Of a stretch of 52,051 nucleotides of DNA, positions 1-52,051 are shown in pieces (positions within the stretch are counted from its first letter, which is position 1; the number at the start of each line of letters is the position of its first letter). The notes beneath the pieces are model-generated. The model had not been told where the DNA came from. It worked only from the letters and a program-made list of their open reading frames with translations, and searched no databases. A program made the position numbers and the translations under genes. Source of the DNA: Candidatus Omnitrophota bacterium (GTDB lineage: Bacteria > Omnitrophota > Gorgyraeia > Duberdicusellales > Duberdicusellaceae); the NCBI GenBank assembly GCA_021163425.1, contig JAGGWS010000054.1, forward strand, positions 1-52,051, given 5' to 3'.

Positions 1-168
1 AGTATGGCTGGATGAGTATACCTCACCCTGACCAAAAACATCAGCTGCCTGGCGCCACCTGCCTGAGATAGAATTACGGATATAAGCAAACATAAAAATC
101 AGGGCTAAAACGCACACAGCAATTAATACAGTATATTCCAGGATACTCTGATATTTCTTCTTATTCAT
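1..168 (-). CDS. Flp/class III-type pilin, 3' end beyond window
   Basis: Only the first 56 codons are inside the window; the gene continues past the left edge. The start ATG at 168 overlaps the stop of the next gene upstream in an ATGA arrangement. The N-terminus has a short basic leader followed by the motif QSILEY and then a hydrophobic stretch of about 20 residues. Counting Q as residue 1 of the mature protein puts Glu at +5 and Tyr at +6, as in Flp pilins of Tad systems and in class III signal peptides. It is the last visible member of the pilin array that begins near 5.44 kb. It is a probable secreted pilus subunit or minor pilin; the C-terminal part is unseen. Confidence 0.8.
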   Translation of the reverse strand, partial: MNKKKYQSILEYTVLIAVCVLALIFMFAYIRNSISGRWRQAADVFGQGEVYSSSHT

Positions 169-1010
169 TTTCTATGTAATATATTTACCAATCTGCCTTC
201 TCCCTGGGGATTTTCCATTATTACTATTATAGCTTCTCCGTAAGGACCCTTAAAATAAAGATTATAGGCTGAAGTTAAAACATCTAAAGATACAGGGGAA
301 CCTTGAGGCAACTTGCCAGCTAAATTTTTAAGTTCATCTCCCAGCTGAGAAGAGGGAATTTCAGCAGTCAGCTTCCAGTAATGATAACCCATATTTTGTT
401 TGTAGAATTTTCTTAATTCCTCTATTGACTGGCTGCACCTATAAACTATATTAACCATAAAAGGAGTATCATTCTTCACATTAATCAGCCTGATACTTCC
501 TGGAGGACGGGGTATAAATTCCAAATCCTCACCGGGTAAATCCTGAGTAATACTATCAAAGTTCTGGGTGGTGCTCTCTGGCCGAGATGTTAAGGAATTA
601 TTTGAAGAAAAACCACCTCCACAAACAGGGCACCCTTCACTGGAACCACCAGAAGGCTGATTATAGACAGAGACTATCACAGTTGTACCAGGAAAGCCTT
701 CCTGAGCTTTCATTATCTGAATATTTATAACCTGGCTTTTTTTTGTATATTTAAATAACCTGAGGTTAGCCTGGTGGAATTCTTTGCTGGCTTTAGTAAA
801 CCCTTTATCTCTAAGATTCTTATCATAAAAATTTATAAGGTCAACTTCAGTTAAGGTAGTCTGAAAAACATAGGCTTTTATATCCTGGCCAGATACACTA
901 ATATTCTCCTCTCTTTGATAAAAAACAGAAGGAGGTTTAAGATAAGAGAGGTCCTGGGTATAACCCAGAAAATTTAAACCCATTAAAATAATAAATATTA
1001 TTAAAGGCAT
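165..1010 (-). CDS. Secreted two-repeat protein of unknown function
   Basis: 281 residues starting with a signal-peptide-like hydrophobic segment (about residues 2-18). I do not recognise the family. The protein seems to contain two related halves: each has an FYxxNxxxxG-type segment (about residues 61-70 and 203-212) followed by strands ending in VIVSVYNQP in the first half and AIIVIMENPQ in the second. The halves are joined by a Gly/Ser/Thr-rich linker with a CPVC pair near residue 127. It lies between a TadG-like gene and another pilin gene and overlaps the latter by 4 bases, so it is co-transcribed with the pilus locus. A periplasmic accessory role in the Tad-like machine is inference. 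Confidence 0.6.
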   Translation of the reverse strand: MPLIIFIILMGLNFLGYTQDLSYLKPPSVFYQREENISVSGQDIKAYVFQTTLTEVDLINFYDKNLRDKGFTKASKEFHQANLRLFKYTKKSQVINIQIMKAQEGFPGTTVIVSVYNQPSGGSSEGCPVCGGGFSSNNSLTSRPESTTQNFDSITQDLPGEDLEFIPRPPGSIRLINVKNDTPFMVNIVYRCSQSIEELRKFYKQNMGYHYWKLTAEIPSSQLGDELKNLAGKLPQGSPVSLDVLTSAYNLYFKGPYGEAIIVIMENPQGEGRLVNILHRK

Positions 1011-1014
1011 AATT

Positions 1015-1914
1015 TTACCTCGTGGAAACTAACCGAGAATCATAAGTATGGTCCCTCCAGGGCCGCACTGAACCATCATAAGTTATAGCTTGAGCATAGC
1101 TTTCTATGGTCCCGTACCTCATCTTCCACAACCCAAAATCTCTATCTGAACGATATTTCCGGGCAGTTACTCCAATCGGGCCGTGTTCATGACTAACTCC
1201 CGATAGAGCAGCTATAAAAGGCATAGGCAAACAAGGACAACACTGGCAGCATCCGCAAGATAGACCGCAACATCCTAATCCTATAACTACTACTGGCCGC
1301 CATAAAATATGGGGAGTAGGAGTAGGGACGTGGTCAAGGACTACCTGAGCATAATTCTGGCCATACCTGTCATTCCAAGTATACTTATGAGGGGGATTTT
1401 TATATTCTTCATCATCCATCCATTGAGAAAATCTGCTTTTCTTTCTTAACCACTCCTCATAAGACTCTCCAGGAATATGAGGCTTTACCTCTTCTATCCC
1501 AATATTCTGAAAAGCATAACTGTAAGCTGTCTCTCGAACATTATCAGGAATCTTCCCGGCCATAACTCTTGCCAGCAAATAAAGAGCTAAAGCCACAGCA
1601 AAAAAAGTAGCATACAACGCCCAGGCTCTCCAACACCACCTACAGGAAGCAAGGACAACAACTGCCACCAGATAAAAACCGAACATCATATCGCTATGAA
1701 AACCCAAATTCATCAATCCCTGCCCATACACAGTTGCTCCAGCTAAAGCTCCAGCATCAGCAGCATTAGAGGTATCGGTTTTAAACATACTAATCTTACC
1801 AATATTTACTGTAATCATAATAAGCAGGACTACTATAGCAATTAAAGCTATTAAAAAAGGGGCTATCTGCCCCTTAAAATAATTTATCTTCTCTTTAGAA
1901 AAATATACAAACAT
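1015..1914 (-). CDS. TadG-like pilus-assembly membrane protein, Cys-rich
   Basis: 299 residues. Residues about 14-62 resemble the N-terminal 'Tad' domain found in TadG-like proteins: KGQIAPFL, a long hydrophobic segment, then a polar part ending TSNAADAGALAGA. Two further hydrophobic stretches follow (about residues 74-118). Near residue 212 there is a cluster of eight cysteines within about 15 residues (CCGLSCGCCQCCPC). This is strikingly unlike a normal TadG and could bind metal or form disulfides. There is no von Willebrand domain, so the protein is far shorter than classical TadG. It sits four bases upstream of the secreted protein gene and downstream of the pilin array. Role in pilus tip or anchoring is inferred. 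Confidence 0.65.
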   Translation of the reverse strand: MFVYFSKEKINYFKGQIAPFLIALIAIVVLLIMITVNIGKISMFKTDTSNAADAGALAGATVYGQGLMNLGFHSDMMFGFYLVAVVVLASCRWCWRAWALYATFFAVALALYLLARVMAGKIPDNVRETAYSYAFQNIGIEEVKPHIPGESYEEWLRKKSRFSQWMDDEEYKNPPHKYTWNDRYGQNYAQVVLDHVPTPTPHILWRPVVVIGLGCCGLSCGCCQCCPCLPMPFIAALSGVSHEHGPIGVTARKYRSDRDFGLWKMRYGTIESYAQAITYDGSVRPWRDHTYDSRLVSTR

Positions 1915-2149
1915 TTTATAATTATTTTAGCATAATAATTTGATTAATGATACTAAAAAATCTAAACCTGCAGGAAATTGCCGGTTTTACCTCTACATAT
2001 TTTAATTTAAGCTTTACCCTTCTTCTGCTTCCTTTTTTACTTTGAGTAACTCTATCCAGCTTCTAAATCTCCTTATCTCGTTTCTGAATAACGCCTCTCC
2101 TCCCAGTCCGTTAATTTCTAAATTCCTTCTCTCCTAGAAACTTTCTAAA

Positions 2150-2434
2150 TTATCTTTCCCTCTCTACTTCTACTTCGGGAATACCTTTAAATACCCAGTC
2201 CTCTGTTAGATACATTGCTGAATAACCCTCAGGTAGCCATTGACCAGGACTTCCCTCAGGATTGGCAGCAACTTTTCTGGTTTGCTCATAAGGAGCTTGT
2301 CTATTAACAAAATCAGCATTAAAAAAAACCCAGATACGGGTAGTCCCCAAAATAAGCATAGCTAAAGCCACAAACATTAAAATAAACTCTATTACTACCT
2401 GCGAGTTATTTCTTATTAGTGAGGAGTTACCCAT
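2150..2434 (-). CDS. TadE-like/class III-type pseudopilin
   Basis: 94 residues. The N-terminus reads NNSQVVIEF followed by a hydrophobic helix (about residues 16-34). With Q as mature residue 1, Glu is at +5 and Phe at +6, so it fits the pilin pattern of the neighbours although the leader lacks lysines. The later part is short and polar with no recognised domain. It overlaps the 3' end of the upstream pilin gene by 19 bases, which suggests translational coupling. A non-coding stretch of 235 bases separates it from the TadG-like gene; I see no gene or clear structure there. Confidence 0.7.
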   Translation of the reverse strand: MGNSSLIRNNSQVVIEFILMFVALAMLILGTTRIWVFFNADFVNRQAPYEQTRKVAANPEGSPGQWLPEGYSAMYLTEDWVFKGIPEVEVERER

Positions 2435-3084
2435 ACCCTTTCCCTCTCCTTATTATACTGACTTGTAACCTCCCAATACCAGGCAGGATCATATTCATAA
2501 TCATCCGGATAATCATTGCTCTTTCTCCAGTTAAAACGACCGTAAAGTTTAGTAACCACAGTATCAGCTATTGAAGCTGTCTCAGTGGTGGTTATATTTT
2601 CAGCCGATTCCTGCTTAGTAAAAGTTGAAGAATAGTCTTCCCAAGATTGACTCTCTACTTTATAAATCTCTACAGGAACTTTTACATCCGATTCGTTCCC
2701 CTCATCATCCTCTACTTCTTTTTCTATCCTGGGAAGCTTAATTTCTCTTCCGTCAACTTCATAATAGGCTTGATTTTCACATACACCTCTACACCACATA
2801 ACTGAAGAAGTAGCATTTACTTCTCCTCTTCTACCCTTAGCAAAAGGTCCCTGAATATCTACATTCCGTTTGTGCCTGAGGATAGTATAACTGACCGAAG
2901 CATTGGCATCGTAAGCTTTTCTTAAAGCTTTTCGGAAAGCTTCCATCTTAAGAGAATGTTGTTGATTTAAACTCTGACCATAGGATATAAGCACTCCCAG
3001 AGCAAAAATTAAAAGACTCCCGAATATAGCCATTTCTGCTGAAGCCTGAGACTTTCTTCTATTCAAGCCAATCCTCAAACCCAT
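2416..3084 (-). CDS. Large class III-type pilin-like protein
   Basis: 222 residues, the longest member of the array. The N-terminus RRKSQASAEM is followed by a hydrophobic helix up to about residue 38; Q+1 and Glu+5 are kept but Tyr+6 is Met. The soluble part has a CRGVCE pair near residue 98, which could form a disulfide, and a long acidic region rich in E, D and S. It overlaps the upstream pilin gene by 26 bases and the downstream one by 19, so it is part of a tightly packed operon. Probably a minor pilin or a TadE/F-type pseudopilin; the assignment rests on the N-terminus and context. Confidence 0.7.
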   Translation of the reverse strand: MGLRIGLNRRKSQASAEMAIFGSLLIFALGVLISYGQSLNQQHSLKMEAFRKALRKAYDANASVSYTILRHKRNVDIQGPFAKGRRGEVNATSSVMWCRGVCENQAYYEVDGREIKLPRIEKEVEDDEGNESDVKVPVEIYKVESQSWEDYSSTFTKQESAENITTTETASIADTVVTKLYGRFNWRKSNDYPDDYEYDPAWYWEVTSQYNKERERVWVTPH

Positions 3085-3472
3085 CTCCTGTGCTCCTTTG
3101 AATTAAGGTGGTCTTAACAACCTTTTGACTGCTGAAATCCCCAATATAATTAGAAATAACTCCTTTATGCTCATGATTGATAACCCGGGAATAAATATCT
3201 GTATCTTCTTCAGCTTCTATCTCATCTTCTTTGTAATGCAGAGCTATACTGCCCTGATAATCTTTAGTTGCTATAACTTCACCTTCTCCATTAAACACAT
3301 TCTCTCTCCACTGGCTAGGCCCTTCTTTAGTCCAGAGAGCTAAATTACTTACCTGTTTTATTCTTTTAGCAAGAATTCTTCTAAATATTGGGCCAGTAAA
3401 GAGAATAACGGTGGCTACTGCCCCAATAACTAAGGTCCAGGATAATATACTTTGAGATTTTCTATAATTCAT
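3059..3472 (-). CDS. Atypical class III-type pilin (EY replaced by SW)
   Basis: 137 residues. The leader YRKSQSIL matches its neighbours but the next two residues are Ser-Trp instead of Glu-Tyr. It is the only array member without the +5 Glu that most type IV pilins use for methylation and subunit docking. A hydrophobic helix follows (about residues 10-30), then a charged soluble region. It lies one base after the stop of the 3474-3797 pilin gene and overlaps the next gene by 26 bases. The missing Glu could make it a first-assembled or capping subunit, by analogy with GspK and PilX-type pseudopilins that lack it. That role is inference. Confidence 0.7.
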   Translation of the reverse strand: MNYRKSQSILSWTLVIGAVATVILFTGPIFRRILAKRIKQVSNLALWTKEGPSQWRENVFNGEGEVIATKDYQGSIALHYKEDEIEAEEDTDIYSRVINHEHKGVISNYIGDFSSQKVVKTTLIQRSTGDGFEDWLE

Positions 3473-3473
3473 A

Positions 3474-3797
3474 TTACTCTGGCCAATCTTCTGTAGCTAA
3501 AGCATCAACTGCCTCCTTAGAAACAATCTTAGTAGTCCAATCATAGCCCTCCTGAGGAGTTAGGTTGGTACGGGTTACTCCACCTTCAGTAACAGTCTCA
3601 GTATGGGTTCTGGTTTCAGTAACTATCAAAGAAGTGGTATGCCCGGGAGAATATTGGGAACCTACCTGCTCCATCTGAGTTTTAATCCTTCCCTGATAAG
3701 CTCTTTTTATAAAATTCTGGCCAATTAAAAGAGCAAAGATTATTACTGAAAACAAAACCACATATTCCAGAATACTTTGAGATTTCTTTAAACTCAT
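3474..3797 (-). CDS. Flp/class III-type pilin
   Basis: 107 residues. LKKSQSILEY leads into a hydrophobic helix (about residues 11-28), so the predicted cleavage is before Gln, with Glu+5 and Tyr+6. The soluble part is Thr- and Glu-rich, with a run of THTETVTE-like alternation near residue 64 that suggests beta strands or an extended surface. The gene is one base upstream of the following pilin gene and 26 bases after the preceding one. Secreted pilus subunit by motif and context; no function for the soluble domain is recognised. Confidence 0.78.
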   Translation of the reverse strand: MSLKKSQSILEYVVLFSVIIFALLIGQNFIKRAYQGRIKTQMEQVGSQYSPGHTTSLIVTETRTHTETVTEGGVTRTNLTPQEGYDWTTKIVSKEAVDALATEDWPE

Positions 3798-3823
3798 ATC
3801 TTCCCGGTAAACTTAATTAAAAA

Positions 3824-4273
3824 TTATTCCTCCCAAGAACCTTCTAAAGAAAAATCATCAAAGGTGGTGGTATCGTAATCATCATATTCATAAGTTTCCT
3901 CAGCTAAAGCATCAGTCTGCCTGTATCTCTGAATCTTAGTCTCTCCACCTGTTCTATCTACCCGGGAATAAAGGTTTCCTGATTGAAGGTCGTGCACGCC
4001 TTGGGTCTGGTCGCCAGTAATGAAATTATCCACATTCTCGTCAGTATTTATATTCTCAGTAATTACCTGGTCAGTAGTTAATTTTTCTTTATAATGCTCC
4101 TGGCTGTTACTAAATGACCAACCTTCATTACTTATACTCTCACCTTGTTCTTTAATATAACCCTGGGCCCTCCTCTTTAAAAATGCCTGTCCAATTATAA
4201 TTGCTGCTACTATCACTGAAAAAAGGGTAATATACTCTAAAGAACTCTGGGCTTTCCTTAATTTAATCAACAT
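3824..4273 (-). CDS. Flp/class III-type pilin with acidic soluble domain
   Basis: 149 residues. The ATG at 4273 is preceded by a strong ribosome binding site (AAAAGGAGGG, five bases away). LRKAQSSLEY is followed by a hydrophobic helix (about residues 13-29). The remaining ~115 residues are hydrophilic, acidic and repetitive in style (many T, D, E, Q, Y), ending in an Asp/Glu-rich tail. Predicted cleavage before Gln leaves Glu+5 and Tyr+6. The leader and the first coding residues (MLIKLRKAQS) are nearly the same as in the next gene upstream, so these two probably arose by duplication. Confidence 0.78.
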   Translation of the reverse strand: MLIKLRKAQSSLEYITLFSVIVAAIIIGQAFLKRRAQGYIKEQGESISNEGWSFSNSQEHYKEKLTTDQVITENINTDENVDNFITGDQTQGVHDLQSGNLYSRVDRTGGETKIQRYRQTDALAEETYEYDDYDTTTFDDFSLEGSWEE

Positions 4274-4314
4274 CCTGACCCTCCTTTTAAAATATTATTA
4301 ATATTTATTATTGA

Positions 4315-4668
4315 TTATTCTTCTAGAGTATCTACTTCTATAGTTGTTCCCTCTCTCTTTTGCTTAGTCTTATATATCTTCTCCTCAGCACCACCTTTTT
4401 TAATCAATCTTTCGTTTAAGTAATCCTCAGCGCTTATCACAGTATCATAATGTTGCTGTTCATATTCAGGAAGTGCCTCAGTTCCATATTGACTTAGGTC
4501 AATATCTCCTTCACCAGTCTGGTCATCATAATAACCTAAAGCCTGCTGAGCCTTCTTTTTCAAAGCACCTTTAAGAAGAACCTGGCCTACTGCTAAAAAA
4601 GCAATAACTGCTGTAAATACCAAGGCGTATTCGGCTGTAGATTGAGCTTTTCTTAACTTAATTAACAT
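4315..4668 (-). CDS. Flp/class III-type pilin
   Basis: 117 residues from the ATG at 4668. I prefer this start to a TTG two codons earlier because AAAAGGAGG lies seven bases upstream of the ATG. The leader MLIKLRKAQSTAEY repeats that of the 3824-4273 gene. The hydrophobic helix spans about residues 13-32 and the soluble part is acidic. Q+1, Glu+5 and Tyr+6 are all present. It stands in the middle of the pilin array and is most likely a secreted pilus subunit. Confidence 0.78.
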   Translation of the reverse strand: MLIKLRKAQSTAEYALVFTAVIAFLAVGQVLLKGALKKKAQQALGYYDDQTGEGDIDLSQYGTEALPEYEQQHYDTVISAEDYLNERLIKKGGAEEKIYKTKQKREGTTIEVDTLEE

Positions 4669-4695
4669 AATCAAACCTCCTTTTAAATTTAACTT

Positions 4696-4884
4696 CTATT
4701 CTTCAGTTGAGAAAACTCCTACATCCATACTACTAACTGCCTTATCCACTGTAGCCTCAGCTTTATCTTTGTATTGGGTACTTAACTTATTCTTTAAGGC
4801 TGAAGCTACTAAAATCATAGCTGCCACCACTACTGAAGCAATTAAGGTATACTCCACGATACTCTGAGCTTTTCTCTCTAACAT
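4696..4884 (-). CDS. Small Flp-type pilin
   Basis: 62 residues from the ATG at 4884, chosen over an ATG seven codons upstream because a strong site (AAAAGGAGG) sits seven bases before it. The product has the leader LERKAQ, the motif QSIVEY, a hydrophobic helix rich in Val and Ala, and a short amphipathic tail with Lys and Asp. Size and layout closely match true Flp pilins of Tad systems (about 50-70 residues), so this and the 57-residue gene next to it are the best candidates for the major shaft subunit. The strong ribosome binding site agrees with high expression. Confidence 0.8.
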   Translation of the reverse strand: MLERKAQSIVEYTLIASVVVAAMILVASALKNKLSTQYKDKAEATVDKAVSSMDVGVFSTEE

Positions 4885-4926
4885 AAATATACCTCCTTTT
4901 TTCATCTTACCCCTTTTCTCGTCTTA

Positions 4927-5100
4927 CTATTCCCCTAATAACTGAGAAAGCTTAGAAGTAGCATCCTGCATAGCCTGGTTTGCGTCTTGAATACCCTTTT
5001 CCACACCTGACTGAATCTTCCCCAGAAAACCTAACAAAGCTGCAATTATTACTGCAGTAATAAGCACATACTCTACCAAACTCTGGGACTTCTTAATCAT
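4927..5100 (-). CDS. Small Flp-type pilin (57 aa)
   Basis: This short frame begins at ATG 5100 and ends at TAG 4927. The product starts MIKKSQSLVEYVLITA, has a hydrophobic helix to about residue 26, and ends in an amphipathic helix with Gln, Asp and Ser. The Q+1/E+5/Y+6 pattern is intact and the size is that of a canonical Flp pilin. Its start overlaps the last eight bases of the upstream pilin gene (5093-5275), indicating translational coupling. It is easily missed by length cut-offs but fills the only gap in the array, and I consider it real. Confidence 0.82.
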   Translation of the reverse strand: MIKKSQSLVEYVLITAVIIAALLGFLGKIQSGVEKGIQDANQAMQDATSKLSQLLGE

Positions 5101-5275
5101 TTATCACCTCATATTCCAGTTCGTAAGCATTACTCTGAGATACCTCCTCCTGAATCTGCTTTAATCGGGCATTTATTGAACGAAATACATACTTATTCAT
5201 TAACATAAAAGCAGCCACTACAGCTGTAAATAAAACTGCGTATTCAAAAATACTCTGGGATTTTTTTAAACACAT
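5093..5275 (-). CDS. Small Flp-type pilin
   Basis: 60 residues: LKKSQSIFEY followed by a hydrophobic helix (about residues 11-29) and a charged helix-like tail ending in acidic residues. Size and signal match Flp pilins. The gene overlaps the next pilin by eight bases and follows the previous one after a single base. Together with the two genes downstream it forms a trio of canonical-length Flp-like subunits at the head of the array, while later members carry larger soluble domains. Confidence 0.8.
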   Translation of the reverse strand: MCLKKSQSIFEYAVLFTAVVAAFMLMNKYVFRSINARLKQIQEEVSQSNAYELEYEVIND

Positions 5276-5276
5276 T

Positions 5277-5441
5277 TTATTCTCCTAAAATTCTTCCTTT
5301 TACCTCTTCAAAGTGATTCTCAAAAATATTTGTCCGGGCATTAGAAACAAAAGAAAAAGTTAAAAAAGTGCAAGAGACTACGATTATAAAAAGGATAATA
5401 TACTCTAATAAAGATTGAGTCTTTCTCTTTTTTCTTTCCAT
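5277..5441 (-). CDS. First Flp-type pilin of the array
   Basis: 54 residues from the ATG at 5441: MERKKRKTQSLLEY, then a hydrophobic helix and a short polar tail. An in-frame ATG at 5501 would add 20 residues, giving an oddly long basic leader, so I favour 5441; neither start has a clear ribosome binding site. Q+1, Glu+5 and Tyr+6 are kept. The gene lies 130 bases after the HTH/DDE-like gene and one base before the next pilin. It is the first of eleven tandem pilin-like genes. Confidence 0.72.
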   Translation of the reverse strand: MERKKRKTQSLLEYIILFIIVVSCTFLTFSFVSNARTNIFENHFEEVKGRILGE

Positions 5442-5571
5442 AACTTTAATTCTTTTTAAAAATTGGAGATAGTATCTTTTCCGCCTCCCTAAGACTACCA
5501 TCAGAATATAACATATTTAGAGGAGGAAAATCAAGGTGAGAAGAAATAAACCAAGGATCTTTTGAAAGCGC

Positions 5572-7032
5572 TTACAGAGAAAAAAAGAGAATTTTTCTCT
5601 GTCTAAAGAATATATCTGCTTCATTAAGAAAGGCTAAAATCTCCTGTAAAAAACCAGCCTTTTCTAAGAAGACTCTCAAGAAACCAGGTTTCTTTTTAGA
5701 GATTCTCCCCTTTAATTTAAAAATATTCTCCCAATTTTTAAAATTTTTAGCTTTTCCTAAGAGGTATTTATGGTAAAAATAATCTTTTAAAAATTCTCCT
5801 AAAATAGCAAAAAAATTCTCAGAATTAAGAAGAGAGATAAAAGAAGAGACTTTCTCCTCTAAAAAAGGAAAGATTTTGTTGAAACTAAAATGAGTTATAA
5901 GTTCTAAATCTCTCAATAAGCCTCTCTCCAGATAAGGAAAAGCTAAGGTATAAAATTTAACTAACCTTTCTAAAGAAAAATTGGTATTAGTGAATATCCC
6001 CCAGCAAAAGTCTTCTTTCCTTTGCCTTTTTATGAGGACAAATCTTTTTCTAACCTCTTTAATATCAATTAGTTGTGAAGATTTTATTTTAAATTCTCCG
6101 GCGTATATCCTCTCTTCTAATCCTGGTATTTTAAAATTAACAAAAGGAGAAATTCTCTGAGCTCCTCCCTTGGCAACAATCTCCTGGGGCAAAAACCCTA
6201 ATATGAAATCAAAAGAACGAATATTCAGCCTCTCTAAAACCTGAGTTCTTCTCCCTATAACTTCTAAACTCTCCACTCCTGAAGGAAGACTTTTGAGAAG
6301 CTGGATAAAAGCAGGGGGGAATTTGCCAAAACAAGGTATTCCTAAAATTATAAAAATAGCTTCTCCTTCTGAAATCTTTTTGAGCTTTTCCTTCACCTTT
6401 ATAAAAGGGAGAGAGAAACTGGGAGGGATAAGCTCTTTTCCCCTCCAGAAACTGCGAAACTCAGGGTCAATGTAAATAGAAAATTTGTTTTGAAAAACTA
6501 TTCTCAAAGAGTGTACTTCTTTTAAAGAAAAGGAGAATCTTTCTCTCAAAAGATAAGAAAGTTCTTCTTCCTGGAACTTATTAAGAAAGTGTCTCAAAGC
6601 CTTAGCAGAAAGAGGTTTATCTAAATTAGAAAAAAGAGCCAGCCCTTCTCCTCCTAAACTTTTGAGAACTGAGCCATAAGTAAAGTAATCTATTAAATAT
6701 TCTAATTTATCTGGAGAATAGTGAGGAAAAACTAAGCCAATACTCTCTTTCAATATCTGAGAAAGGCAGATATCGGCCTCAGCAGATTTTAAAAGAAGCA
6801 AACCACAATTATCTACCTTCTTTATCTTCAGAAAAGGAAATTCAGACTTTCTTCCCTTCTTTCCTTTTACACCCTGGGAAATCAGGACTTTATTTATTAA
6901 AGATTTGGAAATCACCAGGGAATATTTATCTTTCAAAAGAAGACTCAACTTCCGGCAACCTAAAAGAGGATTGCGCTTCTTCTCTTTGAGAATAAGGGAT
7001 TTTATTTCTGGGGTAAGCTTCTTTTTTCCCAT
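5572..7032 (-). CDS. HTH protein with decayed DDE-transposase-like body
   Basis: 486 residues. Residues 1-60 form a helix-turn-helix of the type seen in IS481/IS630-like transposases (NPLLGCRKLSLLLK, then a second helix with SKSLINKVL). The middle resembles a DDE nuclease fold: a first Asp in SIYIDPEF (about residue 195), then a strand where the usual 'DRGF' is replaced by GRRT (about residue 260), followed by SFDFILGF. Later there is WGIFTNTN and a Tyr-rich helix with LERGLL in the place of the third acidic residue. The second catalytic Asp appears lost, so cleavage activity is doubtful. The gene is 20 bases downstream of the CpaE-CpaF fusion gene and shows no terminal repeats. It may be a domesticated DNA-binding regulator; this is inference. 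Confidence 0.55.
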   Translation of the reverse strand: MGKKKLTPEIKSLILKEKKRNPLLGCRKLSLLLKDKYSLVISKSLINKVLISQGVKGKKGRKSEFPFLKIKKVDNCGLLLLKSAEADICLSQILKESIGLVFPHYSPDKLEYLIDYFTYGSVLKSLGGEGLALFSNLDKPLSAKALRHFLNKFQEEELSYLLRERFSFSLKEVHSLRIVFQNKFSIYIDPEFRSFWRGKELIPPSFSLPFIKVKEKLKKISEGEAIFIILGIPCFGKFPPAFIQLLKSLPSGVESLEVIGRRTQVLERLNIRSFDFILGFLPQEIVAKGGAQRISPFVNFKIPGLEERIYAGEFKIKSSQLIDIKEVRKRFVLIKRQRKEDFCWGIFTNTNFSLERLVKFYTLAFPYLERGLLRDLELITHFSFNKIFPFLEEKVSSFISLLNSENFFAILGEFLKDYFYHKYLLGKAKNFKNWENIFKLKGRISKKKPGFLRVFLEKAGFLQEILAFLNEADIFFRQRKILFFSL

Positions 7033-7052
7033 CCAGCGATAAAGAAAAGGAA

Positions 7053-9227
7053 TTATTCTTGAGGAGTGAAAACTTCTCGAGGAACTTCTAAACCCTTAGC
7101 TTCCATTTCTTCAAAAAAGGAAGGAATATAGCCGGTAGCTGTAAAATAACCCAAAACCTTATTTTCCTCATCTAAACCTGTTTGTCTGAATATAAATATA
7201 TCCTGTAAATTAATATGGGTCTCATCTAACATTCCGGCAACCTCACTAATCTGAACCACCTTTCTTGAACCATCAGATAGTCTTTGAGTATGAACTATTA
7301 AATCTATAGCTGAAGCAATCATTTCTCTGATTGCCCTTATAGGAAGTTCAACCCCTGACATCAAAATCATCGAGTCTAATCTTATTAAAACATCAGAAGT
7401 AGAATTAGCGTGGATTGTGGACATAGAACCGTCGTGACCGGTATTCATCGCCTGAAGCATATCTAACACTTCTTTTCCCCGGCACTCGCCTACTATTATC
7501 CTATCTGGCCTCATTCTCAAAGAATTTCTGAATAAATCTCTTATAGTAATTTCTCCCCTTCCTTCAATATTAGGGGGCCGGGACTCCAACCTTATCCAGT
7601 GTTTCTGGTTAAGCTTGAGTTCTGCGGAATCTTCAATAGTAATTATCCTCTCTTGCTCAGGGATATAGGAAGATAGAATATTAAGAAAAGTGGTCTTTCC
7701 TGAACCTGTTCCTCCTGAGACTAAAATATTTTTTCTGGACTTTACTGCCGCCTCTAAAAATTGAGCCATAGAATGGCTGATACTTCTCAACTTATCTATT
7801 AAATCACCTATCGTAAGCCTTTGTCTGGCAAATTTTCTGATAGTTAAGGTAGGTCCGGTCAAAGACAAAGGAGGGATTATTGCGTTTACTCTTGAACCAT
7901 CAGGAAGACGAGCATCCACATAAGGAGATGACTCGTCAATCCTTCTCCCCAAGGGAGCTAAGATTCTTTCAATAACTACTCTAACCTGCTCATCAGAGGT
8001 AAATCTCTTACTGGTAAGCTCAATCCTGCCCTCTCTTTCAACATATATCTGGTCTTTATTGTTCACCATTATCTCAGTAATACTGGGGTCTTTTATTAAA
8101 TCTTCTAAAGGACCCAAGCCTAAGGCTTCGTCTATAATCTCTTTAGTTAATTTTCTTCTTACCTCCAAAGAAGAGAGAAAACTGCCAGTTTCCTGCGTTA
8201 AAATATTCGCTACAATTTTTTCTGCATCTTCTCTTAATTTCTTAGATCTCTGAGGATTTAAAAGGATTGGCTCTACGGGCAATCTTCTTAAGTCTAACTC
8301 TTCAATCAACCTCTGGTGAACTTTTTTCTTAATCTCTACTATAACATCTTCTTCTTCACTTATCTCTATCTTCTTCAAAGGTTCTACCAATCCTAATCTT
8401 GCCCAAAAATCTTCAACCGCCGTCTCCTCCTTTTCTTTTTTAATCTTCAACTCTGTCAATTTCTTATGAGGGATGTATAAATTCTCATCTTCTAACATCC
8501 TAGAAGCCAAATTTTTCAAGGCAACAGCTATTTTGCTATGAGGACTATCTTGAATTACGGGAATTCCTCTATTTAAAGCTAAACCTACAATTTTACCCTC
8601 TGAAGGAAGAGTTCCTAATAACTCTGCAGGCATCAAAAGCTTAACTTCCTGAAGACTTACCCCTCCTTCACTCTCAGCCCGATTAACTATCACTCTCACC
8701 ATCTTTAAAGGAAAACCTAAACTTTGAAGCGTATCTAAAACCCACTCAGTCTGATATACTGAAAGAATATCAGGAGTAACTACTAAGAGAATCAGGTTAG
8801 AGATACCAAAGATTTTTAATAAGAGGTCAGTTAAATTTTTTCCTCCATCTATAATAATAAAATCAAAACCCAATCCCCTAAAATTACTTAAGATACTCTC
8901 AACATACAAAGGTTTAAGATGAGGGGTGCTTCTTAAAGATAAGACTCCGGGAAGAAAGTATAAATTATTGTTTACTTCTGAAAAACACCCTCTTATTCTT
9001 TCTCCATTCTTTTTTAAACTTTCCCAATTCCCTACCATATCTACTAAAGCTCTCCGGGGATGAAGATTCAACATTTTAGCCATATCTAAAGGTCCCCCCA
9101 GGTCTAATTCTAAAAGGAGAACCTTTTTGTTAAGAAGAGAAAGAGCTAAGGCGGTATTTAAAGAGATAGTAGTTTTCCCTACACCACCTTTAGTGCTAAA
9201 AAAAGTAATTACTTTAGTAGAATCCAT
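7053..9227 (-). CDS. Fused CpaE (MinD-like) - CpaF (TadA) pilus ATPase
   Basis: 724 residues made of two ATPases that are separate proteins in standard Tad systems. Residues 1-250 form a MinD/ParA-like domain with deviant Walker A KGGVGKTT (13-20) and IIIDGG; this matches CpaE without its receiver-like N-terminal domain. After a charged linker, residues about 300-700 form a CpaF/TadA type II/IV secretion ATPase with Walker A SGGTGSGKTT (504-513), TIEDSAEL, Walker B RIIVGECRG (about 576-584) and the His-box STIHANS. All key residues are intact. The ATPase should power pilus assembly at the inner membrane, with the MinD part locating it. It lies nine bases after the secretin gene. Confidence 0.92.
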   Translation of the reverse strand: MDSTKVITFFSTKGGVGKTTISLNTALALSLLNKKVLLLELDLGGPLDMAKMLNLHPRRALVDMVGNWESLKKNGERIRGCFSEVNNNLYFLPGVLSLRSTPHLKPLYVESILSNFRGLGFDFIIIDGGKNLTDLLLKIFGISNLILLVVTPDILSVYQTEWVLDTLQSLGFPLKMVRVIVNRAESEGGVSLQEVKLLMPAELLGTLPSEGKIVGLALNRGIPVIQDSPHSKIAVALKNLASRMLEDENLYIPHKKLTELKIKKEKEETAVEDFWARLGLVEPLKKIEISEEEDVIVEIKKKVHQRLIEELDLRRLPVEPILLNPQRSKKLREDAEKIVANILTQETGSFLSSLEVRRKLTKEIIDEALGLGPLEDLIKDPSITEIMVNNKDQIYVEREGRIELTSKRFTSDEQVRVVIERILAPLGRRIDESSPYVDARLPDGSRVNAIIPPLSLTGPTLTIRKFARQRLTIGDLIDKLRSISHSMAQFLEAAVKSRKNILVSGGTGSGKTTFLNILSSYIPEQERIITIEDSAELKLNQKHWIRLESRPPNIEGRGEITIRDLFRNSLRMRPDRIIVGECRGKEVLDMLQAMNTGHDGSMSTIHANSTSDVLIRLDSMILMSGVELPIRAIREMIASAIDLIVHTQRLSDGSRKVVQISEVAGMLDETHINLQDIFIFRQTGLDEENKVLGYFTATGYIPSFFEEMEAKGLEVPREVFTPQE

Positions 9228-9236
9228 CTGGTAAGA

Positions 9237-10808
9237 TTAGTCTAACTTATAGACTACAGGTATCTCTATCCAAAGTTCCTTCTCTTCTATCGAAGAAGGA
9301 AAAGGAGGGTAATGCCTTATTTCTTTTACTGTCCTCAAAACAGTCTCATCAAAAACCTTATATCCTGAAGATTGAGGAATCCTGGCTGCTATTAAACTAC
9401 CATCGGAGGAAAGATGCAAACTCAACTTTACCATACCCTGCCAGCCAGCTTCCTCGGCTAAAGCCGGATAAGCCAAAGCAGAACTTATCCTTCTCTGAAT
9501 CTCTCTTATATAATTAGCTAAAGGCAAAGATATACCTTCCTCTTCTTTAACCAAAGGCTTATAAGTAGAAGCTATTTTCTTAAGCTCTTCTTCCTCAGGA
9601 GCATATCTTATAATTTGAGGGGTTAAAGAAATTACTAATTCTGTCTGGTCTCGCTGGTAATCTTTGGACCTGAACAAAGCTCCCAGAACAGGGATATCAG
9701 CTAACCCCGGAACTTTATTTAGATAGTCCTTGCTCACCTTATCTTCAAGAAGTCCTGAAATAAATATGCTCTGCCCGTCTTTAAGAAAAAGCTGGGTCTC
9801 GGTAGTCCTCTTGGTGAAAGCAGGCACAGAGTATTGAGAGGAACCCGAATCAGGAATGAATACAGTAACATCTAAAGAATTATCTGCATCAATCTCACTA
9901 ATCTCTGAACGCAAGTTTAAAACTATCCCTTTGTCTTTTATTGTAGGACTTATATTTAATTTTATCCCGTATTCTTTATATTCCACACTGGGCTCTCCCT
10001 TTCTATAAGTAAGTATAGGAATTTCTCCTCCTACCAAGAAAGAGGCTTCTTTACCTGATAAACAAAGGAGTTTTGGCCGGGCTAAAATCTTACCCTTACC
10101 TTCTTTCTCCCATAAATTAACAGTCGCCTCTAAAGCGGTTCTTGTCCAGTCAACAATCCTTATTACCTCTGAAGGAGTCCCTCCCAAACCTGCAGATTTA
10201 TTAGCTATGCTTTCTGACCATTCCATTGAATGAGACCAATCTATACCCAGCTGGTCAATCAACTGTTTAGATAACTCTAATACTTCCACATCAATGCGGA
10301 CTAAATCTCTCTCCTCTTTAACCCTAAGAAAATTAGTAATATTTGCTGAATACTTTTCTATAACTCTATTAATTCGGTCTAAACCATCTTTAGATACCAC
10401 TCCCTCTAAAATAATCTTGCTATTCAACTCATCCTTTCTGATAACTACATCTTTAATCTTAAGCTCTTTATTAATCAGTTGAGAAATCTTCTCTTTTAAG
10501 CTATTTAAATCTTCACTTAATACGTTCACTTCGAATATTCTTTTACCGGTCTTTTCCCAGACTTCTACCTGAGTAAATCCGGTTTTCTTGCCTAAAAATT
10601 CTATCCTATTTTCTTTAACCTTTACTATTTCTAAAACTTCCGGCTTTCTAATAAATATCTTTTGGGGTGAAAATGTCTTTACTGAAAGAATCTCTCCCAC
10701 CACTATCTCGTAGGATTCAATTTGAGCTGAGGAAAGAAGGGGGTCTAAGAAAAATAAGAATAGAATCATAAAGAGTGGTTTCACTTTAGAATTTAAACCT
10801 TTTTTCAT
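9237..10808 (-). CDS. cpaC: CpaC/RcpA-type secretin with C-terminal TonB domain
   Basis: 523 residues with a signal peptide (about 1-28). The domains in order are the pilus N-terminal domain typical of CpaC (about 30-95), a BON-like domain (about 110-155), the secretin core (about 225-410, with the VPAFTKRTTETQL and GLADIPVLGALF signatures), and a TonB C-terminal domain at 434-523 (YPALAEEAGWQG, SSGYKVFDETVL, HYPPFPSS). The first three are standard for the Tad outer-membrane channel. The TonB domain, normally on energy-transducing inner-membrane proteins, is unexpected here. The start overlaps the cpaB stop by four bases (ATGA). The TonB part may contact peptidoglycan or outer-membrane partners; that is speculation. 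Confidence 0.9.
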   Translation of the reverse strand: MKKGLNSKVKPLFMILFLFFLDPLLSSAQIESYEIVVGEILSVKTFSPQKIFIRKPEVLEIVKVKENRIEFLGKKTGFTQVEVWEKTGKRIFEVNVLSEDLNSLKEKISQLINKELKIKDVVIRKDELNSKIILEGVVSKDGLDRINRVIEKYSANITNFLRVKEERDLVRIDVEVLELSKQLIDQLGIDWSHSMEWSESIANKSAGLGGTPSEVIRIVDWTRTALEATVNLWEKEGKGKILARPKLLCLSGKEASFLVGGEIPILTYRKGEPSVEYKEYGIKLNISPTIKDKGIVLNLRSEISEIDADNSLDVTVFIPDSGSSQYSVPAFTKRTTETQLFLKDGQSIFISGLLEDKVSKDYLNKVPGLADIPVLGALFRSKDYQRDQTELVISLTPQIIRYAPEEEELKKIASTYKPLVKEEEGISLPLANYIREIQRRISSALAYPALAEEAGWQGMVKLSLHLSSDGSLIAARIPQSSGYKVFDETVLRTVKEIRHYPPFPSSIEEKELWIEIPVVYKLD

Positions 10809-11647
10809 CTCTCTACTACTACTGAGCTTTTTTCTGTTCCCTTATATACCTCCACAGTCTTAGGAGGAGGCGGAGGCGTAGGGATAACCTGCCTTATCCC
10901 CAGTAGTTTCTCCCAGAGTTTATCTACAGTAATTGGCACTCTTTTAAAATCTGCCTGAGTATCAAACATAGAACGTAATAATAATTTAATCTTCCCGATT
11001 TCTATAGCATAAGTAAGTAAAGAGGCCTGCTCAGGAGTCAAAGCCAGAGTAATAGTGGTAGGTGGCTTCTTTTCTTCTCTACCTAAACTTACCGCTTCAA
11101 TCTTAGCTCCCACAGCTAATACTAATACATTCTCGAACATAGGAACTACCATAGTCTGGTTAACAGTTTTTCCTCCCTGTGTCGGCACAGGGATAGAAAA
11201 ACTTCCTACAATATCTACAGAATCTCCAGGATTTATCATTCCTTCTATAGAAGATATCTTATCCACAGGGATAGTAATTGCTCTTTTACCCTCAGGAATC
11301 TTTAAGGAAAGACTTTTTTGTGAACCCGGTATCATAAGAAAAGAGGCTCTGATTTGTTCACCCTCTATAATGTCTCTCTTAGCTATCTTACCTACTATTG
11401 AATCTAAAGAGGTTAAAGCATCGGGTTGTAAGCGTTTAGAGGGTATCCTTGCCCGGATCAACATCTCTGAAGAAATTTTTGTTTTAGCCGGGATATCTTC
11501 TTTAGCTACAACTACCTCTACAATCCCTCTTTTTCTGGCAAGTTCTAAAATCTTCTGCCTCTCAGATTGGACATAGGAATGTATTAAGAATATAGCAGTT
11601 AAAGCTAATACAATTGCTGTAATAAGATAAACTCTCTTCTTATCCAT
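10805..11647 (-). CDS. cpaB: Pilus assembly protein CpaB/RcpC (SAF domain)
   Basis: 280 residues: one N-terminal membrane helix (about 7-24), then a SAF domain (VVVAKEDIPAKTKISSEML, about 45-110) and the RcpC/CpaB domain (GKRAITIPVDKISSIEGMI, SVDIVGSF, ALTPEQASLLTYA). This matches the CpaB family, periplasmic partners of the Tad secretin. A Pro-rich stretch (PTPPPPPKT) near the C-terminus could span the periplasm. It follows the parvulin gene after six bases and overlaps cpaC by four. Length and motifs are usual for the family. Confidence 0.92.
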   Translation of the reverse strand: MDKKRVYLITAIVLALTAIFLIHSYVQSERQKILELARKRGIVEVVVAKEDIPAKTKISSEMLIRARIPSKRLQPDALTSLDSIVGKIAKRDIIEGEQIRASFLMIPGSQKSLSLKIPEGKRAITIPVDKISSIEGMINPGDSVDIVGSFSIPVPTQGGKTVNQTMVVPMFENVLVLAVGAKIEAVSLGREEKKPPTTITLALTPEQASLLTYAIEIGKIKLLLRSMFDTQADFKRVPITVDKLWEKLLGIRQVIPTPPPPPKTVEVYKGTEKSSVVVER

Positions 11648-11653
11648 ACACTC

Positions 11654-12541
11654 TTATCTTAGTAAGTCTTCATTAATTACTACTTCGGATTTCTGCTTAG
11701 CTGAATTTATCAACTCTTCTATTTTTTTATTCGTTTTATCAATCTTTAAAGCTTCTCTTATCGTTTCTTTAACTTCTGAAAGAGGGGCAATTTTACCACC
11801 TCTCTTATCTTCTACTTTAAGAATATAAAATTTTCTATCTTCTCCTTTAAATATACTGGAAACTTCTCCTTTATCCAAAGCTAAAGCTATTTCCCAGAAT
11901 TTTTTAAATTTTTTAGAAGGGTCGTACTTAATATAGCCTAAGTCTCCTCCTTTATTTCTGGAATCAGCCACTGAATACTGGGTGGCTAAAGAAGAAAAGC
12001 TTTCTCCCTGAAGGAGACGAATATATAAGTCTTTAGCTTCCGATTCAGAATTTACTACGATTTCCCTGATCTTTATTTCCTGAGGATTTCTAAAAAATTC
12101 TTTATTGCGCTCGTAAAACTCTTCTATCTCTGCTTCAGTAACTGTAATGTCGGCAATTTCTTCTTCAACAAGTTTCTGGGCTAAAAGGCGTTGTTTATAA
12201 TCATCCAGAGCCTCTATGAAATCTGAGTCTTTATCTAAACCCCGGGCTTTTGCTTCTTCTGCTAAAAGAGCATTTCTCACCAGTTCATTTAATACCCTCC
12301 TTTTAAATTCATAATTATTAATATCTATCTTCTGCTCTTTAGCTAAAGGTTCTAAAGCTTTAAGTTCCTTTTCAAAATCTTCCAAACCAATACGCCAATT
12401 ATTTACTTGAGCTAAGAGCGGGCCCTGAATTTTCTTCTCTTCTGAAACATCAGTGGGTTTTTTAGAAGTAGTAAAATTCTGGCAAGCTGATAACAAAAGT
12501 ACAAAAGAAACACCAACAATACTCCTTATAACTTTTTTCAT
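11654..12541 (-). CDS. Parvulin-type peptidyl-prolyl isomerase lipoprotein
   Basis: 295 residues. The N-terminus is a lipoprotein signal with lipobox LLSAC (Cys about 20). A SurA-like N-terminal helical region follows, with DVTVTEAEIEEFYERN-type spacing, then a rotamase (parvulin) domain at about 155-250 (IKIREIVV, SFSSLATQYS, NKGGDLGYI, ALALDKGEVS). It would fold or chaperone exported proteins at the membrane. An ideal ribosome binding site (AAGGAGGAGG) precedes the ATG. It is the first gene of the Tad operon, so it may serve folding of the secretin or pilins, as PrsA/SurA relatives do for outer-membrane proteins; that specific role is inferred from position. Confidence 0.87.
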   Translation of the reverse strand: MKKVIRSIVGVSFVLLLSACQNFTTSKKPTDVSEEKKIQGPLLAQVNNWRIGLEDFEKELKALEPLAKEQKIDINNYEFKRRVLNELVRNALLAEEAKARGLDKDSDFIEALDDYKQRLLAQKLVEEEIADITVTEAEIEEFYERNKEFFRNPQEIKIREIVVNSESEAKDLYIRLLQGESFSSLATQYSVADSRNKGGDLGYIKYDPSKKFKKFWEIALALDKGEVSSIFKGEDRKFYILKVEDKRGGKIAPLSEVKETIREALKIDKTNKKIEELINSAKQKSEVVINEDLLR

Positions 12542-12591
12542 TTTACCTCCTCCTTGTTAAAATTATGATACCCTCCTTTCTCTACAAAAAG

Positions 12592-12620
12592 ATTTTATCC
12601 TTAAAATTTAAAAAAATCAA
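12592..12620 (-). promoter_or_regulatory. Predicted sigma70-type promoter of the Tad operon
   Basis: -35 TTGATT (12615-12620), a 17-base spacer, and -10 TAAAAT (12592-12597), reading towards the parvulin gene at 12541. The leader would be about 45 bases and carries a strong ribosome binding site. The structured element at 12647-12754 lies upstream of this promoter, so it is not part of the leader. Confidence 0.5.
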
Positions 12621-12646
12621 GATTTTTATTTAGATATGTAAAAAGT

Positions 12647-12754
12647 AGAAAGGCACAGGCGTAAACCCCCCAGATGAAGAAAAAGTCCTGAAGGATAATA
12701 CCCAAAAGCCATCCTCTCCTTTCAAGGAAAGAAAGGGGTAAGCCCTGGTAAGGG
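12647..12754 (+). repeat. Structured ~110-bp element, copy A
   Basis: GC-richer than its surroundings and located directly after the pilQ stop codon. Read on the plus strand it shares ordered blocks with 45566-45676 read on the minus strand: AGAAAG, CAGG..TAAAC, CAGATGAAGA, GAAGG.TAAT.CCC, AAAGCCA, then a hairpin, then GGGGT, TAAGCC and TGGTA. The hairpin here is CCTCT..CTTTC-AAG-GAAAG..AGGGG. Copy B forms the same hairpin from different bases (ACCCCG..CTTT/AAAG..CGGGGT), which looks like compensatory change. The end CCCT-GGTA-AGGG followed by TTTT could be a weak terminator. The true strand and function are unknown. Confidence 0.6.
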
Positions 12755-12756
12755 TT

Positions 12757-14136
12757 TTATTTCTCAGGAAGAGCAGTCTCTTTCTTCTTCGCCGTTAGAT
12801 TTTCTTCAGAAATCCCTTCTTCTTGAAATTTAATAATCTTAGGAGTAATAAAAATTAAAAGATTCTTCTTCTCCACAGTTTTATTCTTATGCTTAAAGAG
12901 ATAGCCCAGTAGAGGGATATCTCCGAAAATGGGTATCTTATTTACTGTATCTACTGTTTTATCTCTCACCAGCCCACCTATTACTAAGGTTTCTCCATTT
13001 TTAACAGTAACCCGGGTGGATGTGGTTTGAGTATATAAGACAGGTATCTCAGCAGTTACTCCTGAAGCAGAAGAAAACTCCTTATCTCCTAAGTTCTCAC
13101 TGACTTCCGGCTTCACCAGAAGAGTAATGAATCCTCCTTTATGAATCTGGGGAGTAACTTCCAAGACAACCCCATACTCTACATAGTCAAAACCAGAAAT
13201 CTCCCAACTGTTAGTATCACTACTGTATGTATAATTAGGAACAGGATCCTTAGTCACAACATTAATAGTAGCAGTATTATTATCTTGAGTAGTAATAGAA
13301 GGAGTAGAGAGAATTTTAGTATTGGTGTCGTTAAAAATAATATCTAAAACTGCCGAAAGATCAGAGGCATTCAATGTCCCATATCGAAAAACATCACTAA
13401 GAGTAGAATGAACGCTAGAAACCGCGGGTATATCTGTATCTCTTAAATACTTATTAGAAGAATGAGTAGTAAATGGCCAGGTATGGGCCCTCCTGCTTCC
13501 TGAAACAGAACCTTCTATATTCCAGCTAATACCTAATTTATTAGTAATATCTAAATCTGTTTCTACAACCTTAGCTTCAATTAACACCTGGGGAGTTATT
13601 TTATCCAGTTCTCGAATGGTTTTTTCTATCTGGTCAAGATTGGAGGGTATATCAAAAACAACTAAAACATTCGTTCGAGTGTCGTAAGAAATTTTTCCTT
13701 CAGGAGTAAGAGATTTTTCTATAATTGGTTTTATCTCTTCTACCTTAGCGAAACTTAAAGAGAATGTCCGCACTTCTGGAGTTTCCGTTTCCTTCGCTTC
13801 TCTAACCTTTACTCTCTGCTGGGTTAAATTCTCTATAGTATCAACATATATTACATTCTCTCCCATCTTTTCCCAGCCATAGCTGTAAGGCCGAAGTACT
13901 GCTTTCAAAGCTGTCTCTAAGTCCACGTTCTTTAATTGGATGGTAATTGCACCTTCCACCTCTGGAGAAAAAACAACGCTTTTACCAGTATTTTCAAAAA
14001 GAGCTCGAATAACAGTCTTTATATCTGTGTCCTTAAACTTGAGGTTCTCAATCTTAATACTCTCCTGAGAGAAAAGTAAAAAGTTAAATAAGGCAAAAAA
14101 TAAGAATAGAGAAAATCCCATATTTTTACTCCTCAT
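12757..14136 (-). CDS. pilQ: Type IV pilus secretin PilQ
   Basis: 459 residues with an N-terminal signal peptide (about 7-24). Residues about 27-95 are a secretin N0/STN-type domain (FKDTDIKTVIRALFENTGK), residues about 110-185 an N1 domain, and residues about 260-445 the secretin core (ILSTPSITTQDNN, VKPEVSENLG, TVNKIPIFGDIPLLGYLF). It forms the outer-membrane pore of the type IVa pilus. It is short for PilQ because the AMIN domains that bind peptidoglycan are absent. It overlaps pilP by 11 bases and closes the pilMNOPQ operon. It is clearly distinct from the Tad secretin 2 kb away. Confidence 0.92.
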   Translation of the reverse strand: MRSKNMGFSLFLFFALFNFLLFSQESIKIENLKFKDTDIKTVIRALFENTGKSVVFSPEVEGAITIQLKNVDLETALKAVLRPYSYGWEKMGENVIYVDTIENLTQQRVKVREAKETETPEVRTFSLSFAKVEEIKPIIEKSLTPEGKISYDTRTNVLVVFDIPSNLDQIEKTIRELDKITPQVLIEAKVVETDLDITNKLGISWNIEGSVSGSRRAHTWPFTTHSSNKYLRDTDIPAVSSVHSTLSDVFRYGTLNASDLSAVLDIIFNDTNTKILSTPSITTQDNNTATINVVTKDPVPNYTYSSDTNSWEISGFDYVEYGVVLEVTPQIHKGGFITLLVKPEVSENLGDKEFSSASGVTAEIPVLYTQTTSTRVTVKNGETLVIGGLVRDKTVDTVNKIPIFGDIPLLGYLFKHKNKTVEKKNLLIFITPKIIKFQEEGISEENLTAKKKETALPEK

Positions 14137-14488
14137 TTTCTTCCTCCGTTTTTAAGATTATTCTCTTCCCTTTTCCACTTACTACTACCGAATTGGAATT
14201 TATCTGCTCTATCCTGTAAAAATTTATCATATCTCCTTCTTTAAAAAGTTCATTATTAATTATAGCTGTTCTATGCTCTCTTTCAGAAGAATAAATAATC
14301 CCATTTAATTTTAAATCCCCTACTCCTCTTACCAACCTTAGATTAATAATACCTTCCTTATTTATCAAAGGTTCAAAAGGGTCCCTTTCTAAGTCTGGAG
14401 GATAGATAAATTCTTTCTCAGCCCTTAAAGGTGAACTAAATAAAATTAAAAAAGCTAAAAAGAACCCTATTCTCTGACAATACCCCAT
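14126..14488 (-). CDS. pilP: Type IV pilus assembly protein PilP-like
   Basis: 120 residues with a signal peptide (about 7-23). RDPFEPLI followed by GVGDLKLNGIIYS and a closing strand pattern match the PilP/GspC homology-region fold (periplasmic beta domain that touches the secretin). PilP is usually a lipoprotein, but I see no lipobox here and the signal ends PLRAEKE, so this protein may be free in the periplasm. It overlaps pilO by 22 bases and pilQ by 11. The assignment relies on the fold pattern plus its exact place in the operon. Confidence 0.75.
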   Translation of the reverse strand: MGYCQRIGFFLAFLILFSSPLRAEKEFIYPPDLERDPFEPLINKEGIINLRLVRGVGDLKLNGIIYSSEREHRTAIINNELFKEGDMINFYRIEQINSNSVVVSGKGKRIILKTEEENEE

Positions 14489-15000
14489 AATAACATCTCT
14501 ACCTTAGTATCAGGAAAGTCTCCTTTAATCTCCAATTTCTTAACTTCCAGATAAAAATCTAATTTCTCCAATTTATTAAGAAACTGAGCTAACTTATGAT
14601 AGCCTGTATTTAAGCTCAAAACAATAGGTAAAGAACAGAACCTACCTTTAGGAGTCTTTTTAATCTCTTTTAAAGACTGAGGCCTCAATAGGGAAATGTC
14701 TAAACCCATCTCTCGGGAAATTTCATCTATTTTTGCCATTACCAGATTAACATCTCCTCTGAAGAGAAATTTCTTTTTAAATTCCTCTATATTTCTGTCC
14801 ATTGATTCCTTCTTTCTTAAAAGATTAGATTTATTTTTAAGGTCAATCTCCAGATTTTTAAGAGCGCCCCTTTTTTCTTTTATCTCTTTAGAAATCTTAC
14901 CTAAAATAGAAAATTGAGAAGGCAGAAACACAAAAACATCTGCCCCCAGCAGAATAATAACCAGGGCTCCTAATATTAAAATTAGTTTATTTTTTTTCAT
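14467..15000 (-). CDS. pilO: Type IV pilus inner-membrane protein PilO
   Basis: 177 residues: one N-terminal membrane helix (about 5-25), a coiled-coil region (about 35-75), then a ferredoxin-like periplasmic domain (NLVMAKIDEISREMGL, LPIVLSLNTGYHKLAQFLNKLEKL). This is the standard PilO layout. It pairs with PilN in the inner-membrane alignment complex. Its start overlaps the pilN stop by four bases and its end overlaps pilP by 22. Confidence 0.88.
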   Translation of the reverse strand: MKKNKLILILGALVIILLGADVFVFLPSQFSILGKISKEIKEKRGALKNLEIDLKNKSNLLRKKESMDRNIEEFKKKFLFRGDVNLVMAKIDEISREMGLDISLLRPQSLKEIKKTPKGRFCSLPIVLSLNTGYHKLAQFLNKLEKLDFYLEVKKLEIKGDFPDTKVEMLLWGIVRE

Positions 15001-15554
15001 TTGCTAAAACTCAATTCAAAATATAAAATGCGTCTATCCTTCATCCTTCTCATTTCTTGAGAAACAATTTTAATCTCAGGAAAAACTTTTGTTATCTTTA
15101 CTATTTTCTTAAGATTATCTACAAATTCTTTTAAAGAGAGAGAAACATCTTTCTGATAATCTAAAACCGTTCCTTTTATAGTTAAGGCCCCTTCTTTAAA
15201 AGTAAATTCTCTAAACCAGATATTTACAGGAAGACTGGTATAAATCAAATACATAAACTCCGAGAAAGAATATTCTGGGTTAGCTATACTCCTTAAATTA
15301 TTATATTCCTGAGAAAGTTTAGATAAATTCTCCTTTAAAGAATTAATCTCCTGAAAAAGGGGCATTTTTTTATGCCAGGTAGATTTAATCTTATTTAAAG
15401 TGGTTTTTCTCTGAAAAATAAAAAGGCTCAAAGCTAAATTAAAAATTAACATTACTAATAGCCCTAAAAAAAGATAAGGCATGAGTTTATTAAGACAACT
15501 CATAGCCTTTATCTTCTTTTGATATTGTGAAGGAAGTAAATTTATTTCTATCAT
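14997..15554 (-). CDS. pilN: Type IV pilus inner-membrane protein PilN
   Basis: 185 residues beginning MIEINLLPSQYQKK, the cytoplasmic INLLP motif by which PilN binds PilM. A membrane helix follows (about 24-50), then a coiled coil and a periplasmic domain. The INLLP motif and gene order make the call firm. It lies 22 bases after pilM and overlaps pilO by four. Confidence 0.92.
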   Translation of the reverse strand: MIEINLLPSQYQKKIKAMSCLNKLMPYLFLGLLVMLIFNLALSLFIFQRKTTLNKIKSTWHKKMPLFQEINSLKENLSKLSQEYNNLRSIANPEYSFSEFMYLIYTSLPVNIWFREFTFKEGALTIKGTVLDYQKDVSLSLKEFVDNLKKIVKITKVFPEIKIVSQEMRRMKDRRILYFELSFSK

Positions 15555-15576
15555 TTTCTTTTGATTATGACTTTGA

Positions 15577-16569
15577 TTATAGCAGAGAACTGATAGCTAC
15601 AGAAAAATTTCCCTCTAATTCTTCTAAATCTTTTTTAATTGAATCTTTACACTTAAAATATTTCAAAAGATTAAAAGGAAAAACTTCCACCCCTAAACCT
15701 CTAACTAAAAACTCCTCTATCCCTTTACAGACGGTAAGTCCTCCAGTAGAATATATCTTCTTCACCGCTAAGTTCTCCTTTGTCTCCAGATAATCTAAAG
15801 AAAGTTTTACTTCTTCTATCAAATCTGAACAGACTTCAGAAAGAAGTTCAAGACTGATATCTTTCTGAGAAGCAACTAAGTCTTTAAAATTCCTTATAGG
15901 TTTTCCCAAGATATTAGAAAGGCTCTCTAAAATATCTCTGGCTCCTTTCTTTATCTGCCGGGATAGATGAATATTATTGTTATAAACTACTGTAATTAAG
16001 GAAGAAGAATACCCTAAATCTAATAAACCTACGGGATAACCTTCCTGAGGAAAGAATTTAAGAAAAGCATTACTTAAAGATATGGGGGAAAGAGTAATTT
16101 TTAAAGGAATTAAGCCTGCTTCTTCTAAAATTCTGATTTTTTCCTCTACAAAATCTTTCCTGACTGAAACAATGAGGAGTTTAAAACTTTCAGATTTAGT
16201 TTTTTCTGCATTATTAAGAATAGAGAAGTCAAAATATGCTTCCTCAGCAGAAAAAGGGATATATTTAGAAAGCTCATAATTTAAAGACTGCCTTACCATC
16301 TTCTTGTCCATCCGGGGAAAATCCACTACCCTTACTAATGTAGATGGCCCATCTAAGGAAAGAATAATATCTGGCGACAAGAAAGACTTACCCCGACAGA
16401 ATTTAGAAAGGACCTCAGAAAAATTTCCCTGAAGGCCCTGATATAAAAAGTCTGTTATAAAATAACTATCTTTGAATTTATAGGCAGAAACTACTTTTAA
16501 AGCAGAAGAACCCCAGTCAATAGAAATCTTCTTAAAAGGAGAATACAAAAAAGGAAGGTTTAATCTCAT
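15577..16569 (-). CDS. pilM: Type IV pilus actin-like protein PilM
   Basis: 330 residues with the FtsA/actin-like fold: SIDWGSSALKVV (phosphate 1, about 15-27), YELSKYIPFSAEEAYFDF (typical PilM insertion), GLLDLGYSSSLITVV (phosphate 2, about 176-190) and KIYSTGGLTVCKGIEEFL (adenosine motif, about 265-283). It is a cytoplasmic ATP-binding protein that recruits PilN. First gene of pilMNOPQ. The ATG at 16569 is only nine bases from a good -10 box and has no convincing ribosome binding site, so it is probably translated from a leaderless mRNA. Confidence 0.92.
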   Translation of the reverse strand: MRLNLPFLYSPFKKISIDWGSSALKVVSAYKFKDSYFITDFLYQGLQGNFSEVLSKFCRGKSFLSPDIILSLDGPSTLVRVVDFPRMDKKMVRQSLNYELSKYIPFSAEEAYFDFSILNNAEKTKSESFKLLIVSVRKDFVEEKIRILEEAGLIPLKITLSPISLSNAFLKFFPQEGYPVGLLDLGYSSSLITVVYNNNIHLSRQIKKGARDILESLSNILGKPIRNFKDLVASQKDISLELLSEVCSDLIEEVKLSLDYLETKENLAVKKIYSTGGLTVCKGIEEFLVRGLGVEVFPFNLLKYFKCKDSIKKDLEELEGNFSVAISSLL

Positions 16570-16578
16570 TCCAGAATA

Positions 16579-16606
16579 ATTATTGCATAATATTAAGAAA
16601 TGTCAA
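16579..16606 (-). promoter_or_regulatory. Promoter of pilMNOPQ, leaderless layout
   Basis: -35 TTGACA (16601-16606), 16-base spacer, extended -10 TGC-AATAAT (16579-16584). The start codon of pilM begins nine bases after the -10 box, so transcription should start about three bases before the ATG. The -35 continues as TTGACATTTCT, shared in form with the promoters at 18449, 48780 and 51236. Confidence 0.65.
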
Positions 16607-16709
16607 TTACTTTAGGCTAAACACTACAAAAGCTCTCTAAACAATATTCTTCTGTCTTCAAGTTGCTTTAAAAATCCTTTCTCTTTGAAATTTATCTATA
16701 TTTAGGAGT

Positions 16710-17558
16710 TCACATCTTCAATCTTATTTCTTCAGCAATTAAACAGGCCAACTTATTAAACACCTTCTCAGTTTTATCTCGAAGATTATGCTTTATAAAT
16801 TCCCCAGGAAGAAAAGGGTCGACATTAAGAAGGTGCCTATAAAATTTATAGAGATTGTGATAAAGCCCGTAATACTCCTTCAATCCTGTCTCTTCTGTTT
16901 TCACAAATTCTATTGCTGACAAAGACTCTTTCAATAATCTTTTATAATTATCAGATAACCTCTCTAAATCCCAGAGTTCTTTAACTAAAGAATCTATATT
17001 TTTCCCAGCAAAAAATTTACCTTCATATATACATATTTCATTTAGAATTTTTTCTTCTACTGAAAATTCGTAAATCTGCTTAGAATAATCATAGGGAGAG
17101 ACCCAACAGCTATCTTGAACTCTTCCAAACCCCAGATCAATAAGAAAAGTTCTTAAACGCTGCCTCTTCCCTCTTTTACTCTCAGGGATATCATATATTA
17201 TAAGTCTCCATTTTTTATCCCAGACCTGACTATATTTCTTCCTCTTAAGAGCTATAAAATTAGCTTTAGTTTTCCAGAAGTCTTCCTTAAAGGAAATTAA
17301 AATATCTTTTTTCTTTTTTATTTTTAAAATAAGGCCCTTATTGTATAACCTATTTATATTTGTATTAACTGCATAAGGACTAATCTCTCTCTGGCTACAT
17401 TCTCCGATTGCTCTCCGGGATAAAGGAACAGCACTGATATAAAGTAAATAAGAAAAACTCTCCATCAGCTCTGAAAGAAAAGAACGTGCCAGGTTTTTTC
17501 CTCTGTAAATAAATCTGTTTATTTTCCTCCCCATCTTAGACGCCGTTATTCTTTTCAA
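16710..17558 (-). CDS. PaaX-family regulator with Cas2-like domain
   Basis: 282 residues. Residues about 20-95 look like a winged helix (SRRAIGECSQREISPYAVNT, recognition region, then KGLILKIK wing). Residues about 112-190 are the Cas2-like central domain of PaaX relatives (WRLIIYDIPESKRGKRQRLR, LIDLGFGRVQDSCWVSP). A helical C-terminal part follows. Such proteins are DNA-binding repressors whose Cas2-like domain mediates dimerisation; their ligands vary. A TTG at 17558 is the likely start; an ATG at 17534 is the alternative. It sits alone between pilM and the major pilin gene with its own promoter, so it might regulate the pili, though nothing in the sequence proves this. Confidence 0.75.
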   Translation of the reverse strand: MKRITASKMGRKINRFIYRGKNLARSFLSELMESFSYLLYISAVPLSRRAIGECSQREISPYAVNTNINRLYNKGLILKIKKKKDILISFKEDFWKTKANFIALKRKKYSQVWDKKWRLIIYDIPESKRGKRQRLRTFLIDLGFGRVQDSCWVSPYDYSKQIYEFSVEEKILNEICIYEGKFFAGKNIDSLVKELWDLERLSDNYKRLLKESLSAIEFVKTEETGLKEYYGLYHNLYKFYRHLLNVDPFLPGEFIKHNLRDKTEKVFNKLACLIAEEIRLKM

Positions 17559-17584
17559 AATTTTTTTATTCTCCCTGAAAATTA

Positions 17585-17613
17585 ATTATAACATTTAATT
17601 ATCCTATCGGCAA
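17585..17613 (-). promoter_or_regulatory. Promoter of the PaaX-like gene; rest of the gap
   Basis: -35 TTGCCG (17608-17613), 17-base spacer, extended -10 TGT-TATAAT (17585-17590). The leader would be about 20 bases and contains AGGGAG twelve bases before the TTG start. The rest of the 415-base gap up to the pilin gene holds no gene; it contains the inverted repeat at 17812-17855 and the pilin terminator at 17927-17955. Confidence 0.6.
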
Positions 17614-17811
17614 ATTGAATGTTATCTGGAGTTTCCCCACCTATGAAAGAGCTTGTCAATAGTTGATTTCTTCTAAAAATATCTTTCAATAGACTCTTAC
17701 TCTAACAACCTATTCGTGCTTTACAAACGCACATGATAATTATTCAGATTCAGGTATCCCAATTATTTTTCCAAGCTATCGGGCAAAGATTTAAAAATAT
17801 TTAAATTTTCA

Positions 17812-17855
17812 CCTCAAAAAGTCCTTGAAAATATTGGCTTTTCAAAATTTTGAGG
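17812..17855. repeat. Two-part inverted repeat
   Basis: Perfect arms CCTCAAAA (17812-17819) and TTTTGAGG (17848-17855) enclose a second perfect pair, TTGAAAA (17825-17831) and TTTTCAA (17839-17845), around a seven-base loop. It lies in the non-coding gap between the pilin terminator and the PaaX-like gene, with no T-run expected of a terminator beyond it. It could be an operator or a small structured RNA. Confidence 0.55.
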
Positions 17856-17926
17856 AAACTCTAGGAATGTTATAGAGAATTTTCGGCTCTAAATAATGGA
17901 TAAGGCAAGAAAAGGAAGAAAAAATA

Positions 17927-17955
17927 AAAAGGCGAGGGAAAAACCCTCGCCTTTT
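17927..17955 (-). terminator. Rho-independent terminator of the major pilin gene
   Basis: A 12-base perfect stem (AAAAGGCGAGGG / CCCTCGCCTTTT) with a five-base loop, followed on the minus strand by TTTTTATTTTTT-like sequence. It lies 18 bases past the pilin stop codon. The clearest terminator in the window. Confidence 0.93.
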
Positions 17956-17973
17956 AAAATTCTAAGAAGTAAA

Positions 17974-18387
17974 TTATGATGATGATGATGATGATGATGA
18001 ACAATCGTCAGTTGTCCAGACATTACCTGTTTTTACGGTATATTCCTTGGTACCACTGGTACCGCAGCTTTGGGGTGTAGCTGTAATTGTGTAGTTAGCA
18101 GCAGACAAGTTACACTTAAAAGTATACCCGTGCTTGGTCTTACCACACATATCCTCATTTAAATAAGGAGGGGTAGCATTTCTAAGAGCATCCTGACTCG
18201 TAGGATATACACCATTAGCAGCAGCATAGCTTTCTAAGGCTGTAACTAAAGCCTGAAGGTCTGCTTTGGCGGCTGCATCATTGGCATTAAGACGGGCACG
18301 TAAAAGGTTGGGTATGGCTATTGCTGCTAAGAGGGCAATAATAGCTACTACAATCATAATCTCCACTAAAGTAAAACCTTTCTTCAT
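17974..18387 (-). CDS. Major type IV pilin (PilA-like)
   Basis: 137 residues. MKKGFTLVEIMIVVAIIALLAAIAIPNLL is summarised by its key parts: KKG|FTLVE cleavage site, Glu+5, and the conserved hydrophobic helix ending in Pro. The globular part has a GspG/PilA-type segment with four cysteines (about 80, 92, 108 and 128) able to form two disulfides, and ends in DDC plus eight serines encoded by a perfect TCA repeat. A very strong ribosome binding site (GGAAAGGAGGT), its own promoter, a 5' hairpin and a strong terminator all point to a highly expressed monocistronic gene. Some relatives are type II secretion pseudopilins, but the neighbours favour a pilus. Confidence 0.92.
   Translation of the reverse strand: MKKGFTLVEIMIVVAIIALLAAIAIPNLLRARLNANDAAAKADLQALVTALESYAAANGVYPTSQDALRNATPPYLNEDMCGKTKHGYTFKCNLSAANYTITATPQSCGTSGTKEYTVKTGNVWTTDDCSSSSSSSS
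17977..18000 (-). repeat. TCA microsatellite encoding poly-Ser tail
   Basis: Eight perfect copies of the trinucleotide (TCA on the coding strand) immediately before the pilin stop codon. Slippage would change the number of C-terminal serines without shifting frame. Homogeneous codon use suggests recent expansion. Confidence 0.9.
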
Positions 18388-18415
18388 CTCTTCTTACCTC
18401 CTTTCCTGAGTAGAT

Positions 18416-18437
18416 TTGCTCTCTTTTCAAAGAGCAA
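18416..18437 (-). promoter_or_regulatory. 5'-terminal stem-loop of pilin mRNA
   Basis: TTGCTCT (18416-18422) pairs perfectly with AGAGCAA (18431-18437) around an eight-base loop. With transcription starting near 18442, the hairpin is at the extreme 5' end of the pilin mRNA and just upstream of the ribosome binding site at 18396-18407. Such terminal stems commonly stabilise abundant mRNAs; that use here is inference. Confidence 0.5.
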
Positions 18438-18448
18438 CTCTTTTTTAA

Positions 18449-18477
18449 AGCCTACCATAAATCCAAGAAAATGTCAA
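18449..18477 (-). promoter_or_regulatory. Promoter of the major pilin gene
   Basis: -35 TTGACA (18472-18477), 17-base spacer, extended -10 TGG-TAGGCT (18449-18454). The -35 is perfect and continues TTGACATTTTCT as at other promoters here; the -10 is weak but has the TGn extension. No sigma54-type GG/GC pair was seen. Confidence 0.6.
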
Positions 18478-18536
18478 TAATTTTATAACTCTTTGTTAAA
18501 CAAGTGGTTCTGTATTTAGCTCTATCATATTTTAAG

Positions 18537-18579
18537 AAAACTGACAAGTCTATCAGCTAAAAATATATCTGGCAGTTTT
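18537..18579 (-). terminator. Probable terminator after pilC
   Basis: AAAACTG (18537-18543) pairs with CAGTTTT (18573-18579), extended by CA/TG past one mismatch, and T-rich sequence follows on the minus strand. It lies 12 bases past the pilC stop and would separate the ATPase operon from the pilin gene. The long loop lowers confidence. Confidence 0.4.
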
Positions 18580-18591
18580 ATCTATAAAATC

Positions 18592-19791
18592 TTAATGGCT
18601 GATAAGCTGGGTAATCTTAAGGATAGGCAAGAATAGAGAAACAACTATGCCACCTATAACTATCCCCAAAAACCCGATAATTAAAGGCTCAATCATTGAG
18701 GTAAGCCCAGCTACAGCAGTATTTACTTCTTCTTCATAAAACTGGGCAATCTTTGTCAACATCTCCTCTAATTTACCGGTTTTTTCTCCTACGGAAATCA
18801 TCCTTACTACCATAGGAGGGAAAACTCCGCTTCGGGATAGAGGTTCAGAAAGGGATTCTCCCTCCTGAACAAATTTTTTAGATTTAACTACTGCTTCTTC
18901 AACTACTTTATTCCCCGAAGTTCTTCCTACAATATCTAAACTTTGTAAAACCGGCACCCCGCTACTCACTAAAGTAGAAAAAGTTCGGCAAAACTTAGCC
19001 ACAGCAATTTTCCTGATAAGTTCACCCACTACAGGAAGTTTAAGCAGTCTTTCATCAATCTTTTTCCTTCCTTCAGGAGTAGTTGAAACTTTCTTCAAAA
19101 CTATTCCCAAAATTAACAATCCTCCTAATATAAAGAGAAACCACCTCCGCGAAAAATCACTTATCCCAATAAGAATGCGGGTAGGTAAAGGGAGATGGCC
19201 TCCTAACATATCAAATATACCTTTGAAAGTAGGGATAACCTTTAAAATCAAAAAAGCAGTTATTACTATAGCCATAGAAATCACAATTACCGGATAAGCT
19301 AAGCTGGAGCGCACCTTTCTTTGAAGAGCCAAAGTAGATTCTATATAGCCACTCACTCTATTTAAAATTTCGCCTAACTTTCCTGAGGCTTCTCCTGCTC
19401 TTACCATACTTATATAAAACTCGGAAAAAACTTTAGGAAACTTAGAGAGAGCAGAATGAAAAGAACTACCTTCCCGCACATTTCTAAGAATGTCTAAAAT
19501 TATCTGTTTAAAGGAAGGGTTCTTGACTTGCTCAGAAAGTATCTCTAAGCCCTGAACTAAGGGAATATCACTTTCAATAAGAGTAGTAAGCTGACGAGAA
19601 AAAATCACTATCTCCTCAGGTTTCACTTTCCCGGAAATTGGGCGGACTTTTCCTTTCTTCTCAGTTATGGAAACAATAATTAGACCCTCAGTATGGAGAG
19701 AATCTCTAACCTTTTCTAAAGAAACTTCCTCAATCAAGCCTTTGGCAATTTTGCCCTCTTTTGTTCTTACTCTGTACTCAAACAAAGGCAT
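18592..19791 (-). CDS. pilC: Type IV pilus inner-membrane platform protein PilC
   Basis: 399 residues with two T2SSF domains (about 65-190 and 270-390). Typical signatures are FSRQLTTLIESDIPLVQGL, FYISMVRAGEASGKL and FCRTFSTLVSSGVPVLQSL, with membrane helices near 165-190, 215-235 and 370-390. It forms the inner-membrane platform that the assembly ATPase rotates. It follows the second PilB-like gene after 51 bases. Length and motifs are normal. Confidence 0.95.
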   Translation of the reverse strand: MPLFEYRVRTKEGKIAKGLIEEVSLEKVRDSLHTEGLIIVSITEKKGKVRPISGKVKPEEIVIFSRQLTTLIESDIPLVQGLEILSEQVKNPSFKQIILDILRNVREGSSFHSALSKFPKVFSEFYISMVRAGEASGKLGEILNRVSGYIESTLALQRKVRSSLAYPVIVISMAIVITAFLILKVIPTFKGIFDMLGGHLPLPTRILIGISDFSRRWFLFILGGLLILGIVLKKVSTTPEGRKKIDERLLKLPVVGELIRKIAVAKFCRTFSTLVSSGVPVLQSLDIVGRTSGNKVVEEAVVKSKKFVQEGESLSEPLSRSGVFPPMVVRMISVGEKTGKLEEMLTKIAQFYEEEVNTAVAGLTSMIEPLIIGFLGIVIGGIVVSLFLPILKITQLISH

Positions 19792-19842
19792 AACTCATTA
19801 AACCTCCAAGAATTAAAAATCTCAACCTACTCCCGGTTAAAA

Positions 19843-21528
19843 TCAAGTTATCCGGAATACCTCTTCCAAAGAAGTTACTCCCCTAAAAGCTTTATCTAAA
19901 GCATCTTCTCTCAAGTTCCTAAAATCTAACTCTTTACGAGCATAACTAACTATCCTCTCTTCAGTTTCTTTACTAACAATCATTTCTTTTATCTTATCGT
20001 CAACTAATAAAACTTCTAAGACTGCTTCTCTTCCCAAATAACCTGTCCCTCTACAAGAAGGACAACCCTTACCAATGTAGAAATCCATATCTTTATCTTT
20101 TAAACCCAGCTTATCTAAAACTTTTTGTGATATTTTATAAGAAGTCTTACACTGAGGACAAATTTTTCTACAAAGCCTCTGAGCCGAAGTCATTACTAAA
20201 GAAGAAGCTAAGAGATAAGGTTCTACTCCCATATCCACTAAGCGAGTAATTGCTCCTACAGAATCATTGGTATGAAGGGTAGAAAGAATAAGTTCGCCGG
20301 TTAAAGAAGCTTTAATAGCAATATCAGCAGTTTCAGAATCTCTAATCTCTCCTACCATTATCACATCGGGAGATTGTCTCAATACTGCCCGCAAACAATT
20401 AGCAAAAGTAAGCCCTATGTCGGGATAGACCTGAATTTGAGTTATACCTTCAATCTGATACTCAACAGGGTCTTCTATAGTAATAATATTCCTCTGGGGA
20501 GTATTTAGGTGATTGATTACTGAATAAAGAGTGGTGGACTTTCCTGAACCAGTAGGACCGGTAACTAAAAGAATCCCAAAAGGTCTTTTTAAAGCTTCTT
20601 CAAAAAGCTGACGCGGTTTCTCAGAAAAACCTAACTTTTCTAAACCAATAGATAGATTAGACTTATCTAAAGCTCTCAAGACGAATTTTTCGCCGTACTT
20701 GGTAGGAAGAGAAGAAACCCTGAAGTCAACCTCTTTATTTTCCAATCTCACTTTAAACCTACCATCCTGAGGGATTCGCGATTCAGTAATATTAAGCGAA
20801 GACATAATTTTAAGACGGGCAATTATAGCATTCTGATTTTTTTTAGGCAAGCTAAAAACTTCATGCAAAACCCCATCTATGCGATAGCGCACTTTAAGTC
20901 TGTCTTCCTCAGGCTCAATATGAATATCCGAAGCCCGACGGTTAAGAGCTTCAGTAATTACTAAGTCTACTACTCTTACTATAGGTGGCTTTCTGCTTTC
21001 GGCCACCACATCATAACCCATAATCGTCTCTTCCTCACCTGCAACTTCAAGATTATCTATATTGCTTTCCAGCATATCTAAAAATTGCTCAGAGCTTTCT
21101 TTCTTATAAACCTCTTCTAAAACTGCTTTTATCTGGGAGGGCTTAGCTAAAACCAAGCCTATATCTGAACCTAATTTCAACCTTAAATCATCTAAGACTA
21201 AGAGATCTAAAGGATCACTACAAGCTAAAGTTATAACATTTTTAATCCTGGAAATCGGCAAGATTTGATATTTATAGGCTAACTCCTGAGAAATCAAGCT
21301 AGCTTGAGACTTATCAATCTTAAACCTACTTAAATCAAAATAGACAAGTCCTGTCTCTTGAGAAAGAAATTGACAATATTCCTCCTCTTTTAACAAATTA
21401 GCTTCTTGCAATTTCTTCCTAAAATCTACTAAATTTTTAGATTCTTTAAATAATCTTAAAACTTCTTCTTTGTCTATGCCTTCTTTTTTTAAAACTAACT
21501 CTTTCAACCTCTCTCTAAGATTAGCCAT
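19843..21528 (-). CDS. pilB: Type IV pilus assembly ATPase PilB (first paralogue)
   Basis: 561 residues. An N-terminal MshEN-like domain (about 1-140) is divergent from the c-di-GMP consensus. The ATPase core has Walker A GPTGSGKST (324-332), the Asp box TIEDPVEYQI, Walker B VIMVGEIRD (about 389-397) and STLHTND. A zinc site follows (CRKICPQC from residue 453, CPSC near 489). All catalytic residues are intact. The gene lies two bases after a second PilB-like ATPase gene, so the two are co-expressed; which drives extension is not evident from sequence. Confidence 0.9.
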   Translation of the reverse strand: MANLRERLKELVLKKEGIDKEEVLRLFKESKNLVDFRKKLQEANLLKEEEYCQFLSQETGLVYFDLSRFKIDKSQASLISQELAYKYQILPISRIKNVITLACSDPLDLLVLDDLRLKLGSDIGLVLAKPSQIKAVLEEVYKKESSEQFLDMLESNIDNLEVAGEEETIMGYDVVAESRKPPIVRVVDLVITEALNRRASDIHIEPEEDRLKVRYRIDGVLHEVFSLPKKNQNAIIARLKIMSSLNITESRIPQDGRFKVRLENKEVDFRVSSLPTKYGEKFVLRALDKSNLSIGLEKLGFSEKPRQLFEEALKRPFGILLVTGPTGSGKSTTLYSVINHLNTPQRNIITIEDPVEYQIEGITQIQVYPDIGLTFANCLRAVLRQSPDVIMVGEIRDSETADIAIKASLTGELILSTLHTNDSVGAITRLVDMGVEPYLLASSLVMTSAQRLCRKICPQCKTSYKISQKVLDKLGLKDKDMDFYIGKGCPSCRGTGYLGREAVLEVLLVDDKIKEMIVSKETEERIVSYARKELDFRNLREDALDKAFRGVTSLEEVFRIT

Positions 21529-21530
21529 CT

Positions 21531-23225
21531 CTAATCTTGGGCAGTAACTCTTAAAACTTCTTCTAAGGAAGTTAAACCTTTTTTAAGCTTTAATACTGCA
21601 TCTTCTCGCAAAGTCTGCATTCCTTCCTGACGAGCTCTCTCTTTTAAAACCCCCTCAGGAGAAGACTTCAAAATTAATTCTTTTATAGTCTCAGTTATTT
21701 CTAAAAATTCACAAATCCCTATCCTTCCTCTGTAGCCGGTATTTCCACACTTCTTACAACCTTTAGGCTTATAGACTTTCACCTCTTTCTCTAATCTCAA
21801 AACTTCCCTTAAATATTGGGGGACTTCTCCCTCCTCTTTACATTCAGGACAGAGTTTTCTCAGAAGTCTCTGGGCTAAAACTCCTAATAAAGAAGAAGTA
21901 ACTAAAAAGGGCTCAACTCCCATATTAACTAAACGGGTTACTGAACCACAGGCAGTGGTGGTATGAAGAGTAGATAAAACTAAGTGGCCAGTAAGAGCTG
22001 CTTTTATAGCTATGTCTACTGTATCAAAATCTCTAATTTCTCCTACCATAATTATATCAGGGTCCTGTCTTAATATTGAGCGAAGAGAAGAAGCAAAAGT
22101 TAAACCAACTTCGGGCCTAACCTGAACCTGGTTTATCCCTTTAAGTTCATATTCAATGGGATCTTCTACAGTAATTATATTTTTTTCTGGAGAATCAACA
22201 TACTTGAGGATGGAATAAAGAGTGGTAGTCTTTCCACAGCCGGTTGGTCCACAAGAGATAATCATTCCGTGAGGACGTAGAGAGACCTGCTTTATCTTCT
22301 TTACCACCTCTTCCTCAAACCCTAAGCTATCTAAGCTAAGTAAAGCCTGGCTCTTATCTAATATTCTTAAAGCCACCTTTTCCCCTAAAACTGAAGGAAC
22401 TATTGATACCCTGAAATCCACATTCTTAGAACCAATTTTCAGACTAAACCTTCCATCCTGAGGGAGTCGGTGTTCAGCAATATCTAAATTAGCCATAACT
22501 TTTATCCGAGAAGTTATTAGAGGATGCATATTTAAAGGAGGCGCTTCCCTCTCACAAAGTATCCCATCTATCCGAAACCGGATCCGCATACTCTTCTCCA
22601 TCGGCTCAATCAATACATCAGAAGCCTTCTCTTCTACAGCTTTAGTCAATATTAAGTTGGTAATCTTAACTACCGGGCCCTCCTTAACTTTTTTAAGAAC
22701 TACTGTCTCGTCTTCAGAGGGTCTCTTTTCTTCCTGAACTAATTCCAGCTTAGAAGAACTTTTCTCTAAGATATTCTCTATCTCCTCTTTAGCTGATTCT
22801 CGATAAAATCTTTCTAACCCAGCTTCTATATCTGTTGAAGAAGCTAAAACTGGGTTAATCTCTAAACCGGTGAGTCTCTTTAAATCATCCAAGGCAAAAA
22901 TATTTAGAGGGTCAGACATAGCTACAGTTAAAGTATTACTTATCTTTCCTATAGGAATAACTTTATATTTACGAGCATAATGAAAAGGGACAATCTTAGT
23001 CAATTCTTCAGATACTTTAAACCGAGAAAGCTCAACAGGAGGGATACCTAAATCTTTAGAGAAGATAAGAAGCAGAGACTCCTCATCAACCAGGCCTAAC
23101 TTTAATAATACTTCACTTAGACTTCCCCCAGCTTCTCTTTGAAGTTTTAGGGCTTTACTTATTTCTTCTTCACTTACTATTTTACTCTCTTTTAAAGTCT
23201 TTAATATCTTTTCTTTAAGCCCCAT
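21531..23225 (-). CDS. PilB/GspE-family ATPase (second paralogue)
   Basis: 564 residues with the same architecture as its neighbour: MshEN-like N-terminal domain (about 5-145), ATPase core with Walker A GPTGCGKTT, TVEDPIEYEL, Walker B IIMVGEIRD and STLHTTT, and a zinc site (CPEC, CKKC). Its N-terminal domain keeps more of the MshEN pattern (ALKLQREAGG, LLKLGLVDEESL) than the first paralogue. Two PilB-type motors in tandem could form mixed hexamers or serve different pilins. It starts 43 bases after the lone MshEN gene. Confidence 0.88.
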   Translation of the reverse strand: MGLKEKILKTLKESKIVSEEEISKALKLQREAGGSLSEVLLKLGLVDEESLLLIFSKDLGIPPVELSRFKVSEELTKIVPFHYARKYKVIPIGKISNTLTVAMSDPLNIFALDDLKRLTGLEINPVLASSTDIEAGLERFYRESAKEEIENILEKSSSKLELVQEEKRPSEDETVVLKKVKEGPVVKITNLILTKAVEEKASDVLIEPMEKSMRIRFRIDGILCEREAPPLNMHPLITSRIKVMANLDIAEHRLPQDGRFSLKIGSKNVDFRVSIVPSVLGEKVALRILDKSQALLSLDSLGFEEEVVKKIKQVSLRPHGMIISCGPTGCGKTTTLYSILKYVDSPEKNIITVEDPIEYELKGINQVQVRPEVGLTFASSLRSILRQDPDIIMVGEIRDFDTVDIAIKAALTGHLVLSTLHTTTACGSVTRLVNMGVEPFLVTSSLLGVLAQRLLRKLCPECKEEGEVPQYLREVLRLEKEVKVYKPKGCKKCGNTGYRGRIGICEFLEITETIKELILKSSPEGVLKERARQEGMQTLREDAVLKLKKGLTSLEEVLRVTAQD

Positions 23226-23268
23226 AAATTTTTCAATTCAAACTTTTCAGAATATAAAATTAAGGACC

Positions 23269-23712
23269 TTAAGCATAACACTTCTCTATTGCTTTCTTTA
23301 TATCCGAAGCAGTAGCTACGAATATCTGCACCTCTGAATTGCTAATATATTCTACATCCTCTATAGCCTGGGAATTTAAAGGATTGGCCATAGCTATGGT
23401 CAAAGTAGAGCCTATTTTATCTATAGGGATAAGACAATACTGAAGGGCTACCTGTTTAGGAATTATCTTAACCAACTCTTTGGGAATATCATAGCTTTCT
23501 AAAGGAAGATAAGGAAACCCGTACTGTAAAGATAAAACATGAGCGATATCCTCCTCTTTAGCAAATCCCAGAGAAACTATTATCTCTCCAATTAACCCTC
23601 CTCTTTCCTTTTGAACCTTAAGAGCCTTCTTAATTTGAGCTCTATTAATTATTCCTTTCTCAATTAAAAGTTCTCCTAAAGGTTTATCGATTCTTTTCTT
23701 AAAATACTTCAT
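23269..23712 (-). CDS. Stand-alone MshEN (GspE N-terminal) domain protein
   Basis: 147 residues consisting only of the N-terminal domain of PilB/GspE ATPases. It carries two tandem motifs resembling the 24-residue c-di-GMP-binding MshEN repeats: residues about 10-34 (LGELLIEKG..., ALKVQ) and 40-63 (IGEIIVSLG..., VLSLQ). The leading Arg of the consensus is Lys or Leu here. It lies between the GGDEF-like gene and the ATPase genes in one operon, which suggests a soluble c-di-GMP sensor acting on the PilB motors. Binding is predicted from family knowledge, not shown. Confidence 0.8.
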   Translation of the reverse strand: MKYFKKRIDKPLGELLIEKGIINRAQIKKALKVQKERGGLIGEIIVSLGFAKEEDIAHVLSLQYGFPYLPLESYDIPKELVKIIPKQVALQYCLIPIDKIGSTLTIAMANPLNSQAIEDVEYISNSEVQIFVATASDIKKAIEKCYA

Positions 23713-23719
23713 TATATTA

Positions 23720-25027
23720 TTATATTGAAGAAGCCTTATTTATAAGTTCTTCAGCCGAAGCCCCATCTATGGGATTCTCAGCAACAGAAAGGACTAAATC
23801 CAGCCTTTCAGATATCTCCTGCTTAATCTTAGATAGCAACTCTGAGCCCTGCTTCTCTAACTGGGCTTTACTCTTCTCAGGAACAATTATCCCTAAGGAG
23901 TCCTCAGATATTCTTACTGCTTTTTGGCCTACCTCTAAATTATCTCTCATAATATCAGCTATCTTCTTTAGAACAGACTCTAAAGCCAAAACCCCTGTTT
24001 TATTTATATAATCTTTAAAATTCTTAATCTTAATAAGAATAAAACCACAGGGCTTTTGATAAACAATTGCCCTTTTAACTTCCTCATCTAACCTCTCCTT
24101 AGCAAACTTAGCATTATATAGACCGGTAAGAGGGTCCTTTATTTCTAAATCCTTTATTCTTTCCGATATTCTCTGATGTTCTATTATAAAAGTTATGTGT
24201 TTAGAAAATGCCTTCAGAGTATCTAACTCTTCTTCAGAAAAAGAAAATTCTAAACCCTTAACTCCTGCACCTAAAATCCCCATTATCTCCCTTTTTAAAA
24301 AGATAGGCAGAAGCACAAGATTATTTACTCCTAAGATATCTTTAGAAAAATTTTCTAATTCTCTGCAGGAGTTATTCCGGTCTAAAAGGATAACTTCACC
24401 TTTCTCTATCAGAGGCTTAAGAAAAGATTTATCTTTAGAAAGTGTTTCAAAATTTATATTCTGGTTTGATTCTCCAGCTTCCAGAGAAAAAAACTTTCCT
24501 TCTGAATCCAGAAGAACAAAGGTTAAATCCAAATTTAAAATACTCTTAATCCTCCTTACTATCAGCCTAAAAACTTCCTTCATATCTGTATCCTGAGACA
24601 CTAAATCATTTATTTGAAGAATAGCAGAAAGCAAAGCTATTTTTTTAGAAATTTCCTCATTAAGTTTTTCTGTAGTTTTACTAATCTCCTTTAACTCCTG
24701 AAAACTCTTTTTAATCTTTACTGTCATCTTGTCAAATACTTCATCTAAAAACTTTACTTCATCTTCTGTGGGCTTAACTTCTCCTAATAAAGAAAGATTT
24801 TTCCGAGTCTTCTTAATAATACTGGTTATAGAATTAAGAATCTGAATAACTATCCACCAGCCCAAAAGGATGTTTATCCCCAAAATCAAACAAGCATAAG
24901 AAGGTAAATTCTTATAAGCCAGATAAAACCCAATTACTAGCAGAGGAAGAAGGGAGATAAGAGAAAAAGCTACAAAAATTCTCCTCCTTAAAGAAAGAGC
25001 CTCTAAAGATAAGAATAATTTCTTCAT
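23720..25027 (-). CDS. Membrane GAF-GGDEF protein with degenerate GGDEF
   Basis: 435 residues from the ATG at 25027, which has AAGGAGG six bases upstream; an upstream alternative start lacks this. Two N-terminal membrane helices (about 15-60) are followed by a coiled-coil linker, a GAF domain (about 145-285) and a GGDEF-like domain (about 300-430, starting KDPLTGLYNAKF). The signature GG(D/E)EF is replaced by SEDSL, and the metal-binding Asp strand reads LIKIKNFKDY, with Lys/Asn where Asp is required. Diguanylate cyclase activity is therefore unlikely; it may be a sensor. It heads the MshEN-PilB-PilB-PilC operon. Confidence 0.82.
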   Translation of the reverse strand: MKKLFLSLEALSLRRRIFVAFSLISLLPLLVIGFYLAYKNLPSYACLILGINILLGWWIVIQILNSITSIIKKTRKNLSLLGEVKPTEDEVKFLDEVFDKMTVKIKKSFQELKEISKTTEKLNEEISKKIALLSAILQINDLVSQDTDMKEVFRLIVRRIKSILNLDLTFVLLDSEGKFFSLEAGESNQNINFETLSKDKSFLKPLIEKGEVILLDRNNSCRELENFSKDILGVNNLVLLPIFLKREIMGILGAGVKGLEFSFSEEELDTLKAFSKHITFIIEHQRISERIKDLEIKDPLTGLYNAKFAKERLDEEVKRAIVYQKPCGFILIKIKNFKDYINKTGVLALESVLKKIADIMRDNLEVGQKAVRISEDSLGIIVPEKSKAQLEKQGSELLSKIKQEISERLDLVLSVAENPIDGASAEELINKASSI

Positions 25028-25196
25028 TGTTTCCTCCTTAATTCTAATCACTCCCTCTAAAATGAGTTTACCATAAATTCAACCTCAAAAACTATTTAAA
25101 TTTCTTATGCCTTCTCTTGAATTTTAACTCTTCTCTATTGGTAAATTAAAGATAAATTTTGCACTTTACTCTCCTGACTTTCAGTCCCTATGTCTA

Positions 25197-25225
25197 AATA
25201 TACTTGATTAAAAATGGGGTGTCAA
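25197..25225 (-). promoter_or_regulatory. Promoter of the GGDEF-pilB-pilC operon
   Basis: -35 TTGACA (25220-25225), 17-base spacer, -10 TATATT (25197-25202). It implies a leader of about 160 bases before the ATG at 25027, the longest predicted here. The leader contains a short GACT-GAA-AGTC hairpin near its 5' end but no riboswitch I recognise. The rest of the 25028-25361 gap shows no gene. Confidence 0.6.
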
Positions 25226-25361
25226 TATAAAAGAGACCTGAAGTTTCCCTATTTCTTCAGAGTATTTAGGTCATAAGTCATCAACAAATTTACGAATCCC
25301 TGCGAATATGCCCGTTTGTAAAATAGTTATTGTTTTTGGAAAAACTACTAAAAAGAGAAAG

Positions 25362-25742
25362 TTAGGTTTTACGGTAGTTGCTTAAAGAAAGAACAGTCTT
25401 AATACCCTGGAGAAGTTGATGATTGGTAAAAGGTTTAGGGAGGTAAAAATCAGCATCAAAGCTATAACCTCTCTTAATATCTTCGAACTTATCTTTTATT
25501 GAAAAGATAATAACTGGCGTTCTCTGTTCAAAATTTTGTCTCAACCATTTAAGAATTTCAAATCCATTAGCCTTAGGCAAAATAAGGTCTAATAAAACTA
25601 TATCAGGCTTTACTTCCACAATTTTAGCTTTAGCTTCCTCCCCGTCTAAGGCAGAAAATACAGAAAATCCCTGCTTAATTAAAAAATTTCCTACAGACTC
25701 TACAATATCTTCTTCGTCATCCACAATCAACACTTTCTTCAC
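25362..25742 (-). CDS. Single-domain response regulator (CheY-like)
   Basis: 126 residues from a GTG at 25742 (VKKVLIVDDEED); a TTG at 25778 would add 12 residues that do not fit the family. Receiver features are present: acidic pair DDE near the N-terminus, phospho-acceptor Asp in IVLLDLILP, Ser in VIIFSIKD in the Thr/Ser position, and Lys in YLPKPF. There is no output domain. It lies between the pilus ATPase operon and the divergent minor pseudopilin genes, so it could act in pilus control as PilG/PilH do, but no cognate kinase is in the window. Confidence 0.85.
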   Translation of the reverse strand: MKKVLIVDDEEDIVESVGNFLIKQGFSVFSALDGEEAKAKIVEVKPDIVLLDLILPKANGFEILKWLRQNFEQRTPVIIFSIKDKFEDIKRGYSFDADFYLPKPFTNHQLLQGIKTVLSLSNYRKT

Positions 25743-25786
25743 ACTTTTTAATTTTGCATAATCTATCCAAAAAATCAAGAAAAAAA

Positions 25787-25815
25787 TTGTCTAATTTTGA
25801 GTAAAGTGCTATACT
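25787..25815 (+). promoter_or_regulatory. Promoter of the plus-strand minor pseudopilins
   Basis: -35 TTGTCT (25787-25792), 17-base spacer, -10 TATACT (25810-25815). The ATG at 25832 begins 16 bases after the -10 box, leaving a leader of roughly ten bases with no ribosome binding site. Confidence 0.6.
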
Positions 25816-25831
25816 TTAATAAAATAATAAA

Positions 25832-26224
25832 ATGGGCAAAAAAAGCTTTACTCTTTCTGAACTTCTCCTAGCAGTAGCTATTCTGGCTATAAGTTTGGGA
25901 ACAATCCTCTTAGCTTTGGTGCAGGGTTTTCTTCTCAACGAGGCTAGCCGAAATTTAACCAGGGCTTTAACCCATGCTGAATATGTATTAGAAGATATTA
26001 AAAATACTAACTTTGAAACTGTAAAGACTAAAATAGAAAATGGAGACTGGGATTGGGATTCTTCAGAGATAGCCAGAGAAGGGCTTACTCCTCTAAATAA
26101 CGAGAATATTGATACTAGTGTTAATGGAACTACTCTTTTAGACATAGAAGTTACTGTAACCTGGAAAGACCGGGGTTTAAGAAATAGGGGTGTAAATTTA
26201 GAAACCCTGATAGCTCAACCTTAA
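25832..26224 (+). CDS. Minor type IV pseudopilin, PilV/GspI-like
   Basis: 130 residues beginning MGKKSFTLSELLLAVAILAI. The cleavage site is KKS|FTLSE with Ser at -1 instead of the usual Gly, and Glu+5 is kept. After the helix the sequence follows the PilV/GspI style (short, with a helix then beta-rich VTVTWKDRG near the end). It is the first of three plus-strand pseudopilin genes, divergent from the receiver-domain gene. These proteins prime or form the tip of pili. PilV versus GspI cannot be separated by sequence alone. Confidence 0.85.
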   Translation: MGKKSFTLSELLLAVAILAISLGTILLALVQGFLLNEASRNLTRALTHAEYVLEDIKNTNFETVKTKIENGDWDWDSSEIAREGLTPLNNENIDTSVNGTTLLDIEVTVTWKDRGLRNRGVNLETLIAQP

Positions 26225-26225
26225 G

Positions 26226-26702
26226 ATGAAAAACAAAGACTCCTTTACTTTAATGGAAATATTAGTAACTACCTTTATCCTGTCTCTTATAATTATTTGC
26301 GCAGCCTCAATCTTCTATCTGGGAGATTTAAACTGGAGAAGAGACTCAATCCTTTTAGAGCTCCAGCAAGAAGCAAGGATAGCCATCGATAGAATGAGTC
26401 GGGAACTAAGACAGGCAGAAAGCTCCTCTATAATTATTGGTAATGAAGGGAAAAACATATCTTTCTCTATACCTGATTTATCAGGAGGAACTTACGATAT
26501 AAATTATTACTTAGATATAAATTCAAACCAAATTATCCGAGAATATCCGGCAGGAACTACTCAGATTTTGGGAAACAATGTAAGCTCCTTAAACTTTTCT
26601 CTTTCTGGAGATACCCTTATTATTACCCTTCAAGTATCTAAAAACTTAAGGGGTAACCCCCTTAGTTTTAGCCTTAAAGAAAAAATAAAGTTAAGAAATT
26701 AA
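26226..26702 (+). CDS. Minor type IV pseudopilin, PilW/GspJ-like
   Basis: 158 residues. Cleavage site KDS|FTLME, again with Ser at -1, followed by a hydrophobic helix and the GspJ/PilW segment LQQEARIAIDRMSRELRQAES (key parts ARIAIDRMSRELR). The C-terminal half is beta-rich. It starts one base after the stop of the previous pseudopilin and has no ribosome binding site, which points to translational coupling. A minor pilin for initiation or the tip. Confidence 0.88.
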   Translation: MKNKDSFTLMEILVTTFILSLIIICAASIFYLGDLNWRRDSILLELQQEARIAIDRMSRELRQAESSSIIIGNEGKNISFSIPDLSGGTYDINYYLDINSNQIIREYPAGTTQILGNNVSSLNFSLSGDTLIITLQVSKNLRGNPLSFSLKEKIKLRN

Positions 26703-26760
26703 GAAGTTCTTATTGGCAGGGCCAGAAAACTGGTATCCTTTATAAAAAACAAACTCCAAT

Positions 26761-26788
26761 TTGGTAAAATAAAATTCTGTGGTATAAT
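26761..26788 (+). promoter_or_regulatory. Promoter giving a leaderless pilX-like mRNA
   Basis: -35 TTGGTA (26761-26766), 16-base spacer, perfect -10 TATAAT (26783-26788). The GTG start codon is at 26795, only six bases after the -10 box, so the transcript should begin at or next to the start codon. Confidence 0.65.
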
Positions 26789-26794
26789 TAAGTT

Positions 26795-27826
26795 GTGAGA
26801 AAAAAAGCTTCTTCTCTAGTTTTAGTAACAGTAATAATCTTAATCTTACTGATTTTATCTTCAGCCTCTCTTTTTCAAAGCATATCAGAAAAAAACCTGG
26901 CTCAAAGATACAAAAACTCTCTTCAGGCTTTCTGGATAGCTGAGGCAGGAGTAAATAAAGCTCTCCAGGAACTAAGAAATGATTTTAACTGGACAGGAGA
27001 AGAAGGAAATTTAGAAGAGGGAAGCTATGAAGTCATAGTTAATGTGATTGATTCTAAAACCCGGGAAGTTCTAAGCTCAGGTTACATTCCTTCCAAGACA
27101 AGTTACCGGATAAAACGCACACTCAAAGTTATAATGTCTAAATATATACCTCCAGGGTTTTACGACTATACAGCTTACTGTGCAGGAGATGTGGATATAA
27201 ATGGAAACTCCTTTTCTATAGTAAACGACCAACCTTCTCCTGACGATAAAGCTTTAATATACTCAGGAGAATATGAGGTTGAACATCCAGAAAATATAAC
27301 CGGTCAAGTTGAACAAGATGAATCTATCTCTCCTTTAGCCCACTTAGACTTCCAGCAACTCTATAATATTGCTTCTTCGGAGGGAAATGTCTATGACGAA
27401 GCTCGTCTTCAGAAAGTAAAAAATGGAGAAGATAGTTTCCCGGACTCTTTCTGGTATTCAGAAGGAGTCCCTAATGTAGTCTATATAACTACTGATTTAG
27501 AACTTAACGGTAATATCGGAACTATTGGGGGTTTCTTTGTAGTAGCAGGAGATATTATAACTGACCCTGATGAGACTGATGATATAGTGATTAATGGCAA
27601 TGGTCAGATTGAGGGGGTAATCTATACTCGGGGCCAATTCCGAATAAATGGGGGCAGAGGCGGCCTAAATGTAAATGGAGGAGTCTGGGCTCAAGAAATA
27701 AGGATAAATGGCAACACCCATCTTGCCTATAATGCTGACTATATGTCTGCTGTTGAAGATTTAGGGATAGAAGCCTCAGTTCAAATTACTGCCTGGCGAG
27801 ATTTAAATAACCCCTACCAGCTCTGA
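26795..27826 (+). CDS. PilX-like minor pilin with Asn/Gly-rich domain
   Basis: 343 residues with a GTG start. The N-terminus (KKASSLVLVTVIILILLIL, then QAFWIAEAGVNKAL) matches the PilX N-terminal pattern; there is no FTLxE cleavage site, which is typical of PilX/GspK types. The C-terminal half (about 225-325) contains repeated NGN-type segments (LNGNIG, INGNGQIEG, FRINGG, LNVNGGVWAQ, IRINGN), suggesting a beta-solenoid or bactofilin-like stack. It is separated from the preceding pseudopilin by 92 bases with its own promoter. A pilus tip role is likely by family; the solenoid is an inference. Confidence 0.8.
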   Translation: MRKKASSLVLVTVIILILLILSSASLFQSISEKNLAQRYKNSLQAFWIAEAGVNKALQELRNDFNWTGEEGNLEEGSYEVIVNVIDSKTREVLSSGYIPSKTSYRIKRTLKVIMSKYIPPGFYDYTAYCAGDVDINGNSFSIVNDQPSPDDKALIYSGEYEVEHPENITGQVEQDESISPLAHLDFQQLYNIASSEGNVYDEARLQKVKNGEDSFPDSFWYSEGVPNVVYITTDLELNGNIGTIGGFFVVAGDIITDPDETDDIVINGNGQIEGVIYTRGQFRINGGRGGLNVNGGVWAQEIRINGNTHLAYNADYMSAVEDLGIEASVQITAWRDLNNPYQL

Positions 27827-28016
27827 ACTTTAGCTCGACAGTTCATCTGTTTATCAGAATAGAGATTAGCTGGAATTAACCTCTGCAGGGTTTTCTTCCG
27901 TGATTTGCTTTCTTACTTCTCCAGGAAAGCTTTCCCCTCCTTTTTCTCTTAGACATCTTGCTCCTTTATTTTTTTAAATAATAAACACCTGAACAATAGA
28001 ACAAAAAATTAATAAT

Positions 28017-28682
28017 TTAAAGAAGCCCCTCAGCTACATAATCAATTTTTTCTACAGGATTTATTATAGCCGAAGCTATATTAGCTATGTGAGCACTGAT
28101 TCTCTTATAATAGCGTAAAAGCAAAGTGTAAACTACAGTCTTATCGGCAGAAAAATTTTGGTCAATCATTGAGCGAATCATACTCTCACATTGAGAAGAA
28201 ATTTTCCCGTGTCTCTGCATCAGAGTGACTGCTTTCTCACTATCTGCAGAAACAAAAGCAGAAGGAATCTCCTTTAGGTTTTCTCTTATCTGGGTCTCTA
28301 AATCCTGAAAACTGGTGGTTAAGTTATCTTGGGGTGAACTTTTTAAGATATAACTTAATTCAAAAATATTTTTACAATAATCACCTATTCTTTCAGCATC
28401 CTTTACTATACTCATAAAAACCAAACAGGTAGTAAAATCTTTACGGGGATTAATAGCTAAGTGTTCAATGAGTCTTCTTCTTATTTTCTGTTCTTCTTCA
28501 TTAATCTTTCTATCTTTCGAGTATATTAAAGCATGGACTTCCTGAGAAGGTATCTTCTTCCAGAATACAGAAGTTGCCTTATCAAAGATATCTTGAGCTT
28601 CTCTAAGCATATTCTCAAAATCTCCTACTACTTTCTTTAGAAACTCTTCTTCTTTCCAGATATTTAAAATATCTTTAAACAT
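28017..28682 (-). CDS. PhoU-domain protein
   Basis: 221 residues, nearly all helical, with two PhoU-type three-helix repeats (about 25-100 and 130-205). Recognisable pieces are MSIVKDAERIGDYCKNIFEL and LRYYKRISAHIANIASAIIN, in which acidic residues bind metal in PhoU proteins. It lies 12 bases after a Na/phosphate cotransporter gene, a common pairing in which PhoU restrains phosphate uptake. The 190 bases to its left show no gene; a 12-base palindrome there is not convincing. Confidence 0.87.
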   Translation of the reverse strand: MFKDILNIWKEEEFLKKVVGDFENMLREAQDIFDKATSVFWKKIPSQEVHALIYSKDRKINEEEQKIRRRLIEHLAINPRKDFTTCLVFMSIVKDAERIGDYCKNIFELSYILKSSPQDNLTTSFQDLETQIRENLKEIPSAFVSADSEKAVTLMQRHGKISSQCESMIRSMIDQNFSADKTVVYTLLLRYYKRISAHIANIASAIINPVEKIDYVAEGLL

Positions 28683-28694
28683 TTCTCACCTCCA

Positions 28695-29822
28695 TTATTT
28701 TATAAAAAGTTCTCTTAAGAAAATAAGGGACAAAGGTAAAACTATAAAAATTACTAAAGTATAAATTAAAGAAAAGTATCTGCGTTTATAACAGAGTTGA
28801 GAAAGCTTCTTAGCTAAAATAGGGGGTATATTTCTTATCTTTTTAAAGGGATAAAATATAGCTATCCCCGAAAGATTGAAGAATAAATGAGCTAAGGCTA
28901 CAGTTAAAGCTGCAGTTCTGCCTTCTCCTGCTACAGCCAAAGAAGCTAAGAGAGCAGTAAAGGTAGTGCCCACGTTCGCCCCCATAGTATAAACAAAGAC
29001 TTTTTCTAAACTTAAAACTCCAGCAGCAGCTAAAGGAACCATCACTGAAGTAGTTAAAGAAGAAGACTGAACCACTACTGTAATTAAGAACCCTAAGCCC
29101 ATAGCTAAAAAATTATTTCTAAATATATACTTATCTATTAAAACCTCTGCTTTCCCAATAAAGAGTTTTCTTAATATCTTAACTAAGAAAAACAGAGAAG
29201 AAAATAAAAAGGCCAGTCCCAGTATAATAAATACAATACCTGTCCAGCTTTCTGAAAAAGAAAGATTTTCTATAAATACCTTCTTAAAAAAAGAAATTCC
29301 TGGAGAAAGGAGAATTTTTACAGGACTGCTAAACCTAACCCCTCCTACTCCCTCAAATAACCTTCCAAAAAATAGAGAAATCCTGGTAAGATACCCAAAT
29401 TTAAGCTGAAGAGGAAAAAGGATTATTACTGTCAAAATATTAAAGAAATCATGGACTGTAGCCGCCTGAAAGGCCCTTTTAAATTCTCCTCTCCAGGAAA
29501 TGTGTCCTAAAGAAACCAAAGTGTTAGTAACAGTTGTACCAATATTAGCTCCCATAACAATAGGGATAGCACAATTAATATTTAAAGTACCCCCACCTAC
29601 TAAAGCCACCACTAAGGAAGTAGTTAAGGAAGAAGACTGAGCTACTACTGTAGCTAAAATCCCAATAAAAAGTCCAACAAAAGGATCAGAAGTGGTAGAG
29701 ATAAGTTTGCGAGCAAAGTCTTCACCTAAAAAATGAGCTCCTTTACTAATCAGCTTAATACTTAAAAGGAAGACATAAATTAAGAAAAGGGTAGAAAATG
29801 CTTTGAGATTTTTTTTAAACAC
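28695..29822 (-). CDS. Na/phosphate cotransporter, NptA/PNaS family
   Basis: 375 residues with a GTG start and about nine membrane helices. The two inverted repeats each hold the substrate motif QSSSLTTS (about residues 62-69 and 252-259), followed by GANIGTT and GANVGTT. These are hallmarks of the Na/Pi cotransporter family (PF02690). Many family members are fused to PhoU; here PhoU is a separate gene immediately downstream. It should import phosphate with sodium across the inner membrane. Confidence 0.92.
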   Translation of the reverse strand: MFKKNLKAFSTLFLIYVFLLSIKLISKGAHFLGEDFARKLISTTSDPFVGLFIGILATVVAQSSSLTTSLVVALVGGGTLNINCAIPIVMGANIGTTVTNTLVSLGHISWRGEFKRAFQAATVHDFFNILTVIILFPLQLKFGYLTRISLFFGRLFEGVGGVRFSSPVKILLSPGISFFKKVFIENLSFSESWTGIVFIILGLAFLFSSLFFLVKILRKLFIGKAEVLIDKYIFRNNFLAMGLGFLITVVVQSSSLTTSVMVPLAAAGVLSLEKVFVYTMGANVGTTFTALLASLAVAGEGRTAALTVALAHLFFNLSGIAIFYPFKKIRNIPPILAKKLSQLCYKRRYFSLIYTLVIFIVLPLSLIFLRELFIK

Positions 29823-29884
29823 CCTCAGAAATCACCTCTCTTTAATCCTGATTATTTAATATATAATTGCGGACATTGATAAAT

Positions 29885-32800
29885 TTAATTCGGAGTAATA
29901 AATACTTCAATAACCTGAGCTTCCTGGTTTCTTATTCTCAAAGAATGTGGTTCTTCTATCTGAGAAGAATTAAATACAAATTCCTCCTGGTTAGCATATT
30001 TAACTATTATTTTCTCTACTTTTACTTTCTGACTATAAGTATCAATTCTCTGAGGGTTATGATAGATAACTAAAGTCTTGCCTAAAAACATAAAGGAAAA
30101 AGTATTTTTAGGAAGAGTAAATTTTTGGGGCTTTCCTTCGTTATCTAAGATAAAGACAGTATCTTCTTTTTTGGTAAAAAGGTCTTTCTTTAACAAAGGC
30201 TTAAACTCTAATACTAATTTCCCCTGCTTCAGATAAAAAGGATTTTTCCCTAAACACATAAAAAGTAGTATATTTAAAGCTTCAGAAGTTGCGCCGGTAA
30301 GTCGAGCCACAAAACCTCTTCCCCAGAGTTTCTTATCGGGATTAGCTGAACTTACTATAAAAGAAGAGTTCTCTAAATTACTTCTTCCATAAATTGAGGG
30401 TTTTAAAAAACAGATAAAACAATTAAAAAATTCTTTATAGAATTCTTCATAAAGTCCAGCCTTTATCAATTCCAAAAGATACTTATACTCCATATGCACC
30501 CAGATAGATTCATTTTCTAACCAGCCCGGAGGAAATACTTTTATTCTTCCTATCTCCAGAGGTGCCTTCTTCAAAGAGGCACAGATTTTGTACATTTTTA
30601 AATTCCTATCATAGAGAGAACTTTTCTTTAAAGAATTGTAGATTAATTTAATAGTTTCTGGAGGCAATATCTTCATAGCTCTCACAAAACCTTCTAAAAA
30701 GAGAGGAAGCTCCTTCTGTCTAAACTTTAAAGGAAAGATAAAATCTTGCTCTTCCCGATATTCCACTACCTCATTTATAAAGTAAGTAGGCAATCTTTTA
30801 TAATCTACATCTTTTAAGTTTAAAGAAATTTTCTCCTTGCTCAGTTCTAAAAACTCTTCTACCTCTCCTAAAGATAATGAATAAAACTCAGAGCTCACTC
30901 CCCAGAAGACTTTTTCCCGAAACTCTTCTTTAAGAGTATGGCTCCTCTTCCAGAAATCCAGATTATCTTTAAAACCCTGAGATTTACTCTCTTGAAGAAG
31001 CTCTTTTAAGTCTTTAAAAAAGTTAAATATTTCTGAAGGTAGAGATATCTTCTTTTCTCTGTATTTTCCAACCTTTTCTTTAAGAAAAGAAATTATCCTC
31101 AAAAGCTCAAAGGTCTCAGCTAAAGAGGAACCCAAAAGAGAAGGTAAACCATTAAGAGCATCACACCAGCCTGGTCTTCCTGCCTCCATTTCCACACCCC
31201 TGCCAAAAGGGTCAAGGGTAGAAATTCGATTCAAAACTACTACCAAAAGCTTAACTAATAAGTTAGTATAGAAAACTTTGTCTTTGTCTCTTATTCTTAG
31301 CTGATGCTTAGAATACTGGCGGGAATTTATCAAATTGGCTTTTTTCTCGTTAAACTCCAGAAAATCTCTTTGCAAAATATAACCATCTTTAAGGTAATAT
31401 CTTTTCCTCCGGGGGGCTAATTTGCAAAAATCATCATAGAAAGAATACTCTTCTTTAAATAAGAGCTCTGATTCTTTATCAGGAAATATTGCTAAAAAAC
31501 TTTCTATTAAATCTAAATTATAAGTAAAGTGGTCTATCCAGAAACCTTCTCCAAAATCAGCCTGTTCTACCTTCTTAGAAAAACTCAAAACTCTTTTAAT
31601 TAATTCCTCCCGCAATTTAGAAGATACTTTATTCTCCTTCAAAAATCCCATAAACTCTGAGAGAGAAAATTCTGAAAAAACTATCTCTTCTAACTTCTTT
31701 AACAATTCTGAACCGAAAAACTCAGAAAAAGTCTTCTGAAAAGATTCTTTATCTCTAAAAATAAACTTAGGAGGTTTAACCACCAAAGGGTTGTAACTAT
31801 CTAACTTCTGGAGATTAAAAAATAACCGGATATTCTCATCAAAAACTCCGGGTTCAAAGAATACATCCTGGCGTCTATTCTGATTTATATCCCGGTAATT
31901 CCCTTCTCCTGAAGAAAGAAAGCTGTGCTCAAATTTAAATCTATTATAATCTCTTTCTAAATCTCCGTGTTTTCTGTTGTAGAGATAAAAGACTTTACCT
32001 CCAAATCTCTGGGGAAACCCTCCTCTTAAAACATTATCTAAGAAATTTTGCTGAGTATAGAAATTAAGAGTTCTTAAAGAAGAGTTTATAAAAGCCTTTT
32101 GCTGAATCTCCTTTATAATTTTCTTATTCTCTTCAAATTTATCCTCAATCCAGTCCGAACTTAGCTTCTTAGAAAAATTAACAACCTCTCTTTCCTTCTC
32201 CGCTGAACCAATAAAACTGAAAAATCTAAAATTTTCCTGGGGATTAAGCCTTATTTTGACAAAAGAAAAAGCACAGGGAGTCCTCCCCAGAAGAATGTCT
32301 TTCTTTACATAATTAAACTTTTTATCTACAAAATTAAAAGGGAGATTCAAATCTGAATCCTCGCCAAAAAGAAGATGAGGATCTATAATGGGTCTTAAAA
32401 ATTTAATCTGGTTTTTCTTAGAGAAAAAACAAGAAAAATAGAAATTTACTCCCTGGATATAAATAGTCTGAGCAACATCCTGAGGAGAAACCTTCAACTT
32501 AAAAAAGGCTAAATCTTTATTAAGATAACTTTGCATCCAGGCCTCTAAAGTCCGGGCTAAATCTTTAAGAAAAAGGTTCTTACAACCATAGGGAAGTATA
32601 ACTGGTAAACCATCAATAATTTCCAAATCCTCGGGCCGGGTAGTAATATTTTTTAACTCCACTATTCTTACTAAAGAAGCAAAATCAGAAGAAGGTAAAG
32701 TAAAATACTTTATCCTTATATTCAAGCCCTTCTTTTTATTTTCCTCTTCAATCTCCAAAAAAGAGGGAAACACTTTCATAACCTGCTTTAACCAATTATT

Positions 32801-33088
32801 CCGGGGGATACGGAAAGGTTCATAAAAATTAGAGTCTATTTTCAAAAATGTCCTGAACCCTCGATAAAATACTGAAAATAGAGACTTATTGGCTGGTAAA
32901 AATTCTAAGATAGAGTGGTCTTTATCTTTTATTCCTAAACTTACTACTCCTTGAGCTCTATTTACATAAAAGCACCAAAGAGGAAGACCAAACTTACCGG
33001 AAATAGCAGGCAAGAAACTACAAAAACTTCTTACTTTGTTGTAGTTCTCTATGAAAAACTCTTCTTTGTTTAAACTATACTTAGCCAT
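29885..33088 (-). CDS. Large GH94/cellobiose-phosphorylase-like protein
   Basis: 1067 residues without a signal peptide. Several segments resemble the (alpha/alpha)6-barrel of GH94 phosphorylases and related 'cellobiose phosphorylase' annotations: SSGEGNYRDINQNRRQDVFF (about 394-413), AGRPGWCDALNGLPSLLGSS (about 638-657, at the place of the catalytic DWND Asp), and WGRGFVARLTGATSEALN near residue 935. An N-terminal beta domain and a C-terminal sandwich fit the family. It would process an intracellular beta-glucan or storage sugar; the substrate cannot be read. It is the last gene after DUF502 and starts 51 bases from it. Confidence 0.62.
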   Translation of the reverse strand: MAKYSLNKEEFFIENYNKVRSFCSFLPAISGKFGLPLWCFYVNRAQGVVSLGIKDKDHSILEFLPANKSLFSVFYRGFRTFLKIDSNFYEPFRIPRNNWLKQVMKVFPSFLEIEEENKKKGLNIRIKYFTLPSSDFASLVRIVELKNITTRPEDLEIIDGLPVILPYGCKNLFLKDLARTLEAWMQSYLNKDLAFFKLKVSPQDVAQTIYIQGVNFYFSCFFSKKNQIKFLRPIIDPHLLFGEDSDLNLPFNFVDKKFNYVKKDILLGRTPCAFSFVKIRLNPQENFRFFSFIGSAEKEREVVNFSKKLSSDWIEDKFEENKKIIKEIQQKAFINSSLRTLNFYTQQNFLDNVLRGGFPQRFGGKVFYLYNRKHGDLERDYNRFKFEHSFLSSGEGNYRDINQNRRQDVFFEPGVFDENIRLFFNLQKLDSYNPLVVKPPKFIFRDKESFQKTFSEFFGSELLKKLEEIVFSEFSLSEFMGFLKENKVSSKLREELIKRVLSFSKKVEQADFGEGFWIDHFTYNLDLIESFLAIFPDKESELLFKEEYSFYDDFCKLAPRRKRYYLKDGYILQRDFLEFNEKKANLINSRQYSKHQLRIRDKDKVFYTNLLVKLLVVVLNRISTLDPFGRGVEMEAGRPGWCDALNGLPSLLGSSLAETFELLRIISFLKEKVGKYREKKISLPSEIFNFFKDLKELLQESKSQGFKDNLDFWKRSHTLKEEFREKVFWGVSSEFYSLSLGEVEEFLELSKEKISLNLKDVDYKRLPTYFINEVVEYREEQDFIFPLKFRQKELPLFLEGFVRAMKILPPETIKLIYNSLKKSSLYDRNLKMYKICASLKKAPLEIGRIKVFPPGWLENESIWVHMEYKYLLELIKAGLYEEFYKEFFNCFICFLKPSIYGRSNLENSSFIVSSANPDKKLWGRGFVARLTGATSEALNILLFMCLGKNPFYLKQGKLVLEFKPLLKKDLFTKKEDTVFILDNEGKPQKFTLPKNTFSFMFLGKTLVIYHNPQRIDTYSQKVKVEKIIVKYANQEEFVFNSSQIEEPHSLRIRNQEAQVIEVFITPN

Positions 33089-33139
33089 TGTTTAGAATAA
33101 AATAGAAATATATTTTATCTAAATTTTAAAAACAGGCAA

Positions 33140-33745
33140 CTATTTTTGAGAGAAATTTTCTGAAGAACTCAACATTCCTCCCGAAACTATAATCTTAACT
33201 GCTTCTTCTACAGAAATATCTAAATAGATGAGTTTATCTTCAGATATAAAATAAGTAAAGCCAGTGAGAGGAGAAGGTGAAGAAGGAATGAAGATGCTTA
33301 TCATTTTTTTACCTGTCTTTTCATTAATCTTAGAAAACTTTCCAGTTACAAAAGCTAAAGAATATACACCTTCTTTAGGAAATTCTACTAACACAACTCT
33401 TTTAAAAGAAGGCTTAGAAGGAGAAAATAAAAATTTTACAATTTCTTTGGTAGGAGCATAAATTTTGCCCACTAAAGGAAATTTTAAAATCAATAATTCC
33501 AATCGCTTAAAAACTTTCCACCTGAGAAAAGAAGAAATAATTCCTGCCAGAATAACTATCAAGATTGAAAAGATTATCCCTAAACCCGGGATTTTATAAC
33601 CAAAATAAAGGGAAATATAACGATTTATATACCTGCCTAAAATAGAATCAGCAAAGTTAAAGAGCCCTATTACTACATAGACAGTAATAACGATAGGCAC
33701 TAAAACTACTAATCCGGTAAAAAACCAGCGTCGCAACATAATCAA
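33140..33745 (-). CDS. DUF502-family membrane protein
   Basis: 201 residues. Two N-terminal membrane helices (about 7-27 and 52-72), then FPLVGKIYAPTKEIVKFLF and a soluble domain containing VLVEFPKEGVYSLAFVTG and PSSPSPLTGF. These match the DUF502 family, whose role is not established. It overlaps the bioY stop by about four bases; a Met two codons inside is an alternative start. Co-transcription with bioY and the purine permease does not reveal its function. Confidence 0.88.
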   Translation of the reverse strand: MIMLRRWFFTGLVVLVPIVITVYVVIGLFNFADSILGRYINRYISLYFGYKIPGLGIIFSILIVILAGIISSFLRWKVFKRLELLILKFPLVGKIYAPTKEIVKFLFSPSKPSFKRVVLVEFPKEGVYSLAFVTGKFSKINEKTGKKMISIFIPSSPSPLTGFTYFISEDKLIYLDISVEEAVKIIVSGGMLSSSENFSQK

Positions 33746-34284
33746 GCTCTGGTTAACCTGGTTATTAAACCAGCTAAGACTATTTTCAAGAAATCTCCAT
33801 ATATAAAGGGGAAAACTCCAATCTCTATTGCTGAAAGAAAAGAAATCTTTAAACTCAAAATAATGCTTGCTGCTCCCAAAATATAAATGATTAGATTAGC
33901 TAAGGAAAAAGAAAGAAGATACCAGTAAAAATTCTTTTTAAAAAATAAAAACTTAATTAAGAATAAGCTAGCTATTACAAATCCTAATATATATCCAAAA
34001 GTGGGAGAAAAAATATAAAAAAACCCTCCTCCCTGAGAAAAGAAAGGGAGGCCTAAAATACCTAAGAAAATCCAGATAAGCTGAGAAAAAACTGCTTTCT
34101 CTCTCCAGAAAACTACACCCAAAAAAATAACTAAAGTCTGCAAAGTCGCAGGAACAGGAGAGAAGGGGAAATAAATTCTTACTTTAGAAGAAAGGGTTAA
34201 AAGAAAAACAAAAATACTTACTATTAAAATTTCTCTTACCACCTTCAAAAGACTAAATCTTAAACCTAAACTTTTAACCAGCAT
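33742..34284 (-). CDS. bioY: Biotin transporter substrate-binding component BioY
   Basis: 180 residues with about six membrane helices. FSPVPATLQTLVIFLGVVF and SPTFGYILGFVIASL match the S-component BioY, which binds biotin in the membrane and works with an ECF module or alone. No ECF ATPase or biotin synthesis gene is nearby. It lies nine bases after the purine permease gene and overlaps the DUF502 gene. Confidence 0.92.
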   Translation of the reverse strand: MLVKSLGLRFSLLKVVREILIVSIFVFLLTLSSKVRIYFPFSPVPATLQTLVIFLGVVFWREKAVFSQLIWIFLGILGLPFFSQGGGFFYIFSPTFGYILGFVIASLFLIKFLFFKKNFYWYLLSFSLANLIIYILGAASIILSLKISFLSAIEIGVFPFIYGDFLKIVLAGLITRLTRA

Positions 34285-34293
34285 AACTCCTCC

Positions 34294-35613
34294 TTACTTA
34301 TAAGGATAAAATAAAAAGAATAAAAGAGAAATTATCCCTAAAAGGATCCTCCCCCCATTTAAGTCTCTAAATCTTCCTGAAAATAATTTAAGCAAAAGAT
34401 AAAACAAAAACCCGGCAGTAATCCCCACTCCTAAATTATAGGTAAAACAGCTAAATACAATTACTGAAAATGCAGGGATATACTCAGTATAATCAGAAAA
34501 ATCTATTCTAACCACAGGAAAAATCATTAAACTGCCCACAATAATTAAAACTGGACCATAGGCATAGGGAGGAACTAAGGTAAGTAAAGGAGAAAAGAAC
34601 AAAGCTAATAAGAATAAGAAGGCACAAACCACACTGGAAAAGCCGGTGCGAGCTCCTTCTTCTACACCTGAAGCTGACTCTATATAAGTACCTGAAGTAG
34701 TGGTTCCTAAACTTGCCGAAAATATCGTAGCTAAAGCATCTACTAACATAGGTTTCTCAATCTCCGGCAGATTCCCATCTTTATCTAAAAAACCTGCTCG
34801 GGCTGAAACTCCAATTAAAGTACCCATAGTATCTACGAAATCCATAACAAATACAGTTAAAACTACTGAGAACATCCCCCAGGTTAAGACTAATTCTGGA
34901 TATCTAAAAAATTCCGTAAATTTGAAAAAAGTTGGAGCTAAAGAAGGGGGCAAACTCCACCAAGAATCTATCTTTATCTTTCCCTCCAAAATTCCTAAAA
35001 AAGTAACTGAAAGCATACCTAATAAAAAAGCACCTCTTACTTTTTTAATCATCAATAGAGAAATCAAAAGAAGACAAAAAACAGCTAATAAAGCATCGGG
35101 TGTTTTTAAATTGGCTAACTTCACTGGAGCTGAAGCTGTGCCTAAACTTATAAATCCCGAAATGTTTAAACCAATAAAAGCTAAGAAAAGTCCTAATCCT
35201 GCTGAAAAACTATACTTTAAAGACTGAGGTATAGATTTAGACAACCAGGCTCTTAATTTAAATAGGGTAAGGAAAAAAAATAAAACTCCTCCTAAAAACA
35301 CAGCTCCCAAAGCTACTTGCCAGGGGAAACCCAAGACTTTACATACTGTATAGGCAATAAAAGCGTTTTCGCCCATATAAGGAGCAATAGCAAAAGGCCT
35401 CCTGGCATAGACCCCCATTAAAAGAGTTCCCAGAAAAGCTGAGAGAACAGTGGCAGTAAAAGAGGCTGACTTAGGAATACCACAAGCTTCCAAAATAGCT
35501 GGATTAACTACTATAATATAAGCCATAGTAAAAAAGGTAGTTAATCCTCCTAAAATTTCTCTTTTTAAACTAGTATTATTTTCTTTAAACTTAAAATACC
35601 TATCTAAGAACAT
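34294..35613 (-). CDS. NCS2-family purine permease (AzgA/PbuG type)
   Basis: 439 residues, about 12-14 membrane helices. Family signatures are LGGLTTFFTMAYIIVVNP (about 22-39), FAIAPYMGENAFIAYTV (about 74-90), VFVMDFVDTMGTLIGV and GTTTSGTYIESASGVEEGAR (about 301-320). It imports adenine, guanine or hypoxanthine by proton symport. Its first 14 bases overlap the end of the kinase gene upstream. Length is typical. Confidence 0.93.
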   Translation of the reverse strand: MFLDRYFKFKENNTSLKREILGGLTTFFTMAYIIVVNPAILEACGIPKSASFTATVLSAFLGTLLMGVYARRPFAIAPYMGENAFIAYTVCKVLGFPWQVALGAVFLGGVLFFFLTLFKLRAWLSKSIPQSLKYSFSAGLGLFLAFIGLNISGFISLGTASAPVKLANLKTPDALLAVFCLLLISLLMIKKVRGAFLLGMLSVTFLGILEGKIKIDSWWSLPPSLAPTFFKFTEFFRYPELVLTWGMFSVVLTVFVMDFVDTMGTLIGVSARAGFLDKDGNLPEIEKPMLVDALATIFSASLGTTTSGTYIESASGVEEGARTGFSSVVCAFLFLLALFFSPLLTLVPPYAYGPVLIIVGSLMIFPVVRIDFSDYTEYIPAFSVIVFSCFTYNLGVGITAGFLFYLLLKLFSGRFRDLNGGRILLGIISLLFFLFYPYK

Positions 35614-36163
35614 AAAGAATAGCCCCTCCTGCCAGAGGTATAGTTAAATTATCGTCAACAAAGGGAAATAATTCTACTAAAGCTACAGCTAAAGAAGATA
35701 AAATTAGTGCCGGGGAAGAAAAGAGAAAAAAGTCTCTTAAAATTAAACCTATAGCTAAACAACTCAACCAACAAGCTAAAAATCCCTCTAAGGACTTTTT
35801 GCCTATTCTAATTCTTCCCCAATTAAAACCAACTATCCCTGAGAGAGCATCTCCCACAACTAAGTAAAGTAAAGAAAGTATAGCTATCTCCTTAGGAAAA
35901 ATTAAAACCGTGATAAAAACTCCTATAAAAAAAATAGTAGTCCCGGAAATTTTTTCTTTTTCTCTATCTTTTAGAAGGCGAGAAAAAGAAGAAAATATTT
36001 TCCTATTAAAGGAAGGGATTTTAAATCTCACTATTTCTAAAATCAGGAGTCCCAGAAGAACAACTCCGGTTATGCCCAAGATAAAAGTTCTGGAAGAGAA
36101 AAAATAGGTTAAAGGAAAAATCAAAGCAGAGAGTCTATAAACCTTTCTCAAAAATATACTCAT
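35600..36163 (-). CDS. Diacylglycerol/polyprenol (dolichol-type) kinase
   Basis: 187 residues and five to six membrane helices. The motif LLYLVVGDALSGIVGFNWGR, then KKSLEG and VALVELFPFVDDNLTIPL, is that of the SEC59/VTE5-like CTP- or ATP-dependent lipid kinase family. It would phosphorylate a membrane alcohol or diacylglycerol. It overlaps the permease gene and follows a patatin-like phospholipase gene by 24 bases, so a joint lipid-recycling role is possible. Confidence 0.85.
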   Translation of the reverse strand: MSIFLRKVYRLSALIFPLTYFFSSRTFILGITGVVLLGLLILEIVRFKIPSFNRKIFSSFSRLLKDREKEKISGTTIFFIGVFITVLIFPKEIAILSLLYLVVGDALSGIVGFNWGRIRIGKKSLEGFLACWLSCLAIGLILRDFFLFSSPALILSSLAVALVELFPFVDDNLTIPLAGGAILYVLR

Positions 36164-36187
36164 TAAACAGGTTGAGAAGCTTCTCCT

Positions 36188-37078
36188 TTAATACTTTAAG
36201 AAAGGAAAAAATCGCCTGCGTTTTAATCTCTTCTTAAGCCGGGAGATTTTCTCTAAAGCTTCTTGCCTCCCCCTCTCGATAATTATATCTATCTTAGAAA
36301 AGTCAGCCCAACCAAAATCAGAAACTTCGGGTTCAAAAATAAAATCAGTTAAATTCTTAGAAATTTCCAGTAATCTATTGTGCCTTATCTCATCTACATT
36401 TAAAAGAATATCTATACTGCTTCTGCCCACTCTTTCCTCTCTTTTCTTTTCTAAACTTACTCCCAGGATAAAATCTATTTTTTTCCTGCGTAAAGCTAAA
36501 GTAGGAAGAGCTTCTAATACTCCGCCATCTACTAAATACTTTTCTCCTTCTCTTAAAGGAGGAAAAACTCCCGGCAAAGCACAGGAAGCAAGCAAAGCCT
36601 TACACAAAAAACCTTCTTCTAAGTAAACCTCTTCTCCCTTTACCAAGTCTACAGCTACACAGAGAAAAGGAATCTTACAATCCGAAAATTTCCACTCATC
36701 TAAGGCTTCCTTAAAAAGAATCTCAAAAGGACGGTAATCTATAAGCCCTCTTTTAATTATCCGGAGATTCCAGAGGTAAAATTCCCGGATAAAAAGAAAA
36801 GCTTTCTTAACTTTAGGATTTTTACTTATATCTTTCTGAGAAGCTAAGCTGAATCTTTCTTCTAATTCCTTAATTAGTTCTCTTTTTAAGAAAGGGAAAA
36901 TCTTACTTTTTAAATAATCAACTTTGCCTTCTTTAGCATAGAGAGCTCCTACTACTGCTCCCATCGAAGTTCCTGAGATGAAATCAATAGGTATTTTCTC
37001 CTTCTCGAGAACCTCTAACACTCCGATATGAGCAAAGCCTCTTGCTCCCCCACCTCCTAAAGCTAAACCGATCTTCAC
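36188..37078 (-). CDS. Patatin-like phospholipase (RssA/NTE type)
   Basis: 296 residues. The N-terminus has the oxyanion loop GGGGARGFAHIGVL (about 8-21), the nucleophile motif GTSMG (Ser about 42), and the dyad Asp in VDGGV (about residue 188). These are all the catalytic elements of patatins, which hydrolyse phospholipid acyl chains. No signal peptide is seen, so it is cytoplasmic or peripheral on the inner membrane. It is the first gene of the group running down to the GH94-like gene. Confidence 0.92.
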   Translation of the reverse strand: MKIGLALGGGGARGFAHIGVLEVLEKEKIPIDFISGTSMGAVVGALYAKEGKVDYLKSKIFPFLKRELIKELEERFSLASQKDISKNPKVKKAFLFIREFYLWNLRIIKRGLIDYRPFEILFKEALDEWKFSDCKIPFLCVAVDLVKGEEVYLEEGFLCKALLASCALPGVFPPLREGEKYLVDGGVLEALPTLALRRKKIDFILGVSLEKKREERVGRSSIDILLNVDEIRHNRLLEISKNLTDFIFEPEVSDFGWADFSKIDIIIERGRQEALEKISRLKKRLKRRRFFPFLKY

Positions 37079-37174
37079 CTAGTATTAGTAAATAACAATT
37101 AAGCTCTCTTCAGCAAAAATCTCTTTCTTAATAGTAGTAAAAGCAGGTTCTTTCTCTCTACACTCTCTATACTT

Positions 37175-37405
37175 TTAATCTTTAGCTATAGCTATAGTAA
37201 TTGCTCCTGCTAAAATTAAGAACAGACCTATACAACCTTTAATCACTAATAATAAATCTCTCCACCAGGCTATAACCGCCCAGATACCTAATCCTACCAA
37301 GACAACTCCTAAGGCTATCTTGAGAACCATCTTGACTGCTTCTCCAGCAGACTTCTTCTCTTGGGGTTGTTGAGTTTGTTCAGCCTGTTTTACTTCTTCA
37401 GCCAT
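37175..37405 (-). CDS. Small two-helix membrane protein
   Basis: 76 residues: a Gln/Glu/Lys-rich cytoplasmic start (about 1-22) and two hydrophobic helices (about 26-46 and 52-74) with WAVIAWWRD between them. I do not recognise a family. A strong ribosome binding site (AGAGGAGGTG) and a good promoter support it as a real, well expressed gene. It stands alone between the acyltransferase and patatin genes. Confidence 0.75.
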   Translation of the reverse strand: MAEEVKQAEQTQQPQEKKSAGEAVKMVLKIALGVVLVGLGIWAVIAWWRDLLLVIKGCIGLFLILAGAITIAIAKD

Positions 37406-37459
37406 TTAACACCTCCTCTTTTTTAAATAAATAACCTAAAGCTTTGGCGAAGAAATAAT

Positions 37460-37487
37460 ATTATATCAAAAAATCAATCTTTTTGAA
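37460..37487 (-). promoter_or_regulatory. Promoter of the small membrane protein gene
   Basis: -35 TTCAAA (37482-37487), 16-base spacer, perfect -10 TATAAT (37460-37465), partly inside the 3' end of the acyltransferase gene. It gives a leader of about 50 bases. Confidence 0.5.
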
Positions 37488-38421
37488 CCCTAAATTTCAG
37501 ATTAAAAACTTTTTCTGGAGGCCGGGACTTCCAGCGGCGATGGATCCAGCCCCACAAATAAGGACATTTCCTCACCCAATCTTCTATTATTTTAGTAAAT
37601 TTTATAGCATTTACAAGTATTAATTCATCTTTATCTTCTCTCATCTCTAAAGGTATTTCCTCCTCTATAAAAATAGTATGAAAACCTCCTCTTTGTCTTA
37701 CTATAAACACAGGCACAATACAGGCTCTACTCCTTAAAGCTAAAACTATAGGGCCTACTGGAGTAGCTGCTAACTTCCCAAAAAACTTAACCCACACTCC
37801 TCCTGTACCATAATTCTGGTCCATCTGAATAACTAAAACCTCATTATTGGCCAAGGCTTTAAGGGAGCTAAAAACAGCTTCTTTTTTAGGATAGGAAAAA
37901 ATTGTTTTAATTCCTGCTTGAGTTCTTAAATTATGAATAAGACTTCCCGCCTTTTCGTCCCTCATAGGCCTAGCCATAGTATTGACCATAAACCCTTCCT
38001 CTTTAAGTCTTAAACACATTAGAGGAAAGTTACCAAAATGAGCAGTTAAAGCAATTACTCCTCTCTTTTTCTCTAACGCCTTTTCTAAATTCTCCAAACC
38101 TTTAATCTCTACTCTTTGTTTAACCTTATCAAGATTATTAAGAAAATAAAATATCTCCCATCCTGCCTCTCCCATAAATTTAAAGGAATCTTTAGCAATT
38201 CTTTTAATTTCTAAAGGTGTCTTTTCTTTAGCAAAGGCTGTATTTAAACTTTCTAAAGCTATTCTTCTATGTCTTGGCGAAAAAATATAACCTAACAAAC
38301 CAAAACTTTTTCCTAAAAACAAAACAAATTTAAAGGGTAGAATCTTAACCAGTTGAGAACTTAATTTAAGAAGAACCCATCCTGCTTTTCTCCTTAAAAA
38401 TTTCTTCTTTTCTTTATCCAT
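37474..38421 (-). CDS. LpxL/HtrB-like lysophospholipid acyltransferase
   Basis: 315 residues with an N-terminal membrane segment (about 22-42) and the LpxL-type acyltransferase domain. The catalytic-site region reads GVIALTAHFGNFPL (about 124-137). The His is present, but the residue five positions later, normally Glu or Asp, is Pro. Other pieces fit the family: VIQMDQNYGTGGVWVKFFGK and CPYLWGWIHRRWK near the C-terminus. It should acylate lipid A or a lysophospholipid at the inner membrane. It follows the adenosine-specific kinase-like gene by 18 bases. Confidence 0.85.
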   Translation of the reverse strand: MDKEKKKFLRRKAGWVLLKLSSQLVKILPFKFVLFLGKSFGLLGYIFSPRHRRIALESLNTAFAKEKTPLEIKRIAKDSFKFMGEAGWEIFYFLNNLDKVKQRVEIKGLENLEKALEKKRGVIALTAHFGNFPLMCLRLKEEGFMVNTMARPMRDEKAGSLIHNLRTQAGIKTIFSYPKKEAVFSSLKALANNEVLVIQMDQNYGTGGVWVKFFGKLAATPVGPIVLALRSRACIVPVFIVRQRGGFHTIFIEEEIPLEMREDKDELILVNAIKFTKIIEDWVRKCPYLWGWIHRRWKSRPPEKVFNLKFRVQKD

Positions 38422-38439
38422 AATTATAAAAAATAGTCT

Positions 38440-38922
38440 TTACAACTTATATCCTATTTTTCTTAAAAAATCCTTCCTCCATCTTACATCTTCTTCAGCC
38501 TCTATTCCCTTAGGAGAAAAACCATCAACTACTCCTAAAATACCTCTCCCCTGTGAAGTTTCTGCTACAATTACTTCTACTGGGTTAGCTGTAGCACAAA
38601 ATATCCGGCACACCTCTGGCACCATCTTCACTGCATTTAAAACATTTATGGGAAAAGTTTCTCTCAAAGCAATAAAAAAAGTATGACCTGCACCTATATT
38701 TAAAGCATTCTTTATAGAAATCTTCTTAAGTTCTTCAGAGTTTGCTTCAGCTCTTACTAAAGTCTTTCCTGAAGACTCACAAAAAGCAAAGCCAAACTTT
38801 ATATTAGGAGATGCCGAGATTAAAACTTCATATAAATCTTCTACTGTCTTTATAAAGTGGGCTTGACCAATTATAATGTTCACATCCTCAGGCTTTTCTA
38901 CTCTTACTACCTTTATCTCCAT
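38440..38922 (-). CDS. Adenosine-specific kinase family protein (PF04008)
   Basis: 160 residues matching the small PAE2307-like family: DVNIIIGQAHFIKTVEDLYE near the start, FGFAFCESSGKTLVR, NIGAGHTFFIALRE, CRIFCATANPVEVI and GRGILGVVDG. The archaeal homologue is described as binding AMP or adenosine; the physiological role in bacteria is unclear. The ribosome binding site is AAAGGGGGC. It lies 17 bases after lnt, suggesting one transcript from lnt into the acyltransferase gene. Confidence 0.88.
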   Translation of the reverse strand: MEIKVVRVEKPEDVNIIIGQAHFIKTVEDLYEVLISASPNIKFGFAFCESSGKTLVRAEANSEELKKISIKNALNIGAGHTFFIALRETFPINVLNAVKMVPEVCRIFCATANPVEVIVAETSQGRGILGVVDGFSPKGIEAEEDVRWRKDFLRKIGYKL

Positions 38923-38939
38923 AACAGCCCCCTTTCTCT

Positions 38940-40409
38940 TTAAAACTTTATTTTCTTATCAAAGATTAACAATGCCAACCCCAAAATCACTCCTATATAA
39001 ATAAATATATCCGGCCGTTGAGAATAAAAAGTCTTATCCTGGGAAGGAAAGATTTTACCATTTAATAAGCCCTCTACAAATATTTTTTTATTGTTAATTC
39101 TAAGAGTCTTTTCTATCTTTCCCTGAGGAGAAATTATACAAGTTATACCACTATTAGCTACCCGTAGTAAATATCTTTTTTCCTCAATAGCCCTAAATAC
39201 TGCTGGCTGAAGATGCTGAATTACTTGAGGATAACCTTTAAACCAAGCATCATTAGTAATATTCACCAACACATTTGCTCCTCTTCTAACAAAATCTCTT
39301 ACTAAATCAGGAAATAAATCTTCAAAACAGATAAGAGCAGCTATTCTTAAATTTTTATAATTTAATAAAACAGCTTCTTTACCCGCAGAGATATCTCCAA
39401 AAGAATTTACCACTGAGATAAAGCTTAAAAAATTTCTTAAAGGTATATATTCTCCAAAAGGAACTAATTTAAGTTTTCTATACTTAGAAAGCCGTCCTTG
39501 TTTAGAAATAAGAACAGCTGTATTAAAATAATCTCCCTCACTCTCCTCTACTACTCCCATAAGAATATCTCTTTTAAAACTTTTAGCTAAGAGTTTTAAT
39601 TCGACAAAATCTTTCCCTGCTGGATAAGGCCAGCTGGCTTCAGGAAAAATAACTAAACTCCCTAAAGGAGCCTGATTCGAAAGAAAAACTAGTTTATCTT
39701 TTATTTCCTGATAATAAATAGGTTCCCACTTCTTTTCTTGAGTTATATTGGGTTGAACTAAACTCACCAAACTGGGTTTATCCTTCTTAAAAGAAGGCTT
39801 CTTCAAAGAAGAATAACCATAAAGCAAAAAGGAAGATAATAAAAACAAAAATAACAATAAACTCAATAAATTCTGGCTTAATTTCCTCTTTTCTAAAAAA
39901 TTAAACAAAACCATATTAGATAAGACTATTAAAAAAGAGACAGGCCATACCCCCAGTAAATTAGCTATCTGAATAAGAGTTAAATTTTTAAACTGGCTAT
40001 AACCAAAGAGAGCCCAGCCAAAACCTCCCCATTTTGTCCTTAGATACTCAAATACAACCCAAACCAGAGGAATTAATAAAAAATTAAAGTTTTTCTCTAA
40101 GAGTTTTTTAATCCCTAAACTGGAAATAGCCCAATATAAAGAAAGGTACAAAAGAAGAAAAAATAGACCCAGGCGGGTTACAAAACCTATCCAGAAGACT
40201 ACAGTTAAAAAGTAAATAAACCCGGCTATAAAACTATAAAAAAAACTTTTAGGATAAGAGCTATCCTTCAATACCATCAATAAAAAAATTAGAGAAAACC
40301 AGATAAGAAAGGAAAGATTGGAAGAATTAAAGCTTAACCCAGCTAAAAAACCAGATAAACTTGAAAAGAATAAACTCTGAAGCAAATTCTTAATTCTGGA
40401 ATTATGCAT
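38940..40409 (-). CDS. lnt: Apolipoprotein N-acyltransferase Lnt
   Basis: 489 residues: about six N-terminal membrane helices, a carbon-nitrogen hydrolase domain (about 205-455), and a final membrane helix. The catalytic triad is visible as Glu in VIFPEASWP, Lys in YRKLKLVPFGEYIP and Cys in AALICFED. It transfers the third acyl chain to lipoproteins in the inner membrane. This agrees with the lipoproteins and outer-membrane genes in the window. It follows secA. Confidence 0.95.
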   Translation of the reverse strand: MHNSRIKNLLQSLFFSSLSGFLAGLSFNSSNLSFLIWFSLIFLLMVLKDSSYPKSFFYSFIAGFIYFLTVVFWIGFVTRLGLFFLLLYLSLYWAISSLGIKKLLEKNFNFLLIPLVWVVFEYLRTKWGGFGWALFGYSQFKNLTLIQIANLLGVWPVSFLIVLSNMVLFNFLEKRKLSQNLLSLLLFLFLLSSFLLYGYSSLKKPSFKKDKPSLVSLVQPNITQEKKWEPIYYQEIKDKLVFLSNQAPLGSLVIFPEASWPYPAGKDFVELKLLAKSFKRDILMGVVEESEGDYFNTAVLISKQGRLSKYRKLKLVPFGEYIPLRNFLSFISVVNSFGDISAGKEAVLLNYKNLRIAALICFEDLFPDLVRDFVRRGANVLVNITNDAWFKGYPQVIQHLQPAVFRAIEEKRYLLRVANSGITCIISPQGKIEKTLRINNKKIFVEGLLNGKIFPSQDKTFYSQRPDIFIYIGVILGLALLIFDKKIKF

Positions 40410-40522
40410 ATTGTATTTATTATTGTGTTTATTTATTAAGACTTTAAAACAACAACTTCTTTCAGCAATACTGGATAAACTAAATTAAAAGGAGGACTGC
40501 GAAGAGCTAAAGATTACTGACT

Positions 40523-43348
40523 TTAAAAATTTCTTCCGCAACACTTCTTATACTTCTTCCCGCTCCCACAAGGGCAGGGGTCATTCCTTCCTATCTTCTT
40601 CTTAGAAATCTGTTTAGGAAGAAGCTTCCTCTTACTCTCCTCTCTCCTCAAAGATGAATATTCTTCATGCTGAAAACTCTGAGGAGTTCCAGCTAAAACA
40701 GTTCTTAAGCGAGGAGGTTCTTTTATCTCTACTCTGAAGATTAAATCTAAAATGCCTTCTCTTACAGAAGAAAGCATATCTAAAAAAGCTCTAAAAGCCT
40801 CCTGTTGATATTCATCAATAGGGTTTCTTTGGCCATAGGCTCTTAAGTGAATACCTTCCTTTAAATTATCCAAGGTTAAAAGATGCTCTTTCCAGCGGGA
40901 ATCAATAACTTGTAGAGAAACTATTCTCTCTAAATAACGGAGCTTATCTCCTAACTTAGCTTCTCTTTCTTGATAACTCTTCTTCACCAGGTCAAAAATT
41001 ATCTCTTTAAGCTCCTGAGGAGTTTTATTTTCCAAAACAGTCCTGTCTAAATCTATAGCAAATCTAAACTTTAGCTCATTTATAAATTTATCCTCTTCTG
41101 CAGAGAAATTATCAACTTCTTTGGAAAATAAAAATTCAATCTTCTCTTCTAAAGATTCTCTAAGCATATCTAAAATATCTTCTTTTAGATTTTTACCTTC
41201 TAAAATCTCTCTTCTTTTAGAATAAATTACTTCTCTTTGTCTATTCATTACATTGTCAAATTCTAAAAGCTGTTTTCTGATTTCGAAATTATGAGCTTCT
41301 ACTCTCCTCTGAGCTGTCTCAATAGACCTGCTCACCCAGGGATGCTCTATAGGTTCATCCTCAGGAAAACCAAACTTTTCCATTAAATACATAATCCTTT
41401 CTGAACCAAATAGTCTCATCAAATCATCTTCTAAAGAGATATAAAAACATGATGAACCGGGGTCTCCCTGACGGCCGGATCTTCCTCTTAACTGATTATC
41501 AATCCGGCGAGCTTCGTGACGCTCTGTGCCTATTACATGTAAACCTCCTAATTCTACTACTTTCTTGTGTTCAGCCTCAAACTCTCTCTTATATTTTTCT
41601 AAAAGTTTTTTAAATTCCTGAGGATAATTTTCATCCTGAGGGCTTAAACCTTTTTGTTTTAAAATACTCTTCACCAAATACTCAGGGTTCCCTCCTAAAA
41701 TTATGTCAGTTCCTCTTCCAGCCATATTAGTAGCAATAGTAATTTGAGCTAATCTTCCTGCTTGAGCTACAATATAGGCTTCTCTCTCGTGATACTTAGC
41801 ATTAAGAACCTGGTGAGGGATTCCTTTCTCCTTTAGAAGAGTTGAAAGATACTCTGAATTCTCAATCGAAGTAGTTCCTACCAAGACAGGCCTGCCTGTC
41901 TTATAAATCTCTTCAATCTCTGAAACTACAGCTTTAAACTTTACTTGTTTGGTCTTATATATCTTATCAGGGAAAGTAATCCTTCGCAGAGGTTTATTAG
42001 TAGGAATAACTACTACATCTAAATTATATATATGTTTAAACTCGGAAGCCTCAGTATAAGCTGTACCGGTCATCCCTGCAAGTTTTTTATACATCTTAAA
42101 ATAGTTCTGTAAAGTAATAGTAGCTAAAGTTTGAGATTCTTCCTGAATCTTCAAACCTTCTTTAGCCTCAATTGCCTGATGGAGACCATCCGACCATCTC
42201 CTTCCCGGCATTAATCTTCCGGTAAATTCATCCACAATAATTACCTTTCCTTCTTTAACAATATAATCTTTTTCTCTTTTAAAAAATTCTTTAGCTCTTA
42301 AAGCTTGTCTTATATGGTGAGGCCATTCACTGAAAACATCTTCAAAGAGATTATCCACACCCAGATACTCCTCACATTTCTTTAAACCCTGCTCAGTTAA
42401 AGTCACAGTTTGGGTTTTTTCGTCAGCTAAATAATCAACGCCTTCTCCTAAGTTTATACCTTTATACTTAGCTTCTATTTCATCTTTTTCTAAAATTCTT
42501 CTTCCTTTAAGTCTGGAGGCAATTTTTTCCGCAAGATAATATTTGTCAGTAGACTCTTCAGCTGGTCCGGAAATAATTAAAGGGGTCCGGGCCTCATCAA
42601 TAAGAATAGAATCAACTTCATCTACTATAGCATAAAAATGACCTCTCTGAACCATATCTTCTAAGTGTAAGACCATATTATCTCTTAAATAGTCAAAGCC
42701 AAACTCGTTATTAGTCCCATAAGTTATGTCGCAAGAATAAGCAAGCCTCCTCTCTTTTTGAGACATTCCTTGTTGAATAACTCCTACTGATAATCCTAAA
42801 AATTCGTAAATTGGACCCATCCACTCCCTATCTCTTTTGGCTAAATAGTCATTTACTGTAACAATATGGACTCCTTTTCCTAAGAGAGCATTAAGATAAG
42901 CAGGTAGAGTTGCTACCAGGGTTTTTCCTTCACCAGTAGCCATTTCAGCAATCCCACAATTATTAAGCACTATACCTCCTAAGATCTGAACATCAAAATG
43001 GCGCAGACCAATAGTCCTTACTGAAGACTCCCGCACTAAAGCGAAAGCTAAAGGAAGAACTTCCTCTAAAGTTTTTTGGAAAACCAAATATTTTTCCTCT
43101 TCATCCTGAATATTCTTAGTCCGTTCATAAATTAATTCTCGAAACTCCTGAGTCTTCTGGAAGAAAAAACTATCGGGTTTCTTTCTCAACTCCTCTTCTA
43201 AAGAATTTACCTGAGAAACTATCTTAGCGTATTTAGCAATCTGGGAAGCTGAAGGCAAAGGAATCTCTTTACCCAAAGTGATATTCACTCTGGGAGTTAA
43301 TCTGTCTATCTTTCTCTGATGATATTTTATAAAATGGGACTTAAACAT
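40523..43348 (-). CDS. secA: Preprotein translocase ATPase SecA
   Basis: 941 residues with all SecA domains: helicase core with Walker A MATGEGKTLVATLP, DEVDSILIDEARTPLIISG, the preprotein cross-linking region, LRGRSGRQGDPG, the helical scaffold, and a C-terminal zinc motif NDPCPCGSGKKYKKCC that contacts SecB or ribosomes. Length is normal. It is the motor for export of the secreted pilus components through SecYEG. Its first eight bases overlap the end of prfB. Confidence 0.97.
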   Translation of the reverse strand: MFKSHFIKYHQRKIDRLTPRVNITLGKEIPLPSASQIAKYAKIVSQVNSLEEELRKKPDSFFFQKTQEFRELIYERTKNIQDEEEKYLVFQKTLEEVLPLAFALVRESSVRTIGLRHFDVQILGGIVLNNCGIAEMATGEGKTLVATLPAYLNALLGKGVHIVTVNDYLAKRDREWMGPIYEFLGLSVGVIQQGMSQKERRLAYSCDITYGTNNEFGFDYLRDNMVLHLEDMVQRGHFYAIVDEVDSILIDEARTPLIISGPAEESTDKYYLAEKIASRLKGRRILEKDEIEAKYKGINLGEGVDYLADEKTQTVTLTEQGLKKCEEYLGVDNLFEDVFSEWPHHIRQALRAKEFFKREKDYIVKEGKVIIVDEFTGRLMPGRRWSDGLHQAIEAKEGLKIQEESQTLATITLQNYFKMYKKLAGMTGTAYTEASEFKHIYNLDVVVIPTNKPLRRITFPDKIYKTKQVKFKAVVSEIEEIYKTGRPVLVGTTSIENSEYLSTLLKEKGIPHQVLNAKYHEREAYIVAQAGRLAQITIATNMAGRGTDIILGGNPEYLVKSILKQKGLSPQDENYPQEFKKLLEKYKREFEAEHKKVVELGGLHVIGTERHEARRIDNQLRGRSGRQGDPGSSCFYISLEDDLMRLFGSERIMYLMEKFGFPEDEPIEHPWVSRSIETAQRRVEAHNFEIRKQLLEFDNVMNRQREVIYSKRREILEGKNLKEDILDMLRESLEEKIEFLFSKEVDNFSAEEDKFINELKFRFAIDLDRTVLENKTPQELKEIIFDLVKKSYQEREAKLGDKLRYLERIVSLQVIDSRWKEHLLTLDNLKEGIHLRAYGQRNPIDEYQQEAFRAFLDMLSSVREGILDLIFRVEIKEPPRLRTVLAGTPQSFQHEEYSSLRREESKRKLLPKQISKKKIGRNDPCPCGSGKKYKKCCGRNF

Positions 43349-44427
43349 TTTTGCTTTTTAAATATGCCTCTATAAACCCATCTAATTCTCCATCTAACAC
43401 AGCTAAAGCTTGAGAAGTCTCGTATCTGGTTCTGTGGTCTTTGACTAAAGAATAAGGATGGAGGATGTAAGAACGAATCTGAGAACCCCATTCTATCTTC
43501 TTTTTCTCTCCGGAAATATCCTCCAACTCCTTTCTTTTTTCTTCTTGAAGTTTATTATAAAGTTTAGATTTCAATATCTTAAGGGCTGTCTGCTTATTTT
43601 GATACTGAGAGCGTTCAGCCTGGCAAGAAACTACAATCCCTGAAGGAAGATGAGTAATTCTTACTGCTGAATCAGTAACGTTTACGTGCTGACCTCCATG
43701 ACCAGAAGCCCGAAAAGTTTCTATCTTTAGGTCCTGAGGCTTTATGTCTATTTCTACTTCCTCACTAACCTGGGGGATAACATCCACAGAAGCAAAGGAA
43801 GTATGTCTCCTTTTATTGGCATCAAAAGGGGAGATTCTTACTAATCTATGAACTCCTTTCTCAGCCTTAAGATACCCATAAGCATACTTTCCTTTAACTA
43901 AAAAAGTAATATTTTTAAAACCAGCAGATTCCTCAGGTAGACAATCTACAACTTCCACTTTATAATTCTTAGATTCAGCCCAAAGACTATACATTCTAAA
44001 AAGCATCCCTGCCCAATCACAGGCTTCTAAACCTCCTGCGCCTGAGTTTATACTTACAATAGCATCTTCTCTGTCAAATTTATCTCTGAGAAAAACTTTT
44101 GCCTCAAAACTACTGACTCCTCTTTCTAAAGCCTGTAATTGCCTGTCTACCTCTCCTTGAAAAGAAGGGTCTTCCTTAACTAAGTCAATAAACTCTTTTA
44201 GTTGTTCGGCCTCCTTGTTAAGTTTTCCCCACTCCTCATATTTCTCTTTACATTCTTTAAGCTCTTCTACTCTTTTCTGGCTCTCTCTACTTTCCCAGAA
44301 TGAAGGAAAACTCATTTGATTCTCTAAATCTTTAATCCGTTTCTCTAAAAAGGGTATTTCAAAGATAGTCTCCTAACTCTTTAATTTTCTTCTGTAATTC
44401 CTGCTGAGCCCTAACTAAGTCTCTCAT
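43341..44427 (-). CDS. prfB: Release factor 2 (prfB) with programmed +1 frameshift
   Basis: The gene starts at ATG 44427 after an ideal ribosome binding site (GAGGAGG). It reads 22 codons (MRDLVRAQQ... to GDYL) to an in-frame TGA at 44359-44361, then continues one base forward to the stop at 43341, giving about 361 residues. The body carries the RF2 signature ISPFDANKRRHTSF and the catalytic GHGGQHVN. The slip site CTT-TGA with an upstream AGGAG is the classical autoregulatory design: when RF2 is scarce the ribosome shifts and makes more. An in-frame ATG at 44484 is a possible but less likely start. Confidence 0.95.
44359..44378 (-). promoter_or_regulatory. prfB programmed frameshift site
   Basis: On the minus strand the bases read AGGAGACTATCTTTGA: an internal ribosome-binding-like AGGAG, then TAT CTT TGA. 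This matches the E. coli arrangement AGGGGG-TAT-CTT-TGA except for two extra bases of spacing. The shift moves reading from CTT into the +1 frame (GAA ATA CCC). Confidence 0.92.
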
Positions 44428-44476
44428 CTTTTCCTCCTCTATAAGTTTTTGAGTTTTACCCTTAAATAAGGGTATT

Positions 44477-45538
44477 TTATCCATGCTCTATCCTCATCCT
44501 TAATTCTTCTTTTTTATCAGAAAAACTTATAGCAGTCTCCTTATCAATTTTTCCTTCCTTTACCAATCTCAAAAACATCTGTTCAAAACTCACCATCCCA
44601 TAAACTTCCCCCTGCTCAATGTAAGAAGGTATCTCCCAAACTTTATTCTCCCGAATAAGCCTGGAAATAGAAGGACTTAAAACCATAACTTCATAAGCAG
44701 GGATAAGCCCTTTGCCGTCTTTAGCAGGAAGAAGCCTCAAAGAAACCACTCCTTTAAGAAGCTGAGATAATTGCATTAAAACTTGAGGATGTTGATGCGA
44801 AGGGAAAAAACTTATTATCCTCTCCACAGTCTGAGAAGCATTAACTGTGTGAAGTGTGGAAAACACCAACACTCCGGTCTCAGCAGCGTCTAAGGCTGCC
44901 CGCATAGTTTCTTCGTCTCTTATATTCCCTATAAATATAACATCAGGGGAATGTAAAGTAAACTGCCTTAATGCCCCTAAATAACTATCCACATCTTTAC
45001 CAATCTCTCTCTGATTAATAATTGAATTCTTATCGGTAAAGGTAAATTCAATTGGTTCTTCAATAGAAAGGATATGTCTTCTATAATTTTTATTTATATA
45101 TTCTATCATCGAAGCAATAGCTGTAGACTTTCCACTACCGGTAGTTCCGGTAAGAAGAACTAGCCCTCTTTTTTCTGCGCATAAAGATCTTAAGACTTGA
45201 GAAGGAAGATTGAGTTCCTCAAAACTCAAAATATTTAGATTTATCGCTCTTATTACTAAAGCTAAAGAATTCCTCTGGTAAAAAACACTTATTCTCATCC
45301 GCCAATTCTCTCTAAAATAAAAAGCTCCTTCATAACTTTTCTTTTGAGAAAGTTCATTGAATCCTTCCTCAGTAAGAAGCTCTTTTATCATCTCCTCTAA
45401 ATCTGGAGGCTCAAGCTTCTTCTCGTCCAACTTGACTACTTCTCCGAATAATCTTACTTTGGGGGGGGACTTTGCTCTTAAAAATAAATCTGAACCTCTT
45501 ATCTCCACCATCTTGTTCAGCCACCTATCTATAATCAT
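44477..45538 (-). CDS. PilT/PilU-family ATPase with altered Walker B
   Basis: 353 residues. N-terminal PAS-like domain with GSDLFLRAKSPPKVRLFG (about 15-32), Walker A GTTGSGKST (131-139), Asp box SIEEPIEF (158-165), Walker B region VIFIGNIRDEE (200-210) and STLHTVNA. In PilT and PilU the Walker B region reads GE[MI]RD; here the Glu is Asn205. The C-terminal AIRNLI-type motif is also not evident. Retraction power may thus be lost or changed. Strong ribosome binding site AAGGAGG. The gene lies far from the other pilus genes, between prfB and the alkyltransferase gene. Confidence 0.88.
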   Translation of the reverse strand: MIIDRWLNKMVEIRGSDLFLRAKSPPKVRLFGEVVKLDEKKLEPPDLEEMIKELLTEEGFNELSQKKSYEGAFYFRENWRMRISVFYQRNSLALVIRAINLNILSFEELNLPSQVLRSLCAEKRGLVLLTGTTGSGKSTAIASMIEYINKNYRRHILSIEEPIEFTFTDKNSIINQREIGKDVDSYLGALRQFTLHSPDVIFIGNIRDEETMRAALDAAETGVLVFSTLHTVNASQTVERIISFFPSHQHPQVLMQLSQLLKGVVSLRLLPAKDGKGLIPAYEVMVLSPSISRLIRENKVWEIPSYIEQGEVYGMVSFEQMFLRLVKEGKIDKETAISFSDKKEELRMRIEHG

Positions 45539-45554
45539 CTCTCCTCCTTAACTT

Positions 45555-45980
45555 TTAGGTAAACTCCGTACCATGGCTTAACCCCGGCCTTTCCCTCAAA
45601 GAGCGGGGTGGCTTTCGGGCATTACCCTTCGGAATATTTCTTCTCTTCATCTGCGAGTTTATACCTGCGGCTTTCTGGTAGTGCGGGATAAGCAAATTTT
45701 TCTTTATGGACTTCTCTAATTCTAACAATTCTTTTTTCAAGTCTTTTCCTAAAGAATACCCTCCAATATCCTGGTTACTCTTTATTACCCTGTGACAGGG
45801 TATAAAGAAAGGGAAAGGATTTTTGTTTAAAACCCTGCCTACTGCTCGAAAAGCATTGGGTTTACCTATCTTCTTAGCTACCCATTTATAACTCCGAACT
45901 TCTCCCAATGGTATCTTAGCTACACATTTTAAAACTTTCTTTTCAAAGTCAGTGAACCTTTTCCTCTTTAACCTTCTCAT
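45555..45980 (-). CDS. ogt: O6-alkylguanine-DNA alkyltransferase domain protein, odd tail
   Basis: 141 residues. Residues 8-90 are the C-terminal MGMT/Ogt domain: IPLGEVRSYKWVAKKIG, the Arg finger region FRAVGRVLNKNP, active-site PCHRV (Cys about 60), and GGYSLGKDLKKELLELE. The usual N-terminal domain is absent, as in many short bacterial members. It repairs alkylated guanine by transfer to Cys. The last ~40 residues are not family sequence: they are encoded by the GC-rich structured element at 45566-45676, and are basic and Pro/Arg/Gly-rich. The true protein may tolerate this tail. Confidence 0.82.
   Translation of the reverse strand: MRRLKRKRFTDFEKKVLKCVAKIPLGEVRSYKWVAKKIGKPNAFRAVGRVLNKNPFPFFIPCHRVIKSNQDIGGYSLGKDLKKELLELEKSIKKNLLIPHYQKAAGINSQMKRRNIPKGNARKPPRSLRERPGLSHGTEFT
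45566..45676 (-). repeat. Structured ~110-bp element, copy B
   Basis: Read on the minus strand, this GC-rich stretch aligns block by block with the plus-strand element at 12647-12754. It can form a hairpin ACCCCG / CGGGGT (45604-45609 with 45581-45586) with an inner CTTT/AAAG pair. It lies inside the 3' end of the alkyltransferase gene and about 30 bases before the pilT-like start, so on this strand it is also in leader position for that gene. Orientation relative to neighbouring genes differs from copy A. Confidence 0.6.
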
Positions 45981-46021
45981 TTTAAACTTATTTCTTCTAA
46001 TTTTATCCTAAAAATCAAAGA

Positions 46022-46039
46022 TTGAAAATTAATTTTCAA
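46022..46039. repeat. 18-base perfect palindrome after uvrC
   Basis: TTGAAAATTAATTTTCAA lies directly after the uvrC stop and before the alkyltransferase gene. It could form a weak terminator stem for uvrC transcripts, since CTTTGATTTTT follows on the minus strand, or bind a dimeric regulator. Confidence 0.45.
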
Positions 46040-46042
46040 CTC

Positions 46043-47272
46043 TTACTTATTAGCCCTACTCTCAGATAAAGCCTTCTTTCTTAAATAAGAACAGTAGTGA
46101 TGAGCAAATCTGTGAGCTTCGTCTCTCAATCTCTGAATAAGAGTTAAGGCTAAAGAAGTTCTTTCTAACCTTAAAGGCTTCCTCTGGTAAGGAAACCAAA
46201 CTTCTTCGTGCTTCTTAGAAATACCTATTACCGGGATATTAAAAAGTTTTGCCTTTTTAAATTTATCACTGCATAAATTGGCTTGAGTTATGCCTCCGTC
46301 AACTATTACTAAATCGGGAATTTTTTTTCTCTGTAAAATACTCCTTATTCTCCTCTCCAAAACTTCAGCCATCCTTTCTAAATCACTATCTGCCTTTCTC
46401 TTTATTTTATAACGCCGGTATTCAGATTTTAAGGGGAGGCCATTTTCAAAAACCACCACAGAACCTGTGGCTGCTTCCTTCTGAATATTAGAAATATCTA
46501 AAGCTTCAATCCGGCGAGGAAGTTTCTTAAGACCCAAGACTTCTTTAAGAGAGATTAACTGCTGAAACTCTTTAGTAGTACCATAAAGAGAAGATAAAGC
46601 AAAGAGCTTATCCCGAATTAAAGATGCCTTCTCAAATTCTAAGGAAGAAACTGCTTTCTCCATATCCTTGCTTAAAAGCTCTATTAATCTTTTTCTTCTC
46701 CCTTCTAATATTAGAGAAAGCATCTTTATATTTTTCAAATAATCTCTCTTAGAAATCCTCCCTATACAAGGTCCAGGACAAAGCTCCAGATGATAATATA
46801 AACATTCTTTCTTAGGGAGCTTAGAACAAGTCCTGAAAGGAAATATTTTCCTTATAATCTCTAAGGCTTTTTTAAGAAGTTTAGCCTGGGGGTAAGGACC
46901 AAAATAAATAAATCCCTCTCTCTTCTTTCTGGTCATACTTACCTTAGGAAAAGGTTCTTTACTTATCTCTACCCAGGGAAAACTTTTATCATCTCTCAAA
47001 AGAATATTATATTTGGGTTTTCTCTCCTTTATAAGGGCATTCTCTAAAATAAGAGCTTTAGCTTCAGAATCACAGATTACAAAATCTATATCGGCAATCT
47101 CTTCTAAAGAGAAGCCTCTGTTTAATAAAGAACTATTTTTCTGGAAATGAGTTGAAACTCTCTTTTTTAAAGAACCTGCCTTTCCAATATAAAGAATTTT
47201 ACCCTTCTTATCTTTAAAAAGATATACGCCGGGAAGCTGAGGCAGGTCTTTTATTTTTTCCCGAATATCCAT
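46043..47272 (-). CDS. uvrC: Short UvrC (excinuclease subunit C) lacking HhH
   Basis: 409 residues against about 600 for full-length UvrC. Present are the GIY-YIG nuclease (about 12-95, GVYLFKDKKG, LYIGKAG), the Cys-rich linker (CLYYHLELCPGPC), the UVR helix pair (about 200-235) and the RNase H-like C-terminal nuclease with acidic residues in ALDISNI, VIVDGG and His in RDEAHRFAHH. The tandem helix-hairpin-helix DNA-binding domain at the C-terminus is missing. It should still make both incisions, but binding may be weaker. It overlaps murJ by 22 bases. Confidence 0.9.
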   Translation of the reverse strand: MDIREKIKDLPQLPGVYLFKDKKGKILYIGKAGSLKKRVSTHFQKNSSLLNRGFSLEEIADIDFVICDSEAKALILENALIKERKPKYNILLRDDKSFPWVEISKEPFPKVSMTRKKREGFIYFGPYPQAKLLKKALEIIRKIFPFRTCSKLPKKECLYYHLELCPGPCIGRISKRDYLKNIKMLSLILEGRRKRLIELLSKDMEKAVSSLEFEKASLIRDKLFALSSLYGTTKEFQQLISLKEVLGLKKLPRRIEALDISNIQKEAATGSVVVFENGLPLKSEYRRYKIKRKADSDLERMAEVLERRIRSILQRKKIPDLVIVDGGITQANLCSDKFKKAKLFNIPVIGISKKHEEVWFPYQRKPLRLERTSLALTLIQRLRDEAHRFAHHYCSYLRKKALSESRANK

Positions 47273-48786
47273 CTCCCAATCCTGGGTAAAGGCTCTATCT
47301 TCCCTAAAAAACAGAAAATAAAAAAACTTACCATAATTATCCCCAGAGTTAAAACTATCTTAGGTAAAAGAGCAAATCCACTCAGAATAAAATAAACCTT
47401 GCCTATCCCTATACTAATTATACTAACTCCAGTTAACTTAAGTAAAGTACTTCCTAACCCTTTAATAACCCCTATTCTTTTCTCTAAAACCTTTAAGAGA
47501 AATAAAAAACCTACAGTTGAAGAAATACTACTAGCCAAAGCCAGCCCTCCAATTTTAAGAGGTTTCATTAATATTATACTTAATATAAAGTTAATTAATA
47601 GGACAAAAGTAGAAATCTTAGCTGGAGTCTTGGTATCTTTTAAAGAATAAAAAGCACTAATTAAAAGCCTTGAAGAAGAAAAGAAAAAAAGCCCTAAAGA
47701 ATAGAAGAATAAAGCTGAAGATGTAATATTAACTGAATAACTATCAAAGACTCCCCGTTTAAAAATTACCTCTATTAAAGGAGAAGAAAAAAATAGAAAA
47801 AACAGGCTAAAAGGAATCATAAAAAAAGAGAGATTCTTTAAAGAAAAAGAGAGAGTAGAGTTAAACTCCTCAAATTTTTCTTCAGTACTAAGGTTAGACA
47901 ATCCTGGAAGAACAGCCCGGGAAATACTCAAGCTAAAAAGAGCCAGAGGAAATTGAATTAACCTGTTGGAATAATAAATCCCAGCTACTGCCCCTTCTCC
48001 TACTATATTAGAAAAAGAAGCCAAAAATGTATCCAGAAAAACATTTATATGATAAATTGCTACTGACCAAATCCTGGGTAAAGAAAGTTTACCCATCTTA
48101 AGCGTAGCTTTATCCAATAAGGCTTCCTTAATATTGAAAGTCAGATTAAAGTATCTCCGGGAAGCCAAAAAATTCCAGAGAAATTGCAACAGCCCTGCTA
48201 ATATTACAAAATAGGAAAGAGTATATATTGGTTCTTCTTTAAAAATAGATAATAAACATATACCCAGAATCATTGTAAGGTTAAGTAATAAAGGAGAAAA
48301 GGAAGGAACAAAGAAATTTCCTTTAGTGTAGAGGATACCTCCTAAATTAGCTGATAATCCTATAAAAAGAAGATAAGAGAAGACAATTCGTGTTAACCTT
48401 ACGGTTAACTCAAATTTTTCTGGAGAAAGGAGAAACCCTGGAGCAGTTAATATTATTATATACTTAGCAAACACTATCCCCAAAACTACTATTATCGATA
48501 AAAGAAAACAACAAGTACTAATCAAATGGCTACATACCCTTGTAAAATCTTTCTCTTTATACTCAGAAATTACCGGAATAACTACTGAATCCACTGCCCC
48601 TTCTCCCAAGAGAGAGCGGAAAATATTAGGAATTCTAAAGGCTACCAGGAAAGCTTCAATAAGGAAAGAGGTTCCAAAGAAGCTGGCTATAAGGATATCC
48701 CGGAAAAACCCCAAAATTCGGGAAGCCAAAGTTCCTAAAGAGATAATAAAGGCATTTTTAATTATTTTTTTAAAAATCCTTGACAT
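47251..48786 (-). CDS. murJ: Lipid II flippase MurJ
   Basis: 511 residues with about 14 membrane helices of the MOP superfamily. Signatures include SRILGFFRDILIASFFG (about 23-39), IPNIFRSLLGEGAVDSVVIP (about 53-72) and NRLIQFPLALFSLSISRAVLP. It flips lipid-linked peptidoglycan precursors to the periplasm. It starts 47 bases from the divergent rpsT gene and its ATG overlaps the rpsT -35 box. No ribosome binding site is obvious (TTTAGAAA before the ATG). Confidence 0.95.
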   Translation of the reverse strand: MSRIFKKIIKNAFIISLGTLASRILGFFRDILIASFFGTSFLIEAFLVAFRIPNIFRSLLGEGAVDSVVIPVISEYKEKDFTRVCSHLISTCCFLLSIIVVLGIVFAKYIIILTAPGFLLSPEKFELTVRLTRIVFSYLLFIGLSANLGGILYTKGNFFVPSFSPLLLNLTMILGICLLSIFKEEPIYTLSYFVILAGLLQFLWNFLASRRYFNLTFNIKEALLDKATLKMGKLSLPRIWSVAIYHINVFLDTFLASFSNIVGEGAVAGIYYSNRLIQFPLALFSLSISRAVLPGLSNLSTEEKFEEFNSTLSFSLKNLSFFMIPFSLFFLFFSSPLIEVIFKRGVFDSYSVNITSSALFFYSLGLFFFSSSRLLISAFYSLKDTKTPAKISTFVLLINFILSIILMKPLKIGGLALASSISSTVGFLFLLKVLEKRIGVIKGLGSTLLKLTGVSIISIGIGKVYFILSGFALLPKIVLTLGIIMVSFFIFCFLGKIEPLPRIGRWIFGKK

Positions 48787-48807
48787 TTTCTAAATTTCTG
48801 ATTTAAT
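48780..48807 (+). promoter_or_regulatory. Promoter of rpsT
   Basis: -35 TTGACA (48780-48785), 16-base spacer, extended -10 TGA-TTTAAT (48802-48807). The -35 runs on as TTGACATTTTCT. It leaves a 20-base leader containing AAAGGAG, a conventional ribosome binding site. Confidence 0.65.
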
Positions 48808-48833
48808 TTTTCTAACCTTCAAAGGAGTTAAAA

Positions 48834-49124
48834 ATGCCTCAAAGAAAATCAGCAAAAAAAAGATTAAAAGCTGACCAAAAAAGAAGATTAAGAAACTTAG
48901 CTTTAAAAAACAAGATAAAACAGGCTAAAAAAAGATTCCTACGGGCAATAAAAGAGAAAAATATAGAAGAAGCCAAAAAAGCCCAAAGCCTGCTCTATAA
49001 GGCTTTAGATAAGGCTGCAGCTAAAAAATATATCCACAAAAATAAAGCCAGCCGAAAAAAATCCCAGTTTTCTCAAAAACTAAGCTCTCTGCTTAAGGAG
49101 AAGCTTAAAAACCAAAAGCTCTAA
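48834..49124 (+). CDS. rpsT: Ribosomal protein S20
   Basis: 96 residues, strongly basic and helical, beginning MPQRKSAKKRLKADQKRRLRN and containing KAAAKKYIHKNKASRKKSQ, which are diagnostic for S20. It binds 16S rRNA in the 30S body. It is the only plus-strand housekeeping gene here. Its last 45 bases overlap the end of the convergent holA-like gene, so the two transcripts collide or overlap. Confidence 0.97.
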   Translation: MPQRKSAKKRLKADQKRRLRNLALKNKIKQAKKRFLRAIKEKNIEEAKKAQSLLYKALDKAAAKKYIHKNKASRKKSQFSQKLSSLLKEKLKNQKL

Positions 49125-49754
49125 GGCTAACTGAAAGGAAATCTTGCCTTCCTTGATTAACCTCTCTATTTCAAATATATACTTAAGGTTTCTACTTTTT
49201 AAAGAAGAAGGGGCACTATCCACGAATACCTTAACCATAAGACCTAAAATCTGTAGAGAAATCCTCTCTTTTCTTCCTTTTTTAAAGAAGTAATCAATAA
49301 TCTCCAAAGCCTGAAGAGGTGAACCTCTTACCAGAGCCAGCCGTAAATCGCTAAAAGTATAGTCTTTGAGGCCTCCTCCAGTCTTAAAAGGGGGACTTAT
49401 ACGGAAAAGAAAAGAAAAAAATCTATCTCTCTTTATTCTTTCCCGCTGAGAAGAATCTAAATCAAAATCAAAGATGAGAAAATCTCTCAGTCGCTTTTCT
49501 CCTATAATCTTTTTAAGATAATCTTTTATTTCTGGAGAAAGTTTTTCAGAATTTCTAAAGATAAACAATCTTTTACTGAAAGAAATATTTTCCATTTCTT
49601 TTTGAAGCTGGAATAAAGAAACGTCCTGAGAAAACAAATTTACTAAGGCTAATGAAGGGTAATGTAAAGAAAGGATCTTTTTAAATTCCTCAATATGCTT
49701 CTTCTTGGTAGAGAAATCTCTCCCCGAGATTACTAAAATCCTCTTTTCTACCAC
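49080..49754 (-). CDS. holA: Short DNA polymerase III delta subunit-like (HolA)
   Basis: 224 residues, shorter than the usual ~330-340. The N-terminal part (about 1-110) resembles the delta AAA-like domain (RILVISGRDF, FSKRLFIFRNSEKLSPEIKDYL, FLIFDFD), and the rest resembles domains II-III with LRLALVRGSPLQALEIIDYF. The neighbours lptE on one side and rpsT on the other are classic for holA, which supports the call. It would be the clamp-loader wrench. The shortening seems to be in the N-terminal domain. Confidence 0.72.
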   Translation of the reverse strand: MVEKRILVISGRDFSTKKKHIEEFKKILSLHYPSLALVNLFSQDVSLFQLQKEMENISFSKRLFIFRNSEKLSPEIKDYLKKIIGEKRLRDFLIFDFDLDSSQRERIKRDRFFSFLFRISPPFKTGGGLKDYTFSDLRLALVRGSPLQALEIIDYFFKKGRKERISLQILGLMVKVFVDSAPSSLKSRNLKYIFEIERLIKEGKISFQLALELLVFKLLLKQRA

Positions 49755-50284
49755 TCTTCAACAATATCTTCGACTATCCTTCGAGCAGCATCATCCAATA
49801 AATCTGAAATAGCAGAATCTTCACTCTCAGCAAATTTCCCTTCTAACGTATAAGTGGTATCACTCACTAAACTCTTTTTTCTTATCAGGTTGTTATTCTT
49901 ATCATAAAGCTTGTAAGTAAAGTAAATTTTTAATCGGTATTCCTCAACCCTATCCTGATCAGTATATCTTAAGGTCTCCCGCAAAAAGTCAGTAATTTCA
50001 GTCTCCAGAATTAAATCTGCGGTTTGTTCCCTAACTACTCTTAGATTACCATCGAGATTAAATCGGGATATTAAAGCTTTAGTAAAAGAATCTTCCAAAA
50101 GAGGAGGGATACTTCTAAAATCTCTATATTCCTGAGTTTCTTTAGTAAAGGTTAATTTATTTAAGACCGGTTTTACAAAAATACTTTTATAATCAGGATT
50201 TAAAAATCCCCGGGTAGTATAGCCACAACCCCAGATATTAACAACTAAAAGAAAATAAATACTTAATAACAATCCCTTTCTCAT
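49748..50284 (-). CDS. lptE: LPS-assembly lipoprotein LptE-like
   Basis: 178 residues with a lipoprotein signal ending NIWGC|GYTTRGF; the CGY start is typical of LptE. The body shows KSIFVKPVLNKLT, LEDSFTKALISRF and ILETEITDFLRET, consistent with the LptE fold that plugs LptD in the outer membrane. It overlaps the bamD-like gene by four bases and the holA-like gene by seven. LptE implies an LPS-bearing outer membrane. Confidence 0.88.
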   Translation of the reverse strand: MRKGLLLSIYFLLVVNIWGCGYTTRGFLNPDYKSIFVKPVLNKLTFTKETQEYRDFRSIPPLLEDSFTKALISRFNLDGNLRVVREQTADLILETEITDFLRETLRYTDQDRVEEYRLKIYFTYKLYDKNNNLIRKKSLVSDTTYTLEGKFAESEDSAISDLLDDAARRIVEDIVEEW

Positions 50285-51225
50285 TTCAACTCCTTTATTT
50301 TCTCTAACATCCTTTCTGCTTCCTCTGCCCAGAAGGTCTGAGGATAGTTTTTTAATACATACTCATAATAAACTTTAGCACTCAAGTATTCTTTCTGTTT
50401 ATAATAAAACTGGGCAATATCAAAAAATTTTTTTGCTTCTTCATCTTTTAGCATCTTTAGCTGTCTTTGAGCTTGCTGAGAAATCTCTAACTCCGGATGC
50501 TCAGCTACCAGTTCCTCCAGCCGCTTCTTTGCCTCCTGGGCTAAAGTCTGGTCATAATCACTTCCTGGTGAAGCCTTTAAGCTACATAAAGCTAACTGAT
50601 ACTTAGCCGGTTCTGCCCACTTGCTTTCAGGATACTTTTCTTCTAATTCCCTAAAAGACTTTATAGCTTCATCATATCTACCTAAAGCTTTATAGAGAAG
50701 ACCCAGTTTATATAAACTCTTAGAAGCATATTCAGAATAAGGAGCATTATCAATCACTTTCTTAAATATTTCAATTGAAGGGTGTTCAAATAACCCTTCT
50801 AAAATCTGAGCTGGCCATTTCTTCTCCGGTCTGTTTAAAAAAAATTCTCCTATCTTATACTCTCTCTCTATAATTTCAGTTATCTTCTCACTATAAGGGT
50901 AAGAATCTATTACCTTCTGGTACTCTTTAAAAGCCTGGTAAGGCTTTCCCATATCTTCTAAAACTCTTCCTGTATAATACTGAGCTAAAGGAGCCTGTTT
51001 AGTATCAGGAAAATGGACTACTAACTTTTTAAATTCTTTAAGAGCTTGAGGATAATCTTTAGCCTTATAAAACTTAAGAGCCTTCTCTAATTGGGCCTGG
51101 GGAGAAGCTAAAGGAGAATATTCGGGATTCCTCCATTTTTTAGACTTGGGAGACCATATCCAAAAAGAATAGGCTAAATTAGAGAATAAAATTCCTCCTA
51201 CAAATAATATCAGTATCTTTCTCAT
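50281..51225 (-). CDS. BamD-like TPR outer-membrane assembly protein
   Basis: 314 residues with a type I signal peptide (about 1-20, ending AYS) and no lipobox, unlike true BamD. At least five TPR-like repeats follow: ALKFYKAKDYPQALKEFKKL, AQYYTGRVLEDMGKPYQAF, LGLLYKALGRYDEAIKSFRE, and AQFYYKQKEYLSAKVYYEYV among them. This is the BamD/CpoB layout. It probably takes part in outer-membrane protein assembly. Its ATG lies ten bases from a good -10 box, suggesting a leaderless mRNA, and it is first in an operon with lptE and the holA-like gene. Confidence 0.8.
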   Translation of the reverse strand: MRKILILFVGGILFSNLAYSFWIWSPKSKKWRNPEYSPLASPQAQLEKALKFYKAKDYPQALKEFKKLVVHFPDTKQAPLAQYYTGRVLEDMGKPYQAFKEYQKVIDSYPYSEKITEIIEREYKIGEFFLNRPEKKWPAQILEGLFEHPSIEIFKKVIDNAPYSEYASKSLYKLGLLYKALGRYDEAIKSFRELEEKYPESKWAEPAKYQLALCSLKASPGSDYDQTLAQEAKKRLEELVAEHPELEISQQAQRQLKMLKDEEAKKFFDIAQFYYKQKEYLSAKVYYEYVLKNYPQTFWAEEAERMLEKIKELK

Positions 51226-51235
51226 TAGCTCTTAA

Positions 51236-51264
51236 ACTATAACAGAATAAATAGAAAATGTCAA
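51236..51264 (-). promoter_or_regulatory. Promoter of bamD-lptE-holA, leaderless layout
   Basis: -35 TTGACA (51259-51264), 17-base spacer, -10 TATAGT (51236-51241). Ten bases separate the -10 box from the ATG. The -35 continues TTGACATTTTCT. It lies within about ten bases of the presumed end of the IS256 element. Confidence 0.65.
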
Positions 51265-51271
51265 ATTAAAG

Positions 51272-52051
51272 AAAAAGTGGTTCTGTCAACAAAAGTGTGT
51301 AAATTCATAAAGGCTATACCCTCCATAATTAAAATTTCTGTTTCTGTTAAACCTTTCTACTAAAAGATAAATAACCCTATTTGCACTCTTTTCATCTCTA
51401 AACCCTGCCCAGTATCTTGTTAATTGTTCTATATCCCTTAAGAATCTTTCTATTAAATTGGTGCTTTTTATTAAAGAATGAAATTTAGCCGGGTATTTAT
51501 AAAAAGTTATAGTCTTGTCTATGTTTTTAAGTAAAATCTTTAAAAATTTAGGCTCTTTATCCTGGCATTCTTTTTTGAGAATATTTAATTTCTTCAGAAA
51601 TTCGTTCTTTGTTTTTGCTTTATAGAGATTGTATGCTCTCTTTCTTAAAGAAGGTATCTGCTTCTTATTTTTTATGTATGTTAAAGCCTCTCTTACATAG
51701 TGAACACTACAAATTTGAATATCTTTGTTAGGATAAACAAATAAAAAAGCATTTTCTATTGCCTTCTTCCCATCACAAATAAGCATTTTTAATTTTTTAC
51801 CCTCTAACCCTTTATCTTTAAGGTCAAAGAAAAAGTTTGTATAATTTATCTCATTCTCACCAGTTACTACTTTGAAATAAAGAACCTCATAGCTTAAGTC
51901 TTCTCTTATCCCTATACAGAACAAAACCGGCTTTTTTCTTTTATTTTGAGGGGATATCTTCACATATTTAGCATCTACTATTAGGAAAGAATAATCATCA
52001 CTTATCTTTTTCTTCAGGAATTGATTAACTAAACTGTCTAACCTTTTCAGA
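51272..52051 (-). mobile_element. IS256-family insertion sequence, one end visible
   Basis: The element comprises the transposase gene and its downstream end. The sequence around 51272-51306 (containing TTTACACACTTTTGTTGACA on the minus strand) resembles the terminal inverted repeats of IS256-family elements. The exact tip and the target duplication cannot be fixed because the other end is outside the window. Confidence 0.65.
51286..52051 (-). CDS. IS256-family (mutator-type) transposase, 5' part missing
   Basis: About 255 codons are visible; the N-terminal part is beyond the right edge. The reading frame is open to the edge (LKRLDSLVNQ, then LIVDAKYVKI). DDE residues are visible: first Asp in LIVDAKYVK, second Asp in LICDGKKAI, the C/H pair ICSVHYVREAL and the Glu in STNLIERFLRDIEQLTRY. 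These fit the family, and the frame has no stops, so the element may be active or recent. It points towards, and ends about 60 bases from, the bamD-like gene. Confidence 0.9.
   Translation of the reverse strand, partial: LKRLDSLVNQFLKKKISDDYSFLIVDAKYVKISPQNKRKKPVLFCIGIREDLSYEVLYFKVVTGENEINYTNFFFDLKDKGLEGKKLKMLICDGKKAIENAFLFVYPNKDIQICSVHYVREALTYIKNKKQIPSLRKRAYNLYKAKTKNEFLKKLNILKKECQDKEPKFLKILLKNIDKTITFYKYPAKFHSLIKSTNLIERFLRDIEQLTRYWAGFRDEKSANRVIYLLVERFNRNRNFNYGGYSLYEFTHFC

Follow-up and report, generated by a model that had tools for sequence, protein, structure and literature searches.

The Tad locus of this uncultured Omnitrophota bacterium encodes 11 pilins where one to four are usual. The arrangement and conservation of the genes suggest that they probably build a multi-subunit Tad (type IVc) pilus, its pilin set having grown to eleven plus a TadG-like protein, each with a conserved role of its own.

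The pilin array

Open reading frame analysis of the 52,051-nucleotide stretch considered here (the window) places ten of the pilin genes consecutively on the minus strand at 2150-5441. The eleventh, at 1-168 (-), is truncated by the contig edge and stands apart from the run of ten, behind a 235-bp gap, the TadG-like gene and the gene for a 281-aa exported protein. All eleven genes of the original prediction are present, but only ten of them are consecutive, as all had been said to be. The genes are tightly packed and in part overlap. Promoter and terminator scans gave little excess over shuffled expectation.

All 11 pilins share a common build of basic leader, Gln at +1 and a single hydrophobic helix, predicted at about 38-56 residues. 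Gln+1 is found in 11/11 and Glu+5 in 10/11, as originally counted, the exception being the pilin at 3059-3472 (SQSILSW). The superfamily traits of type IV filament pilins, namely a basic leader, a cleavable site, Glu+5 and a long hydrophobic N-terminal helix, are thus all seen in the array. Five members, rather than the three first proposed, are Flp-sized (54-62 aa if counting begins at the start closest to the leader; the ORF at 4696-4905 gives 69 aa, or 62 aa from an alternative start). The longest post-helix domain has about 168 residues, short of the 190 suggested earlier. A strict detector combining Gln+1, Glu+5, basic leader and helix returned 9 matches across the window, every one inside the array, and 0 on 40 third-order Markov shuffles; the two array members it missed were lost solely through S+5 or Y-1.

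The reading frames are conserved in relatives, as the original prediction required, and in a genome of the same genus (G001) they are kept with in-frame indels only. Against that genome the array genes have dN/dS values of 0.04-0.34, except for gene d, whose 0.83 is based on few changes; judged by these ratios, the array is under purifying selection. The low dS of gene d (0.05) was considered as a possible mark of the shaft subunit and dropped, as it came from one genome pair only and other pairs did not support it.

Individual pilins

In the leader motifs below a slash marks the predicted cleavage site. The first pilin of the array, a (5277-5441 (-), 54 aa, KRKT/QSLLEY), has a same-genus orthologue with 91% identity and a dN/dS of 0.25. 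It is followed by b (5093-5275 (-), 60 aa, KKS/QSIFEY, dN/dS 0.06), whose slot, with a conserved tail, is found in most relatives, and by two Flp-sized pilins: c (4927-5100 (-), 57 aa, KKS/QSLVEY, dN/dS 0.04), with a weak Flp1_like match, and d (4696-4905 (-), 62-69 aa, RKA/QSIVEY), which matches Flp_Fap (PF04964) at E=0.003, under the cut-off, and is one candidate shaft pilin. Pilins e (4315-4674 (-), 119 aa, RKA/QSTAEY) and f (3824-4273 (-), 149 aa, RKA/QSSLEY) both carry acidic tails; the TAEY slot of e is conserved in many relatives, and f has a weak Class_IIIsignal match (E=0.028, under the cut-off). The best conserved extended slot is that of g (3474-3797 (-), 107 aa, KKS/QSILEY), where an alignment of 14 orthologues yields the motif KRG.QG..K / QYSPG. 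Its predicted structure is a long confident helix with a low-confidence tail (pLDDT about 45), and a PDB sequence search with its profile gave no match. Pilin h (3059-3472 (-), 137 aa, RKS/QSILSW) is the member without Glu+5, and its slot diverges in relatives as well, with N, S, A or Y at +1 or with Glu+5 missing.

The last two genes of the run appear to encode minor pilins, TadE-like for i (2416-3084 (-), 222 aa, RKS/QASAEM) and TadF/TadE-like for j (2150-2434 (-), 94 aa, NNS/QVVIEF), the latter an orthologous slot with the motif RQ..YE.TR. Both are assigned as TadE/F-type by position and motif only, and the TadE profile is weak in relatives. The AlphaFold2 model of i, whose slot was also aligned, is a pilin lollipop, with a helix at 5-60 and a beta domain of about 160 residues (pLDDT 81), for which a fold search against the PDB returned nothing significant. 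Beyond the gap lies the TadG-like protein (1015-1914 (-), FKG/QIAPFL), a probable third tip component; it matches the Tad profile PF13400 at E=2.9e-7 and alone passes a curated Pfam cut-off, the window pilins falling below those for the Flp, TadE and class III profiles (top window score for PF04964, 17.8 bits vs. 32.2). An NCBIfam search gave no match. The 281-aa exported protein (165-1010 (-)) has no Pfam match, and proteins of about 300 aa occupy the equivalent position in many relatives. Of pilin k (1-168 (-), KKY/QSILEY) the contig edge leaves the 5' part of the gene; the intact orthologue in the same-genus genome has 59 aa and lies directly before tadB and tadC.

The surrounding Tad machinery

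The locus is headed by a SurA-like peptidyl-prolyl isomerase lipoprotein (11654-12541 (-)), supported by synteny in relatives, followed by RcpC/CpaB (10805-11647 (-), PF16976 E=4e-24), the RcpA secretin (9237-10808 (-), Secretin E=6e-40) with a C-terminal TonB_C domain, and the assembly ATPase, a TadZ-TadA fusion (7053-9227 (-)) that combines T2SSE (E=1e-67) with a ParA/MinD-type domain. Between the ATPase and the array, here as in most loci, is a 486-aa protein (5572-7032 (-)) with an N-terminal helix-turn-helix-like segment, seen in its alignment and as a weak HTH_32 match. The genes for TadB and TadC directly follow the array in the same-genus genome and lie on another contig (C56) of this one. 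A TadA-type ATPase with TadZ, paired TadB and TadC, and an RcpA secretin with RcpC are the components by which a Tad system is recognized, and by gene content the array is part of a bacterial Tad locus (RcpC, RcpA, TadZ-TadA fusion and TadG-like protein, with TadB/TadC in the same-genus genome). These neighbors bear out the reading that the array encodes type IV filament pilins belonging to a Tad system.

An EppA- or TadV-like peptidase had been expected near the left flank, which here is the contig edge, but is absent: in the same-genus genome the downstream side of the array carries tadB and tadC together with a giant ORF. No dedicated TadV is encoded in the locus. The only A24 peptidase found is PilD-type, with an A24_N domain, and is encoded on a contig other than that of the array; relatives usually carry a single PilD-type peptidase. 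Different systems may use one peptidase in common, and Bdellovibrio genomes lack TadV (PMC5430801, PMC6668835).

The array across the class

A further 21 loci in the class each contain 7-17 pilin genes. Between 4 and 10 profile matches were obtained in 29/117 genomes of the phylum, all 29 from the same class, while two other Tad loci outside it have 3-4 pilins only. Reciprocal best hits between loci are near-perfectly collinear (152 locus pairs, with a median rho of 1.0; rho >0.8 in 86% of pairs vs. 3% of shuffles), which indicates that the array genes are orthologous slots rather than duplicates arisen at random. Most deviations from Q1/E5 are also tied to particular slots: Q1 or E5 is lacking at h, D5 occurs in 'AQSFLDYAAL', and across much of the order k is without E5. 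In most extended pilins the helix is conserved above the tail, by up to 100% vs. 71%. Recurrence of the same ordered set throughout the class suggests a surface fibre that is probably made of many specialized parts, and so favors the multi-subunit fibre originally proposed.

Comparison with known pilus systems

The locus shares with canonical Tad/Flp loci (RcpA, RcpC, TadZ, TadA, TadB, TadC, Flp, TadE/F/G) its machinery genes, the TadG-like protein, putative TadE/F-like minor pilins and Flp-sized pilins with E+5. It differs in having eleven pilins rather than one to four, TadZ-TadA and RcpA-TonB_C fusions and the HTH-like protein before the array, and in missing TadV. Among the reports we found, the largest single-locus Tad pilin sets have two to four genes. 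In Bdellovibrio, also a predator with a Tad system whose locus is missing TadV, several Flp pilins (flp1-flp4) are not interchangeable, but there are four of them, two outside the locus, compared with eleven here; a 2017 report described those four as the largest bacterial type IVb set (PMC5430801).

The Kil Tad pilus of Myxococcus xanthus (tips KilLMN, adapters KilK/KilO) also combines many pilins in one Tad system, with large tip pilins, small adapter pilins and a link to contact with other cells, and genetics show a division of labor among tip, adapter and shaft (PMC12075869). The Kil system has four paralogous tip sets in separate clusters, whereas the present pilins form one ordered array in one locus and, unlike those of Kil, include five Flp-sized and several mid-sized tailed members.

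Archaeal class III, EppA-dependent (Epd) pili share the K/R-rich leader, Q+1, E+5 and the presence of several pilins per system; here, in contrast, EppA is absent, a secretin and RcpC are present, and the pilins score below the profile cut-off. PF04021 was matched at E<=0.01 by 12/89 pilins scanned; the window scores, 16.9 and 14.8 bits, are under its cut-off of 23.7. GQ+1/E+5 occurs also in two ordinary bacterial Tad loci. The closeness to archaeal class III that had been suggested holds, as far as the sequences go, only for the leader motif.

A possible working model and its alternatives

In the multi-subunit pilus that we favor, a single PilD-type peptidase would cleave each leader before Gln+1, cleavage at S/Q and A/Q being assumed. 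TadZ-TadA, with TadB and TadC, would polymerize one or two of the Flp-sized pilins (c or d, a choice that is a guess) into a shaft leaving the cell through the RcpA secretin. Pilins i and j and the TadG-like protein may form a tip-priming complex, as counterparts of KilL/M/N, and a, b, e-h and k could serve, at the tip or beneath it, as adapters or as subunits for surface display. Their helices would sit within the fibre, leaving a rapidly evolving tail on the outside to touch another cell. A bolder version, which we regard as tentative and rather unlikely, is a truly heteromeric fibre, with ten or more different pilins in one filament in a defined arrangement (segmented or layered from tip to shaft) and with positions set by the loss of Q1 or E5 in particular slots. 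Bacteria of this class, which are ultra-small and in part predatory, would use it to make contact with other cells.

Several members being Flp-sized, each gene might instead make its own pilus, the cell switching or mixing major pilins by partner or condition. The relative G007, in which two slots are amplified to three copies with near-identical helices and, in one slot, divergent tails (93-95% vs. 36-38% identity in recent copies), speaks for such interchangeable pilins. Yet the class-wide fixed order of orthologous slots and their slot-specific Q1/E5 changes point to distinct roles, the genes overlap or almost touch as if on one transcript, and the window array has no repeats for phase variation, invertible pairs, signs of recombination or recent duplication. 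In Bdellovibrio, moreover, no flp gene complements another, and three of the four are individually required (PMC5430801). Interchangeability, offered in the original prediction beside the multi-subunit fibre, is weakened by these features, and we consider it improbable.

We give a similarly low probability to a Tad-derived secretion pseudopilus, a short piston whose export substrate might be the giant exported protein with its gene directly behind tadC. In several families of the class tadC is followed by a giant ORF, and the class is genome-reduced, probably predatory and known for giant ORFs (PMC10066038). Much of the order to which the window belongs, however, has no giant gene at that place, and the array does not visibly match a T2SS pseudopilin set, the T2SS-like genes forming a separate set upstream in the window. 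Ordinary relaxed duplication, leaving a few functional pilins among decaying copies, would suit the fast drift of some slots in sequence and tail length and the high dN/dS of gene d; with the low ratios of the other members, unbroken frames and an order retained class-wide, it is very unlikely. Recent acquisition of an EppA-dependent pilus from archaea, suggested by the PF04021-like leader motif and by the inferred descent of Tad as a whole from an archaeal Epd-like system (PMC6668835), is the least credible, given bacterial Tad parts (secretin, RcpC, TadZ-TadA), no window pilin above the PF04021 cut-off, and EppA (PF06847) in 0/77 relatives' genomes by a search positive in four archaeal controls.

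An ordered, class-wide set of about ten to fourteen pilins implies that Tad fibres can be devices of many parts. It also raises the question of whether one PilD-type enzyme serves both Gly/Phe substrates and those cleaved between Ser or Ala and Gln. The same array is very probably present in the genome of Candidatus Velamenicoccus archaeovorus LiM, within its published Tad locus, which is expressed during life on methanogens (PMC10066038); the pilins lie at about 20.3-27.8 kb of the LiM chromosome. The deposited LiM proteomes (PXD025008, an accession given in PMC12583861) could reveal directly which of the pilins are produced, which are processed and which dominate. Velamenicoccus is a predator that eats archaea.

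The pilin array and its Tad locus

The array is real and conserved. Ten consecutive pilin ORFs (a to j) run on the minus strand from 5441 down to 2150, each translating to a short basic leader, Ser, Ala or Thr followed by Gln, Glu five residues on (replaced by Ser in one of the ten) and a hydrophobic helix. An eleventh, k (1-168, also minus strand), is cut by the contig edge, the left limit of the window, which is a whole contig of a 1.19-Mb genome, 94% complete. The original prediction was right as to the pilin count, Gln+1 and Glu+5, but its "eleven consecutive" genes are ten, with the eleventh lying beyond a 235-bp gap, a gene for a TadG-like protein and one for an exported 281-aa protein; its three members of Flp size were inexact. 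A strict pilin detector gave nine matches in the entire window, all within the array; 40 Markov-3 shuffles of the window and four further stretches of the same genome gave none. The gap itself (1915-2149, separating the TadG-like gene from pilin j) occurs once per genome, is 97-98% identical to that of the same-genus genome and is more conserved than the adjoining coding sequence; a stretch of it can be read as a short open frame.

The array belongs to a Tad locus. Its upstream genes, on the strand of the array, encode a 486-aa protein that begins with an HTH-like segment, a TadZ-TadA fusion, an RcpA secretin-TonB_C fusion, RcpC and a SurA-like isomerase. Genome G001, of the same genus, has the locus uninterrupted, with the same eleven pilins in the window's order, followed by tadB, tadC and a giant ORF; in the window's genome, one end of contig C56 carries tadB and tadC and, after them, ORFs of 1330 and 4625 aa. 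Exported ORFs of very large size, reaching 4625 aa in the window's genome, follow tadC (L041:1-17875, L045:1-3048, L056, L059, L066, L067, L105 and L106), several beginning alike with an FLPEQVSWA-type start; the two in the window's genome found no match in Pfam. The HTH-like protein (5572-7032; N-terminal SKS motif) has conserved counterparts of 390-690 aa in most of the class's loci, where they separate ATPase and pilin array; it matches no family in Pfam or NCBIfam. The TonB_C domain is fused to the C-terminus of the secretin (9237-10808), and traces of a like arrangement directly precede TadZ-TadA in relatives. Two additional TadA-like ATPases occur in the window's genome (G000:C17:27512-28531 and G000:C74:23892-25001; listed with them is L047:2509-3570, reverse strand), and many relatives have one directly after TadZ-TadA; there could thus be two motors. 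Just upstream of the Tad locus lies a T2SS-like gene set (12757-25051) with a secretin carrying GspD N0 and Secretin_N domains, a T2SSB/C-like protein and a T2SSF platform protein.

Conservation among relatives

TadZ-TadA matches were found in 45 of 77 related genomes, those with names being Candidatus Omnitrophota. The 21 additional loci have 7 to 17 pilin genes each, the low counts mostly from truncated or interrupted loci. The comparison with other Omnitrophota proposed along with the original prediction revealed a shared pilin order: by reciprocal best hits over all array pairs, median rho is 1.0 (152 pairs), with rho >0.8 in 86% of pairs vs. 3% with shuffled order, and against permuted orders the window's array is collinear with all other loci, with z scores from 1.2 to 5.2. 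A slot g profile (window pilin g, 3474-3797), searched against 117 genomes of the phylum, gave 4-10 matches in 29, all of the window's class, and a single match apiece in just two outside it; two out-of-class Tad loci, L095 and L093, have three and four pilin-like genes. A Tad locus with a pilin array is present in the Omnitrophica 4484_171 MAG (L062 / L081, MVCW01000039.1), whereas a 2023 survey reported Tad absent from family 4484-171.

Between the window's genome and G001, pilin dN/dS is 0.04-0.34, except for gene d (4696-4905) at 0.83, on few changes. Loss of most frames had been named as evidence against the prediction; the frames are intact in this pair, and three further close genome pairs agree.

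The single-contig genome G135 (1,974,201 bases) carries its array at about 20.3-27.8 kb, within the published Tad locus of Candidatus Velamenicoccus archaeovorus LiM (12382-29832 of CP019384.1), a locus reportedly expressed when LiM is co-cultured with Methanosaeta (PMC10066038). From these coordinates and its size, G135 is probably the LiM genome. The literature found on Omnitrophota Tad, which does not include the original LiM paper (Kizina 2022), mentions no multi-pilin array, and the window's array is larger and more ordered than any described single-locus Tad pilin set that we found. It appears to be a known machine in a new form, with a large ordered pilin set within one locus.

Class III likeness and the peptidase

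The predicted closeness to archaeal class III proteins survives as a weak likeness: PF04021 was the commonest family match among 89 scanned pilins (12, best 4e-7), ahead of Flp (8). A special archaeal link does not; EppA, the archaeal class III peptidase, was not found in the 77 relatives, and GQ+1/E+5 also occurs in ordinary bacterial Tad pilins, as in two Tad loci outside the class. An archaeal Epd-like system has moreover been inferred as the ancestor of Tad as a whole (PMC6668835), and the likeness is thus a Tad family trait.

Most of the 77 relatives have a single A24 peptidase, whether or not Tad genes are present, as do G064 and G139, array-bearing genomes of one or two contigs; in the probable LiM genome there are two, of which the second is weak. 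The enzyme of the window's genome has an A24_N domain, as in PilD-type enzymes; its gene is flanked by aroE-like and aroC-like genes. The usual single A24 peptidase and the absence of EppA suggest that one enzyme probably processes T2SS/T4P-type prepilins and Q+1 pilins alike.

Presumed subunit roles

Slots carry their own signatures: QSTAEYA in e (4315-4674), KRG.QG...QYSPG in g, AE.AIFG...FR.AL in i (2416-3084; W.TPH at its end in several families), RQ..YE.TR in j (2150-2434) and a C-terminal K/RH..QE.L.E in b (5093-5275). Departures from the pilin consensus are also mostly slot-specific, with Gln1 or Glu5 lost at h (3059-3472), Asp5 in one slot, and Glu5 missing from k across much of the window's order. 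Glu5 of a pilin pairs with the N-terminus of the neighbouring subunit, and GspK, the tip-most T2SS pseudopilin, lacks it; by analogy, such losses may mark terminal fibre positions.

The predicted structure of pilin i, a 56-residue helix plus a beta domain (pLDDT 81), has the usual minor-pilin shape, though the domain has no fold match in the PDB. In the Myxococcus Tad pilus KilL/M/N form the tips, KilK/O the adapters and KilP the shaft (PMC12075869). Of the four flp genes of Bdellovibrio, three are each needed for predation and do not complement one another (PMC5430801). By analogy with these systems, pilins i and j and the TadG-like protein would form the tip and pilin c (4927-5100) or d the shaft, with the remaining pilins serving as adapters or for display.

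Most extended pilins are more conserved in the helix than in the tail, with pilin i the extreme (up to 100% vs. 71%). Genome G007 shows a local amplification (locus L054, contig C24) with two pilin slots at three copies each, their helices near-identical; in one slot the copies' helices are 93-95% alike and their tails only 36-38%, the pattern expected of exposed tails that vary with the partner.
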